Shown: in pieces, positions 1 through 64,000 of the stretch
How the letters are laid out: the number at the start of each line of letters is the position of its first letter
Numbering within the stretch: the first letter of the stretch is position 1
Notes under the pieces: model-generated
Seen by the model: only the letters and a program-made list of their open reading frames with translations
The model's database searches: none
Told to the model about the DNA's origin: nothing
From: Limnochorda sp. LNt
GTDB taxonomy: Bacteria; Bacillota; Limnochordia; Limnochordales; Geochordaceae
Assembly: GCF_035593265.1 (NCBI RefSeq)
Contig: NZ_CP141614.1
Span: 1,302,001-1,366,000 of the forward strand
Reading direction: 5' to 3'
Length of the DNA stretch: 64,000 nt
Translations under genes and position numbers: made by a program

Positions 1-160
1 GCCGATACATCCGAAGGGGGCCAGGTCATCGGTGATGCGATGCGCGAGACGGGTCGCCTCGAGGCGCCCGCCGCCGTCGAGGCACCGTCATGCCGCGGCA
101 CGGTACACGGCCGCCCGGGGGAGATGGCCTCGCGGCCTGCAGCGAGGCTCGTCGGGCCGG
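1..160. other. window edge, no complete gene
   Basis: No complete gene is visible. The minus strand has a short open frame running off the left edge that ends in a plausible peptide (GGRLEATRLAHRITDD), so the 5' or 3' part of a gene outside the window may reach in here. I cannot assign it to a family. Confidence 0.3.
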
Positions 161-436
161 CTACCTGGACGCCTGGCGAAGCTCGTCTCGCATCCGACGG
201 AACTCGTCCTCGGAGATCTCCCCGCGTGCGAACCGCTCCTCCAGGATGGCGAGGGCCCGGGCCCGCTCGGTCGAGCCGGTGCCTCCGGCGACGAGGGTCC
301 TGACCAGCCACACGATGCCGGCGATGGCCAGGCCCCAGAAGAGGAGCATCGTCACCCACCCGATCCACCAATTGCCGCCCATCCAACTGGCGCCCCACAT
401 GCCGGGGCCACATCCCCACCACATGGCACGACCCAC
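161..436 (-). CDS. small SHOCT-domain membrane protein
   Basis: A 91-residue protein. Residues 1-25 are rich in Trp, Gly and Met, residues 26-47 form one hydrophobic membrane helix, and the last ~30 residues read ILEERFARGEISEDEFRRM, the classic SHOCT (short C-terminal) signature. SHOCT proteins of this size are common beside metal-transport genes; their function is unknown and the domain is thought to aid oligomerisation. The ATG is preceded by a purine-rich GAGAGAGGG about 8 bases upstream. A chromate transporter lies 670 bases further on the same strand, which fits a metal-related setting but does not prove a link. Confidence 0.8.
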   Translation of the reverse strand: MGRAMWWGCGPGMWGASWMGGNWWIGWVTMLLFWGLAIAGIVWLVRTLVAGGTGSTERARALAILEERFARGEISEDEFRRMRDELRQASR

Positions 437-552
437 CCTCTCTCGGGGCGGCGGGTCCCCAACGGGTCACGAGACGGGATCCCGTCGCCGCAGGCATTAT
501 CGAACCGGAAGCTTAGAGGAGCCTGAAAGAGGGGGGAAGAGAAGGGAAGGGC

Positions 553-1038
553 TCAGCCTCGTATCCATATCACTCGAGGCAGCCGCAGCCGGAGGCCTCT
601 CGGGCGCCGTACCCGCAACGAGGGGCAGTCTCCGATGCTGGCTCCCAGCATGGCGCCCATGCCGCCGTTCATGAGATACGCCAGGAGCGTGCGGAGATGG
701 TCACCCGTCGCGTGAGGTGGGGCATGGGGCGCCGAAAGTTCCGCCATGGCAGGCAGCCCGCCAGGCCCCGGGACGGCATGCATGGCCACGTAGGCGACGA
801 GACCTCCGGCAAGGCCCCCCAGGGTGGCGCAGCCCATCGCCGACTTGGATGACGGACGGTCCCTTGGGGAATCACGGCGTGCCGCCTGCGCCAGCCCGGT
901 CGCCAGCGCGGCGAGCGCGAAGGGCCACATCCCTCCGGCCGGCGCGAGGGCTTCGACGAGACCTCCGGCGGCGCTTCCGACCAAACCCGCGACGGCTACC
1001 CGATGGCCGCAATCTCGACGTGGCTCGTGCCCTCGCAC
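553..1038 (-). CDS. hypothetical Gly/Ala-rich membrane protein
   Basis: A 161-residue open frame with three or four hydrophobic Gly/Ala-rich stretches (about residues 12-50, 68-86 and 120-138) separated by short polar loops, so probably an integral membrane protein. The C-terminus is basic (RVRRPRGLRLRLPR). I do not recognise the family. It sits between the SHOCT protein and chrA, all on the minus strand, and may be part of the same small membrane or metal cluster. In GC-rich DNA a frame of this length could arise by chance, but the alternating hydrophobicity supports a real gene. Confidence 0.5.
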   Translation of the reverse strand: MRGHEPRRDCGHRVAVAGLVGSAAGGLVEALAPAGGMWPFALAALATGLAQAARRDSPRDRPSSKSAMGCATLGGLAGGLVAYVAMHAVPGPGGLPAMAELSAPHAPPHATGDHLRTLLAYLMNGGMGAMLGASIGDCPSLRVRRPRGLRLRLPRVIWIRG

Positions 1039-1103
1039 GCCGCATGCACCTCGCTGCCCTCAACTCTACGCCCGGCCGGCGGCGCTTAGGCCCGACCGGC
1101 TCC

Positions 1104-2375
1104 TCACGGTCCCAGCATGCGGGCCACCAAGCCCAGCAACGCCCCGCCTGCGATGAGCCAGGCCGAGTTGAGGCCGAGGCGCGTCAGCGCCAGCAAAGAT
1201 GCCACGGCGACGAGCACGGTGACGGGATCGACCAGCGCTGCCCCCGCCAGCTGCAGCGTCACCCCGGCCATGAGGGCCAGCGAGACCGCGTTGACCCCGT
1301 CGAGGATGGCCCCCGTCCACCACGACCGCCGCAGCCACGTCCCCAGCGGGTGCACCGCCGCCACCAAGAGGAACGACGGCAGGAAGATGCCGACCGTCGC
1401 GACCGCCGCGCCCGCCACTCCGCCCAGGACGTAGCCGACGAAGGTGGCCGTGGTGAAGACGGGGCCCGGCGTGGCCTGGCCCACCGCGATGGCGTCCAGG
1501 AGCTGCCGGTCGGTGAGCCATCCCAGCCGCTCCACCAGGTCCCGGCGCAGCAGCGCCAGGAGCACGTAGCCGCTGCCGTAGAGGACGGCCCCCACCTTCA
1601 GGAAGACGCCGAAGAGCCCGCTCAGGGCGAACGGGGCGGTCGGCACGCCGGCCACCGCTGTGCCGGCTGTGGCCACGCCCCCGGCGGCTGCAGCCGCTGC
1701 GCCCTGTGCTCCGGCCCCGGCCAGCCCCGCCGCGACGGTCGCCCATCCGAGGCCGTGCAACGAGGCCGGGCGGGTGCGTACGGGGCGCTGCCGCAGCCCC
1801 CTCACCAGGGCGAAGGCGAGCCCGCCTCCGAACAACAGCGCCAGCTCGTGGACGCCGAGCAGGTACAACGCCAGAGCCCCAGCTGCCCAAGCGGCGGCCA
1901 GCGGCTGAGCGAGAGCGGTGCGGGCGAGGCCCACCAGTGCCTGCGCGACCACGGCGATGATGACGGGCTTGATGCCGTACAGCATCCAGTCGACCTGGGG
2001 CGTCGTACCCCACGCGACGTAGGCGGCCGCGAGGGCGCCGACGATGAGCGCGGCCGGCAGGATGAAGCAGACCCCGGCCACCACCAGCCCCCGCCAGCCG
2101 GCCCGGACGTACCCCAGGTGGATGGCCATCTCCGTCGAGTTGGGACCGGGGATGAGGTTGGTCAGCCCGATGAGGTCGAGGAAGCGCTGCTCGCTCACCC
2201 ATCGGCGCCGCTCGACCACCTCTTCGCGCATCATGGCGATGTGGGCAGCCGGCCCGCCGAAGGCGATGGTGCCGAGCTTGAGGAAGACGCGGGCCACCTC
2301 CCCCAGCGTCCCGGGGGCGGGAGCCTGCGCCGATGGGTCAGTCATCCGGGCGGCGTCCTGCTTCTTCACGAGCAT
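1104..2375 (-). CDS. chrA: chromate transporter, two-CHR-domain type
   Basis: A 423-residue polytopic membrane protein of the CHR (chromate ion transporter) superfamily. It has the usual two homologous halves: the N-half carries TIAFGGPAAHIAMMREEVV and LIGLTNLIPGPNSTEMAIHL, and the C-half repeats the pattern with VGAVLYGSGYVLLALL and AVGQATPGPVFTTATFVGY. The paired FGGP/GSGY and PGP motifs are family hallmarks; known members export chromate by proton exchange. Length is normal for long-chain ChrA. The start is ATG at 2375; an internal ATG at 2345 is possible. A 3' fragment of another chrA lies at 21582-21650. Confidence 0.92.
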   Translation of the reverse strand: MLVKKQDAARMTDPSAQAPAPGTLGEVARVFLKLGTIAFGGPAAHIAMMREEVVERRRWVSEQRFLDLIGLTNLIPGPNSTEMAIHLGYVRAGWRGLVVAGVCFILPAALIVGALAAAYVAWGTTPQVDWMLYGIKPVIIAVVAQALVGLARTALAQPLAAAWAAGALALYLLGVHELALLFGGGLAFALVRGLRQRPVRTRPASLHGLGWATVAAGLAGAGAQGAAAAAAGGVATAGTAVAGVPTAPFALSGLFGVFLKVGAVLYGSGYVLLALLRRDLVERLGWLTDRQLLDAIAVGQATPGPVFTTATFVGYVLGGVAGAAVATVGIFLPSFLLVAAVHPLGTWLRRSWWTGAILDGVNAVSLALMAGVTLQLAGAALVDPVTVLVAVASLLALTRLGLNSAWLIAGGALLGLVARMLGP

Positions 2376-2545
2376 CGACCTTCAGTGGCAAGCGGGGGAG
2401 CGCCGTCGACGCGAGGCGACCGAGGCCAGGCCGTGGCGCTCCCGTGGGAGTATAGCCGAGACCGAGCCCGGGGCGGGAGCTCGGCATCAGGAGCGGAGGA
2501 GGCCCTGCCCGGCCCGCCGGGCGACCGACTTGGTTCACCGACGCG

Positions 2546-2680
2546 TCGAGGGAGTCGCTCGTTTCGAGCGACCAGTGGGCGGCAGACGACATGGCGCGCA
2601 CCGGCATCCTGGCCCAGCTCGCCCACGTGGCCTATCACCTGGGTGCCATCCGGCAGATGGCTCGTGACGTGGCGGGCTGA
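2546..2680 (+). pseudogene. dinB-family 3' fragment
   Basis: The last ~45 codons match the C-terminus of the intact DinB gene at 21869-22366: both read DDMA.TG.LAQ.AHVAYHLGAIRQ.ARDVAG before the stop, including the two His ligands of HVAYH. Upstream of about 2546 the similarity stops and no start is available, so the first ~120 codons are gone. Flanking sequence is also shared with the second locus. Confidence 0.8.
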
Positions 2681-2903
2681 GGCGGCTACCCGAGGCGGTA
2701 CCTGACTGAAGACCCTTCCTCGCCCAGTCCGCGGTCCGGTGCGTGGGTGGGAGGCCCTCTCACCCACGCACCTGTGCGCCACGCCCTGACGGCTCCGAGG
2801 CCTACCTACACGGTTCCCCATATTCTGACAATAGAAGGGAATAGCCTCTCTCTTAGCATACTCTACCAATGTCACGTTGCCCGTGCCGCTTGGGGGGATT
2901 GGG

Positions 2904-4190
2904 TTGGACGACGAGATCGACCTGCGAGCGTACCTGGCGGTGCTCTGGCGAGGACGGTACGCCATAGTCACGGTGACGCTGGTAGGGGTGTTACTGGCTT
3001 TTCTCGTGAGCCGCTTTCTCCTCACACGTGTCTATGAGGCTTCGGTGCTGCTCGTGGTGGAGGCAAAGGCTGCCCTGCCCAGTAACGAGGCACCTCAGCT
3101 TCCACAATTGGTGGCAGCAGCCTTGATGCCGCTTGATGCCAGGGGTTACCAGGAAATCGTGCAGTCCCCCGCCTTTCAGGACTTGGTGGGCCGCCGCGGT
3201 CAGGAGCTCTTTGGCGTCCGCGATAATTACTCAGTCAGTGCCCGAGTGGTGCCCCAGACGGCGCTGGTAGAGCTCTCGGCCGAGGCGTCCCGTCCCGAAT
3301 GGGCTGCCCGCTTGGCTAACGAAGCGGCGTTGTTGTTACTGCAAGAGGCCGACCGACTCAATCGGTCTCGGCTGGAACGGGCTCTTGCCTTGCTGGAGGG
3401 GCAGATCGCTCAGGCACGTGCCGATCTGGACATGGCGCTTCAGGCGCTTCAGGAGTTCACGCTTCGCGGACCCAACGTGGACGAGCGCCAGAACGAGCTC
3501 GATGCCAAACTGTCTCTGCTTGCCGAATACCAGAAGCGGCTTGCCCAGTTGGATGTTCTGTTGACCACGGAAACCACGAAGCTGGGAGAGCTGCAAGCGC
3601 AGCTCGCTGGCGAGCCGCCTCTCCTGACCCTCAAGAAGGCTCTAAGCCCGGAGGCTGCAGCGCTCGGTCAGGCAATTCGGGGCCTCGGCCTGTCGATTGG
3701 CGAGCCGGTGATGAGCCTGGACGACGAGCAGCCGAACCCCGTTTACGTAGACTTGCGAAGTCGCCTTGCGGTGCAAGAGGTGACGGTTGCCGGGCTGCGG
3801 GCCGAGCGGGAGCAAGTTAGCGCTGCGTTGGAGCGGTTGTCTCAAGAAGTTCAGCGCCTGTCGAGCGAGCTTGTGACCCTGCAAGCCCAACAACGTGAGC
3901 TTACGTGGCAGGTCGATACGGCGAGGCGGACATACGAGACGGCAGTTACCCAGTACGAAGTGCAGAAGGCGGTACTGGCCGCTCGCTTCGGTGAGTCGGC
4001 GCTGACGCTGGTGAGAGACGCCCCGGTGCCCCAGTCGCCGTCGCGCCCCAGGACCGCCCTTAACATGGCAGTCGCCGGGCTACTGGGCTTGATGGTGAGC
4101 GTCTTCGGTGTGTTCGTCGCGGAGATGTGGCGGCAGCCCGCCCAGGTCAAGGCGGGAGAGGTCTCCCATGTTGCGACCCCCAGGGCGTGA
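2904..4190 (+). CDS. Wzz/GumC-type polysaccharide chain-length determinant
   Basis: A ~428-residue bacterial polysaccharide co-polymerase. The N-terminus LDDEIDLRAYLAVLWRGR followed by a membrane helix (IVTVTLVGVLLAFLVS) is the typical Wzz start. The middle (about residues 150-350) is Leu/Gln/Glu-rich coiled coil, and a Pro-rich PVPQSPSRPR precedes the second membrane helix near the C-terminus, as in GumC/ExoP proteins. There is no fused tyrosine kinase. The protein would set chain length of an exported polysaccharide at the membrane. The TTG at 2904 is preferred because a G-run lies 7 bases upstream and family members begin here; a longer frame opens at 2877. Confidence 0.85.
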   Translation: MDDEIDLRAYLAVLWRGRYAIVTVTLVGVLLAFLVSRFLLTRVYEASVLLVVEAKAALPSNEAPQLPQLVAAALMPLDARGYQEIVQSPAFQDLVGRRGQELFGVRDNYSVSARVVPQTALVELSAEASRPEWAARLANEAALLLLQEADRLNRSRLERALALLEGQIAQARADLDMALQALQEFTLRGPNVDERQNELDAKLSLLAEYQKRLAQLDVLLTTETTKLGELQAQLAGEPPLLTLKKALSPEAAALGQAIRGLGLSIGEPVMSLDDEQPNPVYVDLRSRLAVQEVTVAGLRAEREQVSAALERLSQEVQRLSSELVTLQAQQRELTWQVDTARRTYETAVTQYEVQKAVLAARFGESALTLVRDAPVPQSPSRPRTALNMAVAGLLGLMVSVFGVFVAEMWRQPAQVKAGEVSHVATPRA

Positions 4191-4569
4191 GCGGGTCGCG
4201 CCGAGCGGGGACCGCTGGGTGGCCTGGGCGAGCGGCCTGCCCGGTCTAGGGCAGTTTCGACAGGGGCGGCGTGCCGCCGGGTGGTTCTTCTCGGGATGGG
4301 CCGGGGGCGTCGTCGCATTGGGCGTCATCATCGCCTGGCAGAAGATGCCATCGGCCTTTTGGGCGCTGTGGGGGCTGGCGAGCTTTCTCCTCTACCAGGC
4401 GAGCGTCCTCGACGTCGCTCGGCACGCGCGGATGCGTGAGGCGAGGCGCCGCCGGGAACTGTGCGCCCTGCTCTTTCCGGGTCGGCCACCCAGGCCGAGG
4501 GGAGCCGGCGAAGTGGACCCCGGCAGGGGGGAGCCGGAGCCCTTACTCGCAGCCCGACCACGAGGCTGA
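4168..4569 (+). CDS. small two-helix membrane protein
   Basis: A 133-residue product whose ATG lies 20 bases inside the end of the Wzz gene, so the two are translationally coupled. It has ASGLPGLGQFRQGRRAAGWF, resembling the PGxGQ...G motif of TM2/DUF5683-like proteins, then two hydrophobic segments (about residues 36-53 and 60-77) and a basic Arg-rich tail. Function unknown; the overlap suggests a role with the polysaccharide co-polymerase. Confidence 0.65.
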   Translation: MLRPPGRERVAPSGDRWVAWASGLPGLGQFRQGRRAAGWFFSGWAGGVVALGVIIAWQKMPSAFWALWGLASFLLYQASVLDVARHARMREARRRRELCALLFPGRPPRPRGAGEVDPGRGEPEPLLAARPRG

Positions 4570-4601
4570 GGGCGCGAAAGCCACGGCATGTCTTGTCTCA
4601 A

Positions 4602-4631
4602 ACGGGGGCCCACGGCGCCGTGAGCCCCCGT
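4602..4631 (+). terminator. hairpin downstream of wzz operon
   Basis: A 30-base inverted repeat: ACGGGGGC pairs with GCCCCCGT, enclosing the self-complementary CACGGCGCCGTG. It starts 32 bases after the stop of the small membrane gene. There is no T-run after it, so it may be a transcript-end stabiliser rather than a classical intrinsic terminator. Confidence 0.45.
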
Positions 4632-4754
4632 GCGCGTCCAGGCGATCGGCGAGGTCCAGCAGGATTAGAGGCCGGTTGCGAGCGGACGTTTCACCGGACG
4701 TCCTTGATAACAGCACTGCTCTGCGTCGCACTCTCCGCCAGGCAGCGACTCGTT

Positions 4755-5030
4755 GCACCCGTGACCCGCAGCATTCAGAAGTCCGCCTCGGTCCTCACGA
4801 TCATGGGCCTGTTGCGCCGTAACGGCAAGGTCAAGGGGGGGCCAGGCCCTCTCCGAGGGGCGGGACCTGCTGCGCCTGAGCCGGTAGGAGCTGCGCCGGC
4901 TGCGAGGACGCGAAATCGGCATGGTCTTCCAGGACCCATGACGGGCCTCAACCCCACCATGCGGGTGGGGCGGCAGGTGATGGAGCCCCTGCTGTGGCAC
5001 CGGACGGCCCGGTCGGGCGGGCGTCGGAAA
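4755..5030 (+). pseudogene. oligopeptide ABC transporter ATPase (OppD/DppD) remnant
   Basis: Three short pieces in different frames spell an OppD-like segment: VLTIMGLLRRNGKVKGG after a degenerate Walker A, then EGRDLLRLSR, an in-frame TAG, ELRRLRGREIGMVFQDP, and after a further shift MTGLNPTMRVGRQVMEPLL. The Q-loop motif GMVFQDPMTGLNP is diagnostic. At least two frameshifts and a stop make it dead. It lies upstream of a living transporter operon but on present evidence is an independent relic. Confidence 0.7.
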
Positions 5031-5260
5031 TGGCCATGCGGGTGAAACCGGCGGGCGAGAGGCGGTGACGGGGCGCGCGTTACCGAGCACGTTGCGGCGA
5101 CATCGGAGAGGGAGCGCGGCAACCGGGCGGCCCTGTGCGACCGCATCTGTAATCGCGACCTCATGGCAACACCCGTCCATGCCGCTTCTGAAATAGAGTT
5201 CAAGGTCAGCTGGACGACCCGGCAGGAGATCCGCTTTCAGAGACGAACACCCTCGTGTGA

Positions 5261-5272
5261 GTTATCGATAAC
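5261..5272. promoter_or_regulatory. candidate LacI-family operator
   Basis: GTTATCGATAAC is a perfect 12-base palindrome with the central CG typical of LacI/GalR operators. It lies 34 bases before the start of the lacI-type gene, so autoregulation and control of the sugar operon is the likely role. It was assigned from symmetry and position only. Confidence 0.5.
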
Positions 5273-5305
5273 GCCCCGCGGGCGGCACGGAGGTGGGCGG
5301 GCGGC

Positions 5306-6418
5306 GTGGCCGGCGTCACCGTCAAAGACATCGCGAGGCGCGTGGGCGTGTCCACCATGACCGTCTCGCGCGCCCTCAACGGCCGGGGCGGGGTCAGCGA
5401 GGCGCTTCGCAACCGCATCCTGGAGGAGGCGCAGCGGCTCGGCTACAGCAAAAACGTGCTGTCGGTCGCCTTGCGCCATGGCAAGACGCGTACCATCGGG
5501 CTGTGTGTCTTCGATCTCTCCTTTCCGTACGCCAACGAGTTGCTGCGGGAGGTGGATCACCTGGCCCTGGCAGCCGGGTACGAGGTGCTGGTCAACTGCT
5601 CCCACGGCAACCCGGCGCAGGAGCGCGAAAACGTCGACTCGTTCCTGCGGCGGCGGGTCGACGGCATCCTGGTGGTGCCCGTGGCCACCCAGGACAACAT
5701 GGGCTTCTTCCGCCAGCTGGCGCGGCGAGGCGTGCCGCTGGTCTTCGTCGACCGCTACCTGGTGGGGAGCCCCGTCGACAGCGTCGGCACCGACAACATC
5801 CAGGGCGGCTATATGGCGACCGACCACCTGCTGGAGCTGGGGCACCACCGTATCGCCTTCGTGCCGGGGCCCGAGGAGCACTGCATCACGGTGCAGGACC
5901 GCCTGGTGGGGGCCAGGCGGGCCCTGGCGGCGCGGCGCGTAGCCGGGGAGCTCTTGGTGCTCCGCCCGCCCCAGGCCATCGCACGGCCGGAGGACTACGG
6001 CTACGCCGCCATGCGGCACTACCTCGAGCGGGTCGGCTCGTCGGGCAAGGGGCGGCCGACCGCGGTCTTCGCCGTCAACGACAGCGTGGCCATGGGCGTC
6101 ATCGCGGCGCTGCGGGAGCACGGCATCGGCGTGCCCCAACAGATGTCGGTCATCGGCTTCGACGACCTCTGGACGGCGAAGTACTTCCAGCCCCCGCTCA
6201 CTACGGTGCGACAGGATGCCACCGGCATGGGGCAGGCTGCCATCCGGATGCTGCTGGAGACAATGGAGGGCCAGCGGCCGTCGGGGCGCCGGCTCCTGCT
6301 GGAGCCGCTCTTGGTGCAGCGAGCGTCCACCGCGCCCGCGGGCACGGCGGCTGTCGCCGGCGAGCCGCGCGGCGAGGCAGCGGCGAAAGGGGGTGGTGGC
6401 ACCGGAGCCACCGCCTGA
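5306..6418 (+). CDS. LacI-family transcriptional regulator
   Basis: A 370-residue repressor. Residues 3-25 (GVTVKDIARRVGVSTMTVSRALN) are the LacI helix-turn-helix with its hinge, and about residues 60-330 form the periplasmic-binding-like effector domain with TIGLCVFDLSFPYANELL, DGILVVPVA, FVDRYLVG and VIGFDDLWTAKYFQPPLTTV, all standard. The GTG start has GGAGGTGG about 10 bases upstream. It heads the transporter and glycosidase operon, so the effector is probably an imported sugar or its breakdown product. The last ~35 residues are a low-complexity Ala/Gly tail. Confidence 0.93.
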   Translation: MAGVTVKDIARRVGVSTMTVSRALNGRGGVSEALRNRILEEAQRLGYSKNVLSVALRHGKTRTIGLCVFDLSFPYANELLREVDHLALAAGYEVLVNCSHGNPAQERENVDSFLRRRVDGILVVPVATQDNMGFFRQLARRGVPLVFVDRYLVGSPVDSVGTDNIQGGYMATDHLLELGHHRIAFVPGPEEHCITVQDRLVGARRALAARRVAGELLVLRPPQAIARPEDYGYAAMRHYLERVGSSGKGRPTAVFAVNDSVAMGVIAALREHGIGVPQQMSVIGFDDLWTAKYFQPPLTTVRQDATGMGQAAIRMLLETMEGQRPSGRRLLLEPLLVQRASTAPAGTAAVAGEPRGEAAAKGGGGTGATA

Positions 6419-6543
6419 GGAGCGTCAACCGGATACTGTCGTCGGCAGATGGGGTCGGCGGAGGTCGTGGCGATCGAGCGTGCGCGCGTGACGACGTCGA
6501 GTCCGGTCCCTCGCAAGACGCGAGAAGGGTGAGGAGGAGACCG

Positions 6544-8250
6544 ATGCGCAACACGAGGCGAGCGGGCAAGGGCCTACTGTGGCTGGTGGCCGCGCTGATC
6601 CTGATGAGCGGCGTACCGGCGCTGGCCGTCGAGCTCCCGCGCAACGAGACGCTGTACGTGGCCGGCCACCTGTGGGGGCCGCCCACCAACTCCAACCCGC
6701 TGGCGCCCACGGTGCTGTGGCCCGTCAACAACGCGGTGGGCGCGTCGGCGGGCTACGTCTACGAGCCCCTCTTCCTGTGGAACATGCTGGACGGCAGCTA
6801 CGAGCCGCTGCTGGGGCGTAGCATGGAGTGGGTCGACGACCAGACCCTGCGAGTGGAGCTCCAGCCCGGTACCCGCTGGCAGGACGGCCGACCCCTGACG
6901 TCCCGTGACGTGGTCTTCACCTTCGAGCTGGCCCGGCGCTACACGCTGGCCTACACCTCGTTTTGGGAGTACGTCGAGGCCGTGCGGGCTGTAGACGACC
7001 GCACCGTCGAGGTAATCCTGGATCCGGCCAAGCCCGACCGGCTGGGCGTCCAAGCCACCTTCGCCGTGCAAAACATCCTGCCCGAGCACATCTGGGCGCC
7101 CATCGCCGATCAGGGACGCCAGGCGCTGCTCGAGCACGAAAACCTCTACCCGGTCGGCTCCGGCCCCTACAAGATCATCGACTACACCACCGACCGAGTC
7201 GTGTTGGAGCGCTACGAGGACTACTGGGGCAAGTCGCTCTACGGCATGCCGGCCCCGCGCTACGTGGTGGGCGTCGTCTTCCAGAGCAACGATGCCGCCA
7301 ACCTGGCCCTGCAGCAGGGCGTTGTCGACTGGGCGCAGACCTTCGTGCCGCGGGTCTGGACGCTGCGCAACGTCGGCACCTGGTACGATAAGGAGCCCTA
7401 CTACGTGCCCGGCGCGATCCCCATCGTCATCATCAACGTGCACCGCAAGGGCCTCGACAACCCGCTGGTGCGCAAGGCCATCGCCTACTCCATCGACTAC
7501 GCGACCATCGCCCGGGTGGCCATGTCCAGCTACTCGGAGCCCGCCAGGTCCAGCCTGATCCTGCCGGGCGGTTTCGAGGCCGAGTACTTCGACGAGCAGG
7601 CCGTGGAACAGTACGGCTGGAAGTATGACCCCCCCAAGGCCGTCGACATCCTGGAGAACCAGCTCGGCGCGCGCAAGGGCTCCGACGGCATCTACGTGCT
7701 GCCCGACGGCACCCGCCTCAGCTTCACGGTGCAGACGCCGTACGGGTGGACCGACTGGATGACGGCCCTCGAGATCATGGCGCAGTCGGCCCGCGCCGTG
7801 GGCATCGAGCTCCGCACCGAGTTTCCGCAGGAGCCGGTGGTCACCTCCAACCTGCAGTACGGCAACTTCGACATGGGCATGCGCTACGGGCCCGAGGCCC
7901 AGCCCATCAGCCCTAGGAATCGCTTCCAACACGCTATGGACATCCGCACGGTGCCACCCATTGGCCAGCAGGCCATCTGGCAGAACTGGGGCCGCTTCGA
8001 GCACCCCGACGTGGCGCGCCTGCTGGACGAGGCGGCAGCCGCCACGAGCCCCGAGGAGCTCAAGCGGATCTACGGCGAGCTGGACCGCATCTTCATGGAG
8101 TACGTGCCGGCCATCCCGTTGATGTACCGGCCGTCGCAGTTCTACCAGTTCAACGACACGTACTGGAAGAACTGGCCCACCGCCGCCAACCCGGTGGCCC
8201 CGCCTGACTACTCCATCCGCGTCCTGCGGGCGCTGCGCCCGGTTCGCTGA
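6544..8250 (+). CDS. ABC transporter solute-binding protein, family 5 (DppA/OppA-like)
   Basis: A 568-residue extracytoplasmic binding protein of the SBP_bac_5 family. The N-terminus MRNTRRAGKGLLWLVAALIL...VPALA is a Sec signal peptide without a lipobox Cys. Family signatures follow: VYEPLFLWNMLDGSYEPLLG, LQPGTRWQDGRPLTSRDVVFTF and VGSGPYKIIDY. ATG 6544 has GAGGAGGAG 6 bases upstream. In thermophiles many family 5 proteins bind oligosaccharides, and the neighbouring glycosidases make a sugar ligand more likely than a peptide. Confidence 0.92.
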   Translation: MRNTRRAGKGLLWLVAALILMSGVPALAVELPRNETLYVAGHLWGPPTNSNPLAPTVLWPVNNAVGASAGYVYEPLFLWNMLDGSYEPLLGRSMEWVDDQTLRVELQPGTRWQDGRPLTSRDVVFTFELARRYTLAYTSFWEYVEAVRAVDDRTVEVILDPAKPDRLGVQATFAVQNILPEHIWAPIADQGRQALLEHENLYPVGSGPYKIIDYTTDRVVLERYEDYWGKSLYGMPAPRYVVGVVFQSNDAANLALQQGVVDWAQTFVPRVWTLRNVGTWYDKEPYYVPGAIPIVIINVHRKGLDNPLVRKAIAYSIDYATIARVAMSSYSEPARSSLILPGGFEAEYFDEQAVEQYGWKYDPPKAVDILENQLGARKGSDGIYVLPDGTRLSFTVQTPYGWTDWMTALEIMAQSARAVGIELRTEFPQEPVVTSNLQYGNFDMGMRYGPEAQPISPRNRFQHAMDIRTVPPIGQQAIWQNWGRFEHPDVARLLDEAAAATSPEELKRIYGELDRIFMEYVPAIPLMYRPSQFYQFNDTYWKNWPTAANPVAPPDYSIRVLRALRPVR

Positions 8251-8295
8251 GCGACGGGCTGCGGGGGGCGCCGCGCTGGGGAGCGCTCCCCGCCC

Positions 8296-8329
8296 GCGCC
8301 CCCCCGCCCGAGCGGCGGGGGGGGGGCGC
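8296..8329 (+). promoter_or_regulatory. GC-only intercistronic hairpin
   Basis: In the 96-base gap between binding protein and permease, GCGCC plus a C-run and GCC pairs with GGC, a G-run and GCGC. There is no T-tract. Such stem-loops after a binding-protein gene commonly stabilise its transcript and reduce expression of the permeases. Confidence 0.5.
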
Positions 8330-8346
8330 AGAGAAGGGGTGGCAGT

Positions 8347-9357
8347 TTGAAGGGTCTGGGGCGCTACATCGCATCCAAGGTCGGTTGGTACGCCCTGGCT
8401 TTTTTGGTCGCGATCCTGCTCAACTTCCTCCTGCCCCGCCTGATCCCCGGCAACCCCATCGACGCCCTCATCGCCCAGTACATGCAGGGCACGGTGGAGG
8501 CGGCCGTGGCGGCCAAGGCGTACCAGGCCTTCATCGAGGACTTCGGGTTGGACCAGCCGCTGTGGCGGCAGCTGCTGGGTTACGTCGCCAACGTGCTGCA
8601 CGGCGACCTGGGGCGCTCCTTCTCCCTCTACCCGGCCCGCGTGCGGGACATCATCGCCCAGGCGCTGCCCTGGAGCGTCGCGCTGCAGCTGCCCGCCATC
8701 CTGCTGGGGTGGCTCATCGGCAACTGGCTGGGCGCCCTCGCGGCCTACAAGGGCGGGCGGTTCGACTCGACCTTCTTCGTGGCGGCACTGGCTCTCTCCA
8801 ACGTGCCGTACTACGCCATGGCCATCCTGCTGTTGTACTTGCTGGCGGTGGTGGTGCCCATCTTCCCCTCGGCTGGGGGCTACAGCTTCGGCATGACGCC
8901 CGCGCTGTCGCTGCGCTTCGTCATCGACGTGCTGCATCACTATACGCTGCCCTTCCTGTCGCTGGTGCTCATCTCCATCGGGGGCCAGGCCGTGGGGATG
9001 CGCTCGATGGCCATCTACGAGCTGGGGGCCGACTACGTCAACTACTCGACCGGGATGGGGTTGCGCGAGCAGAAGGTGCTCGGGTACGTCTTCCGCAACG
9101 CCATGCTGCCCCAGGTGACTGGGCTGGCCCTCTCCCTCGGCACCATGGTGGGAGGCGCCCTCATCACCGAGATCGTTTTCTCGTATCCCGGCATCGGGTC
9201 GCTGCTCTTTCGGGCCATCTCGACCCGAGACTACCCGTTATTGCAGGGGGGCGCGCTGTTGGTGGTGACGGCCGTGCTGGTGGCCAACCTCCTCGTCGAC
9301 ATCGCCTACGGCTTCATCGACCCGCGCATCCGGGCCGTGCGCCTGGGGGAGCGGTGA
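8347..9357 (+). CDS. ABC transporter permease, DppB/OppB type
   Basis: A 336-residue inner-membrane permease. The N-terminus YIASKVGWYALAFLVAILLNFLLPRLIPGNPID is the usual OppB start with the PGNP motif, followed by several membrane helices and the EAA loop near LREQKVLGYVFRNAMLPQVTGL that contacts the ATPase. The TTG start has an AGAAGGGGTGG purine tract before it. It forms the channel with the DppC-type permease, whose ATG lies 5 bases after this stop. Confidence 0.93.
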   Translation: MKGLGRYIASKVGWYALAFLVAILLNFLLPRLIPGNPIDALIAQYMQGTVEAAVAAKAYQAFIEDFGLDQPLWRQLLGYVANVLHGDLGRSFSLYPARVRDIIAQALPWSVALQLPAILLGWLIGNWLGALAAYKGGRFDSTFFVAALALSNVPYYAMAILLLYLLAVVVPIFPSAGGYSFGMTPALSLRFVIDVLHHYTLPFLSLVLISIGGQAVGMRSMAIYELGADYVNYSTGMGLREQKVLGYVFRNAMLPQVTGLALSLGTMVGGALITEIVFSYPGIGSLLFRAISTRDYPLLQGGALLVVTAVLVANLLVDIAYGFIDPRIRAVRLGER

Positions 9358-9361
9358 CGCC

Positions 9362-10222
9362 ATGAGCCAGACGCGCAAGAGACTGCGGCGGGCGTTGCGG
9401 TCGAGGCGGTTCGTGGCCAGCGTGGCGCTGGTGGCGGCGGTGCTGGCGTTCGCGCTGCTGGGCCCCGTGCTCTACCCGCGCGATCCCCGGGCACTGGTCA
9501 GCCTCTCATACGACCCGCCCTCCCGGGAGTTTCCCCTGGGTACCGATAACTTCGGGCGAGACGAGCTGGCGCTGTTGATGCACGGCACCCGCACGTCGCT
9601 CTCCATCGGTGCCATCGCGGGGGCCATCGCCGTGGCCATCGGCACCGTGGTGGGCACGGCCGCTGGCTATTGGGGCGGACGCGCAGAGGAACTCCTGATG
9701 GGCGTGACCAACATCGTCATCACGCTGCCGTCCCTGATCGTGCTCATCCTGATATCGGTGGCGCTCGACTCACGGTCGCTGGCGGTGATGGGCATCATCA
9801 TCGGGCTCACCTCCTGGCCGTGGACAGCCCGGGCGGTGCGGGCGCAGGCCAGCAGCCTGCGGGCCCGGGAGCACATCTACGTCGCCCGGCTGTCGGGCGC
9901 CAGCGACGTGTCCATCATGCTTCACGACGTCATCCCCTACATGCTCTCGTACCTGGGGATGGCCTTCACGCTGCAACTGGCAGGGGCGGTGCTGGCCGAA
10001 GCCGGCCTGAGCATGCTGGGCCTGGGCCCGTCGGGCACCATCTCGCTGGGGTTGCTGTTGCAGTGGGCCCTGCTCTGGGAGGCGGTGCGGCAGGGGATCT
10101 GGTGGGCCTTCCTGCCGCCGGTGATCCTGTTGACGCTCATCGCCTTCGGACTGCAGCTCCTCAACGCCAGCCTCGACGAGATCTACAACCCCAGGCTGCG
10201 GAGGGAGAGGCAGGCGGCGTGA
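9362..10222 (+). CDS. ABC transporter permease, DppC/OppC type
   Basis: A 286-residue permease: a short basic N-terminus, a first membrane helix (VASVALVAAVLAFALLGPVL), then FPLGTDNFGRDELALLMHGTR, the signature of OppC proteins (LGTDxxGRD), and the BPD_transp_1 domain with SGASDVSIMLHDVIPYMLSY as the ATPase contact. It pairs with the preceding permease. The stop overlaps the GTG start of the next gene (GTGA). Confidence 0.93.
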   Translation: MSQTRKRLRRALRSRRFVASVALVAAVLAFALLGPVLYPRDPRALVSLSYDPPSREFPLGTDNFGRDELALLMHGTRTSLSIGAIAGAIAVAIGTVVGTAAGYWGGRAEELLMGVTNIVITLPSLIVLILISVALDSRSLAVMGIIIGLTSWPWTARAVRAQASSLRAREHIYVARLSGASDVSIMLHDVIPYMLSYLGMAFTLQLAGAVLAEAGLSMLGLGPSGTISLGLLLQWALLWEAVRQGIWWAFLPPVILLTLIAFGLQLLNASLDEIYNPRLRRERQAA

Positions 10223-11325
10223 GCGAGCTGTTGGTGGCCGAGGGGATCAGCGCCCGCTACCGGGTCGACGCGGACGAGCCGCCCGTGCGGGCCGTCGACG
10301 ACGTCTCCATCGTGTTGCACGAGGGCGAGTCGCTGGGCATCGCCGGCGAGTCGGGATGCGGCAAGTCGACGCTGGCCAGCGTGCTGTCGCTCAACGTGCA
10401 CCCGCCCCTGACGGTGACGAGCGGCCGGCTGGAGCTGGCCGGGCATCGCCTGTCGCTGACGGAGCCGGGGTGGAGGCGCCAGGCCGAGGCGATGCGGGGC
10501 AAGGTGGTGGCCCTGCTGCCCCAGGGCGCCATGAACGTCCTCAACCCGACCCGGCGGGTCAGCGACTTCGTCTACGACGTGCTGCAGTCCCACATGCCCC
10601 GCATCTCCCGCAAGGAGGCCGTCGAGCGGGCGGCGGAGCGGTTCGAGCAGCTGGCCCTGCCGAGACGGGCGCTGGACGCCTACCCCCACCAGCTGAGCGG
10701 GGGCATGCGGCAACGGGTGGTGGCCGTGGTCTCGACGCTGCTGGACCCGGCCGTCCTCATCGCCGACGAGCCCACCTCGGCGCTGGACGTGAGCTCCCAG
10801 CGGGCCCTGCTCAAGCTGATGGCGGGCCTGCTGGAGCGGCGCATCATCCGGGGGATCGTCTTCATCACCCACGAACTGGCGCTGCTGCGAGCGGTCACCC
10901 ATCGGGTGGCCATCATGTACGCCGGGCAGGTGGTGGAGGTGGGCCCCACCGAGGACGTGCTGTTTCGGTCGGCCCACCCCTACACCAAGGCGCTGATGGA
11001 CGCCACCATCGTGCTGGAGACGGGGACCCGCCGCCAGCGCATCGAAACCATCGGGGGCGCGCCGCCGAGCCTGATGGCCCCGCCGCCGGGGTGCCGGTTT
11101 CACCCGCGCTGTCCGGTGGCCATGCCTGTCTGCTCCCGGGAGACCCCGCCGGTGGTGACGGTGGGGGCGGGCCGCACGGCGGCCTGCTGGTGGGTGGCCG
11201 AGCGGATGCAACAGGCGGCGGCCCCCGCGGGGGCGGGAGCGGCCGGGGGAGCAGGCCCAGGGGCAGGAGCGGGCGAGGCAGAGGCCGTGGGAGAGGGGCA
11301 CGATACGCGTGCAGCCAGCCAGTGA
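10219..11325 (+). CDS. ABC transporter ATPase, DppD/OppD type
   Basis: A 368-residue ATPase with Walker A GESGCGKST (about residue 40), Q-loop LLPQGAMNVLNP, signature LSGGMRQR, Walker B VLIADEPTSALD and H-loop FITHELALL. The C-terminal oligopeptide-transporter extension has the Cys-containing GCRFHPRCPVAMPVC motif, which in relatives ligates an Fe-S cluster. Here Ala replaces the usual Asp in the Q-loop QD. The last ~45 residues are an Ala/Gly tail. GTG start overlaps the preceding stop, showing tight coupling. Confidence 0.92.
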   Translation: MSELLVAEGISARYRVDADEPPVRAVDDVSIVLHEGESLGIAGESGCGKSTLASVLSLNVHPPLTVTSGRLELAGHRLSLTEPGWRRQAEAMRGKVVALLPQGAMNVLNPTRRVSDFVYDVLQSHMPRISRKEAVERAAERFEQLALPRRALDAYPHQLSGGMRQRVVAVVSTLLDPAVLIADEPTSALDVSSQRALLKLMAGLLERRIIRGIVFITHELALLRAVTHRVAIMYAGQVVEVGPTEDVLFRSAHPYTKALMDATIVLETGTRRQRIETIGGAPPSLMAPPPGCRFHPRCPVAMPVCSRETPPVVTVGAGRTAACWWVAERMQQAAAPAGAGAAGGAGPGAGAGEAEAVGEGHDTRAASQ

Positions 11326-12109
11326 CGGGGCCCTGCTCCAGGTGGAGCGCCTCTCCCGCACGTTCGGGCACGGGCGCCATCTGGTGAGGGCGGTCGACGA
11401 GGTCTCCTTCGAGATGCAGCCGGGCGAGATCGCCTGCGTGGTGGGAGAGAGCGGCAGCGGCAAGTCGACGCTGGCCATGGTGCTGCTGCGGCTCATCCCG
11501 CCCACGGGCGGGCGCATCGTCTTCGGCGGGCGGGACGTGACCTATCTGCGGCGCCGGGCGGAGCTGCGCGCCTACTGGCGTGACGTGCAGGCGGTCTTCC
11601 AGGACCCGTTCTCGTCGTTCAACCAGTTCATGACGGTGGAGCGGGTGCTGGGGCGGACCCTGGGGCTCGAGGAGCGGCGGCTCAGCCGGCAGGAGCGGGC
11701 CGAGCGGATGGCCTGGGCCCTGGAGCGGGTGGGGCTCGACCCCAAGGGGGTGCTCGGCAAGTACTCGCACGAGCTGAGCGGTGGCGAGCGCCAGCGGGTC
11801 ATGATCGCCCGGGCGCTGGTGGTGCGGCCCCGGCTGCTGGTCGCCGACGAGCCCACGACCATGGTCGACGCCTCGTCACGGGCGACCATCCTCAACCTGC
11901 TGCTCGATCTGCGAGAGCAGTATGGGATGTCCATCCTCTTCATCACCCACGACGTGAGCCTGGCCACTTACGTCAGCGACACGCTGCTGGTGATGTACCA
12001 GGGGCGGATCGTGGAACGGGGCGACGTCGAGCGGGTCACGAAGCAGCCGGAGCATCCGTACACCAGGCGTCTGTTCGCCGATGCGTTCACGTTTGCCAGG
12101 AGGGGGTAG
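11309..12109 (+). CDS. ABC transporter ATPase, DppF/OppF type
   Basis: A 266-residue second ATPase of the heterodimer. Walker A is GESGSGKST, Q-loop VFQDPFSSFNQFMTV, signature LSGGERQR, Walker B LLVADEPTTMVD, and H-loop FITHDVSLA. It ends with HPYTRRLFADA, the normal OppF C-terminus but without the Cys extension. The start (GTG 11309) lies 17 bases inside the upstream ATPase gene. In place of the usual SALD the Walker B region has TMVD. Confidence 0.92.
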   Translation: MQPASDGALLQVERLSRTFGHGRHLVRAVDEVSFEMQPGEIACVVGESGSGKSTLAMVLLRLIPPTGGRIVFGGRDVTYLRRRAELRAYWRDVQAVFQDPFSSFNQFMTVERVLGRTLGLEERRLSRQERAERMAWALERVGLDPKGVLGKYSHELSGGERQRVMIARALVVRPRLLVADEPTTMVDASSRATILNLLLDLREQYGMSILFITHDVSLATYVSDTLLVMYQGRIVERGDVERVTKQPEHPYTRRLFADAFTFARRG

Positions 12110-12116
12110 CGTCGCG

Positions 12117-13787
12117 ATGGAGCCGGCACGCTTGGGGGTCAACTACTGGCCGGGTTACGCCGGCCCGTGGATGTGGCGGGACTTCCGGGAGGAGGCCATC
12201 GCCGAGGATCTGGCGGCGCTGGGGGCTGTGGGGGTGGAATACACCCGCAGCTTCGTCTTCTGGCCCGACTTCATGCCGGAGCCCGATCGGGTCGACGAGG
12301 GGGCCGTGGAGCGGCTGCGGCGGTTTCTGGCACTGCACGAGCGAGCGGGGCTGGGGGTACACCTCACCTTGCTGGTGGGGCACATGAGCGGAGAGAACTG
12401 GCCGCCCCGCTGGATGCGCGACCCCGGCCAGCTCTACACCGACCCGGCACTGCTGCTGGCGCAGGAGCGGCTGGTGAGGGCGGTCGTCGAGGCGGCGCGC
12501 CCGAGCAGGGCGCTCGAGGGATACGTGCTGACCAACGAGCTGCCGCTCTTCACGGGGCCGGCGCCGGCCGAGGCGGTGCGGGCCTGGGCGTCGAGGATGT
12601 ACGGGCTGGTCAAGGCGCTGGATCCCGGGCGACCGGTCAGCATCGGCGACGGGGCCTGGTACGTGCTGGGCGGGCTGGCGGGGGCCTTCCGGCCGACGCT
12701 GCCCCAGGACGTCATCGCGCCGCACCTCTACCTGGCCGAGACGCACCCCGAGCGGCAGATCGCGGCCTACGGGCTGGCGATGGCGGTGGCCAGGCGGCTG
12801 GCCGGCGCCCACGGCAAGGCGCTGTGGCTGGAGGAGTTCGGGGCGACGCACTCGGTCTTCGGGGAGGAAGAGGTGGCCGAGTGGGCGCGGCGGGTGGCCA
12901 TCGAGGCCCGGCTGCACGGGGCGAGCCACCTGGGGTGGTGGTGCGGGCTCGACTTCCGGGAGGAGCTCGCGGACGTGGCGCCCTACCGGCATCACCCGCA
13001 CGAGATCGCCTTCGGCATGCTGAGGGCCGACCGCAGCCCGCGGCCGGTGGCGCAGGCGCTGCGGGAGGCGGCGCGGGCGCCGCTGGAGATGCCGGAGCGG
13101 GTGGGGCTGCTGGTGCCGTCGTATGCGTACCGGGCGTACCCGTTCAGCGAGCGGCCGGGCGGGGTGCTGCAGCGGGCGCTGCTCAACGCGTACGCGGCGC
13201 TGCGGCAGATGGGCTACCTGCCGGAAGCGGTGCTGGAGGAGGACCTGTTGAAGGCGGAGCATGGCGTGGGCGGCGGCGGGGGCGCGGCCGGCGCCGTCGA
13301 CAGCGAGGTGGGGCGCCGGACCGGGGAGCTGCCGGCCGTGCTGGTGGCGCCGGCGGTGCAGAAGCTGCTGGCGCCGACGTGGGATCGGCTGGCGCAGTAT
13401 CCGGGGCGGGTCGTCTACAGCTACCTGCACGGGACGGCCGTGCGCTCGCACGAGGGAGGCTGGGTGTCGGCCGAGGCGGCCCGACGGTTCTTCGGAGGGC
13501 GGCCTCACAATCGCTTCAACCTGGCCGAGCCGGCGCCCCGGGAGCTGGTCTGGGACGGCGGGCGGCTGGCGCTGCCGGCGGGCCCCGACCCCTTCAGCGA
13601 GACGCCGCTCGTGCTGGAGCCGGAGGGGGCCGAGGTGGTGGGCCGCGACGACCGGGGGCGGCCGCTGTGGGTGCGGGTCGACGGGCGGCGTGACATGCTG
13701 CTCTACCCGCTGGAGGCGCTGGCGGAGGAGCCAGAGACGGTGGCGGCCTTCTACCGGGCCGTGCTGGGGAGGCGCCCGGGCCGGTGA
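12117..13787 (+). CDS. clan GH-A glycoside hydrolase (GH5/COG3934-like, putative beta-mannanase)
   Basis: A 556-residue cytoplasmic enzyme with no signal peptide. The N-terminal ~330 residues form a TIM barrel starting LGVNYWPGYAGPWMWRDF. Likely catalytic residues are the acid/base Glu in TNELPLF (about 141) and the nucleophile Glu in WLEEFGAT (about 240), the Asn-Glu/Glu-Phe-Gly layout of clan GH-A. The rest, with VGLLVPSYAYRAYPFSERP, resembles a trimerisation or Rossmann-like domain. ATG 12117 follows AGGAGGGGG by 10 bases and sits 8 bases after the ATPase stop. The substrate is inferred to be a mannoside or galactoside. Confidence 0.82.
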   Translation: MEPARLGVNYWPGYAGPWMWRDFREEAIAEDLAALGAVGVEYTRSFVFWPDFMPEPDRVDEGAVERLRRFLALHERAGLGVHLTLLVGHMSGENWPPRWMRDPGQLYTDPALLLAQERLVRAVVEAARPSRALEGYVLTNELPLFTGPAPAEAVRAWASRMYGLVKALDPGRPVSIGDGAWYVLGGLAGAFRPTLPQDVIAPHLYLAETHPERQIAAYGLAMAVARRLAGAHGKALWLEEFGATHSVFGEEEVAEWARRVAIEARLHGASHLGWWCGLDFREELADVAPYRHHPHEIAFGMLRADRSPRPVAQALREAARAPLEMPERVGLLVPSYAYRAYPFSERPGGVLQRALLNAYAALRQMGYLPEAVLEEDLLKAEHGVGGGGGAAGAVDSEVGRRTGELPAVLVAPAVQKLLAPTWDRLAQYPGRVVYSYLHGTAVRSHEGGWVSAEAARRFFGGRPHNRFNLAEPAPRELVWDGGRLALPAGPDPFSETPLVLEPEGAEVVGRDDRGRPLWVRVDGRRDMLLYPLEALAEEPETVAAFYRAVLGRRPGR

Positions 13788-13809
13788 GCTCGGGAAGGAG
13801 CGACGTGGC

Positions 13810-15373
13810 GTGCGAGGCATGCTGCTGACGCTGCCGGGGCTGACGGTGGCGGGGCGAGTGGCGGGCGAGCCGACGGCGGTCGAGGGCGGTCTCGTGGTGC
13901 CCGGCAGGGCCGTGACGCTGCTGCATCCCTTCGGGGCGGCGGGGCGCTACTACCGCCACGGCTGGCACTCCTGGAGCCCGGTCGAGTGGGTGGCGGTGCC
14001 GGGCGGCCGCGCGGAGGCCGGGGCGAGCGGCGGGGCGCCGGCGGACGACCGGGCGGCGGCCCTCTACTCCGACGACGATGCCCGCTACGCCGGCGCCTGG
14101 AGGCCGGGCGGCAGCGGGTCGGGCCGTCGAGGGGTCCGACGGGCGGGTGCTGCTGCTGGGCGCGCTGGACGTCGGCGCCCGGATCGAAGCCGACGACGAG
14201 GTGCTGCGGGGCTTCTACGAGGGCGGCCCCGAGGGCGACGGGGGCGCTGTCGGGGCCGCTGGCGCCGCCGCGGAGCCCGCCTGGTTCGTGGCGTACGGGG
14301 AGCGCAGCGAGGCCTTCGCCCGCTATGCCGAGCAGCTGGGCCGGCGGCTGGGACGGCGGGCTCGGGGCGGGTCGCCCCGGGTCTGGTGCAGCTGGTACGG
14401 CTACTACCGGGACATCTCGGAGGCGCGCCTGGCCGCGGCGCTGCAGGGCCTCGCAGGGCTGGCCTTCGACGTCTTCCAGGTGGACGACGGGTGGCAGCGG
14501 GCCATCGGTGATTGGCAACCCAACGGGCGCTTCCCCTCCGGCATGGCCGAACTGGCGAAACGCATTCACGACGCGGGGATGCGGGCGGGGCTGTGGATGG
14601 CGCCCTTCATCGTGGCGCCCGCGAGCCCGATCTTTCGGGAGCATCCCCATTGGCTGGTGCGGGACGACGACGGCCAGCCGGTGGTGGCGGGCCACAACTG
14701 GGGCGACGCCTATTACGCCCTCGACACCACGCACCCGCAGGCGCAGGCGTGGCTGCGGAGCCTGGTCGAGCGGGTGCGGGAGTGGGGCTACGACTACCTC
14801 AAGCTGGACTTCCTGTATGCGGCGGCGATGCCCGGCCGGCGGCACGCGCCCGTCCCCCGGGAGCGGGCTTACCGGGAGGGCCTGCGGGTGATGCGGGAGG
14901 CCGCGGGCGACGACGTCTACATCCTGGTCTGCGGGGCCCCCGTCATCGCCTCGCTGGGGCTGGCCGACGGCATCCGGGTGGGGCCCGACGTGGCACCGTT
15001 CTGGGAGATCCCTTACGGAGGGGGCGGGGCGTCGGCCCGCACCCTGCCCAGCTCACGCAACGCGGTCTGGACGAGTGTGGAGCGCCTGTGGCTGCAGCCG
15101 CTCATCCACACCGACCCCGACGTGGCCTACTTCCGCACCCGCCACAACCTGCTCGCCGAGCGAGAGCGACGGTGGCTGCAGGATCTGGCCCGGGTGGCTG
15201 GGTTTCGCGCCACGTCGGACCCGCCGGAGTGGCTGACGGGCCAGGAGCGTGCCGAGCTGGCGGCCTTCTTGCAGGAGCGGCCACGAGTCGAGCGGGTCGG
15301 CCCGTACCGCTACCGGGTGGACGACCGGGAGGTCGACTTCGGGCCGGCACTGGCCCGAGACGGGCAAGGATGA
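13810..15373 (+). CDS. alpha-galactosidase, GH36 type, apparent frameshift near 14100-14140
   Basis: The first ~95 codons (13810 onward, GTG start, GGAAGGAG upstream) encode a GH36-type N-terminus with YYRHGWHSWSPVEWV. The frame then changes by one base in a G/C-rich stretch and continues from about 14125 as VLLLGALDVGARIEADDEV to the stop. The catalytic part is intact: FQVDDGWQRAIGDW, DYLKLDFLYAA with the nucleophile Asp, and RVGPDVAPFW with the acid/base Asp. It would cleave terminal alpha-galactose from imported oligosaccharides. The frameshift may be a sequencing error or a recent mutation; the downstream frame alone opens at 14078. Confidence 0.8.
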
Positions 15374-15374
15374 G

Positions 15375-15407
15375 GAAGGGGACGGGTCCGCCGGGCCCGC
15401 CCCCTTC
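15375..15407. terminator. bidirectional hairpin between convergent genes
   Basis: GAAGGGGACGGG pairs with CCCGCCCCCTTC across a 9-base loop, in the 57-base gap between alpha-galactosidase (plus) and arsR (minus). GAAG/CTTC ends give a short A/T flank. A shared terminator is the simplest reading. Confidence 0.55.
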
Positions 15408-15430
15408 GCGGACGTGACGCCAGGTCGCCT

Positions 15431-16018
15431 TCACCCATCCTCGTCGGGCCATCCCATCTCCTCCGCCGGCTCCTCATCCCAATCGACCCGCTGGGCCGGC
15501 TTGCGCCCTCGACGCCGCACGTTGTCGCTGCGCCGGACGAGGCGTCGCCAGGCCTCCCACTGGCGATCCCGCTGCCGCACCGGGTTGGAGAGGTTGCCCC
15601 AGAAGAAGAGGCGGGGCGTCAGCCGCCCCATGGCCCGCAGGACCGTCAGCGGGCCGTCCGGCAAGGCCCGGCAGTGGACGAAGGATCCGGACGGACGGCT
15701 CTCGATGAAGCCCGCCTGCGCCAGCACCCGCAGGTGGTAGGAGACGGCCGACGCCTTGAGGCCGAGCCGATAGGCGATGACACGAGGCTCCACCGAAAAC
15801 GGCTGCAGCACGACCATGGCGAGGATCCGCAGGCGAGTCCCGTCGCCCAGGGCACGAAAGCACAGGGACCAGAGCGCGGCCTCTTCCTCGGTCATGTCGG
15901 GCGCGGGAAACGCCATCGCATAGAGGTCGGTGGGCATGCGGTCCTCGAGGGCCTCGAAGTCCTCCGGGGCCTCTCGCTGTGCGCCCCGTTGGGTGCCTTT
16001 CGTCGTCGACCTGGCCAT
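15431..16018 (-). CDS. ArsR-family transcriptional regulator
   Basis: A 195-residue regulator. About residues 45-120 form a winged helix: ALWSLCFRALGDGTRLRILAM, then AYRLGLKASAVSYHLRVLAQAGFIESR as recognition helix and wing. The Arg/Trp-rich C-terminal extension is unusual. No Cys pair for arsenic is present, so the signal is unknown. ATG 16018 has AGGAGG 6 bases upstream. It is divergent from the HybA-like gene with a 571-base intergenic region carrying a perfect palindrome. A truncated copy lies at 22440-22739. Confidence 0.85.
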   Translation of the reverse strand: MARSTTKGTQRGAQREAPEDFEALEDRMPTDLYAMAFPAPDMTEEEAALWSLCFRALGDGTRLRILAMVVLQPFSVEPRVIAYRLGLKASAVSYHLRVLAQAGFIESRPSGSFVHCRALPDGPLTVLRAMGRLTPRLFFWGNLSNPVRQRDRQWEAWRRLVRRSDNVRRRGRKPAQRVDWDEEPAEEMGWPDEDG

Positions 16019-16197
16019 GACGCGCCTCCTCACGGTCCTCGCGGAGGCGGCGCACGAGGCCATTACGGCGGAGCAACGGCCGATCCCTGCGGAGCGGGCG
16101 GCGCCAGGTCAGACCCCCGATGGGTGCGCGAGGGGCGGGGTGGGGCGAGGGCCGGGGTGGGGCGCGCAGCGAGGGTGTCCCGGGTGTGCACCAGGCG

Positions 16198-16226
16198 TTT
16201 TTAAATACCTTTTCAAAAAAGCCTCG
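16198..16226. promoter_or_regulatory. conserved AT-rich block
   Basis: TTTTTAAATACCTTTTCAAAAAA stands out in GC-rich DNA and is kept at 22852-22877 in the duplicate locus. The halves TTTTTAAA and TTTTCAAAAA give partial dyad symmetry. It could be an UP-element, a promoter core or a second regulator site. Confidence 0.4.
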
Positions 16227-16385
16227 TCACGTAGGCGAGGGGTATGCCACGGCGCGCGGGGCCGCCGGGGCGGGCCGCGACGATCTCGAAGCGCTGGGGG
16301 CCGTCGTGGTGGGCCTGCGGCCAGGGGGCGTGGAGCAGGTGCAGGGTCGAGCTGCGAGGCCCGAGACGACGGGTTCGCGACACTC

Positions 16386-16401
16386 TTCAACGATCGTTGA
16401 A
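16386..16401. promoter_or_regulatory. candidate ArsR operator
   Basis: TTCAACGATCGTTGAA is a perfect 16-base palindrome between divergent arsR and hybA-like genes, and it is unchanged in the duplicate at 23112-23127 although nearby bases differ. The TTCAA...TTGAA form matches ArsR-type operators. Confidence 0.55.
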
Positions 16402-16589
16402 ATGCGCGCGAGGGGGTGGAGGAGGGTCGGGCAAGGCGAGCAGGGTCATGGGGCAGCGACGCGGCGCCGGTCGCGAGCGATGTCACGGGCGCAAGATTGC
16501 TGCAAGGCCTCTGAACGGCGGCGGTAAGCCTCCTGTCAGCGCAGAGTTAGTGCCAAACGTCACAGTAAGGGGCGGGGGCGATCATCGCT

Positions 16590-17504
16590 GTGAAACAGGC
16601 ACCCCGTCCCGGAGTGAGCCGCCGGGGTTTCTTTCAGATCGGGGCGGCCATCGCGTCGGCCATCGGTGCCGCTTCGCTGGGCGCAGGGCGCAAGCCCGCG
16701 GCACGAGCGGCCCAGAGCGAGCCGGCGGGCGACTCCTGCGCCATGCTGGTCGACCTGACCCTCTGCGTCGGCTGCGGCATGTGCGCCTACGCTTGCCAGG
16801 AGCAAAACGGCTGGACGGGCGACCCCGACGGGCAGGAGCTGTCGGCGGACCGGTGGACGGCCGTGCGGGAGGTGGCGCTGGAGGACGGCGACACCCGCTT
16901 CGTGCGCACGCAGTGCTTCCACTGCCAGGTGCCCTCCTGCGCGGAGGCCTGCATCGTGGGGGCGTTGCGCAAGACGCCCGAGGGGCCGGTGGTCTACGAC
17001 GCCGGCCGCTGCATCGGATGCCGCTACTGCATGATCGCCTGCCCGTTCGGCGTGCCGCGCTACGAGTGGGACGACACGTGGCCCGAGGTGGTCAAGTGCG
17101 ACTTCTGCGCCGAGCGCATCGCCCGGGGCCAGCAGCCCGCCTGCGCGGAGGCGTGCCCGACGGGGGCGACCCTCTTCGGCCGGCGTTCGGAGCTCATCGC
17201 CGAGGCGCGCCGGCGCATCGACCAGGAGCCCGACCGGTACGTCCCCCACATCTACGGGGTCGACGAGGTGGGGGGCACGTCGTGGCTGTTCTTGTCGGAC
17301 GTGCCGTTCGACAAGCTGGGCTTCGCCCGGGTGGCCAGCGAGCCGCCGGCCTACCGCACCCGGGCGTGGATGCGGCTGGTGCCGGGCCTGGCGGTCGGGA
17401 TGGCCGGCTTGTTGACGGGCGCCTACCTGCTGGAGGGGCGCAACGGCGGCGACGACAAGGCGCGAGACTCTGAGCATCCGGCGCAGGGGGGCGAGCGCCG
17501 GTGA
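16590..17504 (+). CDS. Tat-exported four-cluster ferredoxin, HybA/DmsB-like
   Basis: A 304-residue electron-transfer protein. Residues 10-15 (SRRGFF) are a twin-arginine signal with a following hydrophobic stretch. Four Cys motifs follow: CVGCGMCAYAC, CFHCQVPSCAEAC, CIGCRYCMIAC and CDFC...CAEACPTGA, the normal set for four [4Fe-4S] clusters. The C-terminus has a membrane helix (LVPGLAVGMAGLLTGAYLLEG), as in HybA, which anchors it beside an NrfD/HybB-type quinone-reactive membrane subunit. That partner is missing here: the sequence diverges right after GTGAAGCCACG, the first codons of nrfD in the duplicate. The GTG start was chosen from the conserved upstream region. Confidence 0.88.
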   Translation: MKQAPRPGVSRRGFFQIGAAIASAIGAASLGAGRKPAARAAQSEPAGDSCAMLVDLTLCVGCGMCAYACQEQNGWTGDPDGQELSADRWTAVREVALEDGDTRFVRTQCFHCQVPSCAEACIVGALRKTPEGPVVYDAGRCIGCRYCMIACPFGVPRYEWDDTWPEVVKCDFCAERIARGQQPACAEACPTGATLFGRRSELIAEARRRIDQEPDRYVPHIYGVDEVGGTSWLFLSDVPFDKLGFARVASEPPAYRTRAWMRLVPGLAVGMAGLLTGAYLLEGRNGGDDKARDSEHPAQGGERR

Positions 17505-17667
17505 AGCCACGCTATGGCGTTTGCCGGGACCGGGATGGGGAACGGGGAAGCATCCCCCTTCCCATGCCGAATACGGCCGTGAAAACCTGCAGCGGGCTGG
17601 ATACTGCGCGGGAAACCCCGTGGAAAAGGACTTCGCCGCCGGGACAGCTGTAACACCCTACCAGGTC

Positions 17668-17721
17668 ACGGCCTCGACCCCGCGAATGGATCCCACGAAA
17701 GGGGTCCGGGGTCGAGGCCGT
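17668..17721. terminator. long perfect stem-loop
   Basis: ACGGCCTCGACCCCG (17668-17682) pairs without mismatch with CGGGGTCGAGGCCGT (17707-17721), and GGATCCC pairs with GGGGTCC inside it around an ACGAAA loop. It lies 160 bases after the hybA-like gene. TTTT follows after TAACG. It may be a terminator, a structured RNA or an element end. The rest of 17505-17986 shows no gene I can support. Confidence 0.5.
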
Positions 17722-17986
17722 AACGTTTTCGTGCTTCTGCGTGGTAGGTGGGGACTTTGGTGTCATTTCCGTGGTCCGTATAGGACTCTGGTTCCTGAGC
17801 TCGTGCTGCAAGAGTTTGCCAGTTAGGACGTGCACTTCACGCACTGTAACGCCCTGCAACGCTCATCCACGCGCCAGGGATACCCCTCACGGGCTACCCA
17901 AGACCCATGATGGAGCGGGCTCTCTCCCGAGAAGGCCGCCGGACGCGGACCCTGTTCACCTCCCGGAGGAAACGTCCTGGAAGGCC

Positions 17987-18241
17987 ATGAGCCGTGTGGG
18001 ACATGCCGGAGGGGGGAAGCTGGACGCCGTGCGTTGTCCGGACAAGGAGGTTTTGCTGGCGGCGCTGCAACGCTGGGCCGAGCGGGGCCCCAACTTCGGG
18101 GGCTTCACCGATGCGTGGCTGGCTGTGCGAGCCCAGCGGAGCGGGCTGCCCGTGTGCAGCGTCAACGGTAGCGACTTTCCAGACGTTGTCAATACCTACC
18201 CGCTGGCAGAACCTGGCCAGGGCGAGGCAGCGACACCGTGA
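17987..18241 (+). pseudogene. PIN-domain (VapC-type) C-terminal fragment
   Basis: An 84-residue frame whose second half reads NFGGFTDAWLAVRAQRSGLP followed by VCSVNGSDFPDV, the C-terminal pattern of PIN ribonucleases (F.DA..A..A...G.p..t.D.DF). The N-terminal half with the first acidic residues is absent, and no antitoxin gene is adjacent. Probably a toxin remnant; the assignment rests on the motif only. Confidence 0.45.
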
Positions 18242-18523
18242 TCACCGCTCCCGGGTCGGTCGCTCAGCCGCCGCTTATCTGTCGGCCCGTTACGCTATAG
18301 GAGCAGGCTCCTGAGACGCTACGTCTCCAGGCGAGCGACCGTAGGCTGAGGTGGTCCACGCGCGGGCCGCCCGCGGTCGACCCGTGGCAACCGCCTACCG
18401 GAGTGGGAGGCAGGAGCTTCGGGAAGATCAACCGAGGCAACGGCCCGTGAGGTCCATGGGGCGCGATAGCGACAGGGGTCGGGTCGCGCGGGTCGAATGG
18501 CGCTCCCGGGGAGGCTTGAGGTC

Positions 18524-19318
18524 ATGGGTGCGCCGTACCCGGAGCCCCTCTACCGCGACTGGCGCCATTACGATCTGCAAAACGCCGGCCTGCACGAGGA
18601 CATCGACTACTTCCGCCACCAGGTGCGCCGGTGGGGCGGACCAGTCCTGGAACTGGCGTGCGGCACGGGCCGGATCGCCATCCCCCTGGCGCGGGACGGG
18701 CACCGGGTGGTGGGGCTCGATCTGTCCGAATCGATGCTGGATGGTGCCCGACGCAAGGCGGCTCAGGCGGGAGTCGATGTCACGTGGGTCCGGGCCGACA
18801 TGCGCGAGTTCGACTTGCCGGGTCAACGGTTCCGCACCATCCTGCTGGGGTTCAACTCCATCTGCCTGCTTCTCACGTGGCGAGACCTGGAGCGCATGCT
18901 GCGCTGCGTGCGGCGGCACCTAGCCGACGGAGGCCGATTCCTCATCGACGTTTTCAATCCCGACTTCCGGTTCCTGATGAGGGATCCGGCCGCCCGGTTC
19001 GCGTGGGGCCGCTATCCCGACCCGGACGGAGCGGGCGAGGTGGAGCTCGCCGAGAGTAACCGGTACGACGACGCGGCGCAGATCAACCACATCACCTTGC
19101 ACTATCGGCTTCCCGACGGATCCGAGCTCGCGGAGCGCCTCGACATGCGGATGTACTTCCCTCAGGAACTGGACGCCTTGCTGCACTACAACGGCTTTCG
19201 AATCGAGGCGAAGTACGGCGACTACTCGCGGGCGCCGTTCGGGCCAGGTGCTGAGCGGCAGCTCCTGGTGTGCGCGGCGGATAGTTTGGATGATGAGAAA
19301 GACCTGCGAGTGGTTTGA
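18524..19318 (+). CDS. class I SAM-dependent methyltransferase
   Basis: A 264-residue enzyme with motif I VLELACGTGRIAIPLA, motif II VVGLDLSESMLDGAR and acidic loop VRADMREFDL, then ILLGFNSICLLL. The C-terminus (DYSRAPFGPGAERQLLVC) resembles small-molecule methyltransferases with the Methyltransf_25 fold. ATG 18524 has GAGG 6 bases upstream; an in-frame ATG at 18497 lacks one. The stop overlaps the next gene as TTGA. Substrate unknown. Confidence 0.85.
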   Translation: MGAPYPEPLYRDWRHYDLQNAGLHEDIDYFRHQVRRWGGPVLELACGTGRIAIPLARDGHRVVGLDLSESMLDGARRKAAQAGVDVTWVRADMREFDLPGQRFRTILLGFNSICLLLTWRDLERMLRCVRRHLADGGRFLIDVFNPDFRFLMRDPAARFAWGRYPDPDGAGEVELAESNRYDDAAQINHITLHYRLPDGSELAERLDMRMYFPQELDALLHYNGFRIEAKYGDYSRAPFGPGAERQLLVCAADSLDDEKDLRVV

Positions 19319-20061
19319 ACGGCTGCTGCGTGTCGGCCGGCAATGGGGTGGGGCGCCCGGTGACGACGGCCAGGGGGGACGGTGCGGTGCGGCGACTCGT
19401 CGAGGAGCACGCCGGGCGGTACGATCGCTGGTACGAGACCGAGCCCGGGCGGGTGCTCTTCGAGGCGGAGTTGCGGGCGCTCCGGCGAGTGGCGGCCGAC
19501 CTGCCCGGCCCCCGCCTGGAGGTCGGCGTGGGGACCGGCCGCTTCGCCGAGCCGCTGGCGATCGACGTCGGCGTCGACCTGGCGTATGCGGGGCTGTGGC
19601 TCTACCGCCAGCGCACACTCGGCCTTACGCCGCCCGCCGGGCGTCGCCTCCCCGTCCACCTGCTCCAGGCCGACGGGGCACGGCTTCCGTTCGGCAGCGC
19701 TACCATCGGGAGCGTCTTCCTCATCGTCTCCATCTGCTTCGCCGCCGAGCCGAGGGGACTGGTCGTGGAGGCCGCTCGGGTGGTGCGGCCGGGTGGCGCC
19801 GTGCTGGCGGCCTTCATCGACCGGGAGAGCCCTTGGGGGCGGTGGTACCGGGAGAAGGGGGAATCCGGCCACCTCTTCTACGAGCACGCCCGGTTCCTCA
19901 CCGCCACCGAGGTGCGGGCATGGCTGGAGGCGGCGGGCTTGCGGGTCCACCGTGCCGCTTCGACGCTGCTGCAGCCACCCGGCGACGCCCCCCGCCCCGA
20001 GACGCCCGTCGAGGGCCTCGTCCCGGGCGCCGGCTTCGTCTGCATGGTGGCGGGGCGCTAG
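19315..20061 (+). CDS. class I SAM-dependent methyltransferase, second of a pair
   Basis: A 248-residue UbiE/Methyltransf_11-like protein. Motif I is LEVGVGTGRFAEPL, followed by IDVGVDLAYAGL, ADGARLPFGSATIGSVFLI as motif post-I/II, and VRPGGAVLAAFIDRESPWG as motif III. The TTG at 19315 overlaps the upstream stop, implying coupling, but a GTG at 19360 is an alternative start. Relatives with SPWG...Y..K are often grouped with redox or arsenic genes. Substrate unknown. Confidence 0.8.
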   Translation: MNGCCVSAGNGVGRPVTTARGDGAVRRLVEEHAGRYDRWYETEPGRVLFEAELRALRRVAADLPGPRLEVGVGTGRFAEPLAIDVGVDLAYAGLWLYRQRTLGLTPPAGRRLPVHLLQADGARLPFGSATIGSVFLIVSICFAAEPRGLVVEAARVVRPGGAVLAAFIDRESPWGRWYREKGESGHLFYEHARFLTATEVRAWLEAAGLRVHRAASTLLQPPGDAPRPETPVEGLVPGAGFVCMVAGR

Positions 20062-20365
20062 CAGGCTCGCCAGGACGGAGCGGGATACGCCGGCGTGGAG
20101 AGAGGGCAACTGGGGGACTCAGCGCCGAACCCATGCCACCCGAGGCAACCGCATAGGGGACGTGGGACCTGGGTGGCGCAGCCCATGACCCGCATGGACG
20201 AGTCGTCGTCCTCCGGGGAAGAGCGGCGCGGGCATTCCCGACGAGGCTCGCGACGGACGCCGCCGTCCGCGAGGCCCCAGGTGACCCATTGCGTCGCACG
20301 CCCCGCTCCCCGCTCCAACGATATGCCGGACGCGGAGGGGCGCAGGAGGGCCACCCTCCTTCAAA
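20062..20365. other. intergenic, nothing recognised
   Basis: I see no coding pattern, repeat or RNA signature in this 300-base stretch. Open frames here lack conserved-looking composition. Confidence 0.4.
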
Positions 20366-20578
20366 GTGCCAGCACAACACGTGCATGGCCGACTGCAGGC
20401 GTTGGGTGATGAGGGGGCCCGCCGGCTCGGGGACGGACAGATAACCGAGGAAAGGGCCGTAGGGCTCACGCTGGCGGCCACGGGGCTGTTGCCGCCGGCG
20501 CTGGCGGCGGTGGCCCAGTCGCTGCCCGACCTGGCCATCCTGGGCACCTCGTCACGGCTGCTGCGCCTCGGGCGATGA
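20366..20578 (+). pseudogene. metal P-type ATPase C-terminal fragment
   Basis: The frame ends LTLAATGLLPPALAAVAQS followed by LPDLAILGTSSRLLR, which matches the last membrane helices and ...NSxRLLR terminus of CtpC-like heavy-metal P-type ATPases. No phosphorylation or ATP-binding motif survives upstream. The identification is from motif memory. Confidence 0.45.
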
Positions 20579-20602
20579 GGATGCCGTCGAGGGCCTCGGG
20601 GA

Positions 20603-21526
20603 TCACGGGTTGCCCTCGCTCACGACCGCGATGGTGTGGCCGTCCTCGTCGCGCGTGACCAAGCCCGCCTGCGTCGAAGCACCGCTGAGAGCGGCTACCT
20701 GCAGCACCTCGTCCTCCAGTCGCTCCAAGGGCTCCAGCCCGACCCCGGCTTGCTCCAGGCGGCGGGCCACGGCCTGCACGTCAGCGGCCGACGGGACGAC
20801 GAACGAGAAGTGTCGAAGCTGGACGCAGTCGGGTGGGGGTGGCGGGGCGTCGATGCCTGCCCACGTGTTGGCCCCCACGTGGTGGTGGTAACCGCCGGCC
20901 GCGAAGAACCGGGCGCTCGGCCCGAACCGCAACACGAGATCCAGCCCCAGCGCGTCCCGGTAGAAGCGCTCGGCACGCGCCACTCGTGAGACCTGCAGGT
21001 GGATGTGGCCGAGACGGGTACCGGCGGGCATGACGCCGCCGGGGTCCTCGCCGGGAGCCAGCTCCGCCATCAGGCCGTCGAAGTCCAGGGGCTCCGTGGT
21101 CATCAGGATGTGGTCGCCGCGGCGGGGCCACTCGTCCCGAGGGCGGTCCGCGTAGAGTTCGATGCCGTGGCCATCGGGATCGGACAGGTAGACCGCTTCG
21201 CTGACCCAGTGGTCCGAGGTCCCGTCGATAGGCCAGCCCGAGCGCACGACGCGGGCCACCACCTCGGCCAGCTGACGCCGGGTCGGCAGCAGCAACGCGA
21301 AGTGATACAGCCCCCGGCACCCCGGCGGCTTGGGGCGGGCACCGGGCTGTTGGGAGAGCAGCACCAGCGTCCGAGGTCTACCCGCCTCGTCCCGCAGGCC
21401 GACGGCGACGCACCCCGGCCCCCTCCACACGGGATGCAACCCAAGCGTGCCCTCGTAGAAGGAAAGCGAGCGCTCCAGATCACCCACGGTGAGGTGGACC
21501 CATCCGAGCCTCGTCAGGTCATGCAT
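20603..21526 (-). CDS. VOC-family ring-cleavage dioxygenase, CatE-like
   Basis: A 307-residue protein built of two vicinal-oxygen-chelate modules. Module 1 has LGWVHLTVGDLERSLSFYEG, YHFALLLP and GHGIELYADR, providing two His and a Glu for the metal. Module 2 repeats this with LGHIHLQVSRVARAERFYRD and LRHFSFVVPS, but the last ligand position reads HTIAVV without the Glu, as is common for the non-catalytic half. Relatives are annotated catechol-2,3-dioxygenase (CatE); the true substrate is open. No operon partner. Confidence 0.87.
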   Translation of the reverse strand: MHDLTRLGWVHLTVGDLERSLSFYEGTLGLHPVWRGPGCVAVGLRDEAGRPRTLVLLSQQPGARPKPPGCRGLYHFALLLPTRRQLAEVVARVVRSGWPIDGTSDHWVSEAVYLSDPDGHGIELYADRPRDEWPRRGDHILMTTEPLDFDGLMAELAPGEDPGGVMPAGTRLGHIHLQVSRVARAERFYRDALGLDLVLRFGPSARFFAAGGYHHHVGANTWAGIDAPPPPPDCVQLRHFSFVVPSAADVQAVARRLEQAGVGLEPLERLEDEVLQVAALSGASTQAGLVTRDEDGHTIAVVSEGNP

Positions 21527-21581
21527 GCGAAGCCCTCTCCCTTGCCACCGGGGTCATCCTCGTCATCCTGCCGTGTCACCC

Positions 21582-21650
21582 TACCGCGGCCCGGGCCACC
21601 AGCCCCACGAGCCCGCCGGCGGCGGTGAGCCGGGCCGAGTTGAGGCCAAG
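21582..21650 (-). pseudogene. chrA 3' fragment
   Basis: On the minus strand GLNSARLTAAGGLVGLVAR matches the C-terminus of the intact ChrA (GLNSAWLIAGGALLGLVAR). The rest of the gene is absent: sequence jumps to a segment matching the region upstream of chrA near 2405-2480. An internal deletion of a second chrA copy explains this. Confidence 0.75.
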
Positions 21651-21747
21651 GGCACGGGGGCCGCGGCGAGGCGGTCTCGCTTCTGTCGGAGTATACCCGC
21701 ACCGAGCCGAGGCGGGGGCCTGGCATGGAGGGCGACTGGCCGGTGAT

Positions 21748-21767
21748 CCTGACAGACTGCTGTCAGG
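21748..21767. promoter_or_regulatory. inverted repeat upstream of dinB
   Basis: CCTGACAG-ACTG-CTGTCAGG is a perfect 8-base dyad with a 4-base spacer, ~100 bases before the DinB start. It suits a dimeric regulator's operator. Confidence 0.45.
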
Positions 21768-21868
21768 GTGAAGAGGTTCGAATGACGACAGAGGGCCGTG
21801 GGCCACGACCAACGGCTGGCGGACGGCCCGGCAGGTGGCCCATCACTTGGATGGAAAGCGGTGAGAGC

Positions 21869-22366
21869 ATGACGGAGAGCATCGCAGTGGAGCGGCTACG
21901 GCGCGCGGTACTGACGTTGTTGGACGAGGCCCTGCAGGGCCCGCCGGGCGATGCGACGTGGTTCGTCGACTCGGGCCCGCAAGCGGGGCTTCTCCGCTTC
22001 CTGGACGGCATCTCGCCCGAGGCAGCCTCGACGCCGCCTCGACCTGGCAGGGCCAACCTGGCGGCCCACGTCGACCACGTGCGCTACGGCCTGGAGCTGG
22101 CCAACCGGGCGCTCCGGGGTGAGCACGACGCCTTCGCGACGGCCGACTGGGGCCGGAGCTGGACCATCCGGTCCGTGGATGCCGAGGCGTGGGCTCGGAT
22201 CAAGGCGGGGCTTCGGCGGGAGTACGAGGCAGTGCGGGAGGTGCTGGCCTCGAGCAACGGGTGGCTGGCCGACGACATGGCGCTCACCGGAGTGCTGGCC
22301 CAGATCGCCCACGTGGCCTACCACCTCGGTGCCATCCGGCAGATCGCTCGCGACGTGGCGGGCTGA
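21869..22366 (+). CDS. DinB/YfiT-family metal-dependent protein
   Basis: A 165-residue four-helix-bundle protein. The His triad is visible as NLAAHVDHVRYGLELANR in the second helix and HVAYHLGAIRQIARDVAG at the C-terminus, standard for DinB-like putative thiol transferases or hydrolases. ATG 21869 follows GGTGAG by 4 bases; an in-frame ATG at 21851 is possible. It lies next to chrA-type sequence in both loci, so the ancestral order was chrA-dinB. Confidence 0.8.
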   Translation: MTESIAVERLRRAVLTLLDEALQGPPGDATWFVDSGPQAGLLRFLDGISPEAASTPPRPGRANLAAHVDHVRYGLELANRALRGEHDAFATADWGRSWTIRSVDAEAWARIKAGLRREYEAVREVLASSNGWLADDMALTGVLAQIAHVAYHLGAIRQIARDVAG

Positions 22367-22439
22367 GCCGGGCATCTGACTGCCGAGTCAGGGCCTGCCC
22401 CAAGGAGTCAGGACCTGACCGAAAGCCTGCCTCGTCCTG

Positions 22440-22739
22440 TCAGCCGTCGGGTGCGTGGGCGGGATGCCCTCCCGCCCAGCGCACGAAGGACCCGGACGGG
22501 CGGCCCTCGATGAAGCCGGGGTCTGCCAGCACCCGCAGGTGGTACGAGACGACCGACGCCTTGAGTCCGGGCCGGTAGACGATGACGCCGGGCTCCACCG
22601 AAAACGGCTGCCGCACGATCAGCGCGAGGATCCGCAGGCGAATCGCATCCCCCAGAGCGCGGAAGCACAAAGCCCAAAGGGCGGCCTCCTCCTCGGTCAT
22701 GTCGGCCCGGGGCCTTGCGGAGGTGGCGTGAGTGGGCAT
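22440..22739 (-). pseudogene. truncated arsR duplicate
   Basis: 99 residues: the winged-helix part (ADMTEEEAALWALCFRALGD, then LKASVVSYHLRVLADPGF) matches the intact ArsR at 15431-16018, but the C-terminal ~75 residues are replaced by WAGGHPAHAPDG where the sequence joins dinB-downstream DNA. The recognition helix is kept, so a DNA-binding fragment could still be made. Confidence 0.75.
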
Positions 22740-23111
22740 TACCGCGGCACGATGGTCGACCCCTGCGGGGTGGCGGGCGCCACGGCGGAGCCTGGGCGGG
22801 TGGGGCGAGGGACGGTGCATGCGTCGAGGGTGTCCCGTCCCTGCACTAGCTGTTTTTAAATAGCTTTTGAAAAACCGCTCGTCGCGAAGCGGATGGGTAC
22901 GCCGCGCCCTGCGGTGCAGAGCGAACGGGGGCGGCCGGCCTCGAAGCGGCGCGGGCCGCCGCGTCGGACATCCGGCGAGGGGGCTGCCGAGCGAGTGCAG
23001 GGCTGCGCCGGTGGGGGATGGTGGACCTTGGACAGGGAAGGTGGGGCGGCGAGAGGGCGAGGGGAGAGGCGCGAGTCGGGCGGATGCCGAGGTGACGGGT
23101 TCGCGACGGTG

Positions 23112-23127
23112 TTCAACGATCGTTGAA
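23112..23127. promoter_or_regulatory. second copy of the ArsR-type operator
   Basis: The same 16-base palindrome TTCAACGATCGTTGAA as at 16386-16401, between truncated arsR and shortened hybA-like gene. Confidence 0.5.
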
Positions 23128-23315
23128 ATGCGCGCGAGGGGGTGGCGGGCAGGAGGGCGCGGCCGCCGGAGGTCGAGAGCGACGGTGGGGCGCCGGCTGG
23201 AAGCGATGGCACGGGTGCAAGAGTGCTGCAATACCCCTGAAGGGCGGCGGTAAGCCTCCTGTCAGTGCAGAGTTAGTGCCAAACGTCACAGTAAGGGGCG
23301 GGGGCGATCATCGCT

Positions 23316-23702
23316 GTGAAACAGGCACCCCGTCCCGGAGCGAGCCGCCGGGGTTTCTTTCAGATCGGGGCGGCCATCGCGTCGGCCATCGGTGCCGCCG
23401 AGGCGCGCCGGCGCATCGAGCAGGAGCCCGACCGGTACGTCCCCCACATCTACGGGGTCGACGAGGTGGGGGGCACGTCGTGGCTGTTCTTGTCGGACGT
23501 GCCGTTCGACAAGCTGGGCTTCGCCCGGGTGGCCAGCGAGCCGCCGGCCTACCGCACCCGGGCGTGGATGCGGCTGGTGCCGGGCCTGGCGGCGGGGATG
23601 GCCGGCTTGCTGACGGGTGCCTACCTGCTGGAGGGGCGCAACGGCGGCGACGGCAAGGCGCAAGACTCTGACCATCCAGCGCAGGGGGGCGAGCGCCAGT
23701 GA
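23316..23702 (+). CDS. HybA-like protein lacking its Fe-S domain (in-frame deletion)
   Basis: 128 residues. Residues 1-28 repeat the Tat signal of the full-length copy (SRRGFFQIGAAIASAIGAA) and then jump directly to EARRRIEQEPDRYVPHIYGV and the C-terminal membrane helix. About 178 residues with every Cys motif are missing but the frame is kept. The deletion joins two GCCG tetranucleotides. It still overlaps the nrfD-like gene by GTGA, so translation of nrfD remains coupled. Without clusters it cannot carry electrons. Confidence 0.75.
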   Translation: MKQAPRPGASRRGFFQIGAAIASAIGAAEARRRIEQEPDRYVPHIYGVDEVGGTSWLFLSDVPFDKLGFARVASEPPAYRTRAWMRLVPGLAAGMAGLLTGAYLLEGRNGGDGKAQDSDHPAQGGERQ

Positions 23703-24904
23703 AGCCACGTTACTTCCCCGCAGCGTCGGGCGGGGCGCAACCGGCGGCGGTGGGCCGGGCGCCCGCGAGGGCAGTGGCAGGGCCGGGCGCGGCGGTGCGG
23801 GAGATGGCCGTGTCGCTGGGGCCCGCCCGGCTGGCGCTGTGGGCGCTGGTGGCGGCCGCGCTGGTGGCGGTCGGGTACCGCATGGTGGCGGGGCTCGGCG
23901 CCTCGACGCACCTGACCGACGTCTGGCCGTGGGGGCTCTGGAAGATCGTCGGCGTCGTGGTGGCCATCCCGCTGGCGGCCGGGGCCTTCGTGGTGGCGGC
24001 GTGGGTGCACGTCTTCCGCCATCATGGGTACGAGGCGCTGGCGCGCCCGGCAGTGCTGGCCGGCTTCATCGGCTACCTGACGGCCGTGGCGTCGCTGGTG
24101 GTCGACATCGGACAGCCGCACCGCATCTGGCATCCCATCGTCATGTGGCAGCCGCACTCGGTGCTCTTCGAGATCTGCTGGTGCGTCATCTTGTACACGA
24201 CGGTGCTGGCGCTGGAGTTCAGCCCGGTGGCGCTGCGGGCGCTGGGGTGGGAGCGGCCACGGCGGGCGCTGGAGGCGGCCATCGTGCCGCTGGCGGTGGC
24301 CGGGGCGACGCTCTGCGTGCTGCACCAGAGCTCGCTGGGCAGCCTCTTTCTCATCGCCCCGGGGCGGGTGCACCCGCTGTGGTACACGCCGGCGCTGCCG
24401 CTGATCTTCTTCGTCTCGTCGGTGGCGGCGGGGCTTGCGACGCTGCAGATCCTGACGTGGGTGACGGGGCGGCTGTACGGGCAGGCGGTCGGTGAGCGGC
24501 TCAAGGCGGGGCTCGCCCGCGGGCTGACCGTGGTGCTGGGGCTGCTGCTGGCGGTACGGGTGGTCGACTGGGCCGCTCGAGGGACCGGGCCGTGGCAGGC
24601 CACGGGCTTGGAGGCCGCCATGGCCTGGCTGGAGCTGCTGGTCGGCATCGCCTTGCCGCTGGTCCTGTTGGCGTGGGAGTGGCGCAGCGGCGGGATTCGG
24701 TGGCGGCTGCTGGCGGCCGTGCTGGCCGCGGGCGGGGTCTTCCTGCATCGGCTCGACGTGGGGCTCATCTCCATGCGGCAGGCCGCCAACGGGGCGGGCT
24801 ACTTCCCGTCGTGGATGGAGTTTCTGGTGATGGCGGGCATCGTGGCGCTCGGCATGCTCGCCTACGACTGGGTGGCCCGCCGCCTGCCGCTCTTCGAGCG
24901 CTAA
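23699..24904 (+). CDS. NrfD/HybB-type quinone-interacting membrane subunit
   Basis: A 401-residue protein with about nine or ten membrane helices. Motifs include VWPWGLWKIVGVVVAIPLA, SLVVDIGQPHRIWHPIVMWQ, HQSSLGSLFLIAPGRVHPLW and a late FLHRLDVGLISM, all typical of HybB/NrfD subunits that pass electrons between quinone and a HybA-type ferredoxin. The GTG start overlaps the upstream stop. Its partner here has lost the Fe-S domain, while the intact partner at 16590-17504 has lost its NrfD; they may complement in trans. Confidence 0.9.
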   Translation: MKPRYFPAASGGAQPAAVGRAPARAVAGPGAAVREMAVSLGPARLALWALVAAALVAVGYRMVAGLGASTHLTDVWPWGLWKIVGVVVAIPLAAGAFVVAAWVHVFRHHGYEALARPAVLAGFIGYLTAVASLVVDIGQPHRIWHPIVMWQPHSVLFEICWCVILYTTVLALEFSPVALRALGWERPRRALEAAIVPLAVAGATLCVLHQSSLGSLFLIAPGRVHPLWYTPALPLIFFVSSVAAGLATLQILTWVTGRLYGQAVGERLKAGLARGLTVVLGLLLAVRVVDWAARGTGPWQATGLEAAMAWLELLVGIALPLVLLAWEWRSGGIRWRLLAAVLAAGGVFLHRLDVGLISMRQAANGAGYFPSWMEFLVMAGIVALGMLAYDWVARRLPLFER

Positions 24905-24907
24905 CGT

Positions 24908-24951
24908 CGGGGGCGAGGCACCGGGAGAGCCTTCTGGGCGCCTCGTCCCCG
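24908..24951. terminator. hairpin between convergent nrfD and helicase
   Basis: CGGGGGCGAGGC pairs with GCCTCGTCCCCG (one G-U). It starts 4 bases after the nrfD stop and probably serves both strands. The next 70 bases hold three near-repeats of GCTGGTCGTCGAG. Confidence 0.5.
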
Positions 24952-25026
24952 CCATCCCGGGGGGCGGCTGCTGGTCGTCGAGCCGCTGGTCGTCGAGGCA
25001 GCCGCTGCTCGTCGAGGCGGCTGCCC

Positions 25027-27714
25027 TCAAAGCGGCTGCTCCTCGCCGGTCACCAGGTTCCACCGGACGAGCCTCGTCACGCCGTGGATGGGCTGGATGC
25101 GGTCGTAGCTGACCTGCCAGCGCACCGACGCATCGGGGTGGCGCAGGTCGTAGACGATGCCCCTGGGCGTGTAACGGTAGCCCTCCACGACGACCTCTTC
25201 ACTGGCCTCACCCTTCATCAACATGGCCGGCTCGCCTCTCGCCACCACCACCTGCCAGTCGTCGTCCTGCCCGGGCGCGGGCAGCGCCAGGTCGGCCTGG
25301 GGCAGCGGTGCCGGCCGCAAACCCTCGAGCGCCTCGGCCAGACGCTCGAGCTGCGCCCGGGCGGGTGACCCATCCTCGAGACGGCTCACTGCCGCCCTTG
25401 CCATCTCCCCGAACCGCTCGGCCAGCTCCCTCGTCAGGCGCAGGCTGCCGTAGGTGGCATCGTAGATGCACCACCCGTGCACCTCGCCCTGCCCCGTGGG
25501 CGACAGGCGGGAGGTGAACTGGCCCAGCCCCACGTCTCGCTCCTGCACCCCGCACTCGTCGCAAAAGGTCCCCAGGATGGCCTGCGCCGCCAGTTCGTCC
25601 AGCCGCACGCCCGGCGCCCACCAGACCACGCCCGTCGTCTCGAAGAAGCGGTTGAGCGGCCGCGTGAAGTAGGGGGACTCGGGCCCGTACTCGTGGCGCT
25701 CCTTGGCGCTGCCCCGGGTCTCCACGAAGCCGGTGCACCGCTCGCTCACCTGCATCTCGGCCTCGGCCACGAAGGCGCCACCCTCGCCCGTCCACAGCCC
25801 CAGCAGCCCCTCGGGCCACCGCGGGAAGGCCATCCGCTGCAGGATGGGGTCGGTGGTGTAGAAGCGTTCGGCGTGGACCCGGATGCGGGCCTTGCCGAAG
25901 TCGAAGTGCGTCACCCGGTACGGGCGGGCCATGTAGTAGTAGACGGCGCCGGGGTAGGCCTCCCTCAGGGCCTGGCTGTAGGTGACCGACCCCAGCTGGC
26001 GGTCGCCCCATCCCAGGATCTGAAACTCCCGCTCGACGGCGTTTCGCAGCGGGAACTCCCGGTGGGGCCCCGCCAGGGCCCGCTGCTTGAGCGGTGCGAG
26101 GTCGGGCGGGATGGCCTCGCGGGGCTCCAGTTCGTTGGCCAGCATGCGGCTGAAGGACGCCGGCAGCGACTCGAAGCGGGCCAGCGACCCGCCGCCCGCC
26201 CCGAGCCCGTTGAGCTCGACGGCGGCGCACAGGGCGTTGGCGTACTGCAGGTAGCGGTTGTCGAGGTAGAGGCGGTTGGCCTCGACGGGCCGGTCCAGGT
26301 AGCGGGCGAGCCCGTCCGCCAGGGTGCCGGAGGGATCGAGCACGACGCAGACGCCGTCGCGCACCCGCCCGGCGCGGCCGACCCGCTGCCAGAAGGCCTT
26401 GACCGACGACGGCGGCTGCAAGAGCACGACCAGGTCCACCTCGCCTACGTCGATGCCCAGCTCGAGGGCCGACGTGGAGATGACGCCCCGCAACTCGCCG
26501 CGGGTCAGCGCTTCCTGGATGGCGTGACGATCCTCGTCTTCGTAGCCGGCGCGGTAGGGCAGCAGGCCCTGCAGCGCGGGCTCTGCATCGGGAGCAGGGG
26601 CGACGCCCTCGGCCTCCGGCTCAACAGCAGCCCCCGGCTCGCGGGCAACCTCCGACTCGAGGGCAGCCTCCGGCTCGAGAGCAGCGGCTGCCTCCTGCGG
26701 GCCGGCGGCGCCGGTCGCCCCAGCGACCTCAGCGCCCGCGCCCCCCGCCCCCCCAGCGCTGCCCGGGGCCTGGCGGTGCACCGAGGCCGACACGATGCGC
26801 TCCACCATGCGCCGCGAGTCGGCGAAGCCCAGGAAGGGCGAGTCGGCCGCCGCCGCGCACGCCCGCACGAACTCCACGATGACGTCGAACTCTCCCTTGC
26901 GCCGTCGCCCGCCGCCGGCCCCGGCCTCGCCCGCCTCTTCGTCCGGCCGGGCCAGGATCAGCGTCTTGGCCGCCGCCGGTGCGCCGTCCGACTCAGGGCC
27001 CAGCACCACGGGCTTGAAGCCCGTCAGGGTGGCGATGAACGCCTCGGGGTCGCCCAGGGTGGCCGTGCTGGAGATGCACTGGCGCACGCCCGACACGGCC
27101 CTCAGCCGCCGCATGAATAAGGCGAAGTTGGAGCCGAAGACCCCGTCGTAGACGTGCGCCTCGTCGAGGATGACGATGGCCAGGCGGTCGAGGAAGCTGC
27201 GCACGGGCGGTTCGGTCAGGTCGGGGAGCAGCCAGGCGTGGGTCACGTCGGGCGTCATCAACAACAGGCGGTGCTCCCTGACGATCCGCAGCCGCTCGCG
27301 CATGCCGACCCCGCCGTCGATGTAGCCCCACCGCAGCCCCAGCGGCTGCAGCAGCTCCCGCCACTTGCGCATCTGGTCCTGGATGAGGGCCCGAGCCGGG
27401 TAGAAGGCCACGACGCAGGCCGCCGGATCCCGCAGGAGCAGGTCGGCCGCGGCCGCCACGAAGACCAGGCTCTTGCCGGACGCGGTGGCTGTCGACAGGC
27501 AGACGGAGTGACCTGCGAGGGCGGCCTCGATGCCCCTGGCCTGGTGGGCGTAGAGCCCCTTCGGATACCGCTCTTTAAGCAGCGCCGCAAGCCTTGGATG
27601 CAGCCCCGACGGCACCGGAAGGTACCGGCCCGGGCGGCGCTCGAGGCGACGCTGGTCGGCGATCATGAGACCGCATGCACGCAGGATGGAGACGACCTTC
27701 TCCGTGGTGAACAC
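25027..27714 (-). CDS. DEAD/DEAH-box superfamily 2 helicase, MrfA/YprA (DUF1998) type
   Basis: An 895-residue helicase. RecA1 (about residues 50-260) has the Q-motif region YAHQARGIEAAL, motif I STATASGKS, motif Ia FYPARALIQDQM, motif II ILDEAHVY and motif III SSTATLG. RecA2 has STSALELGIDVGEVDLVV and motif VI QRVGRAGR. The C-terminal part has a DUF1998-like CDECG and WCIYDATYGSLRL, with fewer Cys than MrfA. A ~65-residue Ala/Glu/Pro/Gly tract (26570-26780) interrupts the linker between the RecA domains. MrfA relatives act in DNA repair, and related helicases occur in defence islands. It lies 254 bases downstream of the 547-residue gene in the same direction. Confidence 0.88.
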   Translation of the reverse strand: MFTTEKVVSILRACGLMIADQRRLERRPGRYLPVPSGLHPRLAALLKERYPKGLYAHQARGIEAALAGHSVCLSTATASGKSLVFVAAAADLLLRDPAACVVAFYPARALIQDQMRKWRELLQPLGLRWGYIDGGVGMRERLRIVREHRLLLMTPDVTHAWLLPDLTEPPVRSFLDRLAIVILDEAHVYDGVFGSNFALFMRRLRAVSGVRQCISSTATLGDPEAFIATLTGFKPVVLGPESDGAPAAAKTLILARPDEEAGEAGAGGGRRRKGEFDVIVEFVRACAAAADSPFLGFADSRRMVERIVSASVHRQAPGSAGGAGGAGAEVAGATGAAGPQEAAAALEPEAALESEVAREPGAAVEPEAEGVAPAPDAEPALQGLLPYRAGYEDEDRHAIQEALTRGELRGVISTSALELGIDVGEVDLVVLLQPPSSVKAFWQRVGRAGRVRDGVCVVLDPSGTLADGLARYLDRPVEANRLYLDNRYLQYANALCAAVELNGLGAGGGSLARFESLPASFSRMLANELEPREAIPPDLAPLKQRALAGPHREFPLRNAVEREFQILGWGDRQLGSVTYSQALREAYPGAVYYYMARPYRVTHFDFGKARIRVHAERFYTTDPILQRMAFPRWPEGLLGLWTGEGGAFVAEAEMQVSERCTGFVETRGSAKERHEYGPESPYFTRPLNRFFETTGVVWWAPGVRLDELAAQAILGTFCDECGVQERDVGLGQFTSRLSPTGQGEVHGWCIYDATYGSLRLTRELAERFGEMARAAVSRLEDGSPARAQLERLAEALEGLRPAPLPQADLALPAPGQDDDWQVVVARGEPAMLMKGEASEEVVVEGYRYTPRGIVYDLRHPDASVRWQVSYDRIQPIHGVTRLVRWNLVTGEEQPL

Positions 27715-27968
27715 GACGCTCGCCCCCGTTCCGCCAAGGGTGAGAGGTGGAGGAAGGCCCGGGGTCCGGCCCGGGCGACCCGGGGGTGTGGGGGCGTCGC
27801 CCGAGCCGGAGTGAGGCCTGCCACCCTCAGGCTAGCGAGGGCATGTCGCAGGTACGGCGACACAGGAGCCCGTGGCTGGACGGCCACGGGTTCGGGGTGA
27901 TAACCCTCTACAGAACGTCACAGCGGTCGAGGGACCCGGGGTGAAAGGCGGACGGCGTGCTCACAGCC

Positions 27969-29612
27969 TCACAACGGCCCGCTCGTGAAGAGCGCCTCGA
28001 ACAGCGGCTCCCAGTCGGGCTCGTCAGGATCGAGGGCGCAGTAAAGGCGGATCCGCTCGGCTAAGTGCCGCCGCAGCCGGTAGGGCACCTCCGCGAAGCG
28101 GCTGTCGGGCACGAGGCCCTGCTCCTCGGCCCACCGGTAGAAGTCCCGCACATCCTGCGTAAAGGTCTGGGCGTCTGTCGGGCTGCACGTGAAGCGCCGC
28201 ACGTACGTCCCGAAGAAGAACGTCGTCAGGTGGACCCCGGCCGCCTCCAGCAGGCCGATGGGCGGGAAGTCCCGCCCCCATGCCAGGTACTGCGCCAGCA
28301 CCTGGAGGTGGCCGACCTTGCGGGCCCTGACCCGGTCACTGAGCCCCTGCTGGCGCAGGGCCGTCTCCCACCTTGCGAGCACGGCTTCGTTGGCGGGGAG
28401 CTGGCCTGCGCCTTCGACGGTTGGGCTGGCGGGGATGGGGAGGCCGGCGTCGGTGGGCGCCCGGCCTTGCGTTGGCGGCTGCATCCAGTCCTCGCCCAGG
28501 CCCAGCCGCTGCTCCACTTCGTCGAGGTCGAGAGCCAGCTCCCGCAGGTGCTGTCGGATGCGCTCCGGCAGCGTGCGAGCGAGGTGGGCGCGCCGCTGGC
28601 GGCTCGCGGCCTCGTGGGCCGCGTCGGATTGGGCCTGCCAGCGCTGGATCTGGCCCAGCAACGCGATGTCGTCCGCCCTTGCCAGCGCCGGGTTGGTGAT
28701 GTCGTCCACGCGGGACGAGGAGCCCCGCGTCACGACGTAGATGCGGGGGTCTCGCCGGACGGCGAGGTGCGGGGGCGAGCCCGGGTAGTCGCCGAAGCCG
28801 GGAAGCTGGGCGTAGGACTCCAGCACGAGGCCGTGCAGCGGGACGCTGTAGCCGCTTCGCAGCCGCGACACCACGAAGTCGCAGAAGCGGCGATCTTCCT
28901 CCTCGATGCGGGCCTCGTCCCGATCGGCCGGCGCCTCGGGGCTGACGCGCAAGCTGTGCGAGGCCGCATGGTAGCGTACGACGAGGTCGGCCTGGTCGTC
29001 CCACTCGTCGGGCAGGAGGTAGGGCTGCTCGGTCGCGGCCGGCCGGTCCAGCATGTTGCCGCGCTCTTCGGCGGCGCGCTCGAGAAGCTGGTCGATGAGC
29101 TGCCGGATCTCCTGCGGCGACAACGGCCGTTGCCGGCTGGCCTCGGCCAGGAAGAAGTCGACAATCTCGGTGGCCTGCCTGCGTGCCCGCTCCGCGGCCT
29201 CGCGTCGCAGGCGGTCAGCATCGGCGACGGAGACGTCGCGCGGCAGTGGGCGGCCCTGCGAGTCCGTCACGGCCGCGTCCTCGAGGGCGCCGGAGAAGGG
29301 CTCCAACTGCCCGAGTGGCAACGTGCGACCCCAACCCGTGCTCGGGGGCCTCAGGCGGATGGCCTTGCCGTCCAGCGCCAGCCGGGCCGGGACGTACCAT
29401 CCCCTGCCGGCTGCCACCATCCAGCGCAGCCGCCCCAGTACCTCTCGGACCGACGCCTCGGTGGTGCGGCGCTCCTCGATGCCGAGGGACTCCACGACCT
29501 GCCGCACGAGCTGTCGGATGTGGATAGGCGCCTGAAGGGTGCGGCAAAGGGCTTCGGTAGCGGTGCGAATGGTGCGGCGAGCCAAGGTCACGCCTCCCGT
29601 CGGCGTGCCCAT
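27969..29612 (-). CDS. uncharacterised ~547-residue protein of the MNT/HEPN module (intact copy)
   Basis: I do not recognise this family. Residues ~10-75 (IHIRQLVRQVVESLGIEE... to RGWYVPARLALDGK) look like a winged helix. Residues 140-185 are helical (EIVDFFLAEASRQRPLS). Residues 235-290 include FCDFVVSRLRSGYSVPLHGL and LPGFGDYPGSPPHLAVRRDP. Residues ~410-505 (ETALRQQGLSDRVRARKVGH to DVRDFYRWAEEQGLV) resemble the core-binding domain of tyrosine recombinases, with no catalytic domain after. The C-terminus ALDPDEPDWEPLFEALFTSG is the most conserved part among copies. ATG 29612 is used, but a TTG at 29585 with GGAGG upstream fits the other copies better. It is divergent from the MNT gene by ~100 bases. 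Confidence 0.8.
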   Translation of the reverse strand: MGTPTGGVTLARRTIRTATEALCRTLQAPIHIRQLVRQVVESLGIEERRTTEASVREVLGRLRWMVAAGRGWYVPARLALDGKAIRLRPPSTGWGRTLPLGQLEPFSGALEDAAVTDSQGRPLPRDVSVADADRLRREAAERARRQATEIVDFFLAEASRQRPLSPQEIRQLIDQLLERAAEERGNMLDRPAATEQPYLLPDEWDDQADLVVRYHAASHSLRVSPEAPADRDEARIEEEDRRFCDFVVSRLRSGYSVPLHGLVLESYAQLPGFGDYPGSPPHLAVRRDPRIYVVTRGSSSRVDDITNPALARADDIALLGQIQRWQAQSDAAHEAASRQRRAHLARTLPERIRQHLRELALDLDEVEQRLGLGEDWMQPPTQGRAPTDAGLPIPASPTVEGAGQLPANEAVLARWETALRQQGLSDRVRARKVGHLQVLAQYLAWGRDFPPIGLLEAAGVHLTTFFFGTYVRRFTCSPTDAQTFTQDVRDFYRWAEEQGLVPDSRFAEVPYRLRRHLAERIRLYCALDPDEPDWEPLFEALFTSGPL

Positions 29613-29678
29613 TCGCCGTCCGGGGACTCGAGACCTCGTCCGGCGGCAGCGGCCATCGGGAGTGGTGGGCTCGTCCGC

Positions 29679-29706
29679 TTGGAGAGGGTACGGCCTGTGC
29701 TATACT
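29679..29706 (+). promoter_or_regulatory. promoter of the MNT/HEPN pair, probably leaderless
   Basis: TTGGAG (29679-29684), a 16-base spacer and TATACT (29701-29706). Transcription would start near 29713, at or next to the GTG at 29715. The stretch from TATACT through GCAGGCGGGTGACGGACG is kept upstream of both other MNT copies. Confidence 0.6.
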
Positions 29707-29714
29707 GCAGGCGG

Positions 29715-30149
29715 GTGACGGACGCCATGCACGGCGGCGGGGAGTCCCAAGAGGGGCGGGCAACGCCAGCCGGGCTCGGTCCACCGGCTGGGTTGTCCCA
29801 GGCCGAATGGGAGGGATACCTGCGCGGGTGGCGACGCCGCCTCGCCGAGGAGGAGGCGGCGTCGCAGAGACGCGTGGCGCATGCACGGTCCTCGTTGCCC
29901 TCACTGGTGCAGACGCTCCGCCGCCACGGTGCGACGGAGGTCTACCTCTTCGGCTCGCTGTGCACCGGTACCTTTCATCAGGGGTCGGACATCGACCTCG
30001 CTGTGTGGGGCATCCCGCCGGAGCGCTTCTACGCGGCGCTGGCCGCGCTCGACGCGGTGTGCGACATCCCGGTCGACGTCGTAGACCTCGACGAGGCCTC
30101 TCCTCCGCTCCGAGAGCACATCCTCCAGAAAGGAGAGCGCCTGCTGTGA
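29715..30149 (+). CDS. minimal nucleotidyltransferase (MNT/MntA-type antitoxin)
   Basis: 144 residues. The nucleotidyltransferase signature GS-x10-DxD is intact in YLFGSLCTGTFHQGSDIDLA, followed by DIPVDVVDLDEASPPLREHI, the third acidic strand and C-terminal helix of MNT proteins. The ~65-residue N-terminal extension (AEWEGYLRGWRRRLAEEE) is unusual for stand-alone MntA. In characterised HEPN/MNT pairs the MNT AMPylates and silences the HEPN toxin. GTG 29715 is preferred for its fit to a leaderless start; ATG 29727 is in frame. The stop overlaps the HEPN gene as GTGA. Confidence 0.88.
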   Translation: MTDAMHGGGESQEGRATPAGLGPPAGLSQAEWEGYLRGWRRRLAEEEAASQRRVAHARSSLPSLVQTLRRHGATEVYLFGSLCTGTFHQGSDIDLAVWGIPPERFYAALAALDAVCDIPVDVVDLDEASPPLREHILQKGERLL

Positions 30150-30649
30150 GCGCGGGAGAGGCGACGCGAGGTCGGCGACTGCTCTCTCTCCTGGCGGCCA
30201 TCGAGGAAGACCTCGGGGCAGCGGGCTCGGGCGTACGTGAGCTAGCGTCTGTGACGGGTATCCCAGACGACGGAGTGCGGGCTGCAGCGGCCGCGACGTA
30301 TCTGGTACGGATTTACGGGGCCATCGAGCGGGCCCTCGAGCGAATTGCGCAGGAGTTCGATGGAGGGACTCCCGGCGGAGGGGACTGGCATCGGGAACTG
30401 CTTCGGATGATGGCGCGTGCCGTCCCAGAAGTGCGCCCGGCGGTCCTCTCGCCCGAGAGCCTGGAGTGGCTCGATGGGTGCCGCAAGTTTCGCCACCGTG
30501 TGCTGCATGCGTACGCAAGCCCGTTGGTGTGGGCGAAGATGGCTCACCTCGTGGTAGAGGCTCCCGCAGACTTTCAGAGGCTGCGCGCCGACCTGGACCG
30601 CTTTTCGGACTTCGTACGCCGATTGGTGGACTCCACCAGCTCGAGGTAA
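30146..30649 (+). CDS. HEPN-domain ribonuclease (HepT-like toxin)
   Basis: 167 residues, mostly helical. FRHRVLHAYA supplies the R-x4-H-x-Y motif of HepT-type HEPN ribonucleases, and AIERALERIAQEFDGGTPGG with the following DWHRELL is the typical preceding helix pair (HepT members have IE.....I......P.....W..L). Overlaps the MNT gene by 4 bases and is co-transcribed. Known relatives are mRNA or tRNA nucleases controlled by their MNT partner; this target is unknown. Confidence 0.85.
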   Translation: MSAGEATRGRRLLSLLAAIEEDLGAAGSGVRELASVTGIPDDGVRAAAAATYLVRIYGAIERALERIAQEFDGGTPGGGDWHRELLRMMARAVPEVRPAVLSPESLEWLDGCRKFRHRVLHAYASPLVWAKMAHLVVEAPADFQRLRADLDRFSDFVRRLVDSTSSR

Positions 30650-30853
30650 TCAAGCCAGGGCCGTCGATCCCGCAAATCCGCCGTATGACTTGCGCCCTCC
30701 CGTGTATCTTGCGCCCTCCGCCCGCGTGCCGTCATGGATGCTTTCCCGAGCGGGACCTTCCGGAGGCGGCGATTCGCCCTCACCGACCGTTCCTGTAACG
30801 GTCGTCACAGGCACAGGTGATGTTCCCCGGCAGGATGGGATGGGGGCGATGCC

Positions 30854-31370
30854 ATGCGCCTCGGACGGGTCGGGTCATGGGGGGCGGCCGGCATCGTGGC
30901 GGTCGGGCTGCCGGGCGTCGGGCTGATGGCGGCCATGGGGCGGCGGGGCGCGCCGGCAGTCGGTGACGTCCAGCCGGAGGGTACCACATCCCTCGAGTCC
31001 ATTGAGCTCACTGCGGGAAGCTCGAGTGGCACCACCGGTGGCTGGATGCCCGGCGACGATACGATGGCGTACGAGGCTACCGTGGCGGTTGTCACAAATG
31101 ACGCCGGGGGCTACCTGGAGGCCCTGGCGAAAGCGGACTTCGAGGCGGCGCTGCGACGCCGCATGGGCACGCGCCCCGGGGAGGAAGTCCCCCCTTACCG
31201 CGTCGCTGTGCGGCCCCTTTCGGGATCCCCTCTGGCGCTTGTCAGCGCCCTGGCGCTCGACTCCGACTGGGCCAGCCGCCTGGCACACGAGGGGGCCAGC
31301 CTGCTGGCGGAGCGGACATCCGGCCCGCCGAAGGCCTGGCGCCAGCAGGCGCGGGTGCTGGCGGCTACCT
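30854..31370 (+). pseudogene. Wzz-like periplasmic domain fragment
   Basis: Starting at ATG 30854, a short hydrophobic N-terminus is followed by YEATVAVVTNDAGGYLEAL, then DWASRLAHEGASLLAERT, parallel to YEASVLLVV and EWAARLANEAALLLLQEA of the Wzz protein at 2904. The coiled coil and second membrane helix are missing. From about 31370 coding character is lost and the frame runs on antisense to the next gene. A broken paralogue is likely. Confidence 0.5.
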
Positions 31371-31474
31371 GCAGTCGGCCGGTGATGGTGCGCGGGACGA
31401 TCTCTTGGCCCCCGCTGCGTCCCAGGCGTCACCGGATTCCCACGCGTCACTGGCCATCCCGCCGGCCCCACCGC

Positions 31475-32602
31475 CTATGCCGGAGGTGCCACGGCCACCG
31501 GGCGCCGCTCACGGGCGGAGCGGGCGCAGGCGTCCAGCACGGCCATGTTGAGCAGGCCGTCCTCGCCGGGCGGCACCGGCTCCTTGCGGCCCTCCTGCAC
31601 CCAGCGGCTGAAGGCTTCGAACTGGAGCCGGTAGTGGTCGGGCGGCGCTGGCCCGCCTGCAGCGTGCTCCGACGCAGCATCTCTGGGCCCCCTGCCGCTC
31701 TGCCCGCCGGGCGTGTCGGGCCCTTCCGCGCCGGCGCCCACCGCCAGGTCGCCCGACGCCCCGCCCACATAGAAGCCGTCGATCCCGTTCGGCTGGAAGG
31801 GTCTCGGCACCCAGACGGTCCCCCGGGTGCCGACGATCTCGAGCCGCTGGCCGCCCGTCATCTCGAAGCTCGCGTCGAAGACCGCCTCCCGCCCGCCGGG
31901 GAAGCGCAGGATGCCCGTGGTGGTCAGGTCAACCCCGAGCTGCGGGTCGACGTGCGACGAGCAGTGGACCTCGGTCGGCTCGGCCCCGAACACCCATCGC
32001 GCCGCGTTGACGCAGTAGCAGCCCACGTCGAAGAGCGCCCCGCCTCCCCACTCGGGCTTCCCGCGGATGTTGGCAGCTAGATCGGGCAGTACGAAGCTGA
32101 AGGCCGCCCGCACCAGCCGCACCTCGCCGACCGCCTCCTCGTCGAGCAGTTGCCGCAGCCGGGCGTAGCGGGGCTGCCAGCGCCACATGAAGGCCTCCAT
32201 CAGCAGCACGCCGGCCTCCCGGCAGACCCGGCGCGCCCGCTCGGCCTCCTGCCGGTCGAGGGTGAGGGGCTTCTCGCACAGCACGTGCTTGCCGGCGGCG
32301 GCCGCCCGCTCGATCCAGGGGAGGTGCAGGTGGTTGGGCAGGGGGATGTAGACCGCCTCCACCTCGGGGTCGTGCAGCACCTCGTCGTAGCTGCCGTAGG
32401 CCCGCTCGATGCCGGTATCCCGTGCGAACGCCTCCGCCGCCTGCCGCTCCCGGCTGCCCACCGCCACGACCCGCGCCACGGCGGAGCTGGCCAGCGCCGG
32501 CAGCACCCGATGGCGGGCGATGCGCGCGGTGCCGAGGATGCCCCACCGCACCGGCTCTTGCGGGGCATGCAGCGGCGAAGACCGAGTGGTCGAGGCTTCC
32601 AT
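31475..32602 (-). CDS. Gfo/Idh/MocA-family sugar oxidoreductase
   Basis: A 375-residue NAD(P)-dependent dehydrogenase. The Rossmann motif is [20 protein letters not shown], then [19 protein letters not shown] and the catalytic Lys motif [12 protein letters not shown]. The C-terminal domain has [19 protein letters not shown] 32602 has AGGGGGA about 8 bases upstream; an upstream ATG lacks one. About 25 residues rich in Gly and Pro ([11 protein letters not shown]) are inserted near the C-terminus. The substrate is a sugar or inositol derivative; the nearby sugar-permease relic suggests a lost uptake cluster. Confidence 0.88.
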
Positions 32603-32741
32603 CGCGATCCCCCTGGCGGGGCTATTCCGCATGGCGGTGAGTTGTCCTCCGGGTCGGAACCCGAGCAAGGCATCGACGACCTGGAGAGGCCGGGGGAGCC
32701 GGCGCCGATTCGCTGTACCTGGGAGTTCGCCTCGCCCATGC

Positions 32742-33274
32742 TCATGAAGGACTTCGAGATGAGCTACGCCTCGGCGCTGGCGTGGACGCTGCTGATGATC
32801 GTCGCCTTCTTGACCGTCCTGGTCTTCCGCTCATCAACCTGGTGGGTCAACTCGTTCTTGCCGCTGACCGTGCCGCGGTTCTTCGGGGGGTCGTTCTTCA
32901 TCTTCCTCATCGTGCAGTTCATCCGGGGGATCCCCCTGGAGCTGGACGAGTCGGCCGAGATCGATGGGGCGAGCAAGCTGGACGTCTTCTGGCGCATCAT
33001 CCTGCCGCTGGTGAAGCCCGCGCTGATCACGGCGAGCATCTTCTCGTTCTATTGGACGTGGGAGGACTCCCTGGGGCCGCTGCTCTACCTCAACGACCCC
33101 GTGCTTTATCCGGTCTCGCTGGCCCTCAAGAACTTCGCCGACCCCTCGGCGGCCACCGACTGGGGCGCCATCTTCGCCATGTCGGTGCTGTCGCTGGTGC
33201 CGGTGGTGGTCATCTTCGTCTGGCTGCAGAGGTATCTCGTCGAGGGCATCCAGACGACGGGGCTGAGGGGGTGA
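32742..33274 (+). pseudogene. fused remnant of two sugar ABC permeases (MalF/MalG type)
   Basis: The first part ([20 protein letters not shown]) is the last membrane helix of a MalF-type permease. From [20 protein letters not shown] it is the second half of a MalG-type permease, with the EAA loop [20 protein letters not shown] and C-terminus [14 protein letters not shown] deletion across the gene boundary joined them in frame. The product cannot form a normal transporter. Confidence 0.72.
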
Positions 33275-33294
33275 CCGAACCCGCCAGAGCACCA

Positions 33295-33765
33295 ACGTGC
33301 TGGACCCTGAAGGCAGCCTGGAGCATGGCGACGAGGTCCGGCCGTCGTCGGGCGTGGGGGTGGCGGCACATGCGCAACGCCACCGTCAGCCACACTCGAT
33401 CTCCCTCCGGGAGCGAAAGCCGCCACAGCTGCTCCAGGTGGCTGCGGGCTGGCCGCAGCCCCCGGAGCCCGGTAGCCGTGCCGCAGCAGCACAGCACAGA
33501 TTTGGTATTTCCACCGGCTGCGCTGCTCCACCAGTTGCCGGCGCAAATTCATCAGCACCCGAAGCTCCCGGATGGCCGCCGGCGGCACGCACACCGCGGG
33601 CAAGGTCCCCGGCGCCAGCCGCCCGGCAGAAGCTTCGCGTCGTCTCGGCCCGTCTTGCGCTTGCTCGAACCCAGCCGGTCCATCAGCCGGACGTCCACGA
33701 CCAACCCTTGCCCCGCCCGGTCGGCCAAGATATCGTCCGAAGCAATCTACCTGCGGCGTTAAGAG
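33295..33765 (-). pseudogene. IS110-family transposase remnant
   Basis: On the minus strand, pieces in shifted frames read DRLGSSKRKTGRDDAKLL and IRELRVLMNLRRQLVEQRSR then WKYQICAVLLRHGY, the DEDD-transposase middle region of IS110 elements. Several frameshifts and no intact ends. The 135 bases to the next gene hold nothing I recognise. Confidence 0.6.
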
Positions 33766-33901
33766 GCCGCCAGCCGTGACCGTCGAAAAACTCTACCGGA
33801 TAACAACGCTGGGTGCGGAAGATCAGTTCGATACCGTCGGCTGTGGACCCGGCCGCTCGCATGGCCGCGTTCCGGGCACGCAGCGGCCACCGCCAGCCGC
33901 G

Positions 33902-34573
33902 TCACTGAGGGGACTGACCTTTAGCGAACCACCGGGTTGGGAGCGAGACTGGGCCCTCGATAGCTCGGCCGCCGATGCGAAGGTCGCCCTCTCCATCAAT
34001 CTGAAGGGCAGCTCCCGGCCGCTGCTGGTAAACTAGCCATCTCTTGCTCCCGATGGGATCTTGATATGTCAAAGCGAGTATCACGTCCTCACCGAGGGCC
34101 TCCCCTCTCCACGGGCTGACTTGATTGTCAACTTCGGTCGTCACGACCAGAGCTGGCACCAGCACCGGATGTTCGCGCGATAGCGGGTCACGGACAAGGG
34201 TGACCACCTGGCCTGGTCGGAGTCCTTGGATTGCAACATCGTACAGCAGCTTTGGAGCGAGTGGCTTGATCACCTTCGCGACGATCGAGCCCTCCCCTGT
34301 GAGCCCCACTCGGTCCGCCGCAACGAATACTTGCACGTCCATGGCGGGTCGAGAGCCGTAATTCCTGAGCAGGATGTGGAAGTTCGTACCGTCAGGAGTG
34401 GGCTGCTCCACCAGTGTTTCGACTACCAAGGCAGAGCGCGCCGATTCTGCCACCTGCTGGCGCGTCGCCGCAACAAGTCGCCGAGTTTCCAAGACATACT
34501 GATAGGTCACCCATAGCAACCCGACCGTCCCGAAAGCCTGGATACTGGACAGAACCCAATCCCACGCTGTCAT
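33902..34573 (-). CDS. hypothetical membrane-anchored protein
   Basis: 223 residues: an N-terminal membrane helix (WVLSSIQAFGTVGLLWVTYQ), a short coiled linker (LVAATRQQVAESARSAL) and a soluble beta-rich domain with FHILLRNYGSRPAMDVQVFV. I do not recognise a family. ATG 34573 follows GGAAGGAG by 5 bases. Base composition is less GC-rich than the surroundings, suggesting transfer. ISNCY-type element 1 begins 127 bases upstream. Confidence 0.65.
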   Translation of the reverse strand: MTAWDWVLSSIQAFGTVGLLWVTYQYVLETRRLVAATRQQVAESARSALVVETLVEQPTPDGTNFHILLRNYGSRPAMDVQVFVAADRVGLTGEGSIVAKVIKPLAPKLLYDVAIQGLRPGQVVTLVRDPLSREHPVLVPALVVTTEVDNQVSPWRGEALGEDVILALTYQDPIGSKRWLVYQQRPGAALQIDGEGDLRIGGRAIEGPVSLPTRWFAKGQSPQ

Positions 34574-34699
34574 ATGACTCCTTCCCTTCCCCCTGCCGGG
34601 CCAATTCAGCTTAGGGACGTCGTTTGCCGATACCATTTCGGCACTATTATATCTGCTGTGGCAGATTGCGCGTCCCGTTCTGCGGGCTCCGTAATCTAG

Positions 34700-36309
34700 T
34701 TGGTTGGCCCTGATAAACTCGCCGGGAAAAGCCCGTCGTGACGGGCTCACCCCTCTCCTCCCCGAGACCGAATGATGCTAGAATCGGCCCCAGGGGGGCA
34801 TGGCATCGTGCGTCGGGAACGCAACGTGGCGTTCAAGGCGGACGTGTTCGAAAGCCTCATCGATCCCCAGCTCTTCGACTGCCCAAGGAGCTGGCCATCA
34901 TCGACCGTGGACGACGAGCGCTTCCTGGAGCCTATCCGGCGCAAGCTCACGGCCCGGCGGGGTCGGCCCACCATCCCCCTGGGGACGTACCTGCGCATGG
35001 TGTACCTGAAGCGCCGCTACCGCCTGGGCTTCGAGGCCCTCGTCAAGGAAGTGGCCGACAGCCTGGTCTGGCGGCGCTTTTGCCGGTTGCGCTTGACCGA
35101 CAAGGTGCCTGACGCCACCACCCTCATCAAGCTGACCCACCGGCTGGGTCCGGACGTCATCGAGCAACTCAACGACGCCCTGATGGCCCAGCTGGTGGAG
35201 GCGCGGCTGATGAAGCGCCACGGCCAGCGGATCCGGGTGGACACCACGGTGGTGGAAGCCAACATCCATCACCCCACCGACGCGGGCCTGCTGGCCGACG
35301 GGGTGCGGGTGCTGACGCGGCTGATGCGCCGGGCCAAGGAAGCCGGCATCGGGGTCCGCCTTTCGGTTCGAGACCGCCTACGCTCGGTCCGCCGCCGGCT
35401 GCGCCGCATCGGCCAGATGCTTCGCCGGGGAGGGGAGAAGGCCCAGGCCGAGGTGGACCGCCTTACCGCGGAAGTGGCTCTGCGGGCCGAGCAGACGCTT
35501 CAAGAGGCGCAGCGCATGGCTCGGGCTGTCCAGCGCCGCATCCGACAGCTCGGCCCGGCGGTCGGCTCTCGTTACCGGGCCCTCGCGCAGGGTCTGGTCA
35601 CGTACACCCGCCGCCTGCGCCGGGTGCTGGAGCAGACCCGGCTTCGCTTGCAGGGCATCCGGACCATTCCGGACCGGCTGGTCAGCCTCTTCGACCCGGA
35701 TGCGCGCCCCATCCGTCGGGGCAAGCTGTCCAAACCCGTCGAGTTTGGGTACAAGCTCGTCTTGGTGGAGACGCAGGAGGGCTTCATCCGCCACTTCCGG
35801 CTGCATGGGGGCAATCCCAGCGACGACAGCGTGTTGGTGGACGCCGTGGCGGAGCACATCCACGCGGTCGGGGCCACGCCCCGAGCGGTGGCCGCCGACC
35901 GGGGCATGAGCAGCCGGGCCAACGAAGCGGCCCTTCGGGCGATGGGCATCGCGTACGTCGCCCTGCCGGCCCGAAGCGGTCGGGCTCGTCGGCTTTTCGA
36001 GCGACGCCGGGCCTTTCGGCGGTTGCTCCGCTGGCGCAGCGGCCAGGAGGGGCGCATTGCGCACCTCAAGCACGCCTTTGAGCTCGACCGCAGCCGCTAT
36101 CGGGGTGCCGAGCGGGCGTTTACCTGGATCGGCGAGGACCTCTTGGCCCACAACCTGACCCGGGCGGCCCGCCGGCTGCTGGCCCTGGCTCCGGCGCAAG
36201 CCTGAGCGAGCCCCGCTGGCGGGGATGAAAGGCAGAAGCTCAGCACGGCAACGCCCTCTCGCCACGGGTCAGCCCCTCTCTCGACAGCCGGCGATTTTAC
36301 CAGGAGGTA
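34700..36309. mobile_element. ISNCY-type insertion sequence, copy 1
   Basis: About 1,610 bases. Ends carry imperfect inverted repeats: CCTGATAAACTCGCCG on the left and, read inward from the right, CCTGGTAAAATCGCCG. CTAG flanks both sides (34696-34699 and 36310-36313), as in copy 2, pointing to a CTAG target. Confidence 0.7.
34808..36205 (+). CDS. ISNCY-type transposase, copy 1
   Basis: ~465 residues. N-terminal PTIPLGTYLRMVYLKRRYRL precedes a DDE-type core: VDTTVVEANIHHPTDAGLL, AADRGMSSRANEAALRAMG and SGQEGRIAHLKHAFELDRS as the Glu region. A long Arg-rich helical insert separates the first two. Compared with copy 2, two small deletions (1 and 5 bases) shift the frame over ~13 residues near residue 25 (DCPRSWPSST instead of ELPKELAIIDR) and then restore it. 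A -10-like TAGAAT at 34780 supports the GTG start at 34808. Confidence 0.85.
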   Translation: MRRERNVAFKADVFESLIDPQLFDCPRSWPSSTVDDERFLEPIRRKLTARRGRPTIPLGTYLRMVYLKRRYRLGFEALVKEVADSLVWRRFCRLRLTDKVPDATTLIKLTHRLGPDVIEQLNDALMAQLVEARLMKRHGQRIRVDTTVVEANIHHPTDAGLLADGVRVLTRLMRRAKEAGIGVRLSVRDRLRSVRRRLRRIGQMLRRGGEKAQAEVDRLTAEVALRAEQTLQEAQRMARAVQRRIRQLGPAVGSRYRALAQGLVTYTRRLRRVLEQTRLRLQGIRTIPDRLVSLFDPDARPIRRGKLSKPVEFGYKLVLVETQEGFIRHFRLHGGNPSDDSVLVDAVAEHIHAVGATPRAVAADRGMSSRANEAALRAMGIAYVALPARSGRARRLFERRRAFRRLLRWRSGQEGRIAHLKHAFELDRSRYRGAERAFTWIGEDLLAHNLTRAARRLLALAPAQA

Positions 36310-37503
36310 CTAGCTACCGGTTGTCCACAGAACCGGATCAACTCCAATGCGGTAGTGGCCCTTGCCCACGACCGGCACGTGACTGGCCATCCGCCGGCCC
36401 TTCCGGAAGATCTCGACGGTGTGGGCCGTCAGGCGCACGTCCACCTCGGCGTGCACGAGTTGGTAGGGCACCGAGTAGAAGTTGCCGTCGACCGCCACGT
36501 GGTAGTCGATGTTGACCTTGGCCTTGCGCCACTCGGCAAACTCGTAGCGCTGGGCCGGCAGGGGCCGCAAGGCGGGCTTGTCCAGCCGATCGTACAGCTC
36601 CCGGCGGGACCCCTCCAGCTTCTGGAACGGCCGATGGTTGAGCACCTCCAACCGCTCCTGCACGGCCTGATGCAATGCCTCCAGGCCGAAGAAGGTGCGG
36701 TGGCGCAGGGGCGCCAGGATCCACCGTTCGGCCTGCTGGACGGCGTTTGCGACCTTGGCCTTGTCCCGGGGTTTGCGAGGCCGGGCCGGCAGAATGACCA
36801 CCCCGTAGTGGGCGGCCATCTCTTGATAGGCTGGATTCAGCTCCGGCTCGTACTGGCAGGCGGAGAGGACGGCAGTCTTTGGATTGTCGCAGACCACCAT
36901 CTCCGGCACCCCGCCGAAGAACTCGAAGGCGTCCACATAGGCGCCGATCCAGCTGGGCAGGTCCTGGGCCCAAGTGGGTTTGGCGAAGGTGTAGTTGCTG
37001 GCGGCCAGCACCGCGACGAACAGATAGGCCGGCCGCACCTGCCCGGTCTGTGGGTCGACCACGGGGATCGTCTCCCCTGCAAAGTCGACGAACATCTTCT
37101 CCCCGCCCCGGTAGACCTGACGCAAGGAGACGTCCAGGGTCTTGGCCCACCGGCGGTACAGCTCGCAGAAGCGGCTGTACTGGTACCCGTCGGGGTGCGC
37201 CTGCTTGTACTCCAGCCACAAAAGCCGCAGCGTCACCCCTTTACGGGAGCGCAGCTCGCGGTAAAGATGGTCCATGTCCGGCATGGGATGCCGGGTCTGC
37301 GCCGGGGCAGTCGGGCCGTAGAGGGCAGCTTCCAGAGCCGCGTTGTCCATCTCCTCGGGAAGCGGCCACGAAAGCCCGGCCGCCTCGGCCCTGCGCAGCA
37401 CCTCGGCCACGGTGCTGTGGGAAAGGCCCAAACTTCGCCCGATCGCCCGCACGCCCAGCTTGGCCACGTGGTGGAGCCGAAGAATCTCCCGAATCTTGCG
37501 CAT
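36310..37503 (-). CDS. istA: IS21-type transposase IstA, truncated, Glu lost
   Basis: 397 residues with N-terminal helix-turn-helix (GVRAIGRSLGLSHSTVAEVL), then FVDFAGETIPVVD and MVVCDNPKTAVL with two catalytic Asp. Where IstA proteins have a catalytic Glu after KAKV, this reads DKAKVANAVQQAERW, an apparent Glu-to-Ala change (GCA). The stop codon is formed by the CTAG at the ISNCY boundary, ~100 residues short of usual IstA length, and there is no istB. Probably inactive. Confidence 0.8.
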   Translation of the reverse strand: MRKIREILRLHHVAKLGVRAIGRSLGLSHSTVAEVLRRAEAAGLSWPLPEEMDNAALEAALYGPTAPAQTRHPMPDMDHLYRELRSRKGVTLRLLWLEYKQAHPDGYQYSRFCELYRRWAKTLDVSLRQVYRGGEKMFVDFAGETIPVVDPQTGQVRPAYLFVAVLAASNYTFAKPTWAQDLPSWIGAYVDAFEFFGGVPEMVVCDNPKTAVLSACQYEPELNPAYQEMAAHYGVVILPARPRKPRDKAKVANAVQQAERWILAPLRHRTFFGLEALHQAVQERLEVLNHRPFQKLEGSRRELYDRLDKPALRPLPAQRYEFAEWRKAKVNIDYHVAVDGNFYSVPYQLVHAEVDVRLTAHTVEIFRKGRRMASHVPVVGKGHYRIGVDPVLWTTGS

Positions 37504-37678
37504 GGATACCCTCCGCTCAAGCCTCCAGGGTGGCCAGACCTCCTCCTGTCTGGGTACTGGCCCCCACGCTTCGGCCTCGCGCAGCCCTATCCCTGATGGC
37601 CGTTTGGTATCCAGCGCCGCCCGTCTCGACAGGGATTACGGGGCATGGCGACCACCGATTCCGAGGTATCGGTCAAAG

Positions 37679-37816
37679 TGGTCGGCACGTTTCGTAATCA
37701 CTGGTCGGCTTGCTCCGGAATCGCTGGTCGGCATGTTTCGTACCCGGTGGTCGGCATGGATCGTACGGGGTGGTCGACATGGATCCTATCCGGTGGTCGG
37801 TTTGGGTCGTACTCTT
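37679..37816. repeat. six tandem 23-base repeats (IS21-type terminal repeats)
   Basis: Six head-to-tail units start at 37679, 37702, 37725, 37748, 37771 and 37794. Each begins TGGTCGRYWTG and most contain TCGTA or a close variant. IS21 elements carry multiple ~20-base terminal repeats bound by IstA; this array lies 175 bases upstream of the istA start, where the left end is expected. Confidence 0.65.
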
Positions 37817-37941
37817 TAGACGCACGGAACCGCCCCGGTTTATGCCAGGCGGTTGCAGGCCCTTTTCTCCCCCGCGCCCATTGCCCCGATCGACATCGAA
37901 GGGGCGGCAAGGCACCTATGTGGCTCACACAGCCGTAACCA

Positions 37942-38170
37942 TCACAGCGGCCCGCTGAGGAAGAGCATGCCGAACAGGCACTCCCAGTCGGGTTCGTCGG
38001 GGTCGAGGGCCATGTAGAGGCGGATGCGCTCGGCCATAACGTCTCCGCATCCGACGAGCTGCGGGGGTAGAGGCGCGCATGCGCTGCCGCTCGCCCGGCG
38101 ACAGGGTGCGGCGCAGCCCGCCCTCGAGCGGGCTGGCAAAGGGTTCGAGCTGCCAGACGGGCCGCATGCG
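37942..38170 (-). pseudogene. 547-residue gene, copy 2 (internal deletion)
   Basis: The 3' end reads AERIRLYMALDPDEPDWE then CLFGMLFLSGPL, matching the intact copy. Immediately upstream a piece of the N-terminal third is left (PVWQLEPFASPLEGGLRRTL, equivalent to PLGQLEPFSGALEDA). Some 400 codons are gone. It remains divergent from the MNT copy at 38233. Confidence 0.75.
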
Positions 38171-38232
38171 GGCAGCGGCCCGCGTCGGGGGGGCCGTCCG
38201 GTCGAAGAAGGCCTGTGCTGTACTGCAGGCGG

Positions 38233-38664
38233 GTGACGGACGGCATGCACCGCGGGGAGTCAGAAGGAAGGCGGGCGGCGCCGGATGCGCTCGAGCCTCC
38301 GGCCGGGTTGGCACAAGCCGAATGGGAGGGGTACTTGCGGGGATGGCGGCGTCGCATCGCCGAGGAGGAGGCGGCGCTGGAGAAACAGCTGGCACAAGCC
38401 CGTTCCTCCCTGCCCGCGCTGGTGAACACCCCCTGCCGGTACGGCGCGACGGAGGTCTATCTCTTCGGGTCTCCGTGCGCGGGGCAGTTCCATCTGGCTT
38501 CGGACATCGACCTGGCAGTACGGGGGATCCCGGCGGAACGGTTCTATGCGGCGCTGGCCGCCCTCGACGCGGCGTGCGACATCCCCGTCGACGTGGTGGA
38601 CCTCGATGAGGCCTCTCCTTCCCTTAGAGAGCACATCATGGAGAAGGGACAGCGCCTGCTGTGA
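38233..38664 (+). CDS. minimal nucleotidyltransferase, copy 2
   Basis: 143 residues with intact GS-x10-DxD (FGSPCAGQFHLASDIDLAV) and the same N-terminal extension AEWEGYLRGWRRRIAEEE as copy 1. The CAGGCGGGTGACGGACG start context is kept, but the upstream promoter is shorter by about five bases and the -10 reads TGTACT. Its HEPN partner is broken, so this could be a solitary antitoxin able to act on the HEPN of copy 1. Confidence 0.82.
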   Translation: MTDGMHRGESEGRRAAPDALEPPAGLAQAEWEGYLRGWRRRIAEEEAALEKQLAQARSSLPALVNTPCRYGATEVYLFGSPCAGQFHLASDIDLAVRGIPAERFYAALAALDAACDIPVDVVDLDEASPSLREHIMEKGQRLL

Positions 38665-39060
38665 GCGTGGGAGGCGAGGCTCAAGCCCGAAGGCTGCGCT
38701 CACTCCTGGCGGCCGTTGAGGAGGACCTCGGGGCAGCAGACTCAAGCGTGCAAGAACTGGCGCGTCTCAGTGGGTTGCCGGGCGATTCGCTCCCAGCCGC
38801 TGCGGCGGCAACCCATCTGTTATGCTTTTACGGCGCGATTGAACGGGCACTTGAGCGAATCGCACAAGAATTTGACGGAGGGGCTCCGAGTGGAGGGGAC
38901 TGGCATCGGGAGCTGCTTTGCATGTTGGCCCGGGCCGTGCCAAAGGTGCGCCCCTCGGTCCTCTCCCCCAAGAGCGTGGAGTAGCTGGATGGGTACCGCA
39001 AGTTTCGCCACCGGGTCCTGCGCGCCTATGATGCGGTGAACTTTCAGAGCGTTTTATTTC
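38661..39060 (+). pseudogene. HEPN toxin, copy 2 (nonsense and deletion)
   Basis: The first 107 codons follow copy 1 (AIERALERIAQEFDGGAPSG). A TAG at 38982-38984 replaces the Trp codon of EWLDG. Past it the frame continues YRKFRHRVLRAYD, in which the motif His is Arg, and then a deletion joins it to the NFQS region. The toxin is inactivated three ways. Confidence 0.82.
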
Positions 39061-39295
39061 CTCCAGCAGCTCTTGGCCGGCCAGCCCGGCGATCCCCGCG
39101 TGCCTGCCCGCCCCTCGAGGCAGTACCCCGGCCGAAGGCCGAGTCGCGACGTAGCCGGAAGCGCCGTCGAGATTGCCCTGGCCGCAGAAATGAGGTAAGG
39201 TTGGGGCCGAAACGTAGGATGAGCGCTGGAAGGGGCCCTCGCCCCAGCGTCGTCCTCAAGGCAACCCCAGCCGCTCGGCTAGGGAGGGAGGCCCT

Positions 39296-40348
39296 GTGGG
39301 AGCCTCGAGGGAATGGCTGCGCAAGGAACAGCGGATCCTGGCCCTGCTCCACGGCCCTCGGCCGGACTGCGACCAAGCAGCCCGTCTTCTCGAGGAGCTG
39401 GCTGCCGCTCCGGGAGCTGGGAAGGTCTGCGACATCGCGGGTCTCTACAGCGAGCTCGCGGACGCTTACGCGGGGGCCGGCCGGCTGGAGGAAGCCATCG
39501 TTGCCAAGCAGCGGGCTCTACAGGCCGGTCTGCGAAGCGTGCCCGACGGCAGGGCCGATATCGCGGAGTACCTGCTGCGCTTGGGTCGCCGAGAGGAAGC
39601 GGACCAGCTGTTCGCCGCCCTGGCCGCGGAGTACCCCGACGACGTGTGGCTCTACAACAACGCCGGCATGGCCTATCAGGCGGCTGGAGACCATGAAGCA
39701 GCGCTCCGGTGGCTAACCAGGGGCCTGGAGCTGGCGCTGGCCACGGGCGATCCCGAGGGGCTGGTGGCCCAGCTTTCCGACCTTCGGCGGGAGAGCCTGG
39801 CCGCGCTGGGGCGGCCCCACGACGAACTTGAAAAGAGAGCCGACGCCTTTCTCGAAGAGCATGACCGCCTTGACTACCCTGACCACCTTGACCGCCACGC
39901 TCTGGCCGAACACCAGGAGCCGGGAGAGGCGTTGCCGCCCCTCGTGAGCGACCGGCAACAGGTGCAGTCGGCGGTGGCGTGGTTTCCGCCGGGCGAACTG
40001 GAAGCCGCCCTGGACCGGTGGCCTCAGTGGCGGGAGGCGCCTGAAAAACGCAGCTACGAGGCACACCGGCGCGCCGTCCAAAACGCCCTGGTCCGGCTGA
40101 ACGGGCTCGGCCAAAACCCGGCGCTGGCCCCCATCAAGGTGGACGAACTCGTCGAGTGGGCCCGGCGCGAAGGCCGTGATCCGTCCAGGCCCGAATCCGT
40201 AGCGGCCTACGCGGCGCTCATCGCGGCGCAGGGGAGAACCGTGTCCTGGCCCCCGGGTCGCAACGAGCCGTGTTGGTGTGGCAGCGGGCGAAAATACAAG
40301 AAGTGCTGCGGCGGGCCGGAAGCCGACTGGCCCGAGATGTTGCCGTAG
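39296..40348 (+). CDS. TPR-repeat protein with SEC-C zinc motif
   Basis: 350 residues. Residues ~45-170 hold tetratricopeptide-like helices (LYSELADAYAGAGRLEEAIV, WLYNNAGMAYQAAGDHEAAL). The C-terminus has PGRNEPCWCGSGRKYKKCCG, the SEC-C motif (C-x-C-x8-C-C) that binds zinc and is shared with SecA. Function unknown, perhaps adaptor or translation/secretion related. GTG start follows AGGGAGGGAGG. No clear operon partner. Confidence 0.85.
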   Translation: MGASREWLRKEQRILALLHGPRPDCDQAARLLEELAAAPGAGKVCDIAGLYSELADAYAGAGRLEEAIVAKQRALQAGLRSVPDGRADIAEYLLRLGRREEADQLFAALAAEYPDDVWLYNNAGMAYQAAGDHEAALRWLTRGLELALATGDPEGLVAQLSDLRRESLAALGRPHDELEKRADAFLEEHDRLDYPDHLDRHALAEHQEPGEALPPLVSDRQQVQSAVAWFPPGELEAALDRWPQWREAPEKRSYEAHRRAVQNALVRLNGLGQNPALAPIKVDELVEWARREGRDPSRPESVAAYAALIAAQGRTVSWPPGRNEPCWCGSGRKYKKCCGGPEADWPEMLP

Positions 40349-40440
40349 CAGGTCAGGATCTCGATGCCGTCGTCGGTCACGAGGATGGTGTCCGAATGGC
40401 GGGCCGGCTACTTGGAGATTCGGAGCCACCGCCACGGCGG
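40345..40440 (-). pseudogene. possible M24 peptidase C-terminal fragment
   Basis: On the minus strand RHSDTILVTDDGIEILT resembles the C-terminal strand of Xaa-Pro/creatinase-type M24 peptidases (R.SDTVLVTEDG.E.LT). Nothing upstream supports a full gene. Weak assignment. Confidence 0.35.
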
Positions 40441-40618
40441 CGATGGCCAGCCACGACGGCGCTACCTCCCTCGGGCGGGTCCGACGGGGGGGCACTACGT
40501 GGTACACTTCCTCTGCAAAGGAACCCCGCGGTATATGCCGACGACCTTCAACGTCCGAAGGCTCGGCAGGAGCCCAGGGCGCCGAGGCGGTCTGCCCGGC
40601 TCGCACGGCCCCGGCCGC

Positions 40619-40750
40619 TCACAGCGGGCCGGTCAGGAAAAGCATGTCGAACAGGCGCTCAAAGTCGGGTTCGTCAGGGTCGAGGGCCACCAGGGTGGTA
40701 GGCGGCAGTTCCCGTCCGGACGCCAGGCAATGGGCCAGCACCTCGCCGGG
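40619..40750 (-). pseudogene. 547-residue gene, copy 4 (3' fragment)
   Basis: GEVLAHCLASGRELPPTTLV corresponds to VLAQYLAWGRDFPP of the intact copy, joined directly to ALDPDEPDFERLFDMLFLTG at the C-terminus. About 90 codons between are missing, and upstream it abuts IS630 debris. Confidence 0.7.
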
Positions 40751-40945
40751 ATTTGGTCGGGGTGTTGACCCATACAAACGGCCTGGCGTCTTCCTTCCAG
40801 GCTTCGATGAACCGCCCGATGGCGGCGACCAGCATGTCGACTTCACCGCCTGGTGCGTGTGGGTGGCATAGTTGTCGGGGCTCAGATGAATCTCGCCGTC
40901 AGGGTGGGTCTGGCCCAGGCGTCGCAGGAAGCAGGAACTCATGGC
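40751..40945 (-). pseudogene. IS630-family transposase remnant
   Basis: FLRRLGQTHPDGEIHLSPDN with YATHTHQAV is the DDE superfamily IS630 motif around the second Asp, and a shifted frame gives AAIGRFIEAWKEDARPFVWV, the usual C-terminal part. The segment with the catalytic Glu is deleted. Confidence 0.65.
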
Positions 40946-40971
40946 GCTCCCCATGCTACACCAGGCTGACC

Positions 40972-41172
40972 TCAGTCGGTATCCAACTGAATGGAGGCCA
41001 CTGCCTCCTGACCGTGGCGGGAGCCGAGTTGGAGTATCTCGACGCCTACGACTACACCGTTTTGGTCATAGTCTATTATGACGCCCGGCGCGACCTCCTC
41101 TGACTCAACAATATCCGCGTCGGTTAGGCGAACGTACAGGGCATCGGCCTGACGATCCAGTTTAATTCGCAT
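40972..41172 (-). CDS. DUF2283-family small protein
   Basis: 66 residues: MRIKLDRQADALYVRLTDAD, then EVAPGVIIDYDQNGVVVGVE and EILQLGSR, the compact all-beta DUF2283 pattern. Its ATG lies 11 bases inside the upstream DUF4258 gene. DUF2283 proteins often follow a DUF4258 gene and are suspected antitoxin-like partners. Confidence 0.78.
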   Translation of the reverse strand: MRIKLDRQADALYVRLTDADIVESEEVAPGVIIDYDQNGVVVGVEILQLGSRHGQEAVASIQLDTD

Positions 41173-41425
41173 GGCGTCTCCGCAGCCTCCTATCAAAAAA
41201 CACGGTCACAACCTTCAGGTGCCGCTCGCCCTCCACAGTTACCACACGAAGAAATCGACTGCCGCACTGACGGAACGCACGGATGTAGTGAGTGGTCCCG
41301 TCCGGCCGGCGCTCTACGCCGTCGGGTGAAGTGACCGTTTCGGCAATCAGTTCCTCGCCGATTCTCCGCTCGGCCATTACGTCCAAAGCATGTTTGGTAA
41401 AGAGCAGGTCTGGCGTCGGCCTCAC
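41162..41425 (-). CDS. DUF4258-family small protein
   Basis: About 87 residues. LLFTKHALDVMAERRIGEEL and VTVEGERHLKVVTVFFDRRL match the DUF4258 layout (H..R...R.I......V...P), a fold compared with RelE/BrnT-like toxins. The start is uncertain: GTG 41425 abuts AAGGAG very closely, and the frame is open to 41590. It overlaps the DUF2283 gene by 11 bases and forms a toxin-antitoxin-like pair. Confidence 0.72.
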   Translation of the reverse strand: MRPTPDLLFTKHALDVMAERRIGEELIAETVTSPDGVERRPDGTTHYIRAFRQCGSRFLRVVTVEGERHLKVVTVFFDRRLRRRHAN

Positions 41426-41583
41426 TCCTTCGTCCGACCCCAGTATACCTCGGAGCTCCGGCTGGCGTTGTACAGTAAGTGGCCACAACCCGCCCCCACC
41501 CGCACGGTGCGAAGCGGGTTTGCGGGCCATTCCCCGTAGAAAAACGCGGATGCGCGTAGACACAACCACAAAAGATGTAGCTA

Positions 41584-41612
41584 TTGACACAGCGTGGTAA
41601 ACGAGTTACGAT
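41584..41612 (+). promoter_or_regulatory. promoter of IS1634-type transposase
   Basis: TTGACA (41584-41589), a 17-base spacer, and TACGAT (41607-41612). The ATG follows 9 bases later, so the message would have almost no leader. Confidence 0.6.
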
Positions 41613-42433
41613 GTAGGCACGATGTACGTGCGCACCGTCACTTCCAAGGGCATCCAATACGCCCAGCTTGCCCATAACGTCCGGGACCCCAAGACTGGAC
41701 AGCCCCGGGCCCAGGTGCTGTACACCTTCGGCCGGGTCGACCAGCTCGACCTGGACGCGCTGCGCCGCCTGGTGCGCAGCATCGCCCGGTTCCTGCCCCC
41801 CGACGAGCAGGCCCAACTGCAGAAGGATCTCGGCATGGAGTGGCCCTTTCGGTACCTGGGCTCCCTGAAGCTGGGCGGGACGTGGCTTTTGGACGGGCTG
41901 TGGCGGCGGCTGGGCATCCAGAAGACCTTGCAGCGCCTGCTCAAAGCGCGCCACTACCAGACCCCCATCGAGCGGCTCCTCTTCGCCATGGTGGCCAACC
42001 GGGCCCTGGCGCCGTCCAGCGAGCTGGCCATCGAGAAGTGGGTGGCGCAGGACGTCTACATCGACCAGCTGCCCGCGGTGGAAGTCCACCAGCTCTACCG
42101 GGCCATGGACTTTCTGCTGGAGGCTGCCGAGGCGATCCAGCGCGAGGTCTTCTGGACGCTGGCCAACCTCTTCAACCTCGAAGTGGACGTCATCTTCTTC
42201 GATACGACGACGGCGTACTTCGAAATTGAGGGCGAGGACGCCGACGGGTTGCGCCGCTGGGGGCACAGCGCCGATGATCATCCGAAGATGGCCCAGGTGG
42301 TCATCGGCTTGGCCGTGACCCGGGACGGCATCCCGGTCCGCTGCTGGGTCTGGCCCGGCAACACCGGCGACCAGAACGTCGTGGCCGAGGTCAAACGGGA
42401 TCTCAACGGCTGGAAGCTCAACCGGGTGGTCGT

Positions 42434-44112
42434 CAGAGATCGCGCCAGTGTTTACCAGTAAGAAGTTGTTAGTTGATTGGTGAGGTGGGGGTCAGAAGGA
42501 CAAAACGAGCCGGGCACCTCCCCCCCTCCCCGGGGCCACCCGGCTGGCTTCCACAACATACGGCTTGCCCGGTCGGCTTCCCCCACCCGCCGGCGGGAGG
42601 GTCAGCTGGTGTCCGGGACCAGATACAGCCCCAGCGGTCCCTCCCCGATCAGCAGCTCCGCCCGCAGCCGCTCGGCCACGCCCCGCTCGGTCTGCTCCCA
42701 CGGACCGCGGCGGCGGATGCGGCGGGCCAGAAAGAGCTGAAAGAGGTTGTAGCCAGCGGCCAGCAACGCCCACAGCACCTGCATGCCGGTCGGGTGGTGG
42801 AGGAAGCCATGGTCCAGGTGCCACTCCTGCTTCAGCTGCCGGAAGCCTTCATTCTCTACCCCCCAACGGGATCGGGCGATCTCCCACACCACCCGGCCGC
42901 TGGCCTCGGCCGGGCTCAGCGTGGTGGCCACCTCCAGGATGCGAAGGGCTTTGCAGTGCCAGACGGCAGTCCCCTGGTGCTCCGTCCAGCTCAGGCTCCT
43001 CTTCGGCATAGACGACTCGGATAGGGTGCTTGAGCCCCTCCCGGCTGGTCAGCTCCGGGCTGTCCCACACCCGCACCTCCACCTGAAAGGAGCCGATGCG
43101 GGTGACAAAGGCTTCGCCGTAGCGGCGGCCCCGGCGCAGTCCCGCTGCGTCCTGGACGACCGCGTAGCGCTCGTCCTTCAGGCGCACCACGACGTGCAGT
43201 CCAGGGCGCGCACCGCCTCGAGGAAGGGAGCCTGCGCATACAGGGCATCCACCGTGACCACGTCGCAGAAATGCCCGTGCGTGCCCTGCAGGCGCCGAAG
43301 CAGTCGCAGGGCAGCGTCGACCTCCCTTCCTTCGGCCGCTGGGGCTCCATGCCCCACACCACCGGCGGCACGTCCCGACCCTTGCACCGACTCGGATAGT
43401 CCCCTCGTCCCCATGCCGCCAGCGCACCGTCTGGGCCGCCACGACCCGGTGGGCGTACTCCACCCGCCCGTCCCGATGCCGGTAGACCTGGCAAGCCGCA
43501 CAGCAGCGGGCCTGGGTGCGCAGCACCTCGGTCCCATCCAGCGCCACCACATGCCAGCCATGCACGCTGCCGCCCCGGAAGGTCTTGTTCTTGCGGGCCG
43601 TGGCCAGGATGGCGTCGTTGATCGCCCACGCCGAGGCCACGTCGGCGGCCATGGCCCAGTCCCGAAGGCAGTCCCGAAGCGGCAATCGGTGGCGTCCTAC
43701 CAGCTTGCGGAAGGCGCCGGCCCGCACCCAGCGCTCCAGCTCCATCATCGACCGGGCCCGCAGGGCTAACCCCACCAAAAGCACGCAGCCGATGACGAAG
43801 CCGGGCACCTCCACCCGCCGGCGCCGATCCCGCAGGCCGCGCAGGTGCCGGCCGAGGCAGAAGGTGGAGGCCATGTACGCGGCGAACTGTCGGACCCGCC
43901 GGTGGGAGGGCGTGGCTCCCATCGGCTGTAGCACCCCCTGGTCGCGTGTTCTGGCCATCGTCTTCGTCGCCCGGGGGTGCTTTCCTTTTGCTGGAGGCTT
44001 GCCGCCCCCATTTCCAGCGAAAAAAAGAAAGAGCCCCTCCGCCCGCTACCCTCGTGGGCCCAGCCGTCTCCGGCCTTTGATTAGGGCGGCTGAGCTACTG
44101 GCGCAGGTTCTG
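42434..44112. mobile_element. IS4-like element, copy 1, inside the IS1634-type transposase
   Basis: 1,679 bases. Ends CAGAGATCGCGCCAGT and, inward from the right, CAGAACCTGCGCCAGT. Flanked by a perfect 10-base duplication GGGTGGTCGT (42424-42433 and 44113-44122). Copy 2 at 53952-55630 has the same length and opposite orientation. Confidence 0.82.
42602..43958 (-). pseudogene. IS4-like DDE transposase, copy 1
   Basis: ~450 codons with VSAWAINDA-type helix (ASAWAINDAILATARKNKTF), HVVALDGTEVLRTQARCC with the first Asp, VVTVDALYAQAPFLEAV with the second, and RSRWGVENEGFRQLKQEWHL with the catalytic Glu. Compared with copy 2 it has lost single bases in G-runs near 43400, 43325 and 43200, and has another indel near 43008, so the frame changes several times. 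Confidence 0.78.
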
Positions 44113-45186
44113 GGGTGGTCGTGGTGTTGGACACGGGCTTCAACTCCGAGGCGAACCGCCGCATCCTGCAGGGCGCCGGCGATCACTACATCATCGGGGA
44201 GAAGTTGCGGGTGGGCCCCCAGGGGGTGCCCGCGGAGGCGCTGCGCCGGGGCGGCAAGTACCGCAGGCTTCCCGACGGGCTGGAGATCAAGGAGGTCGTG
44301 GTCGGAGGGGATAGCGCCGCCCGCCGGCGCTTCGTCATCGTCCGCAACCCCGAGGAGGCCGAGCGGGACCGCCAGAAGCGGGAGTCCATCCTGGCCGAGC
44401 TTCGCCAGCGGCTCGAAGCGCTCAAACAGAAGCAGGGCGAGGCGCATACCAAGGCAGCCTGCGAGCTGCGGGCCACGAGACCTTCGGCCGCTACCTGCGC
44501 CAGACGCGGGGCGCGCGACTGGTCATCGACGCGGCCAAGGTTCGCCGAGAAGCCGCCCTCGACGGGAAGTTTGTGATCAGCAGCTCCGACGACTTTTTGC
44601 CCGCCGAAGACCTGGTCTACGGCTACAAGCAACTCTGGCAGGTGGAACGGGTGCACCGGGACCTGAAGCACACGGTCGACGTCCGGCCGATGTACCACCG
44701 GCTCGACGACCGCATCCGGTCCCACGTGCTGCTGTGCTGGCTGGCCCTCCTCATGATCCGGGTGGCCGAGAACGAGACGGGCCAGACCTGGCGACAGATG
44801 CGGGATCTGGTCGCCCCCATCGACGTGGGCCGCCACGCCACCGCCCACGGCGAGGTCTGGCAGGTCCGCCCCCTCACCGAAGAGCAGAAGGCGCTGTTTC
44901 AGGCCCTGAAGGTCGACCGACCGCCCCACTACCTGAAGATTGTGACGCCCACCCGAAAAACGGCGTAGATACAACCGCTTTGTCCACCTCAGCCCTTATA
45001 GATCCCGTCATGTCGCTCTTTGTCACCTTGAATTGTCGCTACGAGCTGTTCAACGCCAGTCCGGTCATGGCGCGCCGGCGATGCTTCGCCCCCTCATGAC
45101 GACCCGCCAAGACTCTTTGTTCACGCCCTGGCTTGCAGGGCTGCCCGTCCTCGACGTCGCCGAAGGGATGCGCTTTCCAGCTTTCG

Positions 45187-45390
45187 ACAGAGGACCTCGT
45201 CGCTGACGGCCTGCTGAACGTCCGACAGGCTGCGGCGTTCCTGGGCATCAGCCGAAGCAAGCTCTACAGTCTCGTGGAGCGCGATGAGCTGCCTTATGTG
45301 AAACTGGCGCGGCTCGGCGCATTCCGAAGAGAGCCTTGACCGCCCTGGTGCCGGACGGCCGATGGCCAGGGGCGGGTAGTCGGGGAATAG
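45187..45390 (+). pseudogene. excisionase-type helix-turn-helix protein fragment
   Basis: LLNVRQAAAFLGISRSKLYS then LVERDELPYVKL is the HTH_17 (Xis/MerR-like) domain. A one-base shift at about 45320 separates it from RRIPKRALTAL, the expected end of the domain. Such proteins regulate excision or transcription in mobile elements. The stretch 44990-45186 has only element-end-like TGTCGCTCTTTGTCACC. Confidence 0.55.
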
Positions 45391-45508
45391 GTGGGTGATC
45401 TCGACCTGTTAACAAGCGATTTGTCTGCGAAGAAAAGGGTGCCCGTGCTGAGGAGGCAGGTTTTGAAAAGGAATTGAAATCCGGCCCGCTGCCATCGCGA
45501 CGCTCTTC

Positions 45509-46718
45509 TCACAAGTCCCGCACGTCCAGCGTAAAGGTCTCCGTATCCGACGGGCTGCATGGGTAGCCGCGCACGTACGTCCAGAAGAAGAACGCCGTCA
45601 GGTACACCCCCGTTGCACCCACCAGGGCGGTGGGCGGCAGGTCCCGCCGGGACGCCAGATACTGGGCCGGCACCTCGAGATGGCGGATCTTGCGCGCCCT
45701 GGCTCGTGCTGCCGGATGCGGGCCGGCAAGGTGCGCCGAAGTTCCAGCCTTCGCTGCCGGCGGGCGGCGTCTTGCGCCTGGTCGGACTCGGTCCGCCACC
45801 GTATCGGCCCTGGCCACCGCCGGACTGGCGGCCATGTCGGCTTCGCCGAGCGCCGAGATCGACCGGAGGATGCGGATGCACGGGTCTCGAGCCACAGCCA
45901 GGTGCGGCGGCGAGCCCGGGTAGTCGCCGATCCCGGGGATCTGTGCGTAGGCCCGCAGCACGAGTTCGTGCAGCGGGACGCTGGACCCCTCCCGCAACTG
46001 CGCCACCATGAAGTCGCAGAAGCGGCGGTCCTCCTCTCGAATGCGCCGCTCGTCCCGGTCGGCGCCGCTCGGGCGTGATGCGCAGGGCATGCGAGCCCCC
46101 GTCGTAGCGAACGATGAGGTCGGCATCCTCGTCCCAGGCGTCGGGCAGCCGGTACGGCGCGATGGCCGCCACGATGCCCTGGATCAGGTCGCCCCGTTCC
46201 TCACTCACTTGCCCCAGAAGCACGTCCAGCAAGCGCCGCAGCTCCCCCGCGGACAGGGGGCGGTGCCGGCCAGCCTCGGCCAGGAAGAAGTCCACGATCT
46301 CGGCCGCTCGCCGGCGCGCCCGGGCCTCGACCTGCTGTTCGAACCGGTCGGCGTCGGGCTCGCGGAGCTTTCGTGAGAGCGGGCGGCCGTCTGGATCCGC
46401 CACGGCGGCGTTCTCGAGGGCGGTGGCAAAGGGTTCGAGCTGCCAGAGGGGCAGCATGCCGCCCCAACCCTCGGGCGGCGGCCTCAGGCGGAACGCCTTG
46501 CCGTCCAGCACGACCCGGGCCGGCGCGTACAGACCCGGCCCGCAGCGCACCATGAACCGGAACCGTCCCAGGGCTTCCCGAACCGAGAACTGCGTGCTGG
46601 GCCGCTCCTCGATGCCGAGGGCTTCCACCACCCGGCGCACCAGTTCCCGGATGTGGATGGGCCCCTGCAACGTGCGGCAGATGTCTTCCGCGGCCGCGCG
46701 AATGGTGCGACGAGCCAA
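45509..46718 (-). pseudogene. 547-residue gene, copy 3 (frameshifted, C-terminus lost)
   Basis: From a TTG at 46718 it follows the intact copy: LARRTIRAAAEDICRTLQ, ELVRRVVEALGIEERPST, WQLEPFATALENAAVADPDG, IVDFFLAEAGRHRPLS. Near 46070 the frame shifts and continues EDRRFCDFMVAQLREGSSVP and GDYPGSPPHLAVARDP. The middle helical part is shortened, and it stops at FTLDVRDL, before the conserved C-terminal motif. Confidence 0.78.
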
Positions 46719-46824
46719 CGGTCCATCCCCGTGCCGGAGCGGTGCATTCGCCGTTCGGCCGTTGCCACCCTTCGCTGGGCCCGACCGGTCGGAGAGAGCA
46801 CGTCCCGTGCTATACCGCAGGCGG

Positions 46825-47146
46825 GTGACGGACGGCATGGGCCCCGGGGCGTCAGAAATAAGAACCAGGACGTCAGAGGGAAGGCGGGCGGCGCTGGCTA
46901 CGCTCCGTCCTCCCACCGGGTTGTCACAAGCCGAATGGGAGGGGTACTTGCGGGGGTGGCGGCGGGGCATCGCTGAGGAGGAGACGGCGCTGGAGAACCG
47001 GCTGGCACAAGCCCGTTCCTCCCTGCCCGCACTGGTGGAGACGCTCAGCCAGTACGGTGCGACGGAGATCTATCTTTTCGGTTCCCTGTGCACAGGCGAG
47101 TTCCATCTGGCTTCGGACATCGACCTCGGAGTACGGGGCATCCCGC
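46825..47146 (+). pseudogene. MNT nucleotidyltransferase, copy 3, 5' part
   Basis: Starts with the same GTGACGGACGGCATG context as the other copies behind CTATACC. It has AEWEGYLRGWRRGIAEEE and the full GS-x10-DxD motif (FGSLCTGEFHLASDIDLGV). It is cut after GIP by an IS21-type element; the 3' part is at 53170-53290. Confidence 0.85.
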
Positions 47147-48506
47147 TGTCCGTGGCCACAGTAAAATCCCCATAAGTGGCCACGAAAAAGCCGCACGAAT
47201 GGCCACGAAAAGCCCGCAGGTCCGGTCAGGTAGGTGAAAATGCCCGCCCCTTCGTATCGGCTCCGCTGGGAGACGCACCCAATCGGATCCGGCGAAGGAG
47301 CGAGCAAACCTGATCGGACAGGAGCTGGTGATCGCTTTGCGGCACTTGCGCGACGAAGGGCTCAAGAAGGTTCAGGTCGCCGACCGCCTCGGGATCGACC
47401 GCGGCAGCGTGGCCAAGTACTGGGACGGCCCCGCCTGTCCCGTCGAGGCTCCCCGCTACCGCCAGCGGGCCCGCAAGATCGACCGCTACGTCGAGTATAT
47501 CACGGCACGGCTGGCCCGTTGGCCCGAACTGACGGCCGAACGGCTCTACCAGGAGATCCGCCAGCAGGGCTACACGGGTTCCCGCCGTACGGTGCGCCGG
47601 TTCGTGGCTCGGATCCGGCCGCACCCGGTTCGGGAGTATAAGCCCATCGAGACCCTTCCTGGCGAGCAGGCCCAGGTGGACTGGGGACACTTTGGAACCC
47701 TCGTCGTCGAGGGGGCTCGGGTGCGGTTGTACGCCTTCATCCTGACGCTGTCGTGGTCGCGGGTGATCTACGTGGAGTTCATCACGTCGCTGGCCATGGC
47801 CACGCTGGCGGGGTGTTTGCACCGGGCCTTTGAGTACATCGGCGGGGTGCCTCGCACCCTGCTCTTCGACGACGCCAAGACTGTGGTGGCGGAGCGGGTC
47901 GGCGGGGTTGTCCGCTACCAGCAGGAACTCTTGCAGCTGGCGGCCCTCTACGGGTTTGCGCCGAAGGCCTGCTGGGCTCACGACCCCGAGTCGAAGGGCA
48001 AAGTCGAGTCCATGGTCAAGTACGTGCGCCGGGGCTTCTTCTACGGCCGGGAGTTCACGGATCTGGGCGACCTCAACCGCCAGGTGCGGGTTTGGATGGA
48101 CGAGGTGGCCAACGCCCGCACGCATGCCACGACGGGAGCGGTGCCGTGGGACCGGCTGGCGAAGGAGGCGCCCCACCTCAAGCCGCTGGCGCTGAGCGCC
48201 CCGCAGGGCATCCTGGAGCAGCGGAAGGCCACCCGCACCAACCTCATCTCCATCGAGGGAAACCGGTACTCGGTGCCGGCCCGTTTTGCCCGCCGAGCGG
48301 TGAGTTACCGGCGCTTCGAGCACCACATCGAGATCCTGGAGGACGGCCAGGTGGTGGACCGGATCGCGCTCGTCCCCGGGCGAGGGCGGGTGATGATTCG
48401 GGACGACTGTTGCGTTGATCGTTATTTGACCGCTGTCGTCGCGCGCTCAATGAGCGGGAAAGGGCGTGGCGCGCCCGATGTCCCGGACGGCCACGCCTCT
48501 GGGATG

Positions 48507-48728
48507 TCAGGGTAGCCGGCGACGGCTGGCTCTGCCGTCGGCCTCCTGGGCCTCCGCCCAAAGCAGCACCAGGCGGACGGCCAGCTCGTAGATGGCCCGG
48601 CGGGAGGCAAAGGCCAGCACCACCTCCCGCGAGCCGGCCACCAGGCGCAGCCGGGCCAGGGCCCCGGCCCGGCGGGTGCAGCGCCACTCGACGGTGATGG
48701 GCGTATTGCCTCGCAGCCAGAGACGCAT
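48507..48728 (-). CDS. small transposon protein (DUF5372-like)
   Basis: 73 residues: MRLWLRGNTPITVEWRCTRR then VLAFASRRAIYELAVRLVLL. Last gene of the inner transposon. ATG 48728 has GGAGGTG 5 bases upstream and lies 5 bases after the ATPase stop. The DUF number is from memory of similar cassettes; function unknown. Confidence 0.6.
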   Translation of the reverse strand: MRLWLRGNTPITVEWRCTRRAGALARLRLVAGSREVVLAFASRRAIYELAVRLVLLWAEAQEADGRASRRRLP

Positions 48729-48733
48729 CGCGC

Positions 48734-49555
48734 TCACCTCCCGGCCGCCTGGGGCGCCTGCCACTCGGTGGCCATCACCGCCTCGACCAGCTCGTGGTCG
48801 ACCAGATGCTCCTGCCGAGCGGCCGCCGCCATGAGGCAGAGGTGGGCGAGCTGGTTGATGGGCCGAGGTAGCCCGTTGCAGGCCCGGTGGATGTGATCGA
48901 GGGCCTTGGCGGTGAACAGCTCCTGGTCGGCCCCGGCCAGCTTCAGGTGATGGCGGATGTAGGCGGCCGTCTCCTGGGGCGAAAAGCCGCTGAGGTGGTA
49001 GCGCAGGTCGATGCGCTGGGCAAGGGCCTCGGCGGAGCGAAGGGCCAGGCGCTCCGCAAGCGCCCGGGTACCGCAGAGCACCAGGGCGAAGGGCGCAAAG
49101 GCGTCGCAGTCGTAATTGAGCAGGCCCCGGATCTCCTCCAGCATGGCCGGGCTCAGGAACTGCGCCTCGTCCACCAGCAGGACCGGCGTGCGGTGCTGCG
49201 TGCGCCAGCGCTCGGCCAGCGCCTCGCGGGCGAGCTTCTTGAGCTTGGGCAGGGCGTGCGGCGCATCGAGTCGCAGGGCATCGAGCAGGCTCTGGAAGAA
49301 GCTGCGGGGCGTGAAGGCCACGTCAGCCAGATAGACCACCTCGTAGCGGGTGGCGTCGAGCTCGGCCTTGAGCCGGCGCAGCGCGGTGGACTTCCCGGCG
49401 CCCACCTCCCCCGTCAGCACCATCACCCGCCGACGCTCGGCGACGTAGTGGAGCCTGGCCAGCGCTTCCCGGTGGGCCTGGGAGACAAACAGATGCTCGA
49501 CGGGGATATCCCGGGCAAACGGCGTGGCCGTCAGGCCAAAGTGGGCTTCAAACAT
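48734..49555 (-). CDS. transposon AAA ATPase, ExeA/TniB-like
   Basis: 273 residues. MFEAHFGLTATPFARDIPVE is the usual ExeA/TniB opening, followed by Walker A LTGEVGAGKSTALR, Walker B PVLLVDEAQFL and sensor 1 FALVLCGTRAL. In Mu/Tn7-like systems such ATPases select the target and activate the transposase. The ATG overlaps the end of the transposase gene by 8 bases. It appears intact. Confidence 0.85.
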   Translation of the reverse strand: MFEAHFGLTATPFARDIPVEHLFVSQAHREALARLHYVAERRRVMVLTGEVGAGKSTALRRLKAELDATRYEVVYLADVAFTPRSFFQSLLDALRLDAPHALPKLKKLAREALAERWRTQHRTPVLLVDEAQFLSPAMLEEIRGLLNYDCDAFAPFALVLCGTRALAERLALRSAEALAQRIDLRYHLSGFSPQETAAYIRHHLKLAGADQELFTAKALDHIHRACNGLPRPINQLAHLCLMAAAARQEHLVDHELVEAVMATEWQAPQAAGR

Positions 49556-50776
49556 CGGGCATCGCCTCCGGATCCTCAAGCAGACTCAGGCGCAGGGGGG
49601 ACATGGCCCGGGCCTGGCGCTGTCGCCGGCGATGGACCAAAAGCTCCAGGTAGGGGATCGCTGGCTCGACCGGGCGGCTCGGCTCGGGGTGGTGGACCCG
49701 GTCGAGGCCGCGGTAGACGGGATGGGCGAGATCGAGGGAGACGGCGTCGCCCACGTGGCGGCCGTCGATGAACAGGCTGAGGCGCTCGAGGTGCAGGGGG
49801 TGAAAGCGGATCTCGACCCGGCGGCCTTCCAGGCCGGGCGGCACTTCGTAGCGGTTGCCGTCGAAGCGCAGGCAGCCGGTCTTGTCCACCCGGCGCACCC
49901 GCCGCCACAAAAAGACGTGGGCGAGTTTTTCGGCCGACACGCTGCGGCGCCCCTTGAGGCGGGCAAACCGAACAGCGGGCGCCTCGCCCGTCTCGCTGTG
50001 GACCTGCACGTGGTAGGCCTCCTCGATCCAGGCCGCAAGCCTTTCGTTGAGTGCCGCCAGGTGCGGGACAGGGTGGTGGGAAAGCTCCCGCAAAAACTGA
50101 TCCTGCAGGGTTTCAAAGAAGCGCTCGATCTTGCCGCGCCCTTCGGGGTGGCCGGGCGTGCCGGAGATGTGGCGGATGCCGAGCTCGGCGCAGGCCCGGG
50201 TGAACACCTCGGCCTGGAAGATGAGGCCCCGGTCGACGTAGACCCGCCAGGGAAGGCCCCGCCGGAGCAGCGCCTGCTGGAAGCACAGCTCCAGGGCGTA
50301 GAGGTCTTCGGCCCAGAAGAACTCGGCGTGGGCCACCAACCGCGAGTGAAGACCCGCTCGCTGAGGCCTTCCCGGTGCAGGTGGCGCCAGAGGGTGTTGG
50401 GCTTGAGGGTCTGCGGGGCCACCAGGCCCGCCGCCTCCAACATGCGAACCACCTGCGGCAGGCTGCGGGTGGGATCCTGACGTTTGAGGGCCTTGGCCTG
50501 CTCCAGAAGCTCGGGGGTAACGACCCGCACCGATCCCCGGTCCCGCCGCGTGGCCGGCCGCAGGGCCTCCAAACCACCGAGTCGGTAGCGGCGGACCCAC
50601 CGGCGCAAGGTCGGGGCGCTGACGTGCACCCGCCGGCCGTCCGGGAGCAGGTGTGGACGGCCCACCACCTCGGCCCGCCAGCGGCGCTTCTCCTCCGCAT
50701 CGGCCAGGGGATCCAACAGCGGGGCGATGAGCGAGTACCGAAACAAGGCGAGCGTGTCGTCGGGCCCGGAAGCCAC
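49548..50776 (-). pseudogene. DDE transposase of the inner transposon, first Asp region deleted
   Basis: N-terminal helix-turn-helix (VSAPTLRRWVRRYRLGGLEA) and TLWRHLHREGLSERV are followed by a break near 50340. The frame changes and resumes at HSRLVAHAEFFWAEDLYALE. The expected ~35 residues with the first catalytic Asp are absent. The second acidic region (VYVDRGLIFQAEVFTRA) and Glu region (GTPGHPEGRGKIERFFETLQ) remain. The GTG start at 50776 follows GGGAGGA. Confidence 0.78.
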
Positions 50777-50937
50777 CGAAGCATCCTCCCTGTCGTGGGG
50801 TTTGCTTCCAGTCTCCGGCAACCGGGCGCTCTCCGAGAAGGCGCCAGGGTTTGGGGAGTCCGGCCGCCCGGCGGGGGGCGAACGCATGATCGATTCGAGC
50901 AGGGCGCAGGCGACCCCGCCTCCGGCCCCTGACGCTT

Positions 50938-51611
50938 TCAAAGCCAGGCCGGGTCGCCCTGAAGCAGGAGGTTGACGATGTCCAGAAGGCCGGCCGCTAC
51001 CGGCTCACGATGCGCCTGCCTCACTCCCTGGCGCAGCGTCTCGGCGAAGTCCAGGCATGTCCCCAACGGGTCATCCTCCGGCGGATCCAGGACCGGCGGG
51101 CCGATCGGAAGGCCCCCGCCGAGCTCCCCCCACCACTCCTGCAGCCGGGCCAAGACCCCCGGCGCCTCGGCCGAGGCCCTTCGAAGGAGCCGGCGCACGG
51201 TGGCCACCGAACGGCCTACCGAGGCGGCCAACGCCCGCCACGACATCCCCGCCGGAGCCCCTGATAGAGGCGCTGGCGGGCGGCGCTGACCAGGCTCTGG
51301 TAGGGGCGCAGGAAGCTGGGCAAAAACGAGGCCGTCCGGCCGCAGCGCGAGGAGGGCCGACGGCGCACCGGAATCCGCTGATAGCCACACGGCCCCGTCT
51401 CGTCGGCGCCGCGCTCGCAGCACCCGTGTCCCCACAGCCGCCCGCCGCAGGCCGGGCAGAGCCGGGGAAGCCGCAACCGGCCCGCTTTTTCGGCGGCCAG
51501 GTAGGAGCGAACGTCTGGACCGGCGAAGATAGGGATCACCAAACCGGCTCCCTCCCCTCGGGGGAGGCTCCCGACCCGGGAGAGCAGCCGGGGGCGGTGT
51601 TGGGGGAGCAT
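50938..51611 (-). pseudogene. zinc-ribbon transposon protein (DUF6431-like), frameshifted
   Basis: The first part has RLCPACGGRLWGHGCCERG with two Cys pairs and GPCGYQRIPVRR, then SFLPSFLRPYQSLVSAARQR. Near 51265 the frame changes and continues AGMSWRALAASVGRSVATVR, a helix-turn-helix. Such proteins head related four-gene cassettes and may bind the ends. Family number is from memory. Confidence 0.6.
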
Positions 51612-51762
51612 CCCGGGCGTGGCGACCGCGTGGGGGATGCTGCCGCTTGTTTTCCCTCCCTCACCGCCCCGCTTTCGCTGCCGGGACCGGGCGGCACCGA
51701 TGCACGGGCCTCGCCGTGGCCCGACGATTCGGCTCCCTGGTCACCCTTCCTGCCAAAAAGCT

Positions 51763-51790
51763 CCAGCCCCCCGGCTAGCCGGGGGGCTGG
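51763..51790 (-). terminator. 28-base perfect palindrome near the transposon end
   Basis: CCAGCCCCCCGG-CTAG-CCGGGGGGCTGG. Read on the minus strand it is followed by AGCTTTTTGG, so it can terminate transcripts entering the transposon from outside, upstream of its first gene. Confidence 0.6.
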
Positions 51791-52253
51791 GAGGGTCCTC
51801 CTGGCGATCCCGACGCTCAAGCTACGCGCGAGATCCACCCTCTGAAGCGCTCAAAGAGCGGGAGGCGCGACAGGACGACCATTACCCGCACCACCAAACC
51901 CGTCGCCAACCGGCCCATCCGCTTCAGGCGCGCTTTGAGGCATTGGCCCCCAGTGCCCGAACGTACCTGGAGGGCCTCAGCCGGTCTCGCAGTGGGCATT
52001 TGCGGGAGCAGGTGGAGCGCATCGTAACGCTGGCCGAGAGCTGCCCATCCGACGTGCTGGAGCAGGCCATGCAGCGGGCCATTCGCTTCGAGGCCTACGG
52101 CTACGGCATCCTCAAGCGCCTGGTGGAGCGCCTGCAGAAGGCGCCGGGGAGCCTTCCCCAACCGGCGCAGCCGTCTGCCCAACGTCGGCTCTCGCTCCCC
52201 TACCGGGTCGACGTGGAGCGACGGGACCTCTCCTACTACCAGGAGGTGGCCCG

Positions 52254-53096
52254 ATGATTCGCACCATTGCTCCGGCCGATCGGGCCCGCCTCGAGCAGGG
52301 CCTCAAGCGGTTGAAGCTGCGCCGCATCCGGGAGATGCTGGACGCCGTCAGCGAGCTGGCCCTTCAGGAAGAGCCCTCTTACCTCGACTTCCTGGCGTAT
52401 CTCGTGGAGGCCGAGGTGCAGGCCCGGGAAGCCACCCAGCGGGACAAGCGCCTGAAGGCGGCCCGCTTTCCCATGCTGCGCACGCTGGACAGCTTCGACT
52501 TCGCCTTCCAGACGTCGGTGAGCGCCCAGACCATCCGGGACCTGGCCACGCTGCAGTTCGTGGAGGCGCATGAGTCGCTTGTCCTCTTGGGGCCCCCGGG
52601 CGTGGGGAAAAGCCACTTGGCCATTGGCCTGGGCATCGAAGCCATCAACCGGGGCTACCGGGTGCTCTTCCTGACGGTGCAGGACCTGGTGCAGGAGCTG
52701 TACTCGACGCTTGCCGATGGCAGCACGACCCAGAAGCTGAAGGCCATTCTGGCGCATGACCTCATCATCCTGGACGAGCTGGGCTATCTGAAGATGGATG
52801 CCACCGCCTCGGATTACCTGTTTCAGCTGGTGGCCAAGGCCTATGAGCGGCGCTCGCTCATCGTGACGAGCAACCTGGAGTTCCAGGAGTGGGGATCGCT
52901 CTTCGATAGCCCGGCCACCGCCGCGGCGGTGCTGGATCGGCTGCTGCACCACGCCCACGTCATCACCCTCAAGGGCGAAAGCTACCGGATGCGCAGCCGG
53001 CTGGCGCCGCCCAAGGTCCACGGCACCCTGCCCGAAGGCTCGGCGGCCCCCGCCCTACGGGCGGGGGGCAGAGGGGAGGGAGGGACCCCCACGTAG
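52254..53096 (+). CDS. istB: IS21-type helper ATPase IstB
   Basis: 280 residues, DnaC-like AAA+ ATPase. LRRIREMLDAVSELALQE at the N-terminus, Walker A LLGPPGVGKSHLAIGLG, Walker B LIILDELGYLKMD, sensor 1 SLIVTSNLEFQEWG and the terminal LDRLLHHAHVITLKGESYRM are all standard IstB. ATG overlaps the istA stop by 4 bases. The C-terminal ~30 residues are a Gly/Ala-rich extension. Intact although its IstA is broken. Confidence 0.92.
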   Translation: MIRTIAPADRARLEQGLKRLKLRRIREMLDAVSELALQEEPSYLDFLAYLVEAEVQAREATQRDKRLKAARFPMLRTLDSFDFAFQTSVSAQTIRDLATLQFVEAHESLVLLGPPGVGKSHLAIGLGIEAINRGYRVLFLTVQDLVQELYSTLADGSTTQKLKAILAHDLIILDELGYLKMDATASDYLFQLVAKAYERRSLIVTSNLEFQEWGSLFDSPATAAAVLDRLLHHAHVITLKGESYRMRSRLAPPKVHGTLPEGSAAPALRAGGRGEGGTPT

Positions 53097-53169
53097 ATCC
53101 CGCCATCTACCTGGCCACGACTGCGGGATTTTCGTGGCCAAAAGTGCGGTTTTTCAAGTGGCCATTGAC

Positions 53170-53290
53170 ACCCGCCGGAACGGTTCTAGCGGCGCTGGCC
53201 GCCCTCGACGCGACGTGCGGCATCCCCGTCGACGTGGTGGACCTCGACGAGGCCTCTCCTTCCCTCAGAGAGCACATCAGCAAGCACTAC
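53170..53290 (+). pseudogene. MNT copy 3, 3' part
   Basis: After the duplicated CCCGC the gene resumes as CGGAACGGTTCTAG, where a base is missing relative to copy 2 (TTCTATG), and continues in another frame LAALDATCGIPVDVVDLDEA, then SPSLREHI. Its HEPN partner is reduced to the NFQS-type tail also seen after copy 2. Confidence 0.8.
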
Positions 53291-53435
53291 CGACCCGCGG
53301 TGAACTTTCAGAGCGTTTCATTTCCTCCAACAGGGCCGCGGGATAGCCGAAAGTCCTCTGCGGCCTGAAATCCCGTGCGACCAGGCCGACCCGCAAGCGC
53401 GTAGGGCTTTGCCGCGAGGTCCTGGTCAGTACGCT

Positions 53436-53881
53436 TCAACCGTATGTGCCGTGCTGGGCTTGCCGGTGCCGGATCCACGCAATCGCCCTGGCGAGCGACT
53501 CGGACACCGCGTCTGGTCGACAGCGCTTCACCGCGTCGGTTGCCGGTAGCCATTCATACCGGTCATGTTCGGCGTCCAGGACAACCTCCGCCTCAGGAGA
53601 TGCCTTGGCTACGAAAACGGCCCATTCGCCCGTACCGCACGGGGTGGCTTCGAGAGCGAGCTGCAGACCGGTCTCTTCCTTCAGCTCCCGTCGGGCGCAA
53701 CTCAGGACCGCTTCGCCGACCAAGCGGGATCCAGCGGGCGGTGTCCACGCCCAGTCGCCTTCGTATTCCGGTCCATGTTCAGCCCGATGCAAGACCAGCA
53801 CTCCAGCCCCTTGTACCCCTGTCGGTAGACCACCACCGCACAGCCAAAAGGCGGTTCTGAGCTTATCGGCTTACGTTCCAT
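53436..53881 (-). pseudogene. NUDIX hydrolase, frameshifted
   Basis: Starts MERKPISSEPPFGCAVVVYR at 53881 (GGAG 7 bases upstream). At about 53800, by an AAGGGG run, the frame shifts and continues VLVLHRAEHGPEYEGDWAWT. The NUDIX box is complete: G-x5-E-x7-REL-x-EE-x-GL in GSRLVGEAVLSCARRELKEE. The product would be a nucleotide-diphosphate hydrolase of ~148 residues. A single-base correction restores it, so an error in the sequence is possible. Confidence 0.78.
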
Positions 53882-53951
53882 GGCGTCCACTCCGGTTGCC
53901 CACCCTATACCCGACGAAGACGCTGGCCGAAGTTGCTTATGCGCGAGCATC

Positions 53952-55630
53952 CAGAACCTGCGCCAGTAGCTCAGCCGCCCTAATCAAAGGCCGGAGACGG
54001 CTGGGCCCACGAGGGTAGCGGGCGGAGGGGCTCTTTCTTTTTTTCGCTGGAAATGGGGGCGGCAAGCCTCCAGCAAAAGGAAAGCACCCCCGGGCGACGA
54101 AGACGATGGCCAGAACACGCGACCAGGGGGTGCTACAGCCGATGGGAGCCACGCCCTCCCACCGGCGGGTCCGACAGTTCGCCGCGTACATGGCCTCCAC
54201 CTTCTGCCTCGGCCGGCACCTGCGCGGCCTGCGGGATCGGCGCCGGCGGGTGGAGGTGCCCGGCTTCGTCATCGGCTGCGTGCTTTTGGTGGGGTCAGCC
54301 TGCGGGCCCGGTCGATGATGGAGCTGGAGCGCTGGGTGCGGGCCGGCGCCTTCCGCAAGCTGGTAGGACGCCACCGATTGCCGCTTCGGGACTGCCTTCG
54401 GGACTGGGCCATGGCCGCCGACGTGGCCTCGGCGTGGGCGATCAACGACGCCATCCTGGCCACGGCCCGCAAGAACAAGACCTTCCGGGGCGGCAGCGTG
54501 CATGGCTGGCATGTGGTGGCGCTGGATGGGACCGAGGTGCTGCGCACCCAGGCCCGCTGCTGTGCGGCTTGCCAGGTCTACCGGCATCGGGACGGGCGGG
54601 TGGAGTACGCCCACCGGGTCGTGGCGGCCCAGACGGTGCGCTGGCGGCATGGGGACGAGGGGGACTATCCGAGTCGGTGCAAGGGTCGGGACGTGCCGCC
54701 GGTGGTGTGGGGCATGGAGCCCCAGCGGCCGAAGGAAGGGGAGGTCGACGCTGCCCTGCGACTGCTTCGGCGCCTGCAGGGCACGCACGGGCATTTCTGC
54801 GACGTGGTCACGGTGGATGCCCTGTATGCGCAGGCTCCCTTCCTCGAGGCGGTGCGCGCCCTGGGACTGCACGTCGTGGTGCGCCTGAAGGACGAGCGCT
54901 ACGCGGTCGTCCAGGACGCAGCGGGACTGCGCCGGGGCCGCCGCTACGGCGAAGCCTTTGTCACCCGCATCGGCTCCTTTCAGGTGGAGGTGCGGGTGTG
55001 GGACAGCCCGGAGCTGACCAGCCGGGAGGGGCTCAAGCACCCTATCCGAGTCGTCTATGCCGAAGAGGAGCTGAGCTGGACGGAGCACCAGGGGACTGCC
55101 GTCTGGCACTGCAAAGCCCTTCGCATCCTGGAGGTGGCCACCACGCTGAGCCCGGCCGAGGCCAGCGGCCGGGTGGCGTGGGAGATCGCCCGATCCCGTT
55201 GGGGGGTAGAGATGAAGGCTTCCGGCAGCCGAAGCAGGAGTGGCACCTGGACCATGGCTTCCTCCACCACCCGACCGGCATGCAGGTGCTGTGGGCGTTG
55301 CTGGCCGCTGGCTACAACCTCTTTCAGCTCTTTCTGGCCCGCCGCATCCGCCGCCGCGGTCCGTGGGAGCAGACCGAGCGGGGCGTGGCCGAGCGGCTGC
55401 GGGCGGAGCTGCTGATCGGGGAGGGACCGCTGGGGCTGTATCTGGTCCCGGACACCAGCTGACCCTCCCGCCGGCGGGTGGGGGAAGCCGACCGGGCAAG
55501 CCGTATGTTGTGGAAGCCAGCCGGGTGGCCCCGGGGAGGGGGGGAGGTGCCCGGCTCGTTTTGTCCTTCTGACCCCCACCTCACCAATCAACTAACAACT
55601 TCTTACTGGTAAACACTGGCGCGATCTCTG
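53952..55630. mobile_element. IS4-like element, copy 2
   Basis: 1,679 bases, same ends as copy 1 in opposite orientation. Flanks GCGAGCATC (left) and GCGGGCATC (right) are a 9-base duplication with one mismatch. It lies just upstream of the NUDIX gene. Confidence 0.8.
54106..55462 (+). pseudogene. IS4-like DDE transposase, copy 2
   Basis: Same protein as copy 1. The central part (54315-55200) is open and has all the first catalytic motifs, including ATARKNKTFRGGSVHGWHVV and DVVTVDALYAQAPFLEAVRA. A one-base loss near 54295 and further indels near 55066, 55210 and 55232 break the two ends of the gene. The defects differ from those of copy 1, so a consensus of both would be intact. Confidence 0.78.
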
Positions 55631-55673
55631 GCGGGCATCGGCAAGGATTGCATGAGCCTTGACGGTGGGTTTG

Positions 55674-56252
55674 CTACGCAAGTCCCAAGCGGGCGGCTTC
55701 TTGGTCGACCTGGCGACGCAGGGTGCGCAGATCGGCGGCCCGCTGCCTGGCCCAGGCGCTGAGCTGCCGAGCTTGCTCCGCGATAAACGCACCGATGCGG
55801 CCGCCGGCATCGCGTACCGCCGCCTTGGCCTCCAGGCTTGCCGCTCGGCCCTCGCAAGCGATCAGCGTCAGCGTACGGGCGTGCTGCTGCTGGAGCCGCA
55901 GAACGGTGTCGGCCAGCCCCGGCACCCGCAGGCGGACGTCCTGGAGCAGGTGGCGCACCTGTTCGTACGCTGCGGAGACCGGGAGAACCGTTGCCGCGAT
56001 GTGACGGGCTTGCTGAGCGGCTCGGTGTAGCGCCCGCCTCTCGCCCTCGAACCAGACGTGCACGGCCCTCCACTGCAGGTCGCGCGCCGTCGGCCACACC
56101 GCCCGTACCCACCACGGGGAGCAGGGCATGGCCTGCAGGACGTGCCGTTCCTGCTCTGTCAGCCGGGCGGCGACCGCCTCCAGCCAATTCGGGACGGAGC
56201 TCAGGAACTCCTTTAGGGCCTGTTCGAAGCCGGCCATCCCGCTCACTGTCAC
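55674..56252 (-). CDS. hypothetical Ala/Arg-rich helical protein
   Basis: 192 residues, predicted mostly helical: MAGFEQALKEFLSSVPNWLE, RALHRAAQQARHIAATVLPV, LRLQQQHARTLTLIACEG and a C-terminal TLRRQVDQEAARLGLA. I do not recognise it. GTG 56252 or ATG 56237 are possible starts. Amino-acid composition looks coding. Confidence 0.5.
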   Translation of the reverse strand: MTVSGMAGFEQALKEFLSSVPNWLEAVAARLTEQERHVLQAMPCSPWWVRAVWPTARDLQWRAVHVWFEGERRALHRAAQQARHIAATVLPVSAAYEQVRHLLQDVRLRVPGLADTVLRLQQQHARTLTLIACEGRAASLEAKAAVRDAGGRIGAFIAEQARQLSAWARQRAADLRTLRRQVDQEAARLGLA

Positions 56253-56607
56253 GTACCCGCCCAGCTACGAGCAGTCCCATGATAGCATAATGTGACTTAC
56301 CTTTGCCGTCGGGCTGAAGCATCTCGTCCGACCTCCTGGGCCCCCTTTTGCCGTGCGCAGACCCGCATCTTGTCTGTCGAACACGGGTGCTCCAGCCAGG
56401 GAGGCTGTCGGGTATCAACTTTCTGCACGCCATGGACGAAAGAGGTACGGGATGCATTTGCTCGGCGACAGGGAGGATGGCACCGCTACAGCCCTCCTGT
56501 CCCAATACTGGGGGTTCTCCAACGCTAGTCGCTGGGCATGAACCTCTAGAGCTGAGGCTAGTGGAGATTAGACCGAGAGCTGAGAAGCACGGAGGTATGT
56601 CTTTTTC
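56253..56607. other. intergenic, nothing recognised
   Basis: Less GC-rich than average. No gene, element end or RNA signature that I can support. It may be debris of the polysaccharide cluster that follows. Confidence 0.4.
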
Positions 56608-56806
56608 ATGGGCGACACCTTCAACCCATTGCACCATCCTATCTGCCTTCACAGGCCTTTGAGGCTAACGCCGTTTTCGACGTGGCAGGAACATATCCCT
56701 TTCGCCATGTGCCTGGTTGATTTACTTCGGCCAAATTTGATCGTCGAACTGGGCACTCAGGGCGGAGATTTGTACTGTGCTTTCTGTCAGGCTGTCAAAG
56801 AACTAG
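56608..56806 (+). pseudogene. polysaccharide-cluster methyltransferase, 5' fragment
   Basis: LRLTPFSTWQEHIPFAMCLV then LIVELGTQGGDLYCAFCQAV is the start of class I methyltransferases found in O-antigen and rhamnan clusters (VELG.xxGxSY.AFCQAV), including SAM motif I. It stops where the IS630 element begins. Without the element the frame would meet a TAG a few codons later, so it was already damaged. Confidence 0.65.
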
Positions 56807-56872
56807 TAGTGCGTCCCACAAGTTCGTTCACTGCCGCGGGAGCGTCACAAGAGGAGCGAGAGGAAGATGCGG

Positions 56873-57199
56873 CTAGAGCTCCAAGAGAACCCAGCCGAAC
56901 TGCTCGGTCACCAGGCTGAACAGTTCGGCAAGGGTTCCCGTGAAGGGCGTGGGCTCCCACCCCCCGCGGTGGTTGGCCATGTCCAGCGCGTACCGGCCTT
57001 GGTCGATGCGGCCGAAGCGAAGGCGCGGCATCTTCTCGCCCCCCTCCTCCGCGTAGATGACCAGGTAACGGCCTCGGCTCAGCACGCCCAGGTGGGTGAA
57101 CCCCAGGGCCGTGAGGAGCTGTTGGATCTCCTCCCGGGCTGCCTCATTGAGGACTCGACGCACCTCGGGCCGGTCCCACCAAGGAGGCCTTGGTGGCAC
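56873..57199 (-). CDS. accessory protein of the IS630-type element
   Basis: 108 residues: PPWWDRPEVRRVLNEAAREE, then FTHLGVLSRGRYLVIYAEEG and LAELFSLVTEQFGWVLLEL. Not a transposase; I do not know its function. Its GTG directly follows the transposase TAA (TAAGTG), so it is translated by reinitiation. A partly conserved WDRPEV...GF region suggests a selected gene. Confidence 0.6.
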   Translation of the reverse strand: MPPRPPWWDRPEVRRVLNEAAREEIQQLLTALGFTHLGVLSRGRYLVIYAEEGGEKMPRLRFGRIDQGRYALDMANHRGGWEPTPFTGTLAELFSLVTEQFGWVLLEL

Positions 57200-58318
57200 T
57201 TATGCCACCGCCCTCTCCTGCATCGGGTACCCGCGGAAGGTCCACTGGAAGGGGTGACCCTCCTCGGTATTCCACCGGTCGATGAAGGCCAGCACGCGCG
57301 CTCGCAGATCCTCGGCGGAGTGGAAGTCCCCGTGCTTGAGGCACCGGCGCTGCAGGATGGAGAAGAAGATCTCCACCTGGTTCACCCACGACGCATGCCG
57401 CGGCGTGTACACGAACTCGAACTTCCCGCTGTGACGGGCGTTGAAGCGGCTCCACCGCGCCTGCGGGCCGTCGTGGTGGATGTTGAGGTTGTCCCAGATC
57501 ACGATGATCCGCGGCGCCTCCCGGTACGCCTCGGCGACCGCCTCCAGGAAGCTCACCAGGTCCTCCGCCGTCCGCGTCGGCCCGCAGCGGGCCGTGACGC
57601 GCCCGGTACGGATGTCGAAGGCGGCCAACAGCGACTGGGTCCCATGGCGGATGTATTCGTACTCGTAGCGCCCGGGCCTGCCGGGGATCGCGCGGCGCGT
57701 CTCGTGCTGGCGCTCCAGCGCCTGCATCCCGGTCTTTTCGTCGATGCACACGATGACGGCATCGTCCGGCGGGTCCCGGTACAGGCCGACGATGCGGTTC
57801 ACCTTCGGCTTGAAGTCCGGGTCGGGGCTGTGCAGCCACATGCGCACCCGGTGAGGCCGCAGGGCGTTTTGCTCCAGGGTCCGCCAGACGCTGCTCCGGC
57901 TCATCGCAAAGCCGAGCCTTCGTTGCACGGCATCGGTGAGGGTGTCGTACGTCCAGAGCGTCTGGCCTTCGAATCCGTAGTTGGCGGGGGCGTCGCAGGC
58001 CAGGGCGATCACCTCGCAGCGCTGCTCCGGGCCAAAGCGCGGCGGTCGCCCCGAGCGGGGCCGGTCGTAGAGGCCGGCGACGCCCGCCTCGAGGAACCGG
58101 TCCCGCCACTTGCGGACCGTCCGCCCCGTGACGCCGACGCAGGCGGCGACCCGGGCGACCGAGGAACGGTGGTGAAACAGCCCCCAGATGATGGAAGCCC
58201 GCAGCCAGAGCCGGTGCTCGACCTTCTGGCCGAACTTCCACTCCCGCAGCGCTTTGCGCTGGTCCGCGGTGAGCTCGGGCAGCGGCAGGTTCACCAGGCT
58301 TGCGCTCCGCCTCGCCAT
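57200..58318 (-). CDS. IS630-family transposase
   Basis: 372 residues. N-terminal helix-turn-helix VARVAACVGVTGRTVRKWRD, linker RPRSGRPPRF, and the DDE core: AVIVCIDEKTGMQALERQ (first Asp), IIVIWDNLNIHHDG (second Asp) and TPRHASWVNQVEIFFSILQR (Glu). Complete and apparently active. Length is normal. Confidence 0.92.
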   Translation of the reverse strand: MARRSASLVNLPLPELTADQRKALREWKFGQKVEHRLWLRASIIWGLFHHRSSVARVAACVGVTGRTVRKWRDRFLEAGVAGLYDRPRSGRPPRFGPEQRCEVIALACDAPANYGFEGQTLWTYDTLTDAVQRRLGFAMSRSSVWRTLEQNALRPHRVRMWLHSPDPDFKPKVNRIVGLYRDPPDDAVIVCIDEKTGMQALERQHETRRAIPGRPGRYEYEYIRHGTQSLLAAFDIRTGRVTARCGPTRTAEDLVSFLEAVAEAYREAPRIIVIWDNLNIHHDGPQARWSRFNARHSGKFEFVYTPRHASWVNQVEIFFSILQRRCLKHGDFHSAEDLRARVLAFIDRWNTEEGHPFQWTFRGYPMQERAVA

Positions 58319-58597
58319 ACGGGCAGCCGTGTCCGGGTCACCTTTGACCCCCGCGAACGTCTCCGGATCCCGTCGTGGCGCCAGTTCGCGCCCTTCGGCC
58401 GGACTCCTGCTGCCCTGCGGAATTTCTTGCCCGGCTGTGCCGGTTTAGGTTGTCAAGGAGCCGTCATGTCCAGGGAACGAACTTGTGGGACGTAGTACTA
58501 GCCAGGTAGTTCCAGTGCCGCAACATAACTCGCTATCCAAGCCTTCGGCTTTTTGGGCGCTCTTGAGGACAATCTCTATCTCATGTGACAGCTGGGC

Positions 58598-60319
58598 TCA
58601 TTCACTCGTGCGGGTTCCAAGTGAGAGTATCTCTTCGATTCTGCCCACTACAGGCATGACCCTCGGAGACTTCTCGCGCCCCGACACCAACGTCTTCCTT
58701 AGTTCGTCAAGAATTCGTAGTTGTCTTGGGGTCAGCGATGCTCCGCGCGCGATAGCCTTAAGCACTGCATCCAAGTCCATGTCGACCTCATCCAATAGCC
58801 CACGTCGAGCCATAGCCAGAGCTCGCAGTAACAAGGCTTCGGCTTCCACCGAGGGGTGGCGCAGGCGCTGCAGATCCGGAACGAGCACCTCAAGCTTTAA
58901 TGCTGGATACAGCTTCCTGAATATGCCCCTCTCATCCATGCTGGTGCGTTGCAGAACCTCACGGTAGGGAACCGGCACGGCAGCCGTACCGCGTAAACCT
59001 GGGTGTAGCCGTTGCATGGCGACCCACACATTTAGAGGTGCCACTTGATGTCCGCTCATTATCAGGCGCAACCACGCATCATAATCCTGTGCCCGAACTA
59101 ATGCAGAATCCATCCCACCAATACGCCTGAGGGCAGATGTCTTCAACGTCACTGTCGCACCGTGGAATACGTTACCCATACACTCCTGCGCAAGGAGCAT
59201 ATCGGAGGATACAGGGTATGCTGGAAACCAAGTGACCACTCGAGGAGGGTCACCTGTGAATACGACAGCCGACGAATACACCATGTCTATGTCTGGGTTG
59301 GCTTCCAAGAAGCTTATCTGCACCTCAAGCCTTCGAGGCAGAACTACGTCGTCGTCGTCGAATATGACTGTATATTTTCCGCTTACATACTCAAGGGCAG
59401 CATTAACTGCTGCCGCCTTTCCTTGATTATGCTGACGTAAAGACTTAATAACCGACGGATAAGCCGCCACGTACCGATTAATGATCTCAGGAGTTTGATC
59501 GGAACTGCCGTCGTCGACGATGATAATCTCTATATTCTCGTACGTTTGCTGTAGCCAACTATCAATCGATTCTCGCAAGAAAGACGCCCGATTGTATGTC
59601 GGGATAATAACGCTCACTTTGGGCAACTCACTTCGTGGGTCGCCTGTCTGAATGGGAGGAAGAAAGAACGCGCGTACGTCACAGTCTTTGCTTGGGGAGC
59701 CTTTATCATCAATCGCGATGCCACAGGCCAGCCAGTCATTGGGGATACCTTCCAACCAGATCGGTTCCTTCTGAAAGACCTCTCGGATAACACACTCCAA
59801 CTCGACCTTGGTCCATAGTCGACGGTGATCCCAATCGGGAATCGCGTATTCGTTCGGCACAGATATGAGAATACGTCCGCCATCCTTGACCAGGCGCCTC
59901 GCTTCGCAGAGAAGCGGATAGGGGTCAGAAACATGCTCTAGCACCTCAGCAAGTAGAACTGTGTCAAACGAACTGTCAGGCAGTCCCGTGCGCTGGCCAT
60001 CTGCTAGTCGAAACCTGCAGGTTGTCAATCCGAGCTCAGAAACCTTAGCCCTTCCCACCTCGACCGCAATAGGGTCCACATCCAGGGCGTAAACTTCGCG
60101 CCCAGCCATTGCGCAGGCTATGGCGAGATCTCCACTCCCTGACCCTATCTCCAGAACTCTTCCTGTCGTGTAGAGAGACATCTGTGTGATACGGATCATT
60201 TCTCTATGATTACGAGGCCTGCGCAGTGATTCGTACAGACGGCGCACCACCGGAGAACGCGCCCACGCCACCAGTTCTTCGTTGATGGTGACAGGTATAT
60301 CGGCCATTCGCACATACAT
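58598..60319 (-). CDS. methyltransferase-glycosyltransferase family 2 fusion
   Basis: 573 residues. Residues ~45-215 form a SAM methyltransferase (GRVLEIGSGSGDLAIACAMA, REVYALDVDPIAVEVGRAK, DTVLLAEVLEHV). Residues ~232-440 are a GT-A glycosyltransferase 2: VSVIIPTYNRASFLRESI, IIIVDDGSSDQTPEIINRY and DDDD as the metal motif (YTVIFDDDDVVLPRRLEVQI). The C-terminal 120 residues are helical. ATG 60319, or 60307. The gene is clearly AT-richer than its neighbours and is probably acquired. It likely builds a methylated surface polysaccharide. ISNCY-type copy 2 sits 15 bases upstream and may have separated it from its promoter. Confidence 0.88.
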   Translation of the reverse strand: MYVRMADIPVTINEELVAWARSPVVRRLYESLRRPRNHREMIRITQMSLYTTGRVLEIGSGSGDLAIACAMAGREVYALDVDPIAVEVGRAKVSELGLTTCRFRLADGQRTGLPDSSFDTVLLAEVLEHVSDPYPLLCEARRLVKDGGRILISVPNEYAIPDWDHRRLWTKVELECVIREVFQKEPIWLEGIPNDWLACGIAIDDKGSPSKDCDVRAFFLPPIQTGDPRSELPKVSVIIPTYNRASFLRESIDSWLQQTYENIEIIIVDDGSSDQTPEIINRYVAAYPSVIKSLRQHNQGKAAAVNAALEYVSGKYTVIFDDDDVVLPRRLEVQISFLEANPDIDMVYSSAVVFTGDPPRVVTWFPAYPVSSDMLLAQECMGNVFHGATVTLKTSALRRIGGMDSALVRAQDYDAWLRLIMSGHQVAPLNVWVAMQRLHPGLRGTAAVPVPYREVLQRTSMDERGIFRKLYPALKLEVLVPDLQRLRHPSVEAEALLLRALAMARRGLLDEVDMDLDAVLKAIARGASLTPRQLRILDELRKTLVSGREKSPRVMPVVGRIEEILSLGTRTSE

Positions 60320-60333
60320 TTCAGCTAGCCTAG

Positions 60334-61945
60334 TTGCCCCTGATAAACTCGTCCAGAGAAGGCCGTCGTGACGGGCTTACCCCTCTCCTCCCCGAGACCG
60401 AATGATGCTAGAATCGGCCCCAGGGGGGCATGGCATCGTGCGTCGGGAGCGCAACGTGGCTTTCAAGGCGGACCTGTTCGAAAGCCTCATCGACCCCCAG
60501 CTCTTCGAGCTGCCCAAGGAGCTGGCCATCATCGACCGGCTGCTGGACGACGAGCGCTTCCTGGAGCCTATCCGGCGCAAGCTCACGGCCCGGCGGGGTC
60601 GGCCCACCATCCCCCTGGAGACGTACCTGCGCATGATGTACCTGAAGCGCCGGTACCGGCTGGGCTTCGAGGCCCTCGTCAAGGAAGTGGCCGACAGCCT
60701 GGTCTGGCGGCGCTTTTGCCGGTTGCGCTTGACCGACAAGGTGCCCGATGCCACCACCCTCATCAAGCTGACGCACCGACTGGGTCCGGAAGTCATCGAG
60801 CAACTCAACGACGCCCTGATGGCCCAGCTGGTGGAGGCGCGGCTGATGAAGCGCCACGGCCAGCGGATCCGGGTGGACACCACGGTGGTGGAAGCCAACA
60901 TCCATCACCCCACCGACGCGGGCCTGCTGGCCGACGGGGTGCGGGTACTGACGCGGCTGATGCGCCGGGCCAAGCAAGCCGGCATCGGGGTACGCCTTTC
61001 GGTCCGAGACCGCCTGCGTTCGGTCCGCCGCCGGCTGCGCCGCATCGGCCAGGTGCTTCGCCGGGGAGGGGAGAAGGCCCAGGCCGAGGTGGACCGGCTT
61101 ACCGCCGAAGTGGCTCGGCGGGCCGAGCAGACGCTTCAGGAGGCCGAGCGCATGGCTCGGGCTGTCCAGCGCCGCATCCGACAGCTCGGTCCGGCGGTCG
61201 GCGCTCGTTACCGGGCCCTCGCGCAGGGTCTGGTCACGTACACCCGCCGCCTGCGCCGGGTGCTGGAGCAGACCCGGCTTCGCTTGCAGGGCATCCGGAC
61301 CATCCCGGACCGGCTGGTCAGCCTCTTCGACCCGGATGCGCGCCCCATCCGGCGGGGGAAGCTTTCGAAGCCCGTCGAGTTCGGCTACAAGCTGACCCTG
61401 GTGGAGACCCAGGAGGGCTTCATCAGCCACTGGCGGCTGCATGTCGGCAATCCCAGCGACGATAGCTTGCTGGTGGACGCCGTGGCGGGCCACATCCACG
61501 CGGTCGGAGCCACGCCCCGAGCGGTGGCCGCCGACCGGGGCATGAGCAGCCGGGCCAACGACGCGGCGCTGCGGGCGATGGGCATCGCGCACGTGGCCCT
61601 GCCGGCCCGAGGCGGTCGGGCTCGTCGACTTTTCGAGCGACGCTGGGCCTTTCGGCGGTTGCTGCGCTGGCGCAGCGGCCAGGAGGGGCGCATTGCGCAC
61701 CTCAAAGACACCTTTGAACTCGACCGCAGCCGCTATCGGGGTGCCGACCGGGCGGCGACCTGGAGCGGGGAGGGCATCTTCGCCCACAACCTGACCCGGG
61801 CGGCCCGCCGGCTGCTGGCCCTGGCCCCGGCGCAAGCCTGAGCGAGCCCCGATGGCGGGGATGAAAGGCAGAAGCTCAGCACGGCAACGCCCTCTCGCCA
61901 CGGGTCAGCCCCTCTCTCGACAGTCGGCGATTTTATCAGGAGGTA
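60334..61945. mobile_element. ISNCY-type insertion sequence, copy 2
   Basis: 1,612 bases. Ends TTGCCCCTGATAAACTCG and, inward from the right, TACCTCCTGATAAAATCG. CTAG flanks both sides (60330-60333 and 61946-61949). Close to copy 1 throughout. Confidence 0.75.
60438..61841 (+). CDS. ISNCY-type transposase, copy 2
   Basis: 467 residues, all motifs of copy 1 plus the undisturbed N-terminal segment FELPKELAIIDRLLDDERFL. DDE regions VDTTVVEANIHHPTDAG, AADRGMSSRANDAALRAMG and SGQEGRIAHLKDTFELDRS are present. GTG 60438 follows an AGGGGGG tract, and a TAGAAT -10-like box lies upstream, so the longer frame from 60402 is less likely. Confidence 0.87.
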   Translation: MRRERNVAFKADLFESLIDPQLFELPKELAIIDRLLDDERFLEPIRRKLTARRGRPTIPLETYLRMMYLKRRYRLGFEALVKEVADSLVWRRFCRLRLTDKVPDATTLIKLTHRLGPEVIEQLNDALMAQLVEARLMKRHGQRIRVDTTVVEANIHHPTDAGLLADGVRVLTRLMRRAKQAGIGVRLSVRDRLRSVRRRLRRIGQVLRRGGEKAQAEVDRLTAEVARRAEQTLQEAERMARAVQRRIRQLGPAVGARYRALAQGLVTYTRRLRRVLEQTRLRLQGIRTIPDRLVSLFDPDARPIRRGKLSKPVEFGYKLTLVETQEGFISHWRLHVGNPSDDSLLVDAVAGHIHAVGATPRAVAADRGMSSRANDAALRAMGIAHVALPARGGRARRLFERRWAFRRLLRWRSGQEGRIAHLKDTFELDRSRYRGADRAATWSGEGIFAHNLTRAARRLLALAPAQA

Positions 61946-61949
61946 CTAG

Positions 61950-62060
61950 CCTAACCTCACCGAGGCAAAGGGCATATGCCGCGAGGCTGGCTAGTGTGGT
62001 GACGTCCCCCTCTCGCTCTAAGAGCTCGCGGAGCAAGACGTCGTAAGGTTTGCTATCCAT
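61950..62060 (-). CDS. small ORF upstream of the glycosyltransferase, cut at its end by ISNCY
   Basis: MDSKPYDVLLRELLEREG then DVTTLASLAAYALCLGEVRL. With the element removed it would end two codons later at GGC TAG, 7 bases before the glycosyltransferase ATG, so it could be a ~39-residue leader cistron. Coding status is uncertain. Confidence 0.35.
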
Positions 62061-62099
62061 CCGTACATCCCCAGCCTTGATGATTGCTGTATCGTTCAG

Positions 62100-62445
62100 G
62101 CTCTTGATCGTCTGCGCGAACGGCTGACTTAAGGGTGTAGTGGTCTTGCTCCGATTCTGTGAACAGCCTGCGGCTGGTGGCCGTAGCGGCGAGGCGCCAC
62201 CTCCTCGCGAACTCCTCTGAACTCAAGTAGCCCAGGGCCGAATCGCGGCGGCGATTGTAGGGGGCCTCAATGTACTCGAAGATGGCCGTCTTCAGGGCCT
62301 GACGGGTGGGCCAGGGCTCCCGATTCAGCAACTGCGTCCGTAGCGTGACAAAGAGGATCTCGGCCACCGCATGGTCGAGCGCATCCCCCACCGAGTCCAT
62401 GGCGACCGGGATCCCCGCTGCCTCTAGTCGGAAGTTCAGCAACCC
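62100..62445 (-). pseudogene. IS3-family transposase (OrfB) 3' remnant
   Basis: AVAEILFVTLRTQLLNREPW, then AIFEYIEAPYNRRRDSALGY and LSSEEFARRW match the C-terminal end of IS3-group OrfB (NRRR.HSALGYLSP..F), with the Glu region degraded. No element ends seen. Confidence 0.65.
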
Positions 62446-62508
62446 CGATATCCCTCAAATCACGGCAATGACGCCAACGGAGTGGGATTCAAGCGTTCAG
62501 GCTTCTGG

Positions 62509-64000
62509 CTACGCCAGGGGAACCCCCAGCAACTGGAAGAGCCGCTGGTGCAGCGGCTCAGGCTCGCCGAGCATCTGGATTTCCTGACCGGCCACCTCGA
62601 CCGTGTGGCGCTGCAGCGTCTCCAGCTGCATCATCAGCCCCTCGAAGGACCGCCGGGGGTCCTCCGCCAGCAGGGGCTCAAGCGCCCGCTCCATGTGCCA
62701 GCGCACATACAACGCCAGCATGCACAAAAAGGCGTGGGCCCGCACCCGGTCCTCCAGCCGGTGGTAGACCGGACGCAGGTCCAGGGCGCTTTTCATCGTG
62801 CGGAAGTTTTGCTCCAGGGCCCGCAACGATTTGTACGTGGCCTGCACCTTCGGGGCGTCCATCCGGTCGACGGGCACGTTGGTGCGCAGCACGTAAAACC
62901 CGTCCAGCTCCGCCTCCCGGGCGATGGAGGCCTCCTTGCGCCGGAAGGCGAAGTGGCCGTCGCGGATCTCCAGCTGGAAGTGCTTGCCCACCTTCCAGCG
63001 GCCCAACACCTTGCCCACGGCCACCCCGATCTCGTCGGCCGTCAGGGGCTTGCGGCGGCGACGCCGCACCCGGGCTTCGATTTTGGCCAGCTCCCGCTCC
63101 GTGGCCGAAAGCAGCGCCTCGCGCTTTTGCCGGCGCTCCTCGGCCACCAGCGGATTGTAGCAGACCACCAGCCGCTCCCCGGGCCGCTCGGGGTCGGCGA
63201 TCTCCGCCAGGTCCCGCCGGTCGAACAGGCCCGGCTGAAAGAACCCTTCATCCCGCAGCTTCTGGATCTCCGGCGCCCGTAGGGCCGTGATCCACCCGAA
63301 GCCCACCGCCTCCAAATCGCTCAATCGGGCCTTGACGATCATGCCCCGGTCGCCGACGAACACGACGTACTCAATGCCGAACCGAGCCCGGACCCGGGCA
63401 ATCTGGGCCTGCAGCGTCTCGGGATCCCCCACGTCGCCGGGAACACCTCCACGGCCACGGGACAGCCCTCGTCGTTGGTGAGCAGCCCCACGCAAAACTG
63501 TTTTTTGCCCCGCTTCTTGTCCCGGTTGTACCCGAAGCGGGCCAACGGGCAGGTCTTGCCCTCCAGATAGACGCTCGTCAGGTCGTACAAGACGAGGGCG
63601 TTGGCCGTCAGGTGCCGGCGCGCCAGCTTCGCCTCGATAGCGGCCTGACGGGCCAGCAGCTCGTCCATGGCCCGGTAGACGTCGTTGACGTCCTCGCCAT
63701 TGTGCGGCAACCGCAGAAGCTGCGGCAACGTGGTGGTCGTCCACCACAAAGTCCCGCCCAGCTTGGAGGAGGGCCGCAGGATGCGCATGACGACGACGGC
63801 CAGGGCCAAGCGCACCCAGTCGGCCGAGCGGGAGTAGAGCACCTGGTCCAGGCCCAGCTGGCGGATCATGCCCACGACGGCGGCGACGGCCCCGTGCTGG
63901 CGGGACTGGCGAATCTTTACCGTCTGCGGCACCGGCGCCACCGGCTCGCCCCGCAGGGCTCGCCGGACCAGCTCCAGGACGGCTTCCGGCAGGTGGGAGA
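62509..64000 (-). pseudogene. IS1634-type transposase, second type, frameshifted, runs off the window
   Basis: The N-terminal part (from beyond 64000 to ~63430) has VYRAMDELLARQAAIEAKLA, ALVLYDLTSVYLEGKTCPLA with the first Asp, and GKKQFCVGLLTNDEGCPVAV. A frame change at about 63430, in a GGGATCCCCCA stretch, precedes YVVFVGDRGMIVKARLSDLE with the second Asp, and QNFRTMKSALDLRPVYHRLE with the Glu. It is only distantly like the transposase at 41622. The first ~20 codons seen extend to the window edge. Confidence 0.78.

Follow-up and report, generated by a model that had tools for sequence, protein, structure and literature searches.

In Shigella sonnei, HybA is described as binding HybB directly and being protected by it, and without this binding HybA is cut by a rhomboid protease and then degraded (PMC7232013). 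According to a review, mutations that affect FeS binding in NrfC and NapG block the Tat export of these proteins (PMC6708511). By analogy, these precedents suggest that a HybA remnant would not last in the cell, although it could be shielded by binding to NrfD. Such a remnant is encoded in the window analysed here (the whole stretch of 64,000 nucleotides from Limnochorda sp. LNt), where a hybA-nrfD operon has been duplicated and each of the two copies, A and B, is missing a different half (Table 1).

The best profile matches of HybA-A were HmcB (246.6 bits) and HybA (220.5 bits), against cut-offs of 420 and 263, and those of NrfD-B were HmcC (238.2 bits) and the HybB-type model PRK10881 (229.1 bits), against cut-offs of 550 and 450. 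With all scores below the NCBIfam cut-offs, the proteins are not HmcB, HmcC or HybA equivalogs in the strict sense. NrfD-B matches PF03916 with 65.3 bits (cut-off 25.8). PF14589, first taken for an NrfD family, gave no match in any control genome, and PF03916 was used instead. The profile search of the genome returned one NrfD, that of copy B, and the HybA-A query found only A and B at an E-value of 1e-10 or better, which bears out the earlier note in so far as it looked to locus A for the full protein: apart from B, no other locus of the genome was found to encode a HybA of this type. Copies A and B hold the only detected NrfD and the only intact HybA/HmcB-type protein of the genome. Both remaining halves look intact, since HybA-A keeps 43 of the 44 conserved columns of the HybA alignment and NrfD-B keeps 55 of the 58 columns that are invariant in the 11 other rows of the NrfD alignment. 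The nearest solved fold to the AlphaFold2 model of HybA-A (mean pLDDT 87.3) is 1kqf_B, the FeS subunit of formate dehydrogenase-N; a sequence search of the NrfD profile against solved structures gave no match.

Table 1. Features of the two operon copies, in window coordinates.
Feature	Coordinates	Strand	Remarks
ArsR-type regulator, copy A	15431..16063	-	210 aa; divergent from hybA-A
Palindrome upstream of hybA-A	16386..16401	.	16 bp, perfect
hybA-A	16590..17504	+	Intact, 304 aa; Tat signal, 16 cysteines, C-terminal tail helix
Part of hybA-A without counterpart in B	16673..17200	+	528 bp; placement uncertain by the 3-bp overlap
nrfD stub at A	17501..17514	+	Start to codon 5, the limit of homology with B
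Putative degenerate 5S rRNA remnant	17530..17644	+	Just downstream of the nrfD stub of A; 21.4 bits (cut-off 38 bits), E 0.13
Shortened ArsR-type regulator, copy B	22440..22742	-	~100 aa
Palindrome upstream of hybA-B	23112..23127	.	16 bp, perfect; same as upstream of hybA-A
hybA-B remnant	23316..23702	+	128 aa: Tat signal region (residues 1-28) and C-terminal 100 residues with tail helix; no cysteine clusters
Deletion junction in hybA-B	23396..23398	+	3-bp CGC in common; 528 bp of copy A absent
Right arm	23396..23712	+	Corresponds to A 17198-17514 at 97% identity; the longest run without a mismatch is 172 bp
nrfD (HmcC/HybB-like)	23699..24904	+	401 aa; sole NrfD detected in the genome; GTGA overlap with the remnant

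In the alignment, both ends of the 128-aa ORF match the 304-aa HybA/HmcB-like ORF of copy A, and a single block of 528 bp is absent in frame. The exact in-frame loss proposed earlier therefore stands, with its size corrected from about 178 codons to 176. The GCCG microhomologies that had been placed at the junction were not borne out: GCCG strings occur near both breakpoints but out of register, and what the two sides have in common is CGC (A 16670-16672, equivalent to B 23396-23398). At least 3 bp are in common at ~8.6% of positions when a 528-bp deletion is placed anywhere within hybA, so the match is weak evidence for a repeat-mediated deletion. An alignment of 50 HybA-like proteins has 16 invariant cysteines, and the missing block contains every one of them, which leaves hybA-B with 0 of 16, in agreement with the loss of every cluster-binding cysteine reported in the earlier note; no Pfam Fer4 match was found in the 128-aa ORF. 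Of the features of a HybA/HmcB-like tail-anchored Tat ferredoxin, the ORF retains the twin-arginine motif SRRGFF, as read from the sequence, and a predicted C-terminal membrane helix. The frame and the 4-nt GTGA stop-start overlap with nrfD are likewise intact, as had been seen before, and the remaining two frames after the junction run into stops 88 and 30 nt before the nrfD start. Modelled with an alignment of the same homologues as HybA-A, the remnant reached a mean pLDDT of 71.6 and a pTM of 0.40, with helices at residues 11-36 and 77-112 only. In blocks of ten residues, the juxtamembrane segment between the junction and the tail helix scores 89-98 in HybA-A versus 55-84 in the remnant; in the model, this segment is left without a confident predicted fold once the cluster core is gone. 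With an intact homologue in relatives, functional residues gone and a short form that is not conserved, hybA-B has the properties of a gene remnant produced by deletion.

Copy A has a loss of its own, which the earlier note did not mention. DNA identity between A and B ends at 17514 in A (23712 in B), within nrfD codon 5, and hybA-A has no nrfD directly downstream with which to form an operon pair. From 17516 on, the A sequence recurs elsewhere in the genome, including at two genuine 23S-5S ends. Two genuine 5S copies score 93 and 92.8 bits, and the putative remnant was matched only in a permissive search of 17300-18500, with no Rfam match at gathering thresholds in 15000-25500. Given so weak a match, the main ground for reading this piece as 5S is its DNA similarity to 5S copies at other genomic sites. 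Further degenerate 5S copies of 41 and 42 bits lie beside genuine ones (L170 5279-5392 and L173 786-897), and degenerate copies of this kind appear to mark old rearrangements. A nearby 377-bp segment (18020-18396) is 93% identical to genome position 644159-644535, likewise near a degenerate 5S piece. A plasmid search with 15400-18400 gave no match.

The duplicated block takes in the ArsR-type regulator and the intergenic region. Identity between A and B is 97% over the 173 bases ending at the junction and 306 of 317 bases to its right, a match that, judged on the sequences, lies far beyond chance. Windowed values run mostly at 0.5-0.9 upstream, rise to 0.98-1.0 around the start of hybA and again beyond the deletion on its right, and drop to 0.92-0.93 towards the gene end. 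Over 75 codons of the regulator, dS is 0.457 and dN 0.098 (dN/dS 0.21), versus a dS of 0.041 and a dN of 0.025 (dN/dS 0.62) over the 127 codons common to both hybA genes. Because of this contrast in dS, the best reading is that hybA was recently homogenised, through recombination or gene conversion. The homogenised tract extends to both sides of the deletion, which is thus probably no older than the homogenisation, and hence young. The 11 base differences in the common hybA codons are seven non-synonymous and four synonymous; without the variable tail, dN/dS is 0.36 from three changes of each kind, too few to tell relaxed from constrained evolution. The value for the regulator domain suggests that copy B has not simply been abandoned.

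Several other repeats were noted. Recombination between the direct-repeat arms (17198-17514 and 23396-23712) would, at the sequence level, excise 6,198 bp and so restore a complete hybA-nrfD operon. The palindrome upstream of both hybA genes has seven perfect sites in the genome (five outside the hybA pair) and three with one mismatch, versus none for a reversed control pattern; as a regulon marker it was rejected, the neighbouring genes looking unrelated by eye and forming no coherent set. Elsewhere in the window, two similar ORFs of 477 and 479 aa (34772-36205 and 60402-61841) have nearly the same N-termini and are perhaps two copies of a mobile element gene.

To place the remnant among its relatives, 117 NrfD loci were surveyed: 10 in the relatives' set (own locus included), 27 from a phylum sample and 80 from a further search, with near-duplicates such as G002/G003 included. 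An intact pair of the same clade is present in these two genomes of the same family, its NrfD and HybA each ~69-70% identical to those studied here and overlapping by 4 nt. The 4-nt overlap is found in 7/7 close intact pairs (L002-L008) and in 32 of the 99 loci measured for spacing; its presence in the relatives' intact pairs suggests that the frame and overlap of hybA-B were inherited. In the intact relatives, hybA precedes nrfD. An ORF with a CxxCxxC motif adjoins NrfD upstream in 101 of the 117 loci. The other 16 are the own locus, L149 (where HybA is adjacent but was missed by the motif filter), nine hydrogenase-type operons with a full HybA ~2.3 kb upstream of NrfD (L087, L088, L097, L098, L100, L102, L104, L116 and L144), four loci cut by contig ends (L051, L089, L138 and L142) and L048. 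At L048, an NrfD gene (1501-2601) was found with no FeS partner within 1.5 kb on either side. Among the 117 surveyed NrfD loci, a cysteine-free HybA was found at the own locus only.

A second hybA-nrfD pair occurs in four relatives (G001, G002, G003 and G005), where it shares an operon with genes for a sensor kinase and response regulators. The operon encodes a Tll0287-like sensor kinase, a response regulator, HybA, NrfD and a further regulator (L040 4230-10073, L041 6639-12570, L043 8696-14413). The three kinases scanned with Pfam (G001, G002 and G005) have a Tll0287-like domain and one CxxCH motif each; this domain family binds haem c, according to a preprint (PMC12889525). At L183 7748-10266, the own genome encodes a kinase with one CxxCH motif (74% identity to the G001 kinase) and a regulator (84% identity to that of G001), with no adjoining hybA-nrfD.

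Taken together, we think it probable that the 128-aa gene is the product of a recent loss-of-function deletion in a split duplicated operon and is a non-functional remnant. In the order of events that we infer, the hybA-nrfD operon and its divergent ArsR-type regulator would have been duplicated long ago, ~6.7 kb apart, and the two hybA genes would later have become nearly identical through gene conversion or recombination. Copy A would have lost nrfD by a rearrangement that left nrfD codon 5 abutting a decayed piece of 5S rRNA sequence, and copy B would recently have undergone a short-homology deletion of 528 bp in hybA, which stayed in frame by chance, as one in three deletions does. The 128-aa product would carry no clusters and, to judge from other systems, would be rejected or degraded, and translation through the remnant may still bring ribosomes to the overlapping nrfD. 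As the other frames stop before nrfD, a deletion that kept the frame may have had an advantage if nrfD depends on ribosomes from upstream. If the electron-transfer pair works at all, HybA from A would have to join NrfD from B. Against a non-functional remnant, the frame is kept with no further stop, which would be expected of a maintained peptide too.

A less likely reading, though one to be taken seriously, is that the whole module is decaying, with no working HybA-NrfD unit left and with hybA-A and nrfD-B as parts not yet damaged. It would account for the damage to both copies and for the lack of the relatives' second hybA-nrfD pair beside the own sensor kinase, and it fits the NiFe hydrogenase large subunit, for which no match above the cut-off was found in the own genome versus one in each of the four compared relatives. 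However, HybA-A and NrfD-B keep nearly all conserved residues, with a coding-type GC3 of 0.94-0.95. No catalytic subunit was recognised adjoining A or B, but the intact pairs of relatives also lack an adjoining one, so this absence is no sign of decay. That the deletion is an assembly error from two similar copies is very improbable. The near-identical arms of ~150 and 317 bp, 6.2-6.7 kb apart, might invite such an error, but they are much shorter than long reads, and each copy has its own diverged flanks. B-specific bases on both sides of the junction (codons 9 and 35) argue that B is not simply locus A read twice. If the host is Geochorda subterranea LNT, as the apparent lack of a NiFe hydrogenase, the pattern of kinship and the published description together suggest, its genome was by that account closed with Nanopore sequencing and then corrected with Illumina data (PMC11456536).

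The earlier note took the peptide to be kept in the service of NrfD, for assembly or translational coupling, with HybA-A carrying the electrons. The retained frame, Tat signal, tail helix and GTGA overlap agree with this, as do the stops in the other two frames, and by analogy with the direct HybA-HybB binding described for Shigella sonnei (PMC7232013) the tail could bind NrfD. We nevertheless judge such a role improbable, given the youth of the deletion, the lack of any such form at the other surveyed NrfD loci, the fall in model confidence over the juxtamembrane segment and the failure of FeS-less NrfC and NapG to be exported by Tat (PMC6708511). A selected, dedicated assembly peptide is not supported by these data; the coupling half of the proposal may still hold, in view of the 4-nt overlap in all seven close pairs and the early stops in the other frames. 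A more elaborate scheme, which we regard as quite improbable, combines a cis leader with a placeholder: the cysteine-free tail would deliver ribosomes to nrfD, and its helix would fill the HybA site until full HybA arrived from A. Some cells would rejoin the operon through the 172-bp run, with a 6,198-bp deletion, so that a population could hold split and rejoined forms.

On the preferred reading, a non-functional remnant in a split operon, the locus would offer a clear snapshot of a duplicated respiratory operon breaking up, with a different half lost from each copy, in steps that gene conversion and an rRNA remnant have marked. It also carries a warning, in that 23316-23702 should be annotated neither as a functional HybA nor as a novel short subunit. 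Finally, it provides a natural experiment on whether an NrfD made at one locus can be reached by a tail-anchored ferredoxin made at another.

Reciprocal loss after duplication is a general evolutionary pattern. Here each copy lacks a different essential half, and the two together would make one set, whose members might work together in trans. Literature searches on split or reciprocally lost operons, on gene conversion with in-frame deletion and on translational coupling of HybA and HybB found no such case by title, which is not proof of absence. The locus resembles the Hmc complex (HmcB/HmcC) and hydrogenase-2 (HybA/HybB) in its best profile matches and in the gene order of its intact relatives. 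It differs from both in that no hydrogenase or multihaem cytochrome gene was recognised beside A or B, and in that the B copy lacks the cluster domain. A further likeness is to the pair of tail-anchored ferredoxin and HybB-like quinol oxidase without a fixed partner described in PMC10924467: in the intact relatives, too, the gene just upstream of that for the NrfD-like protein encodes a tail-anchored protein with a Tat signal and four clusters. The modules described there are usually accompanied by c-type cytochromes, whereas the window has the two members of the pair at separate loci, with one of the FeS genes gutted.
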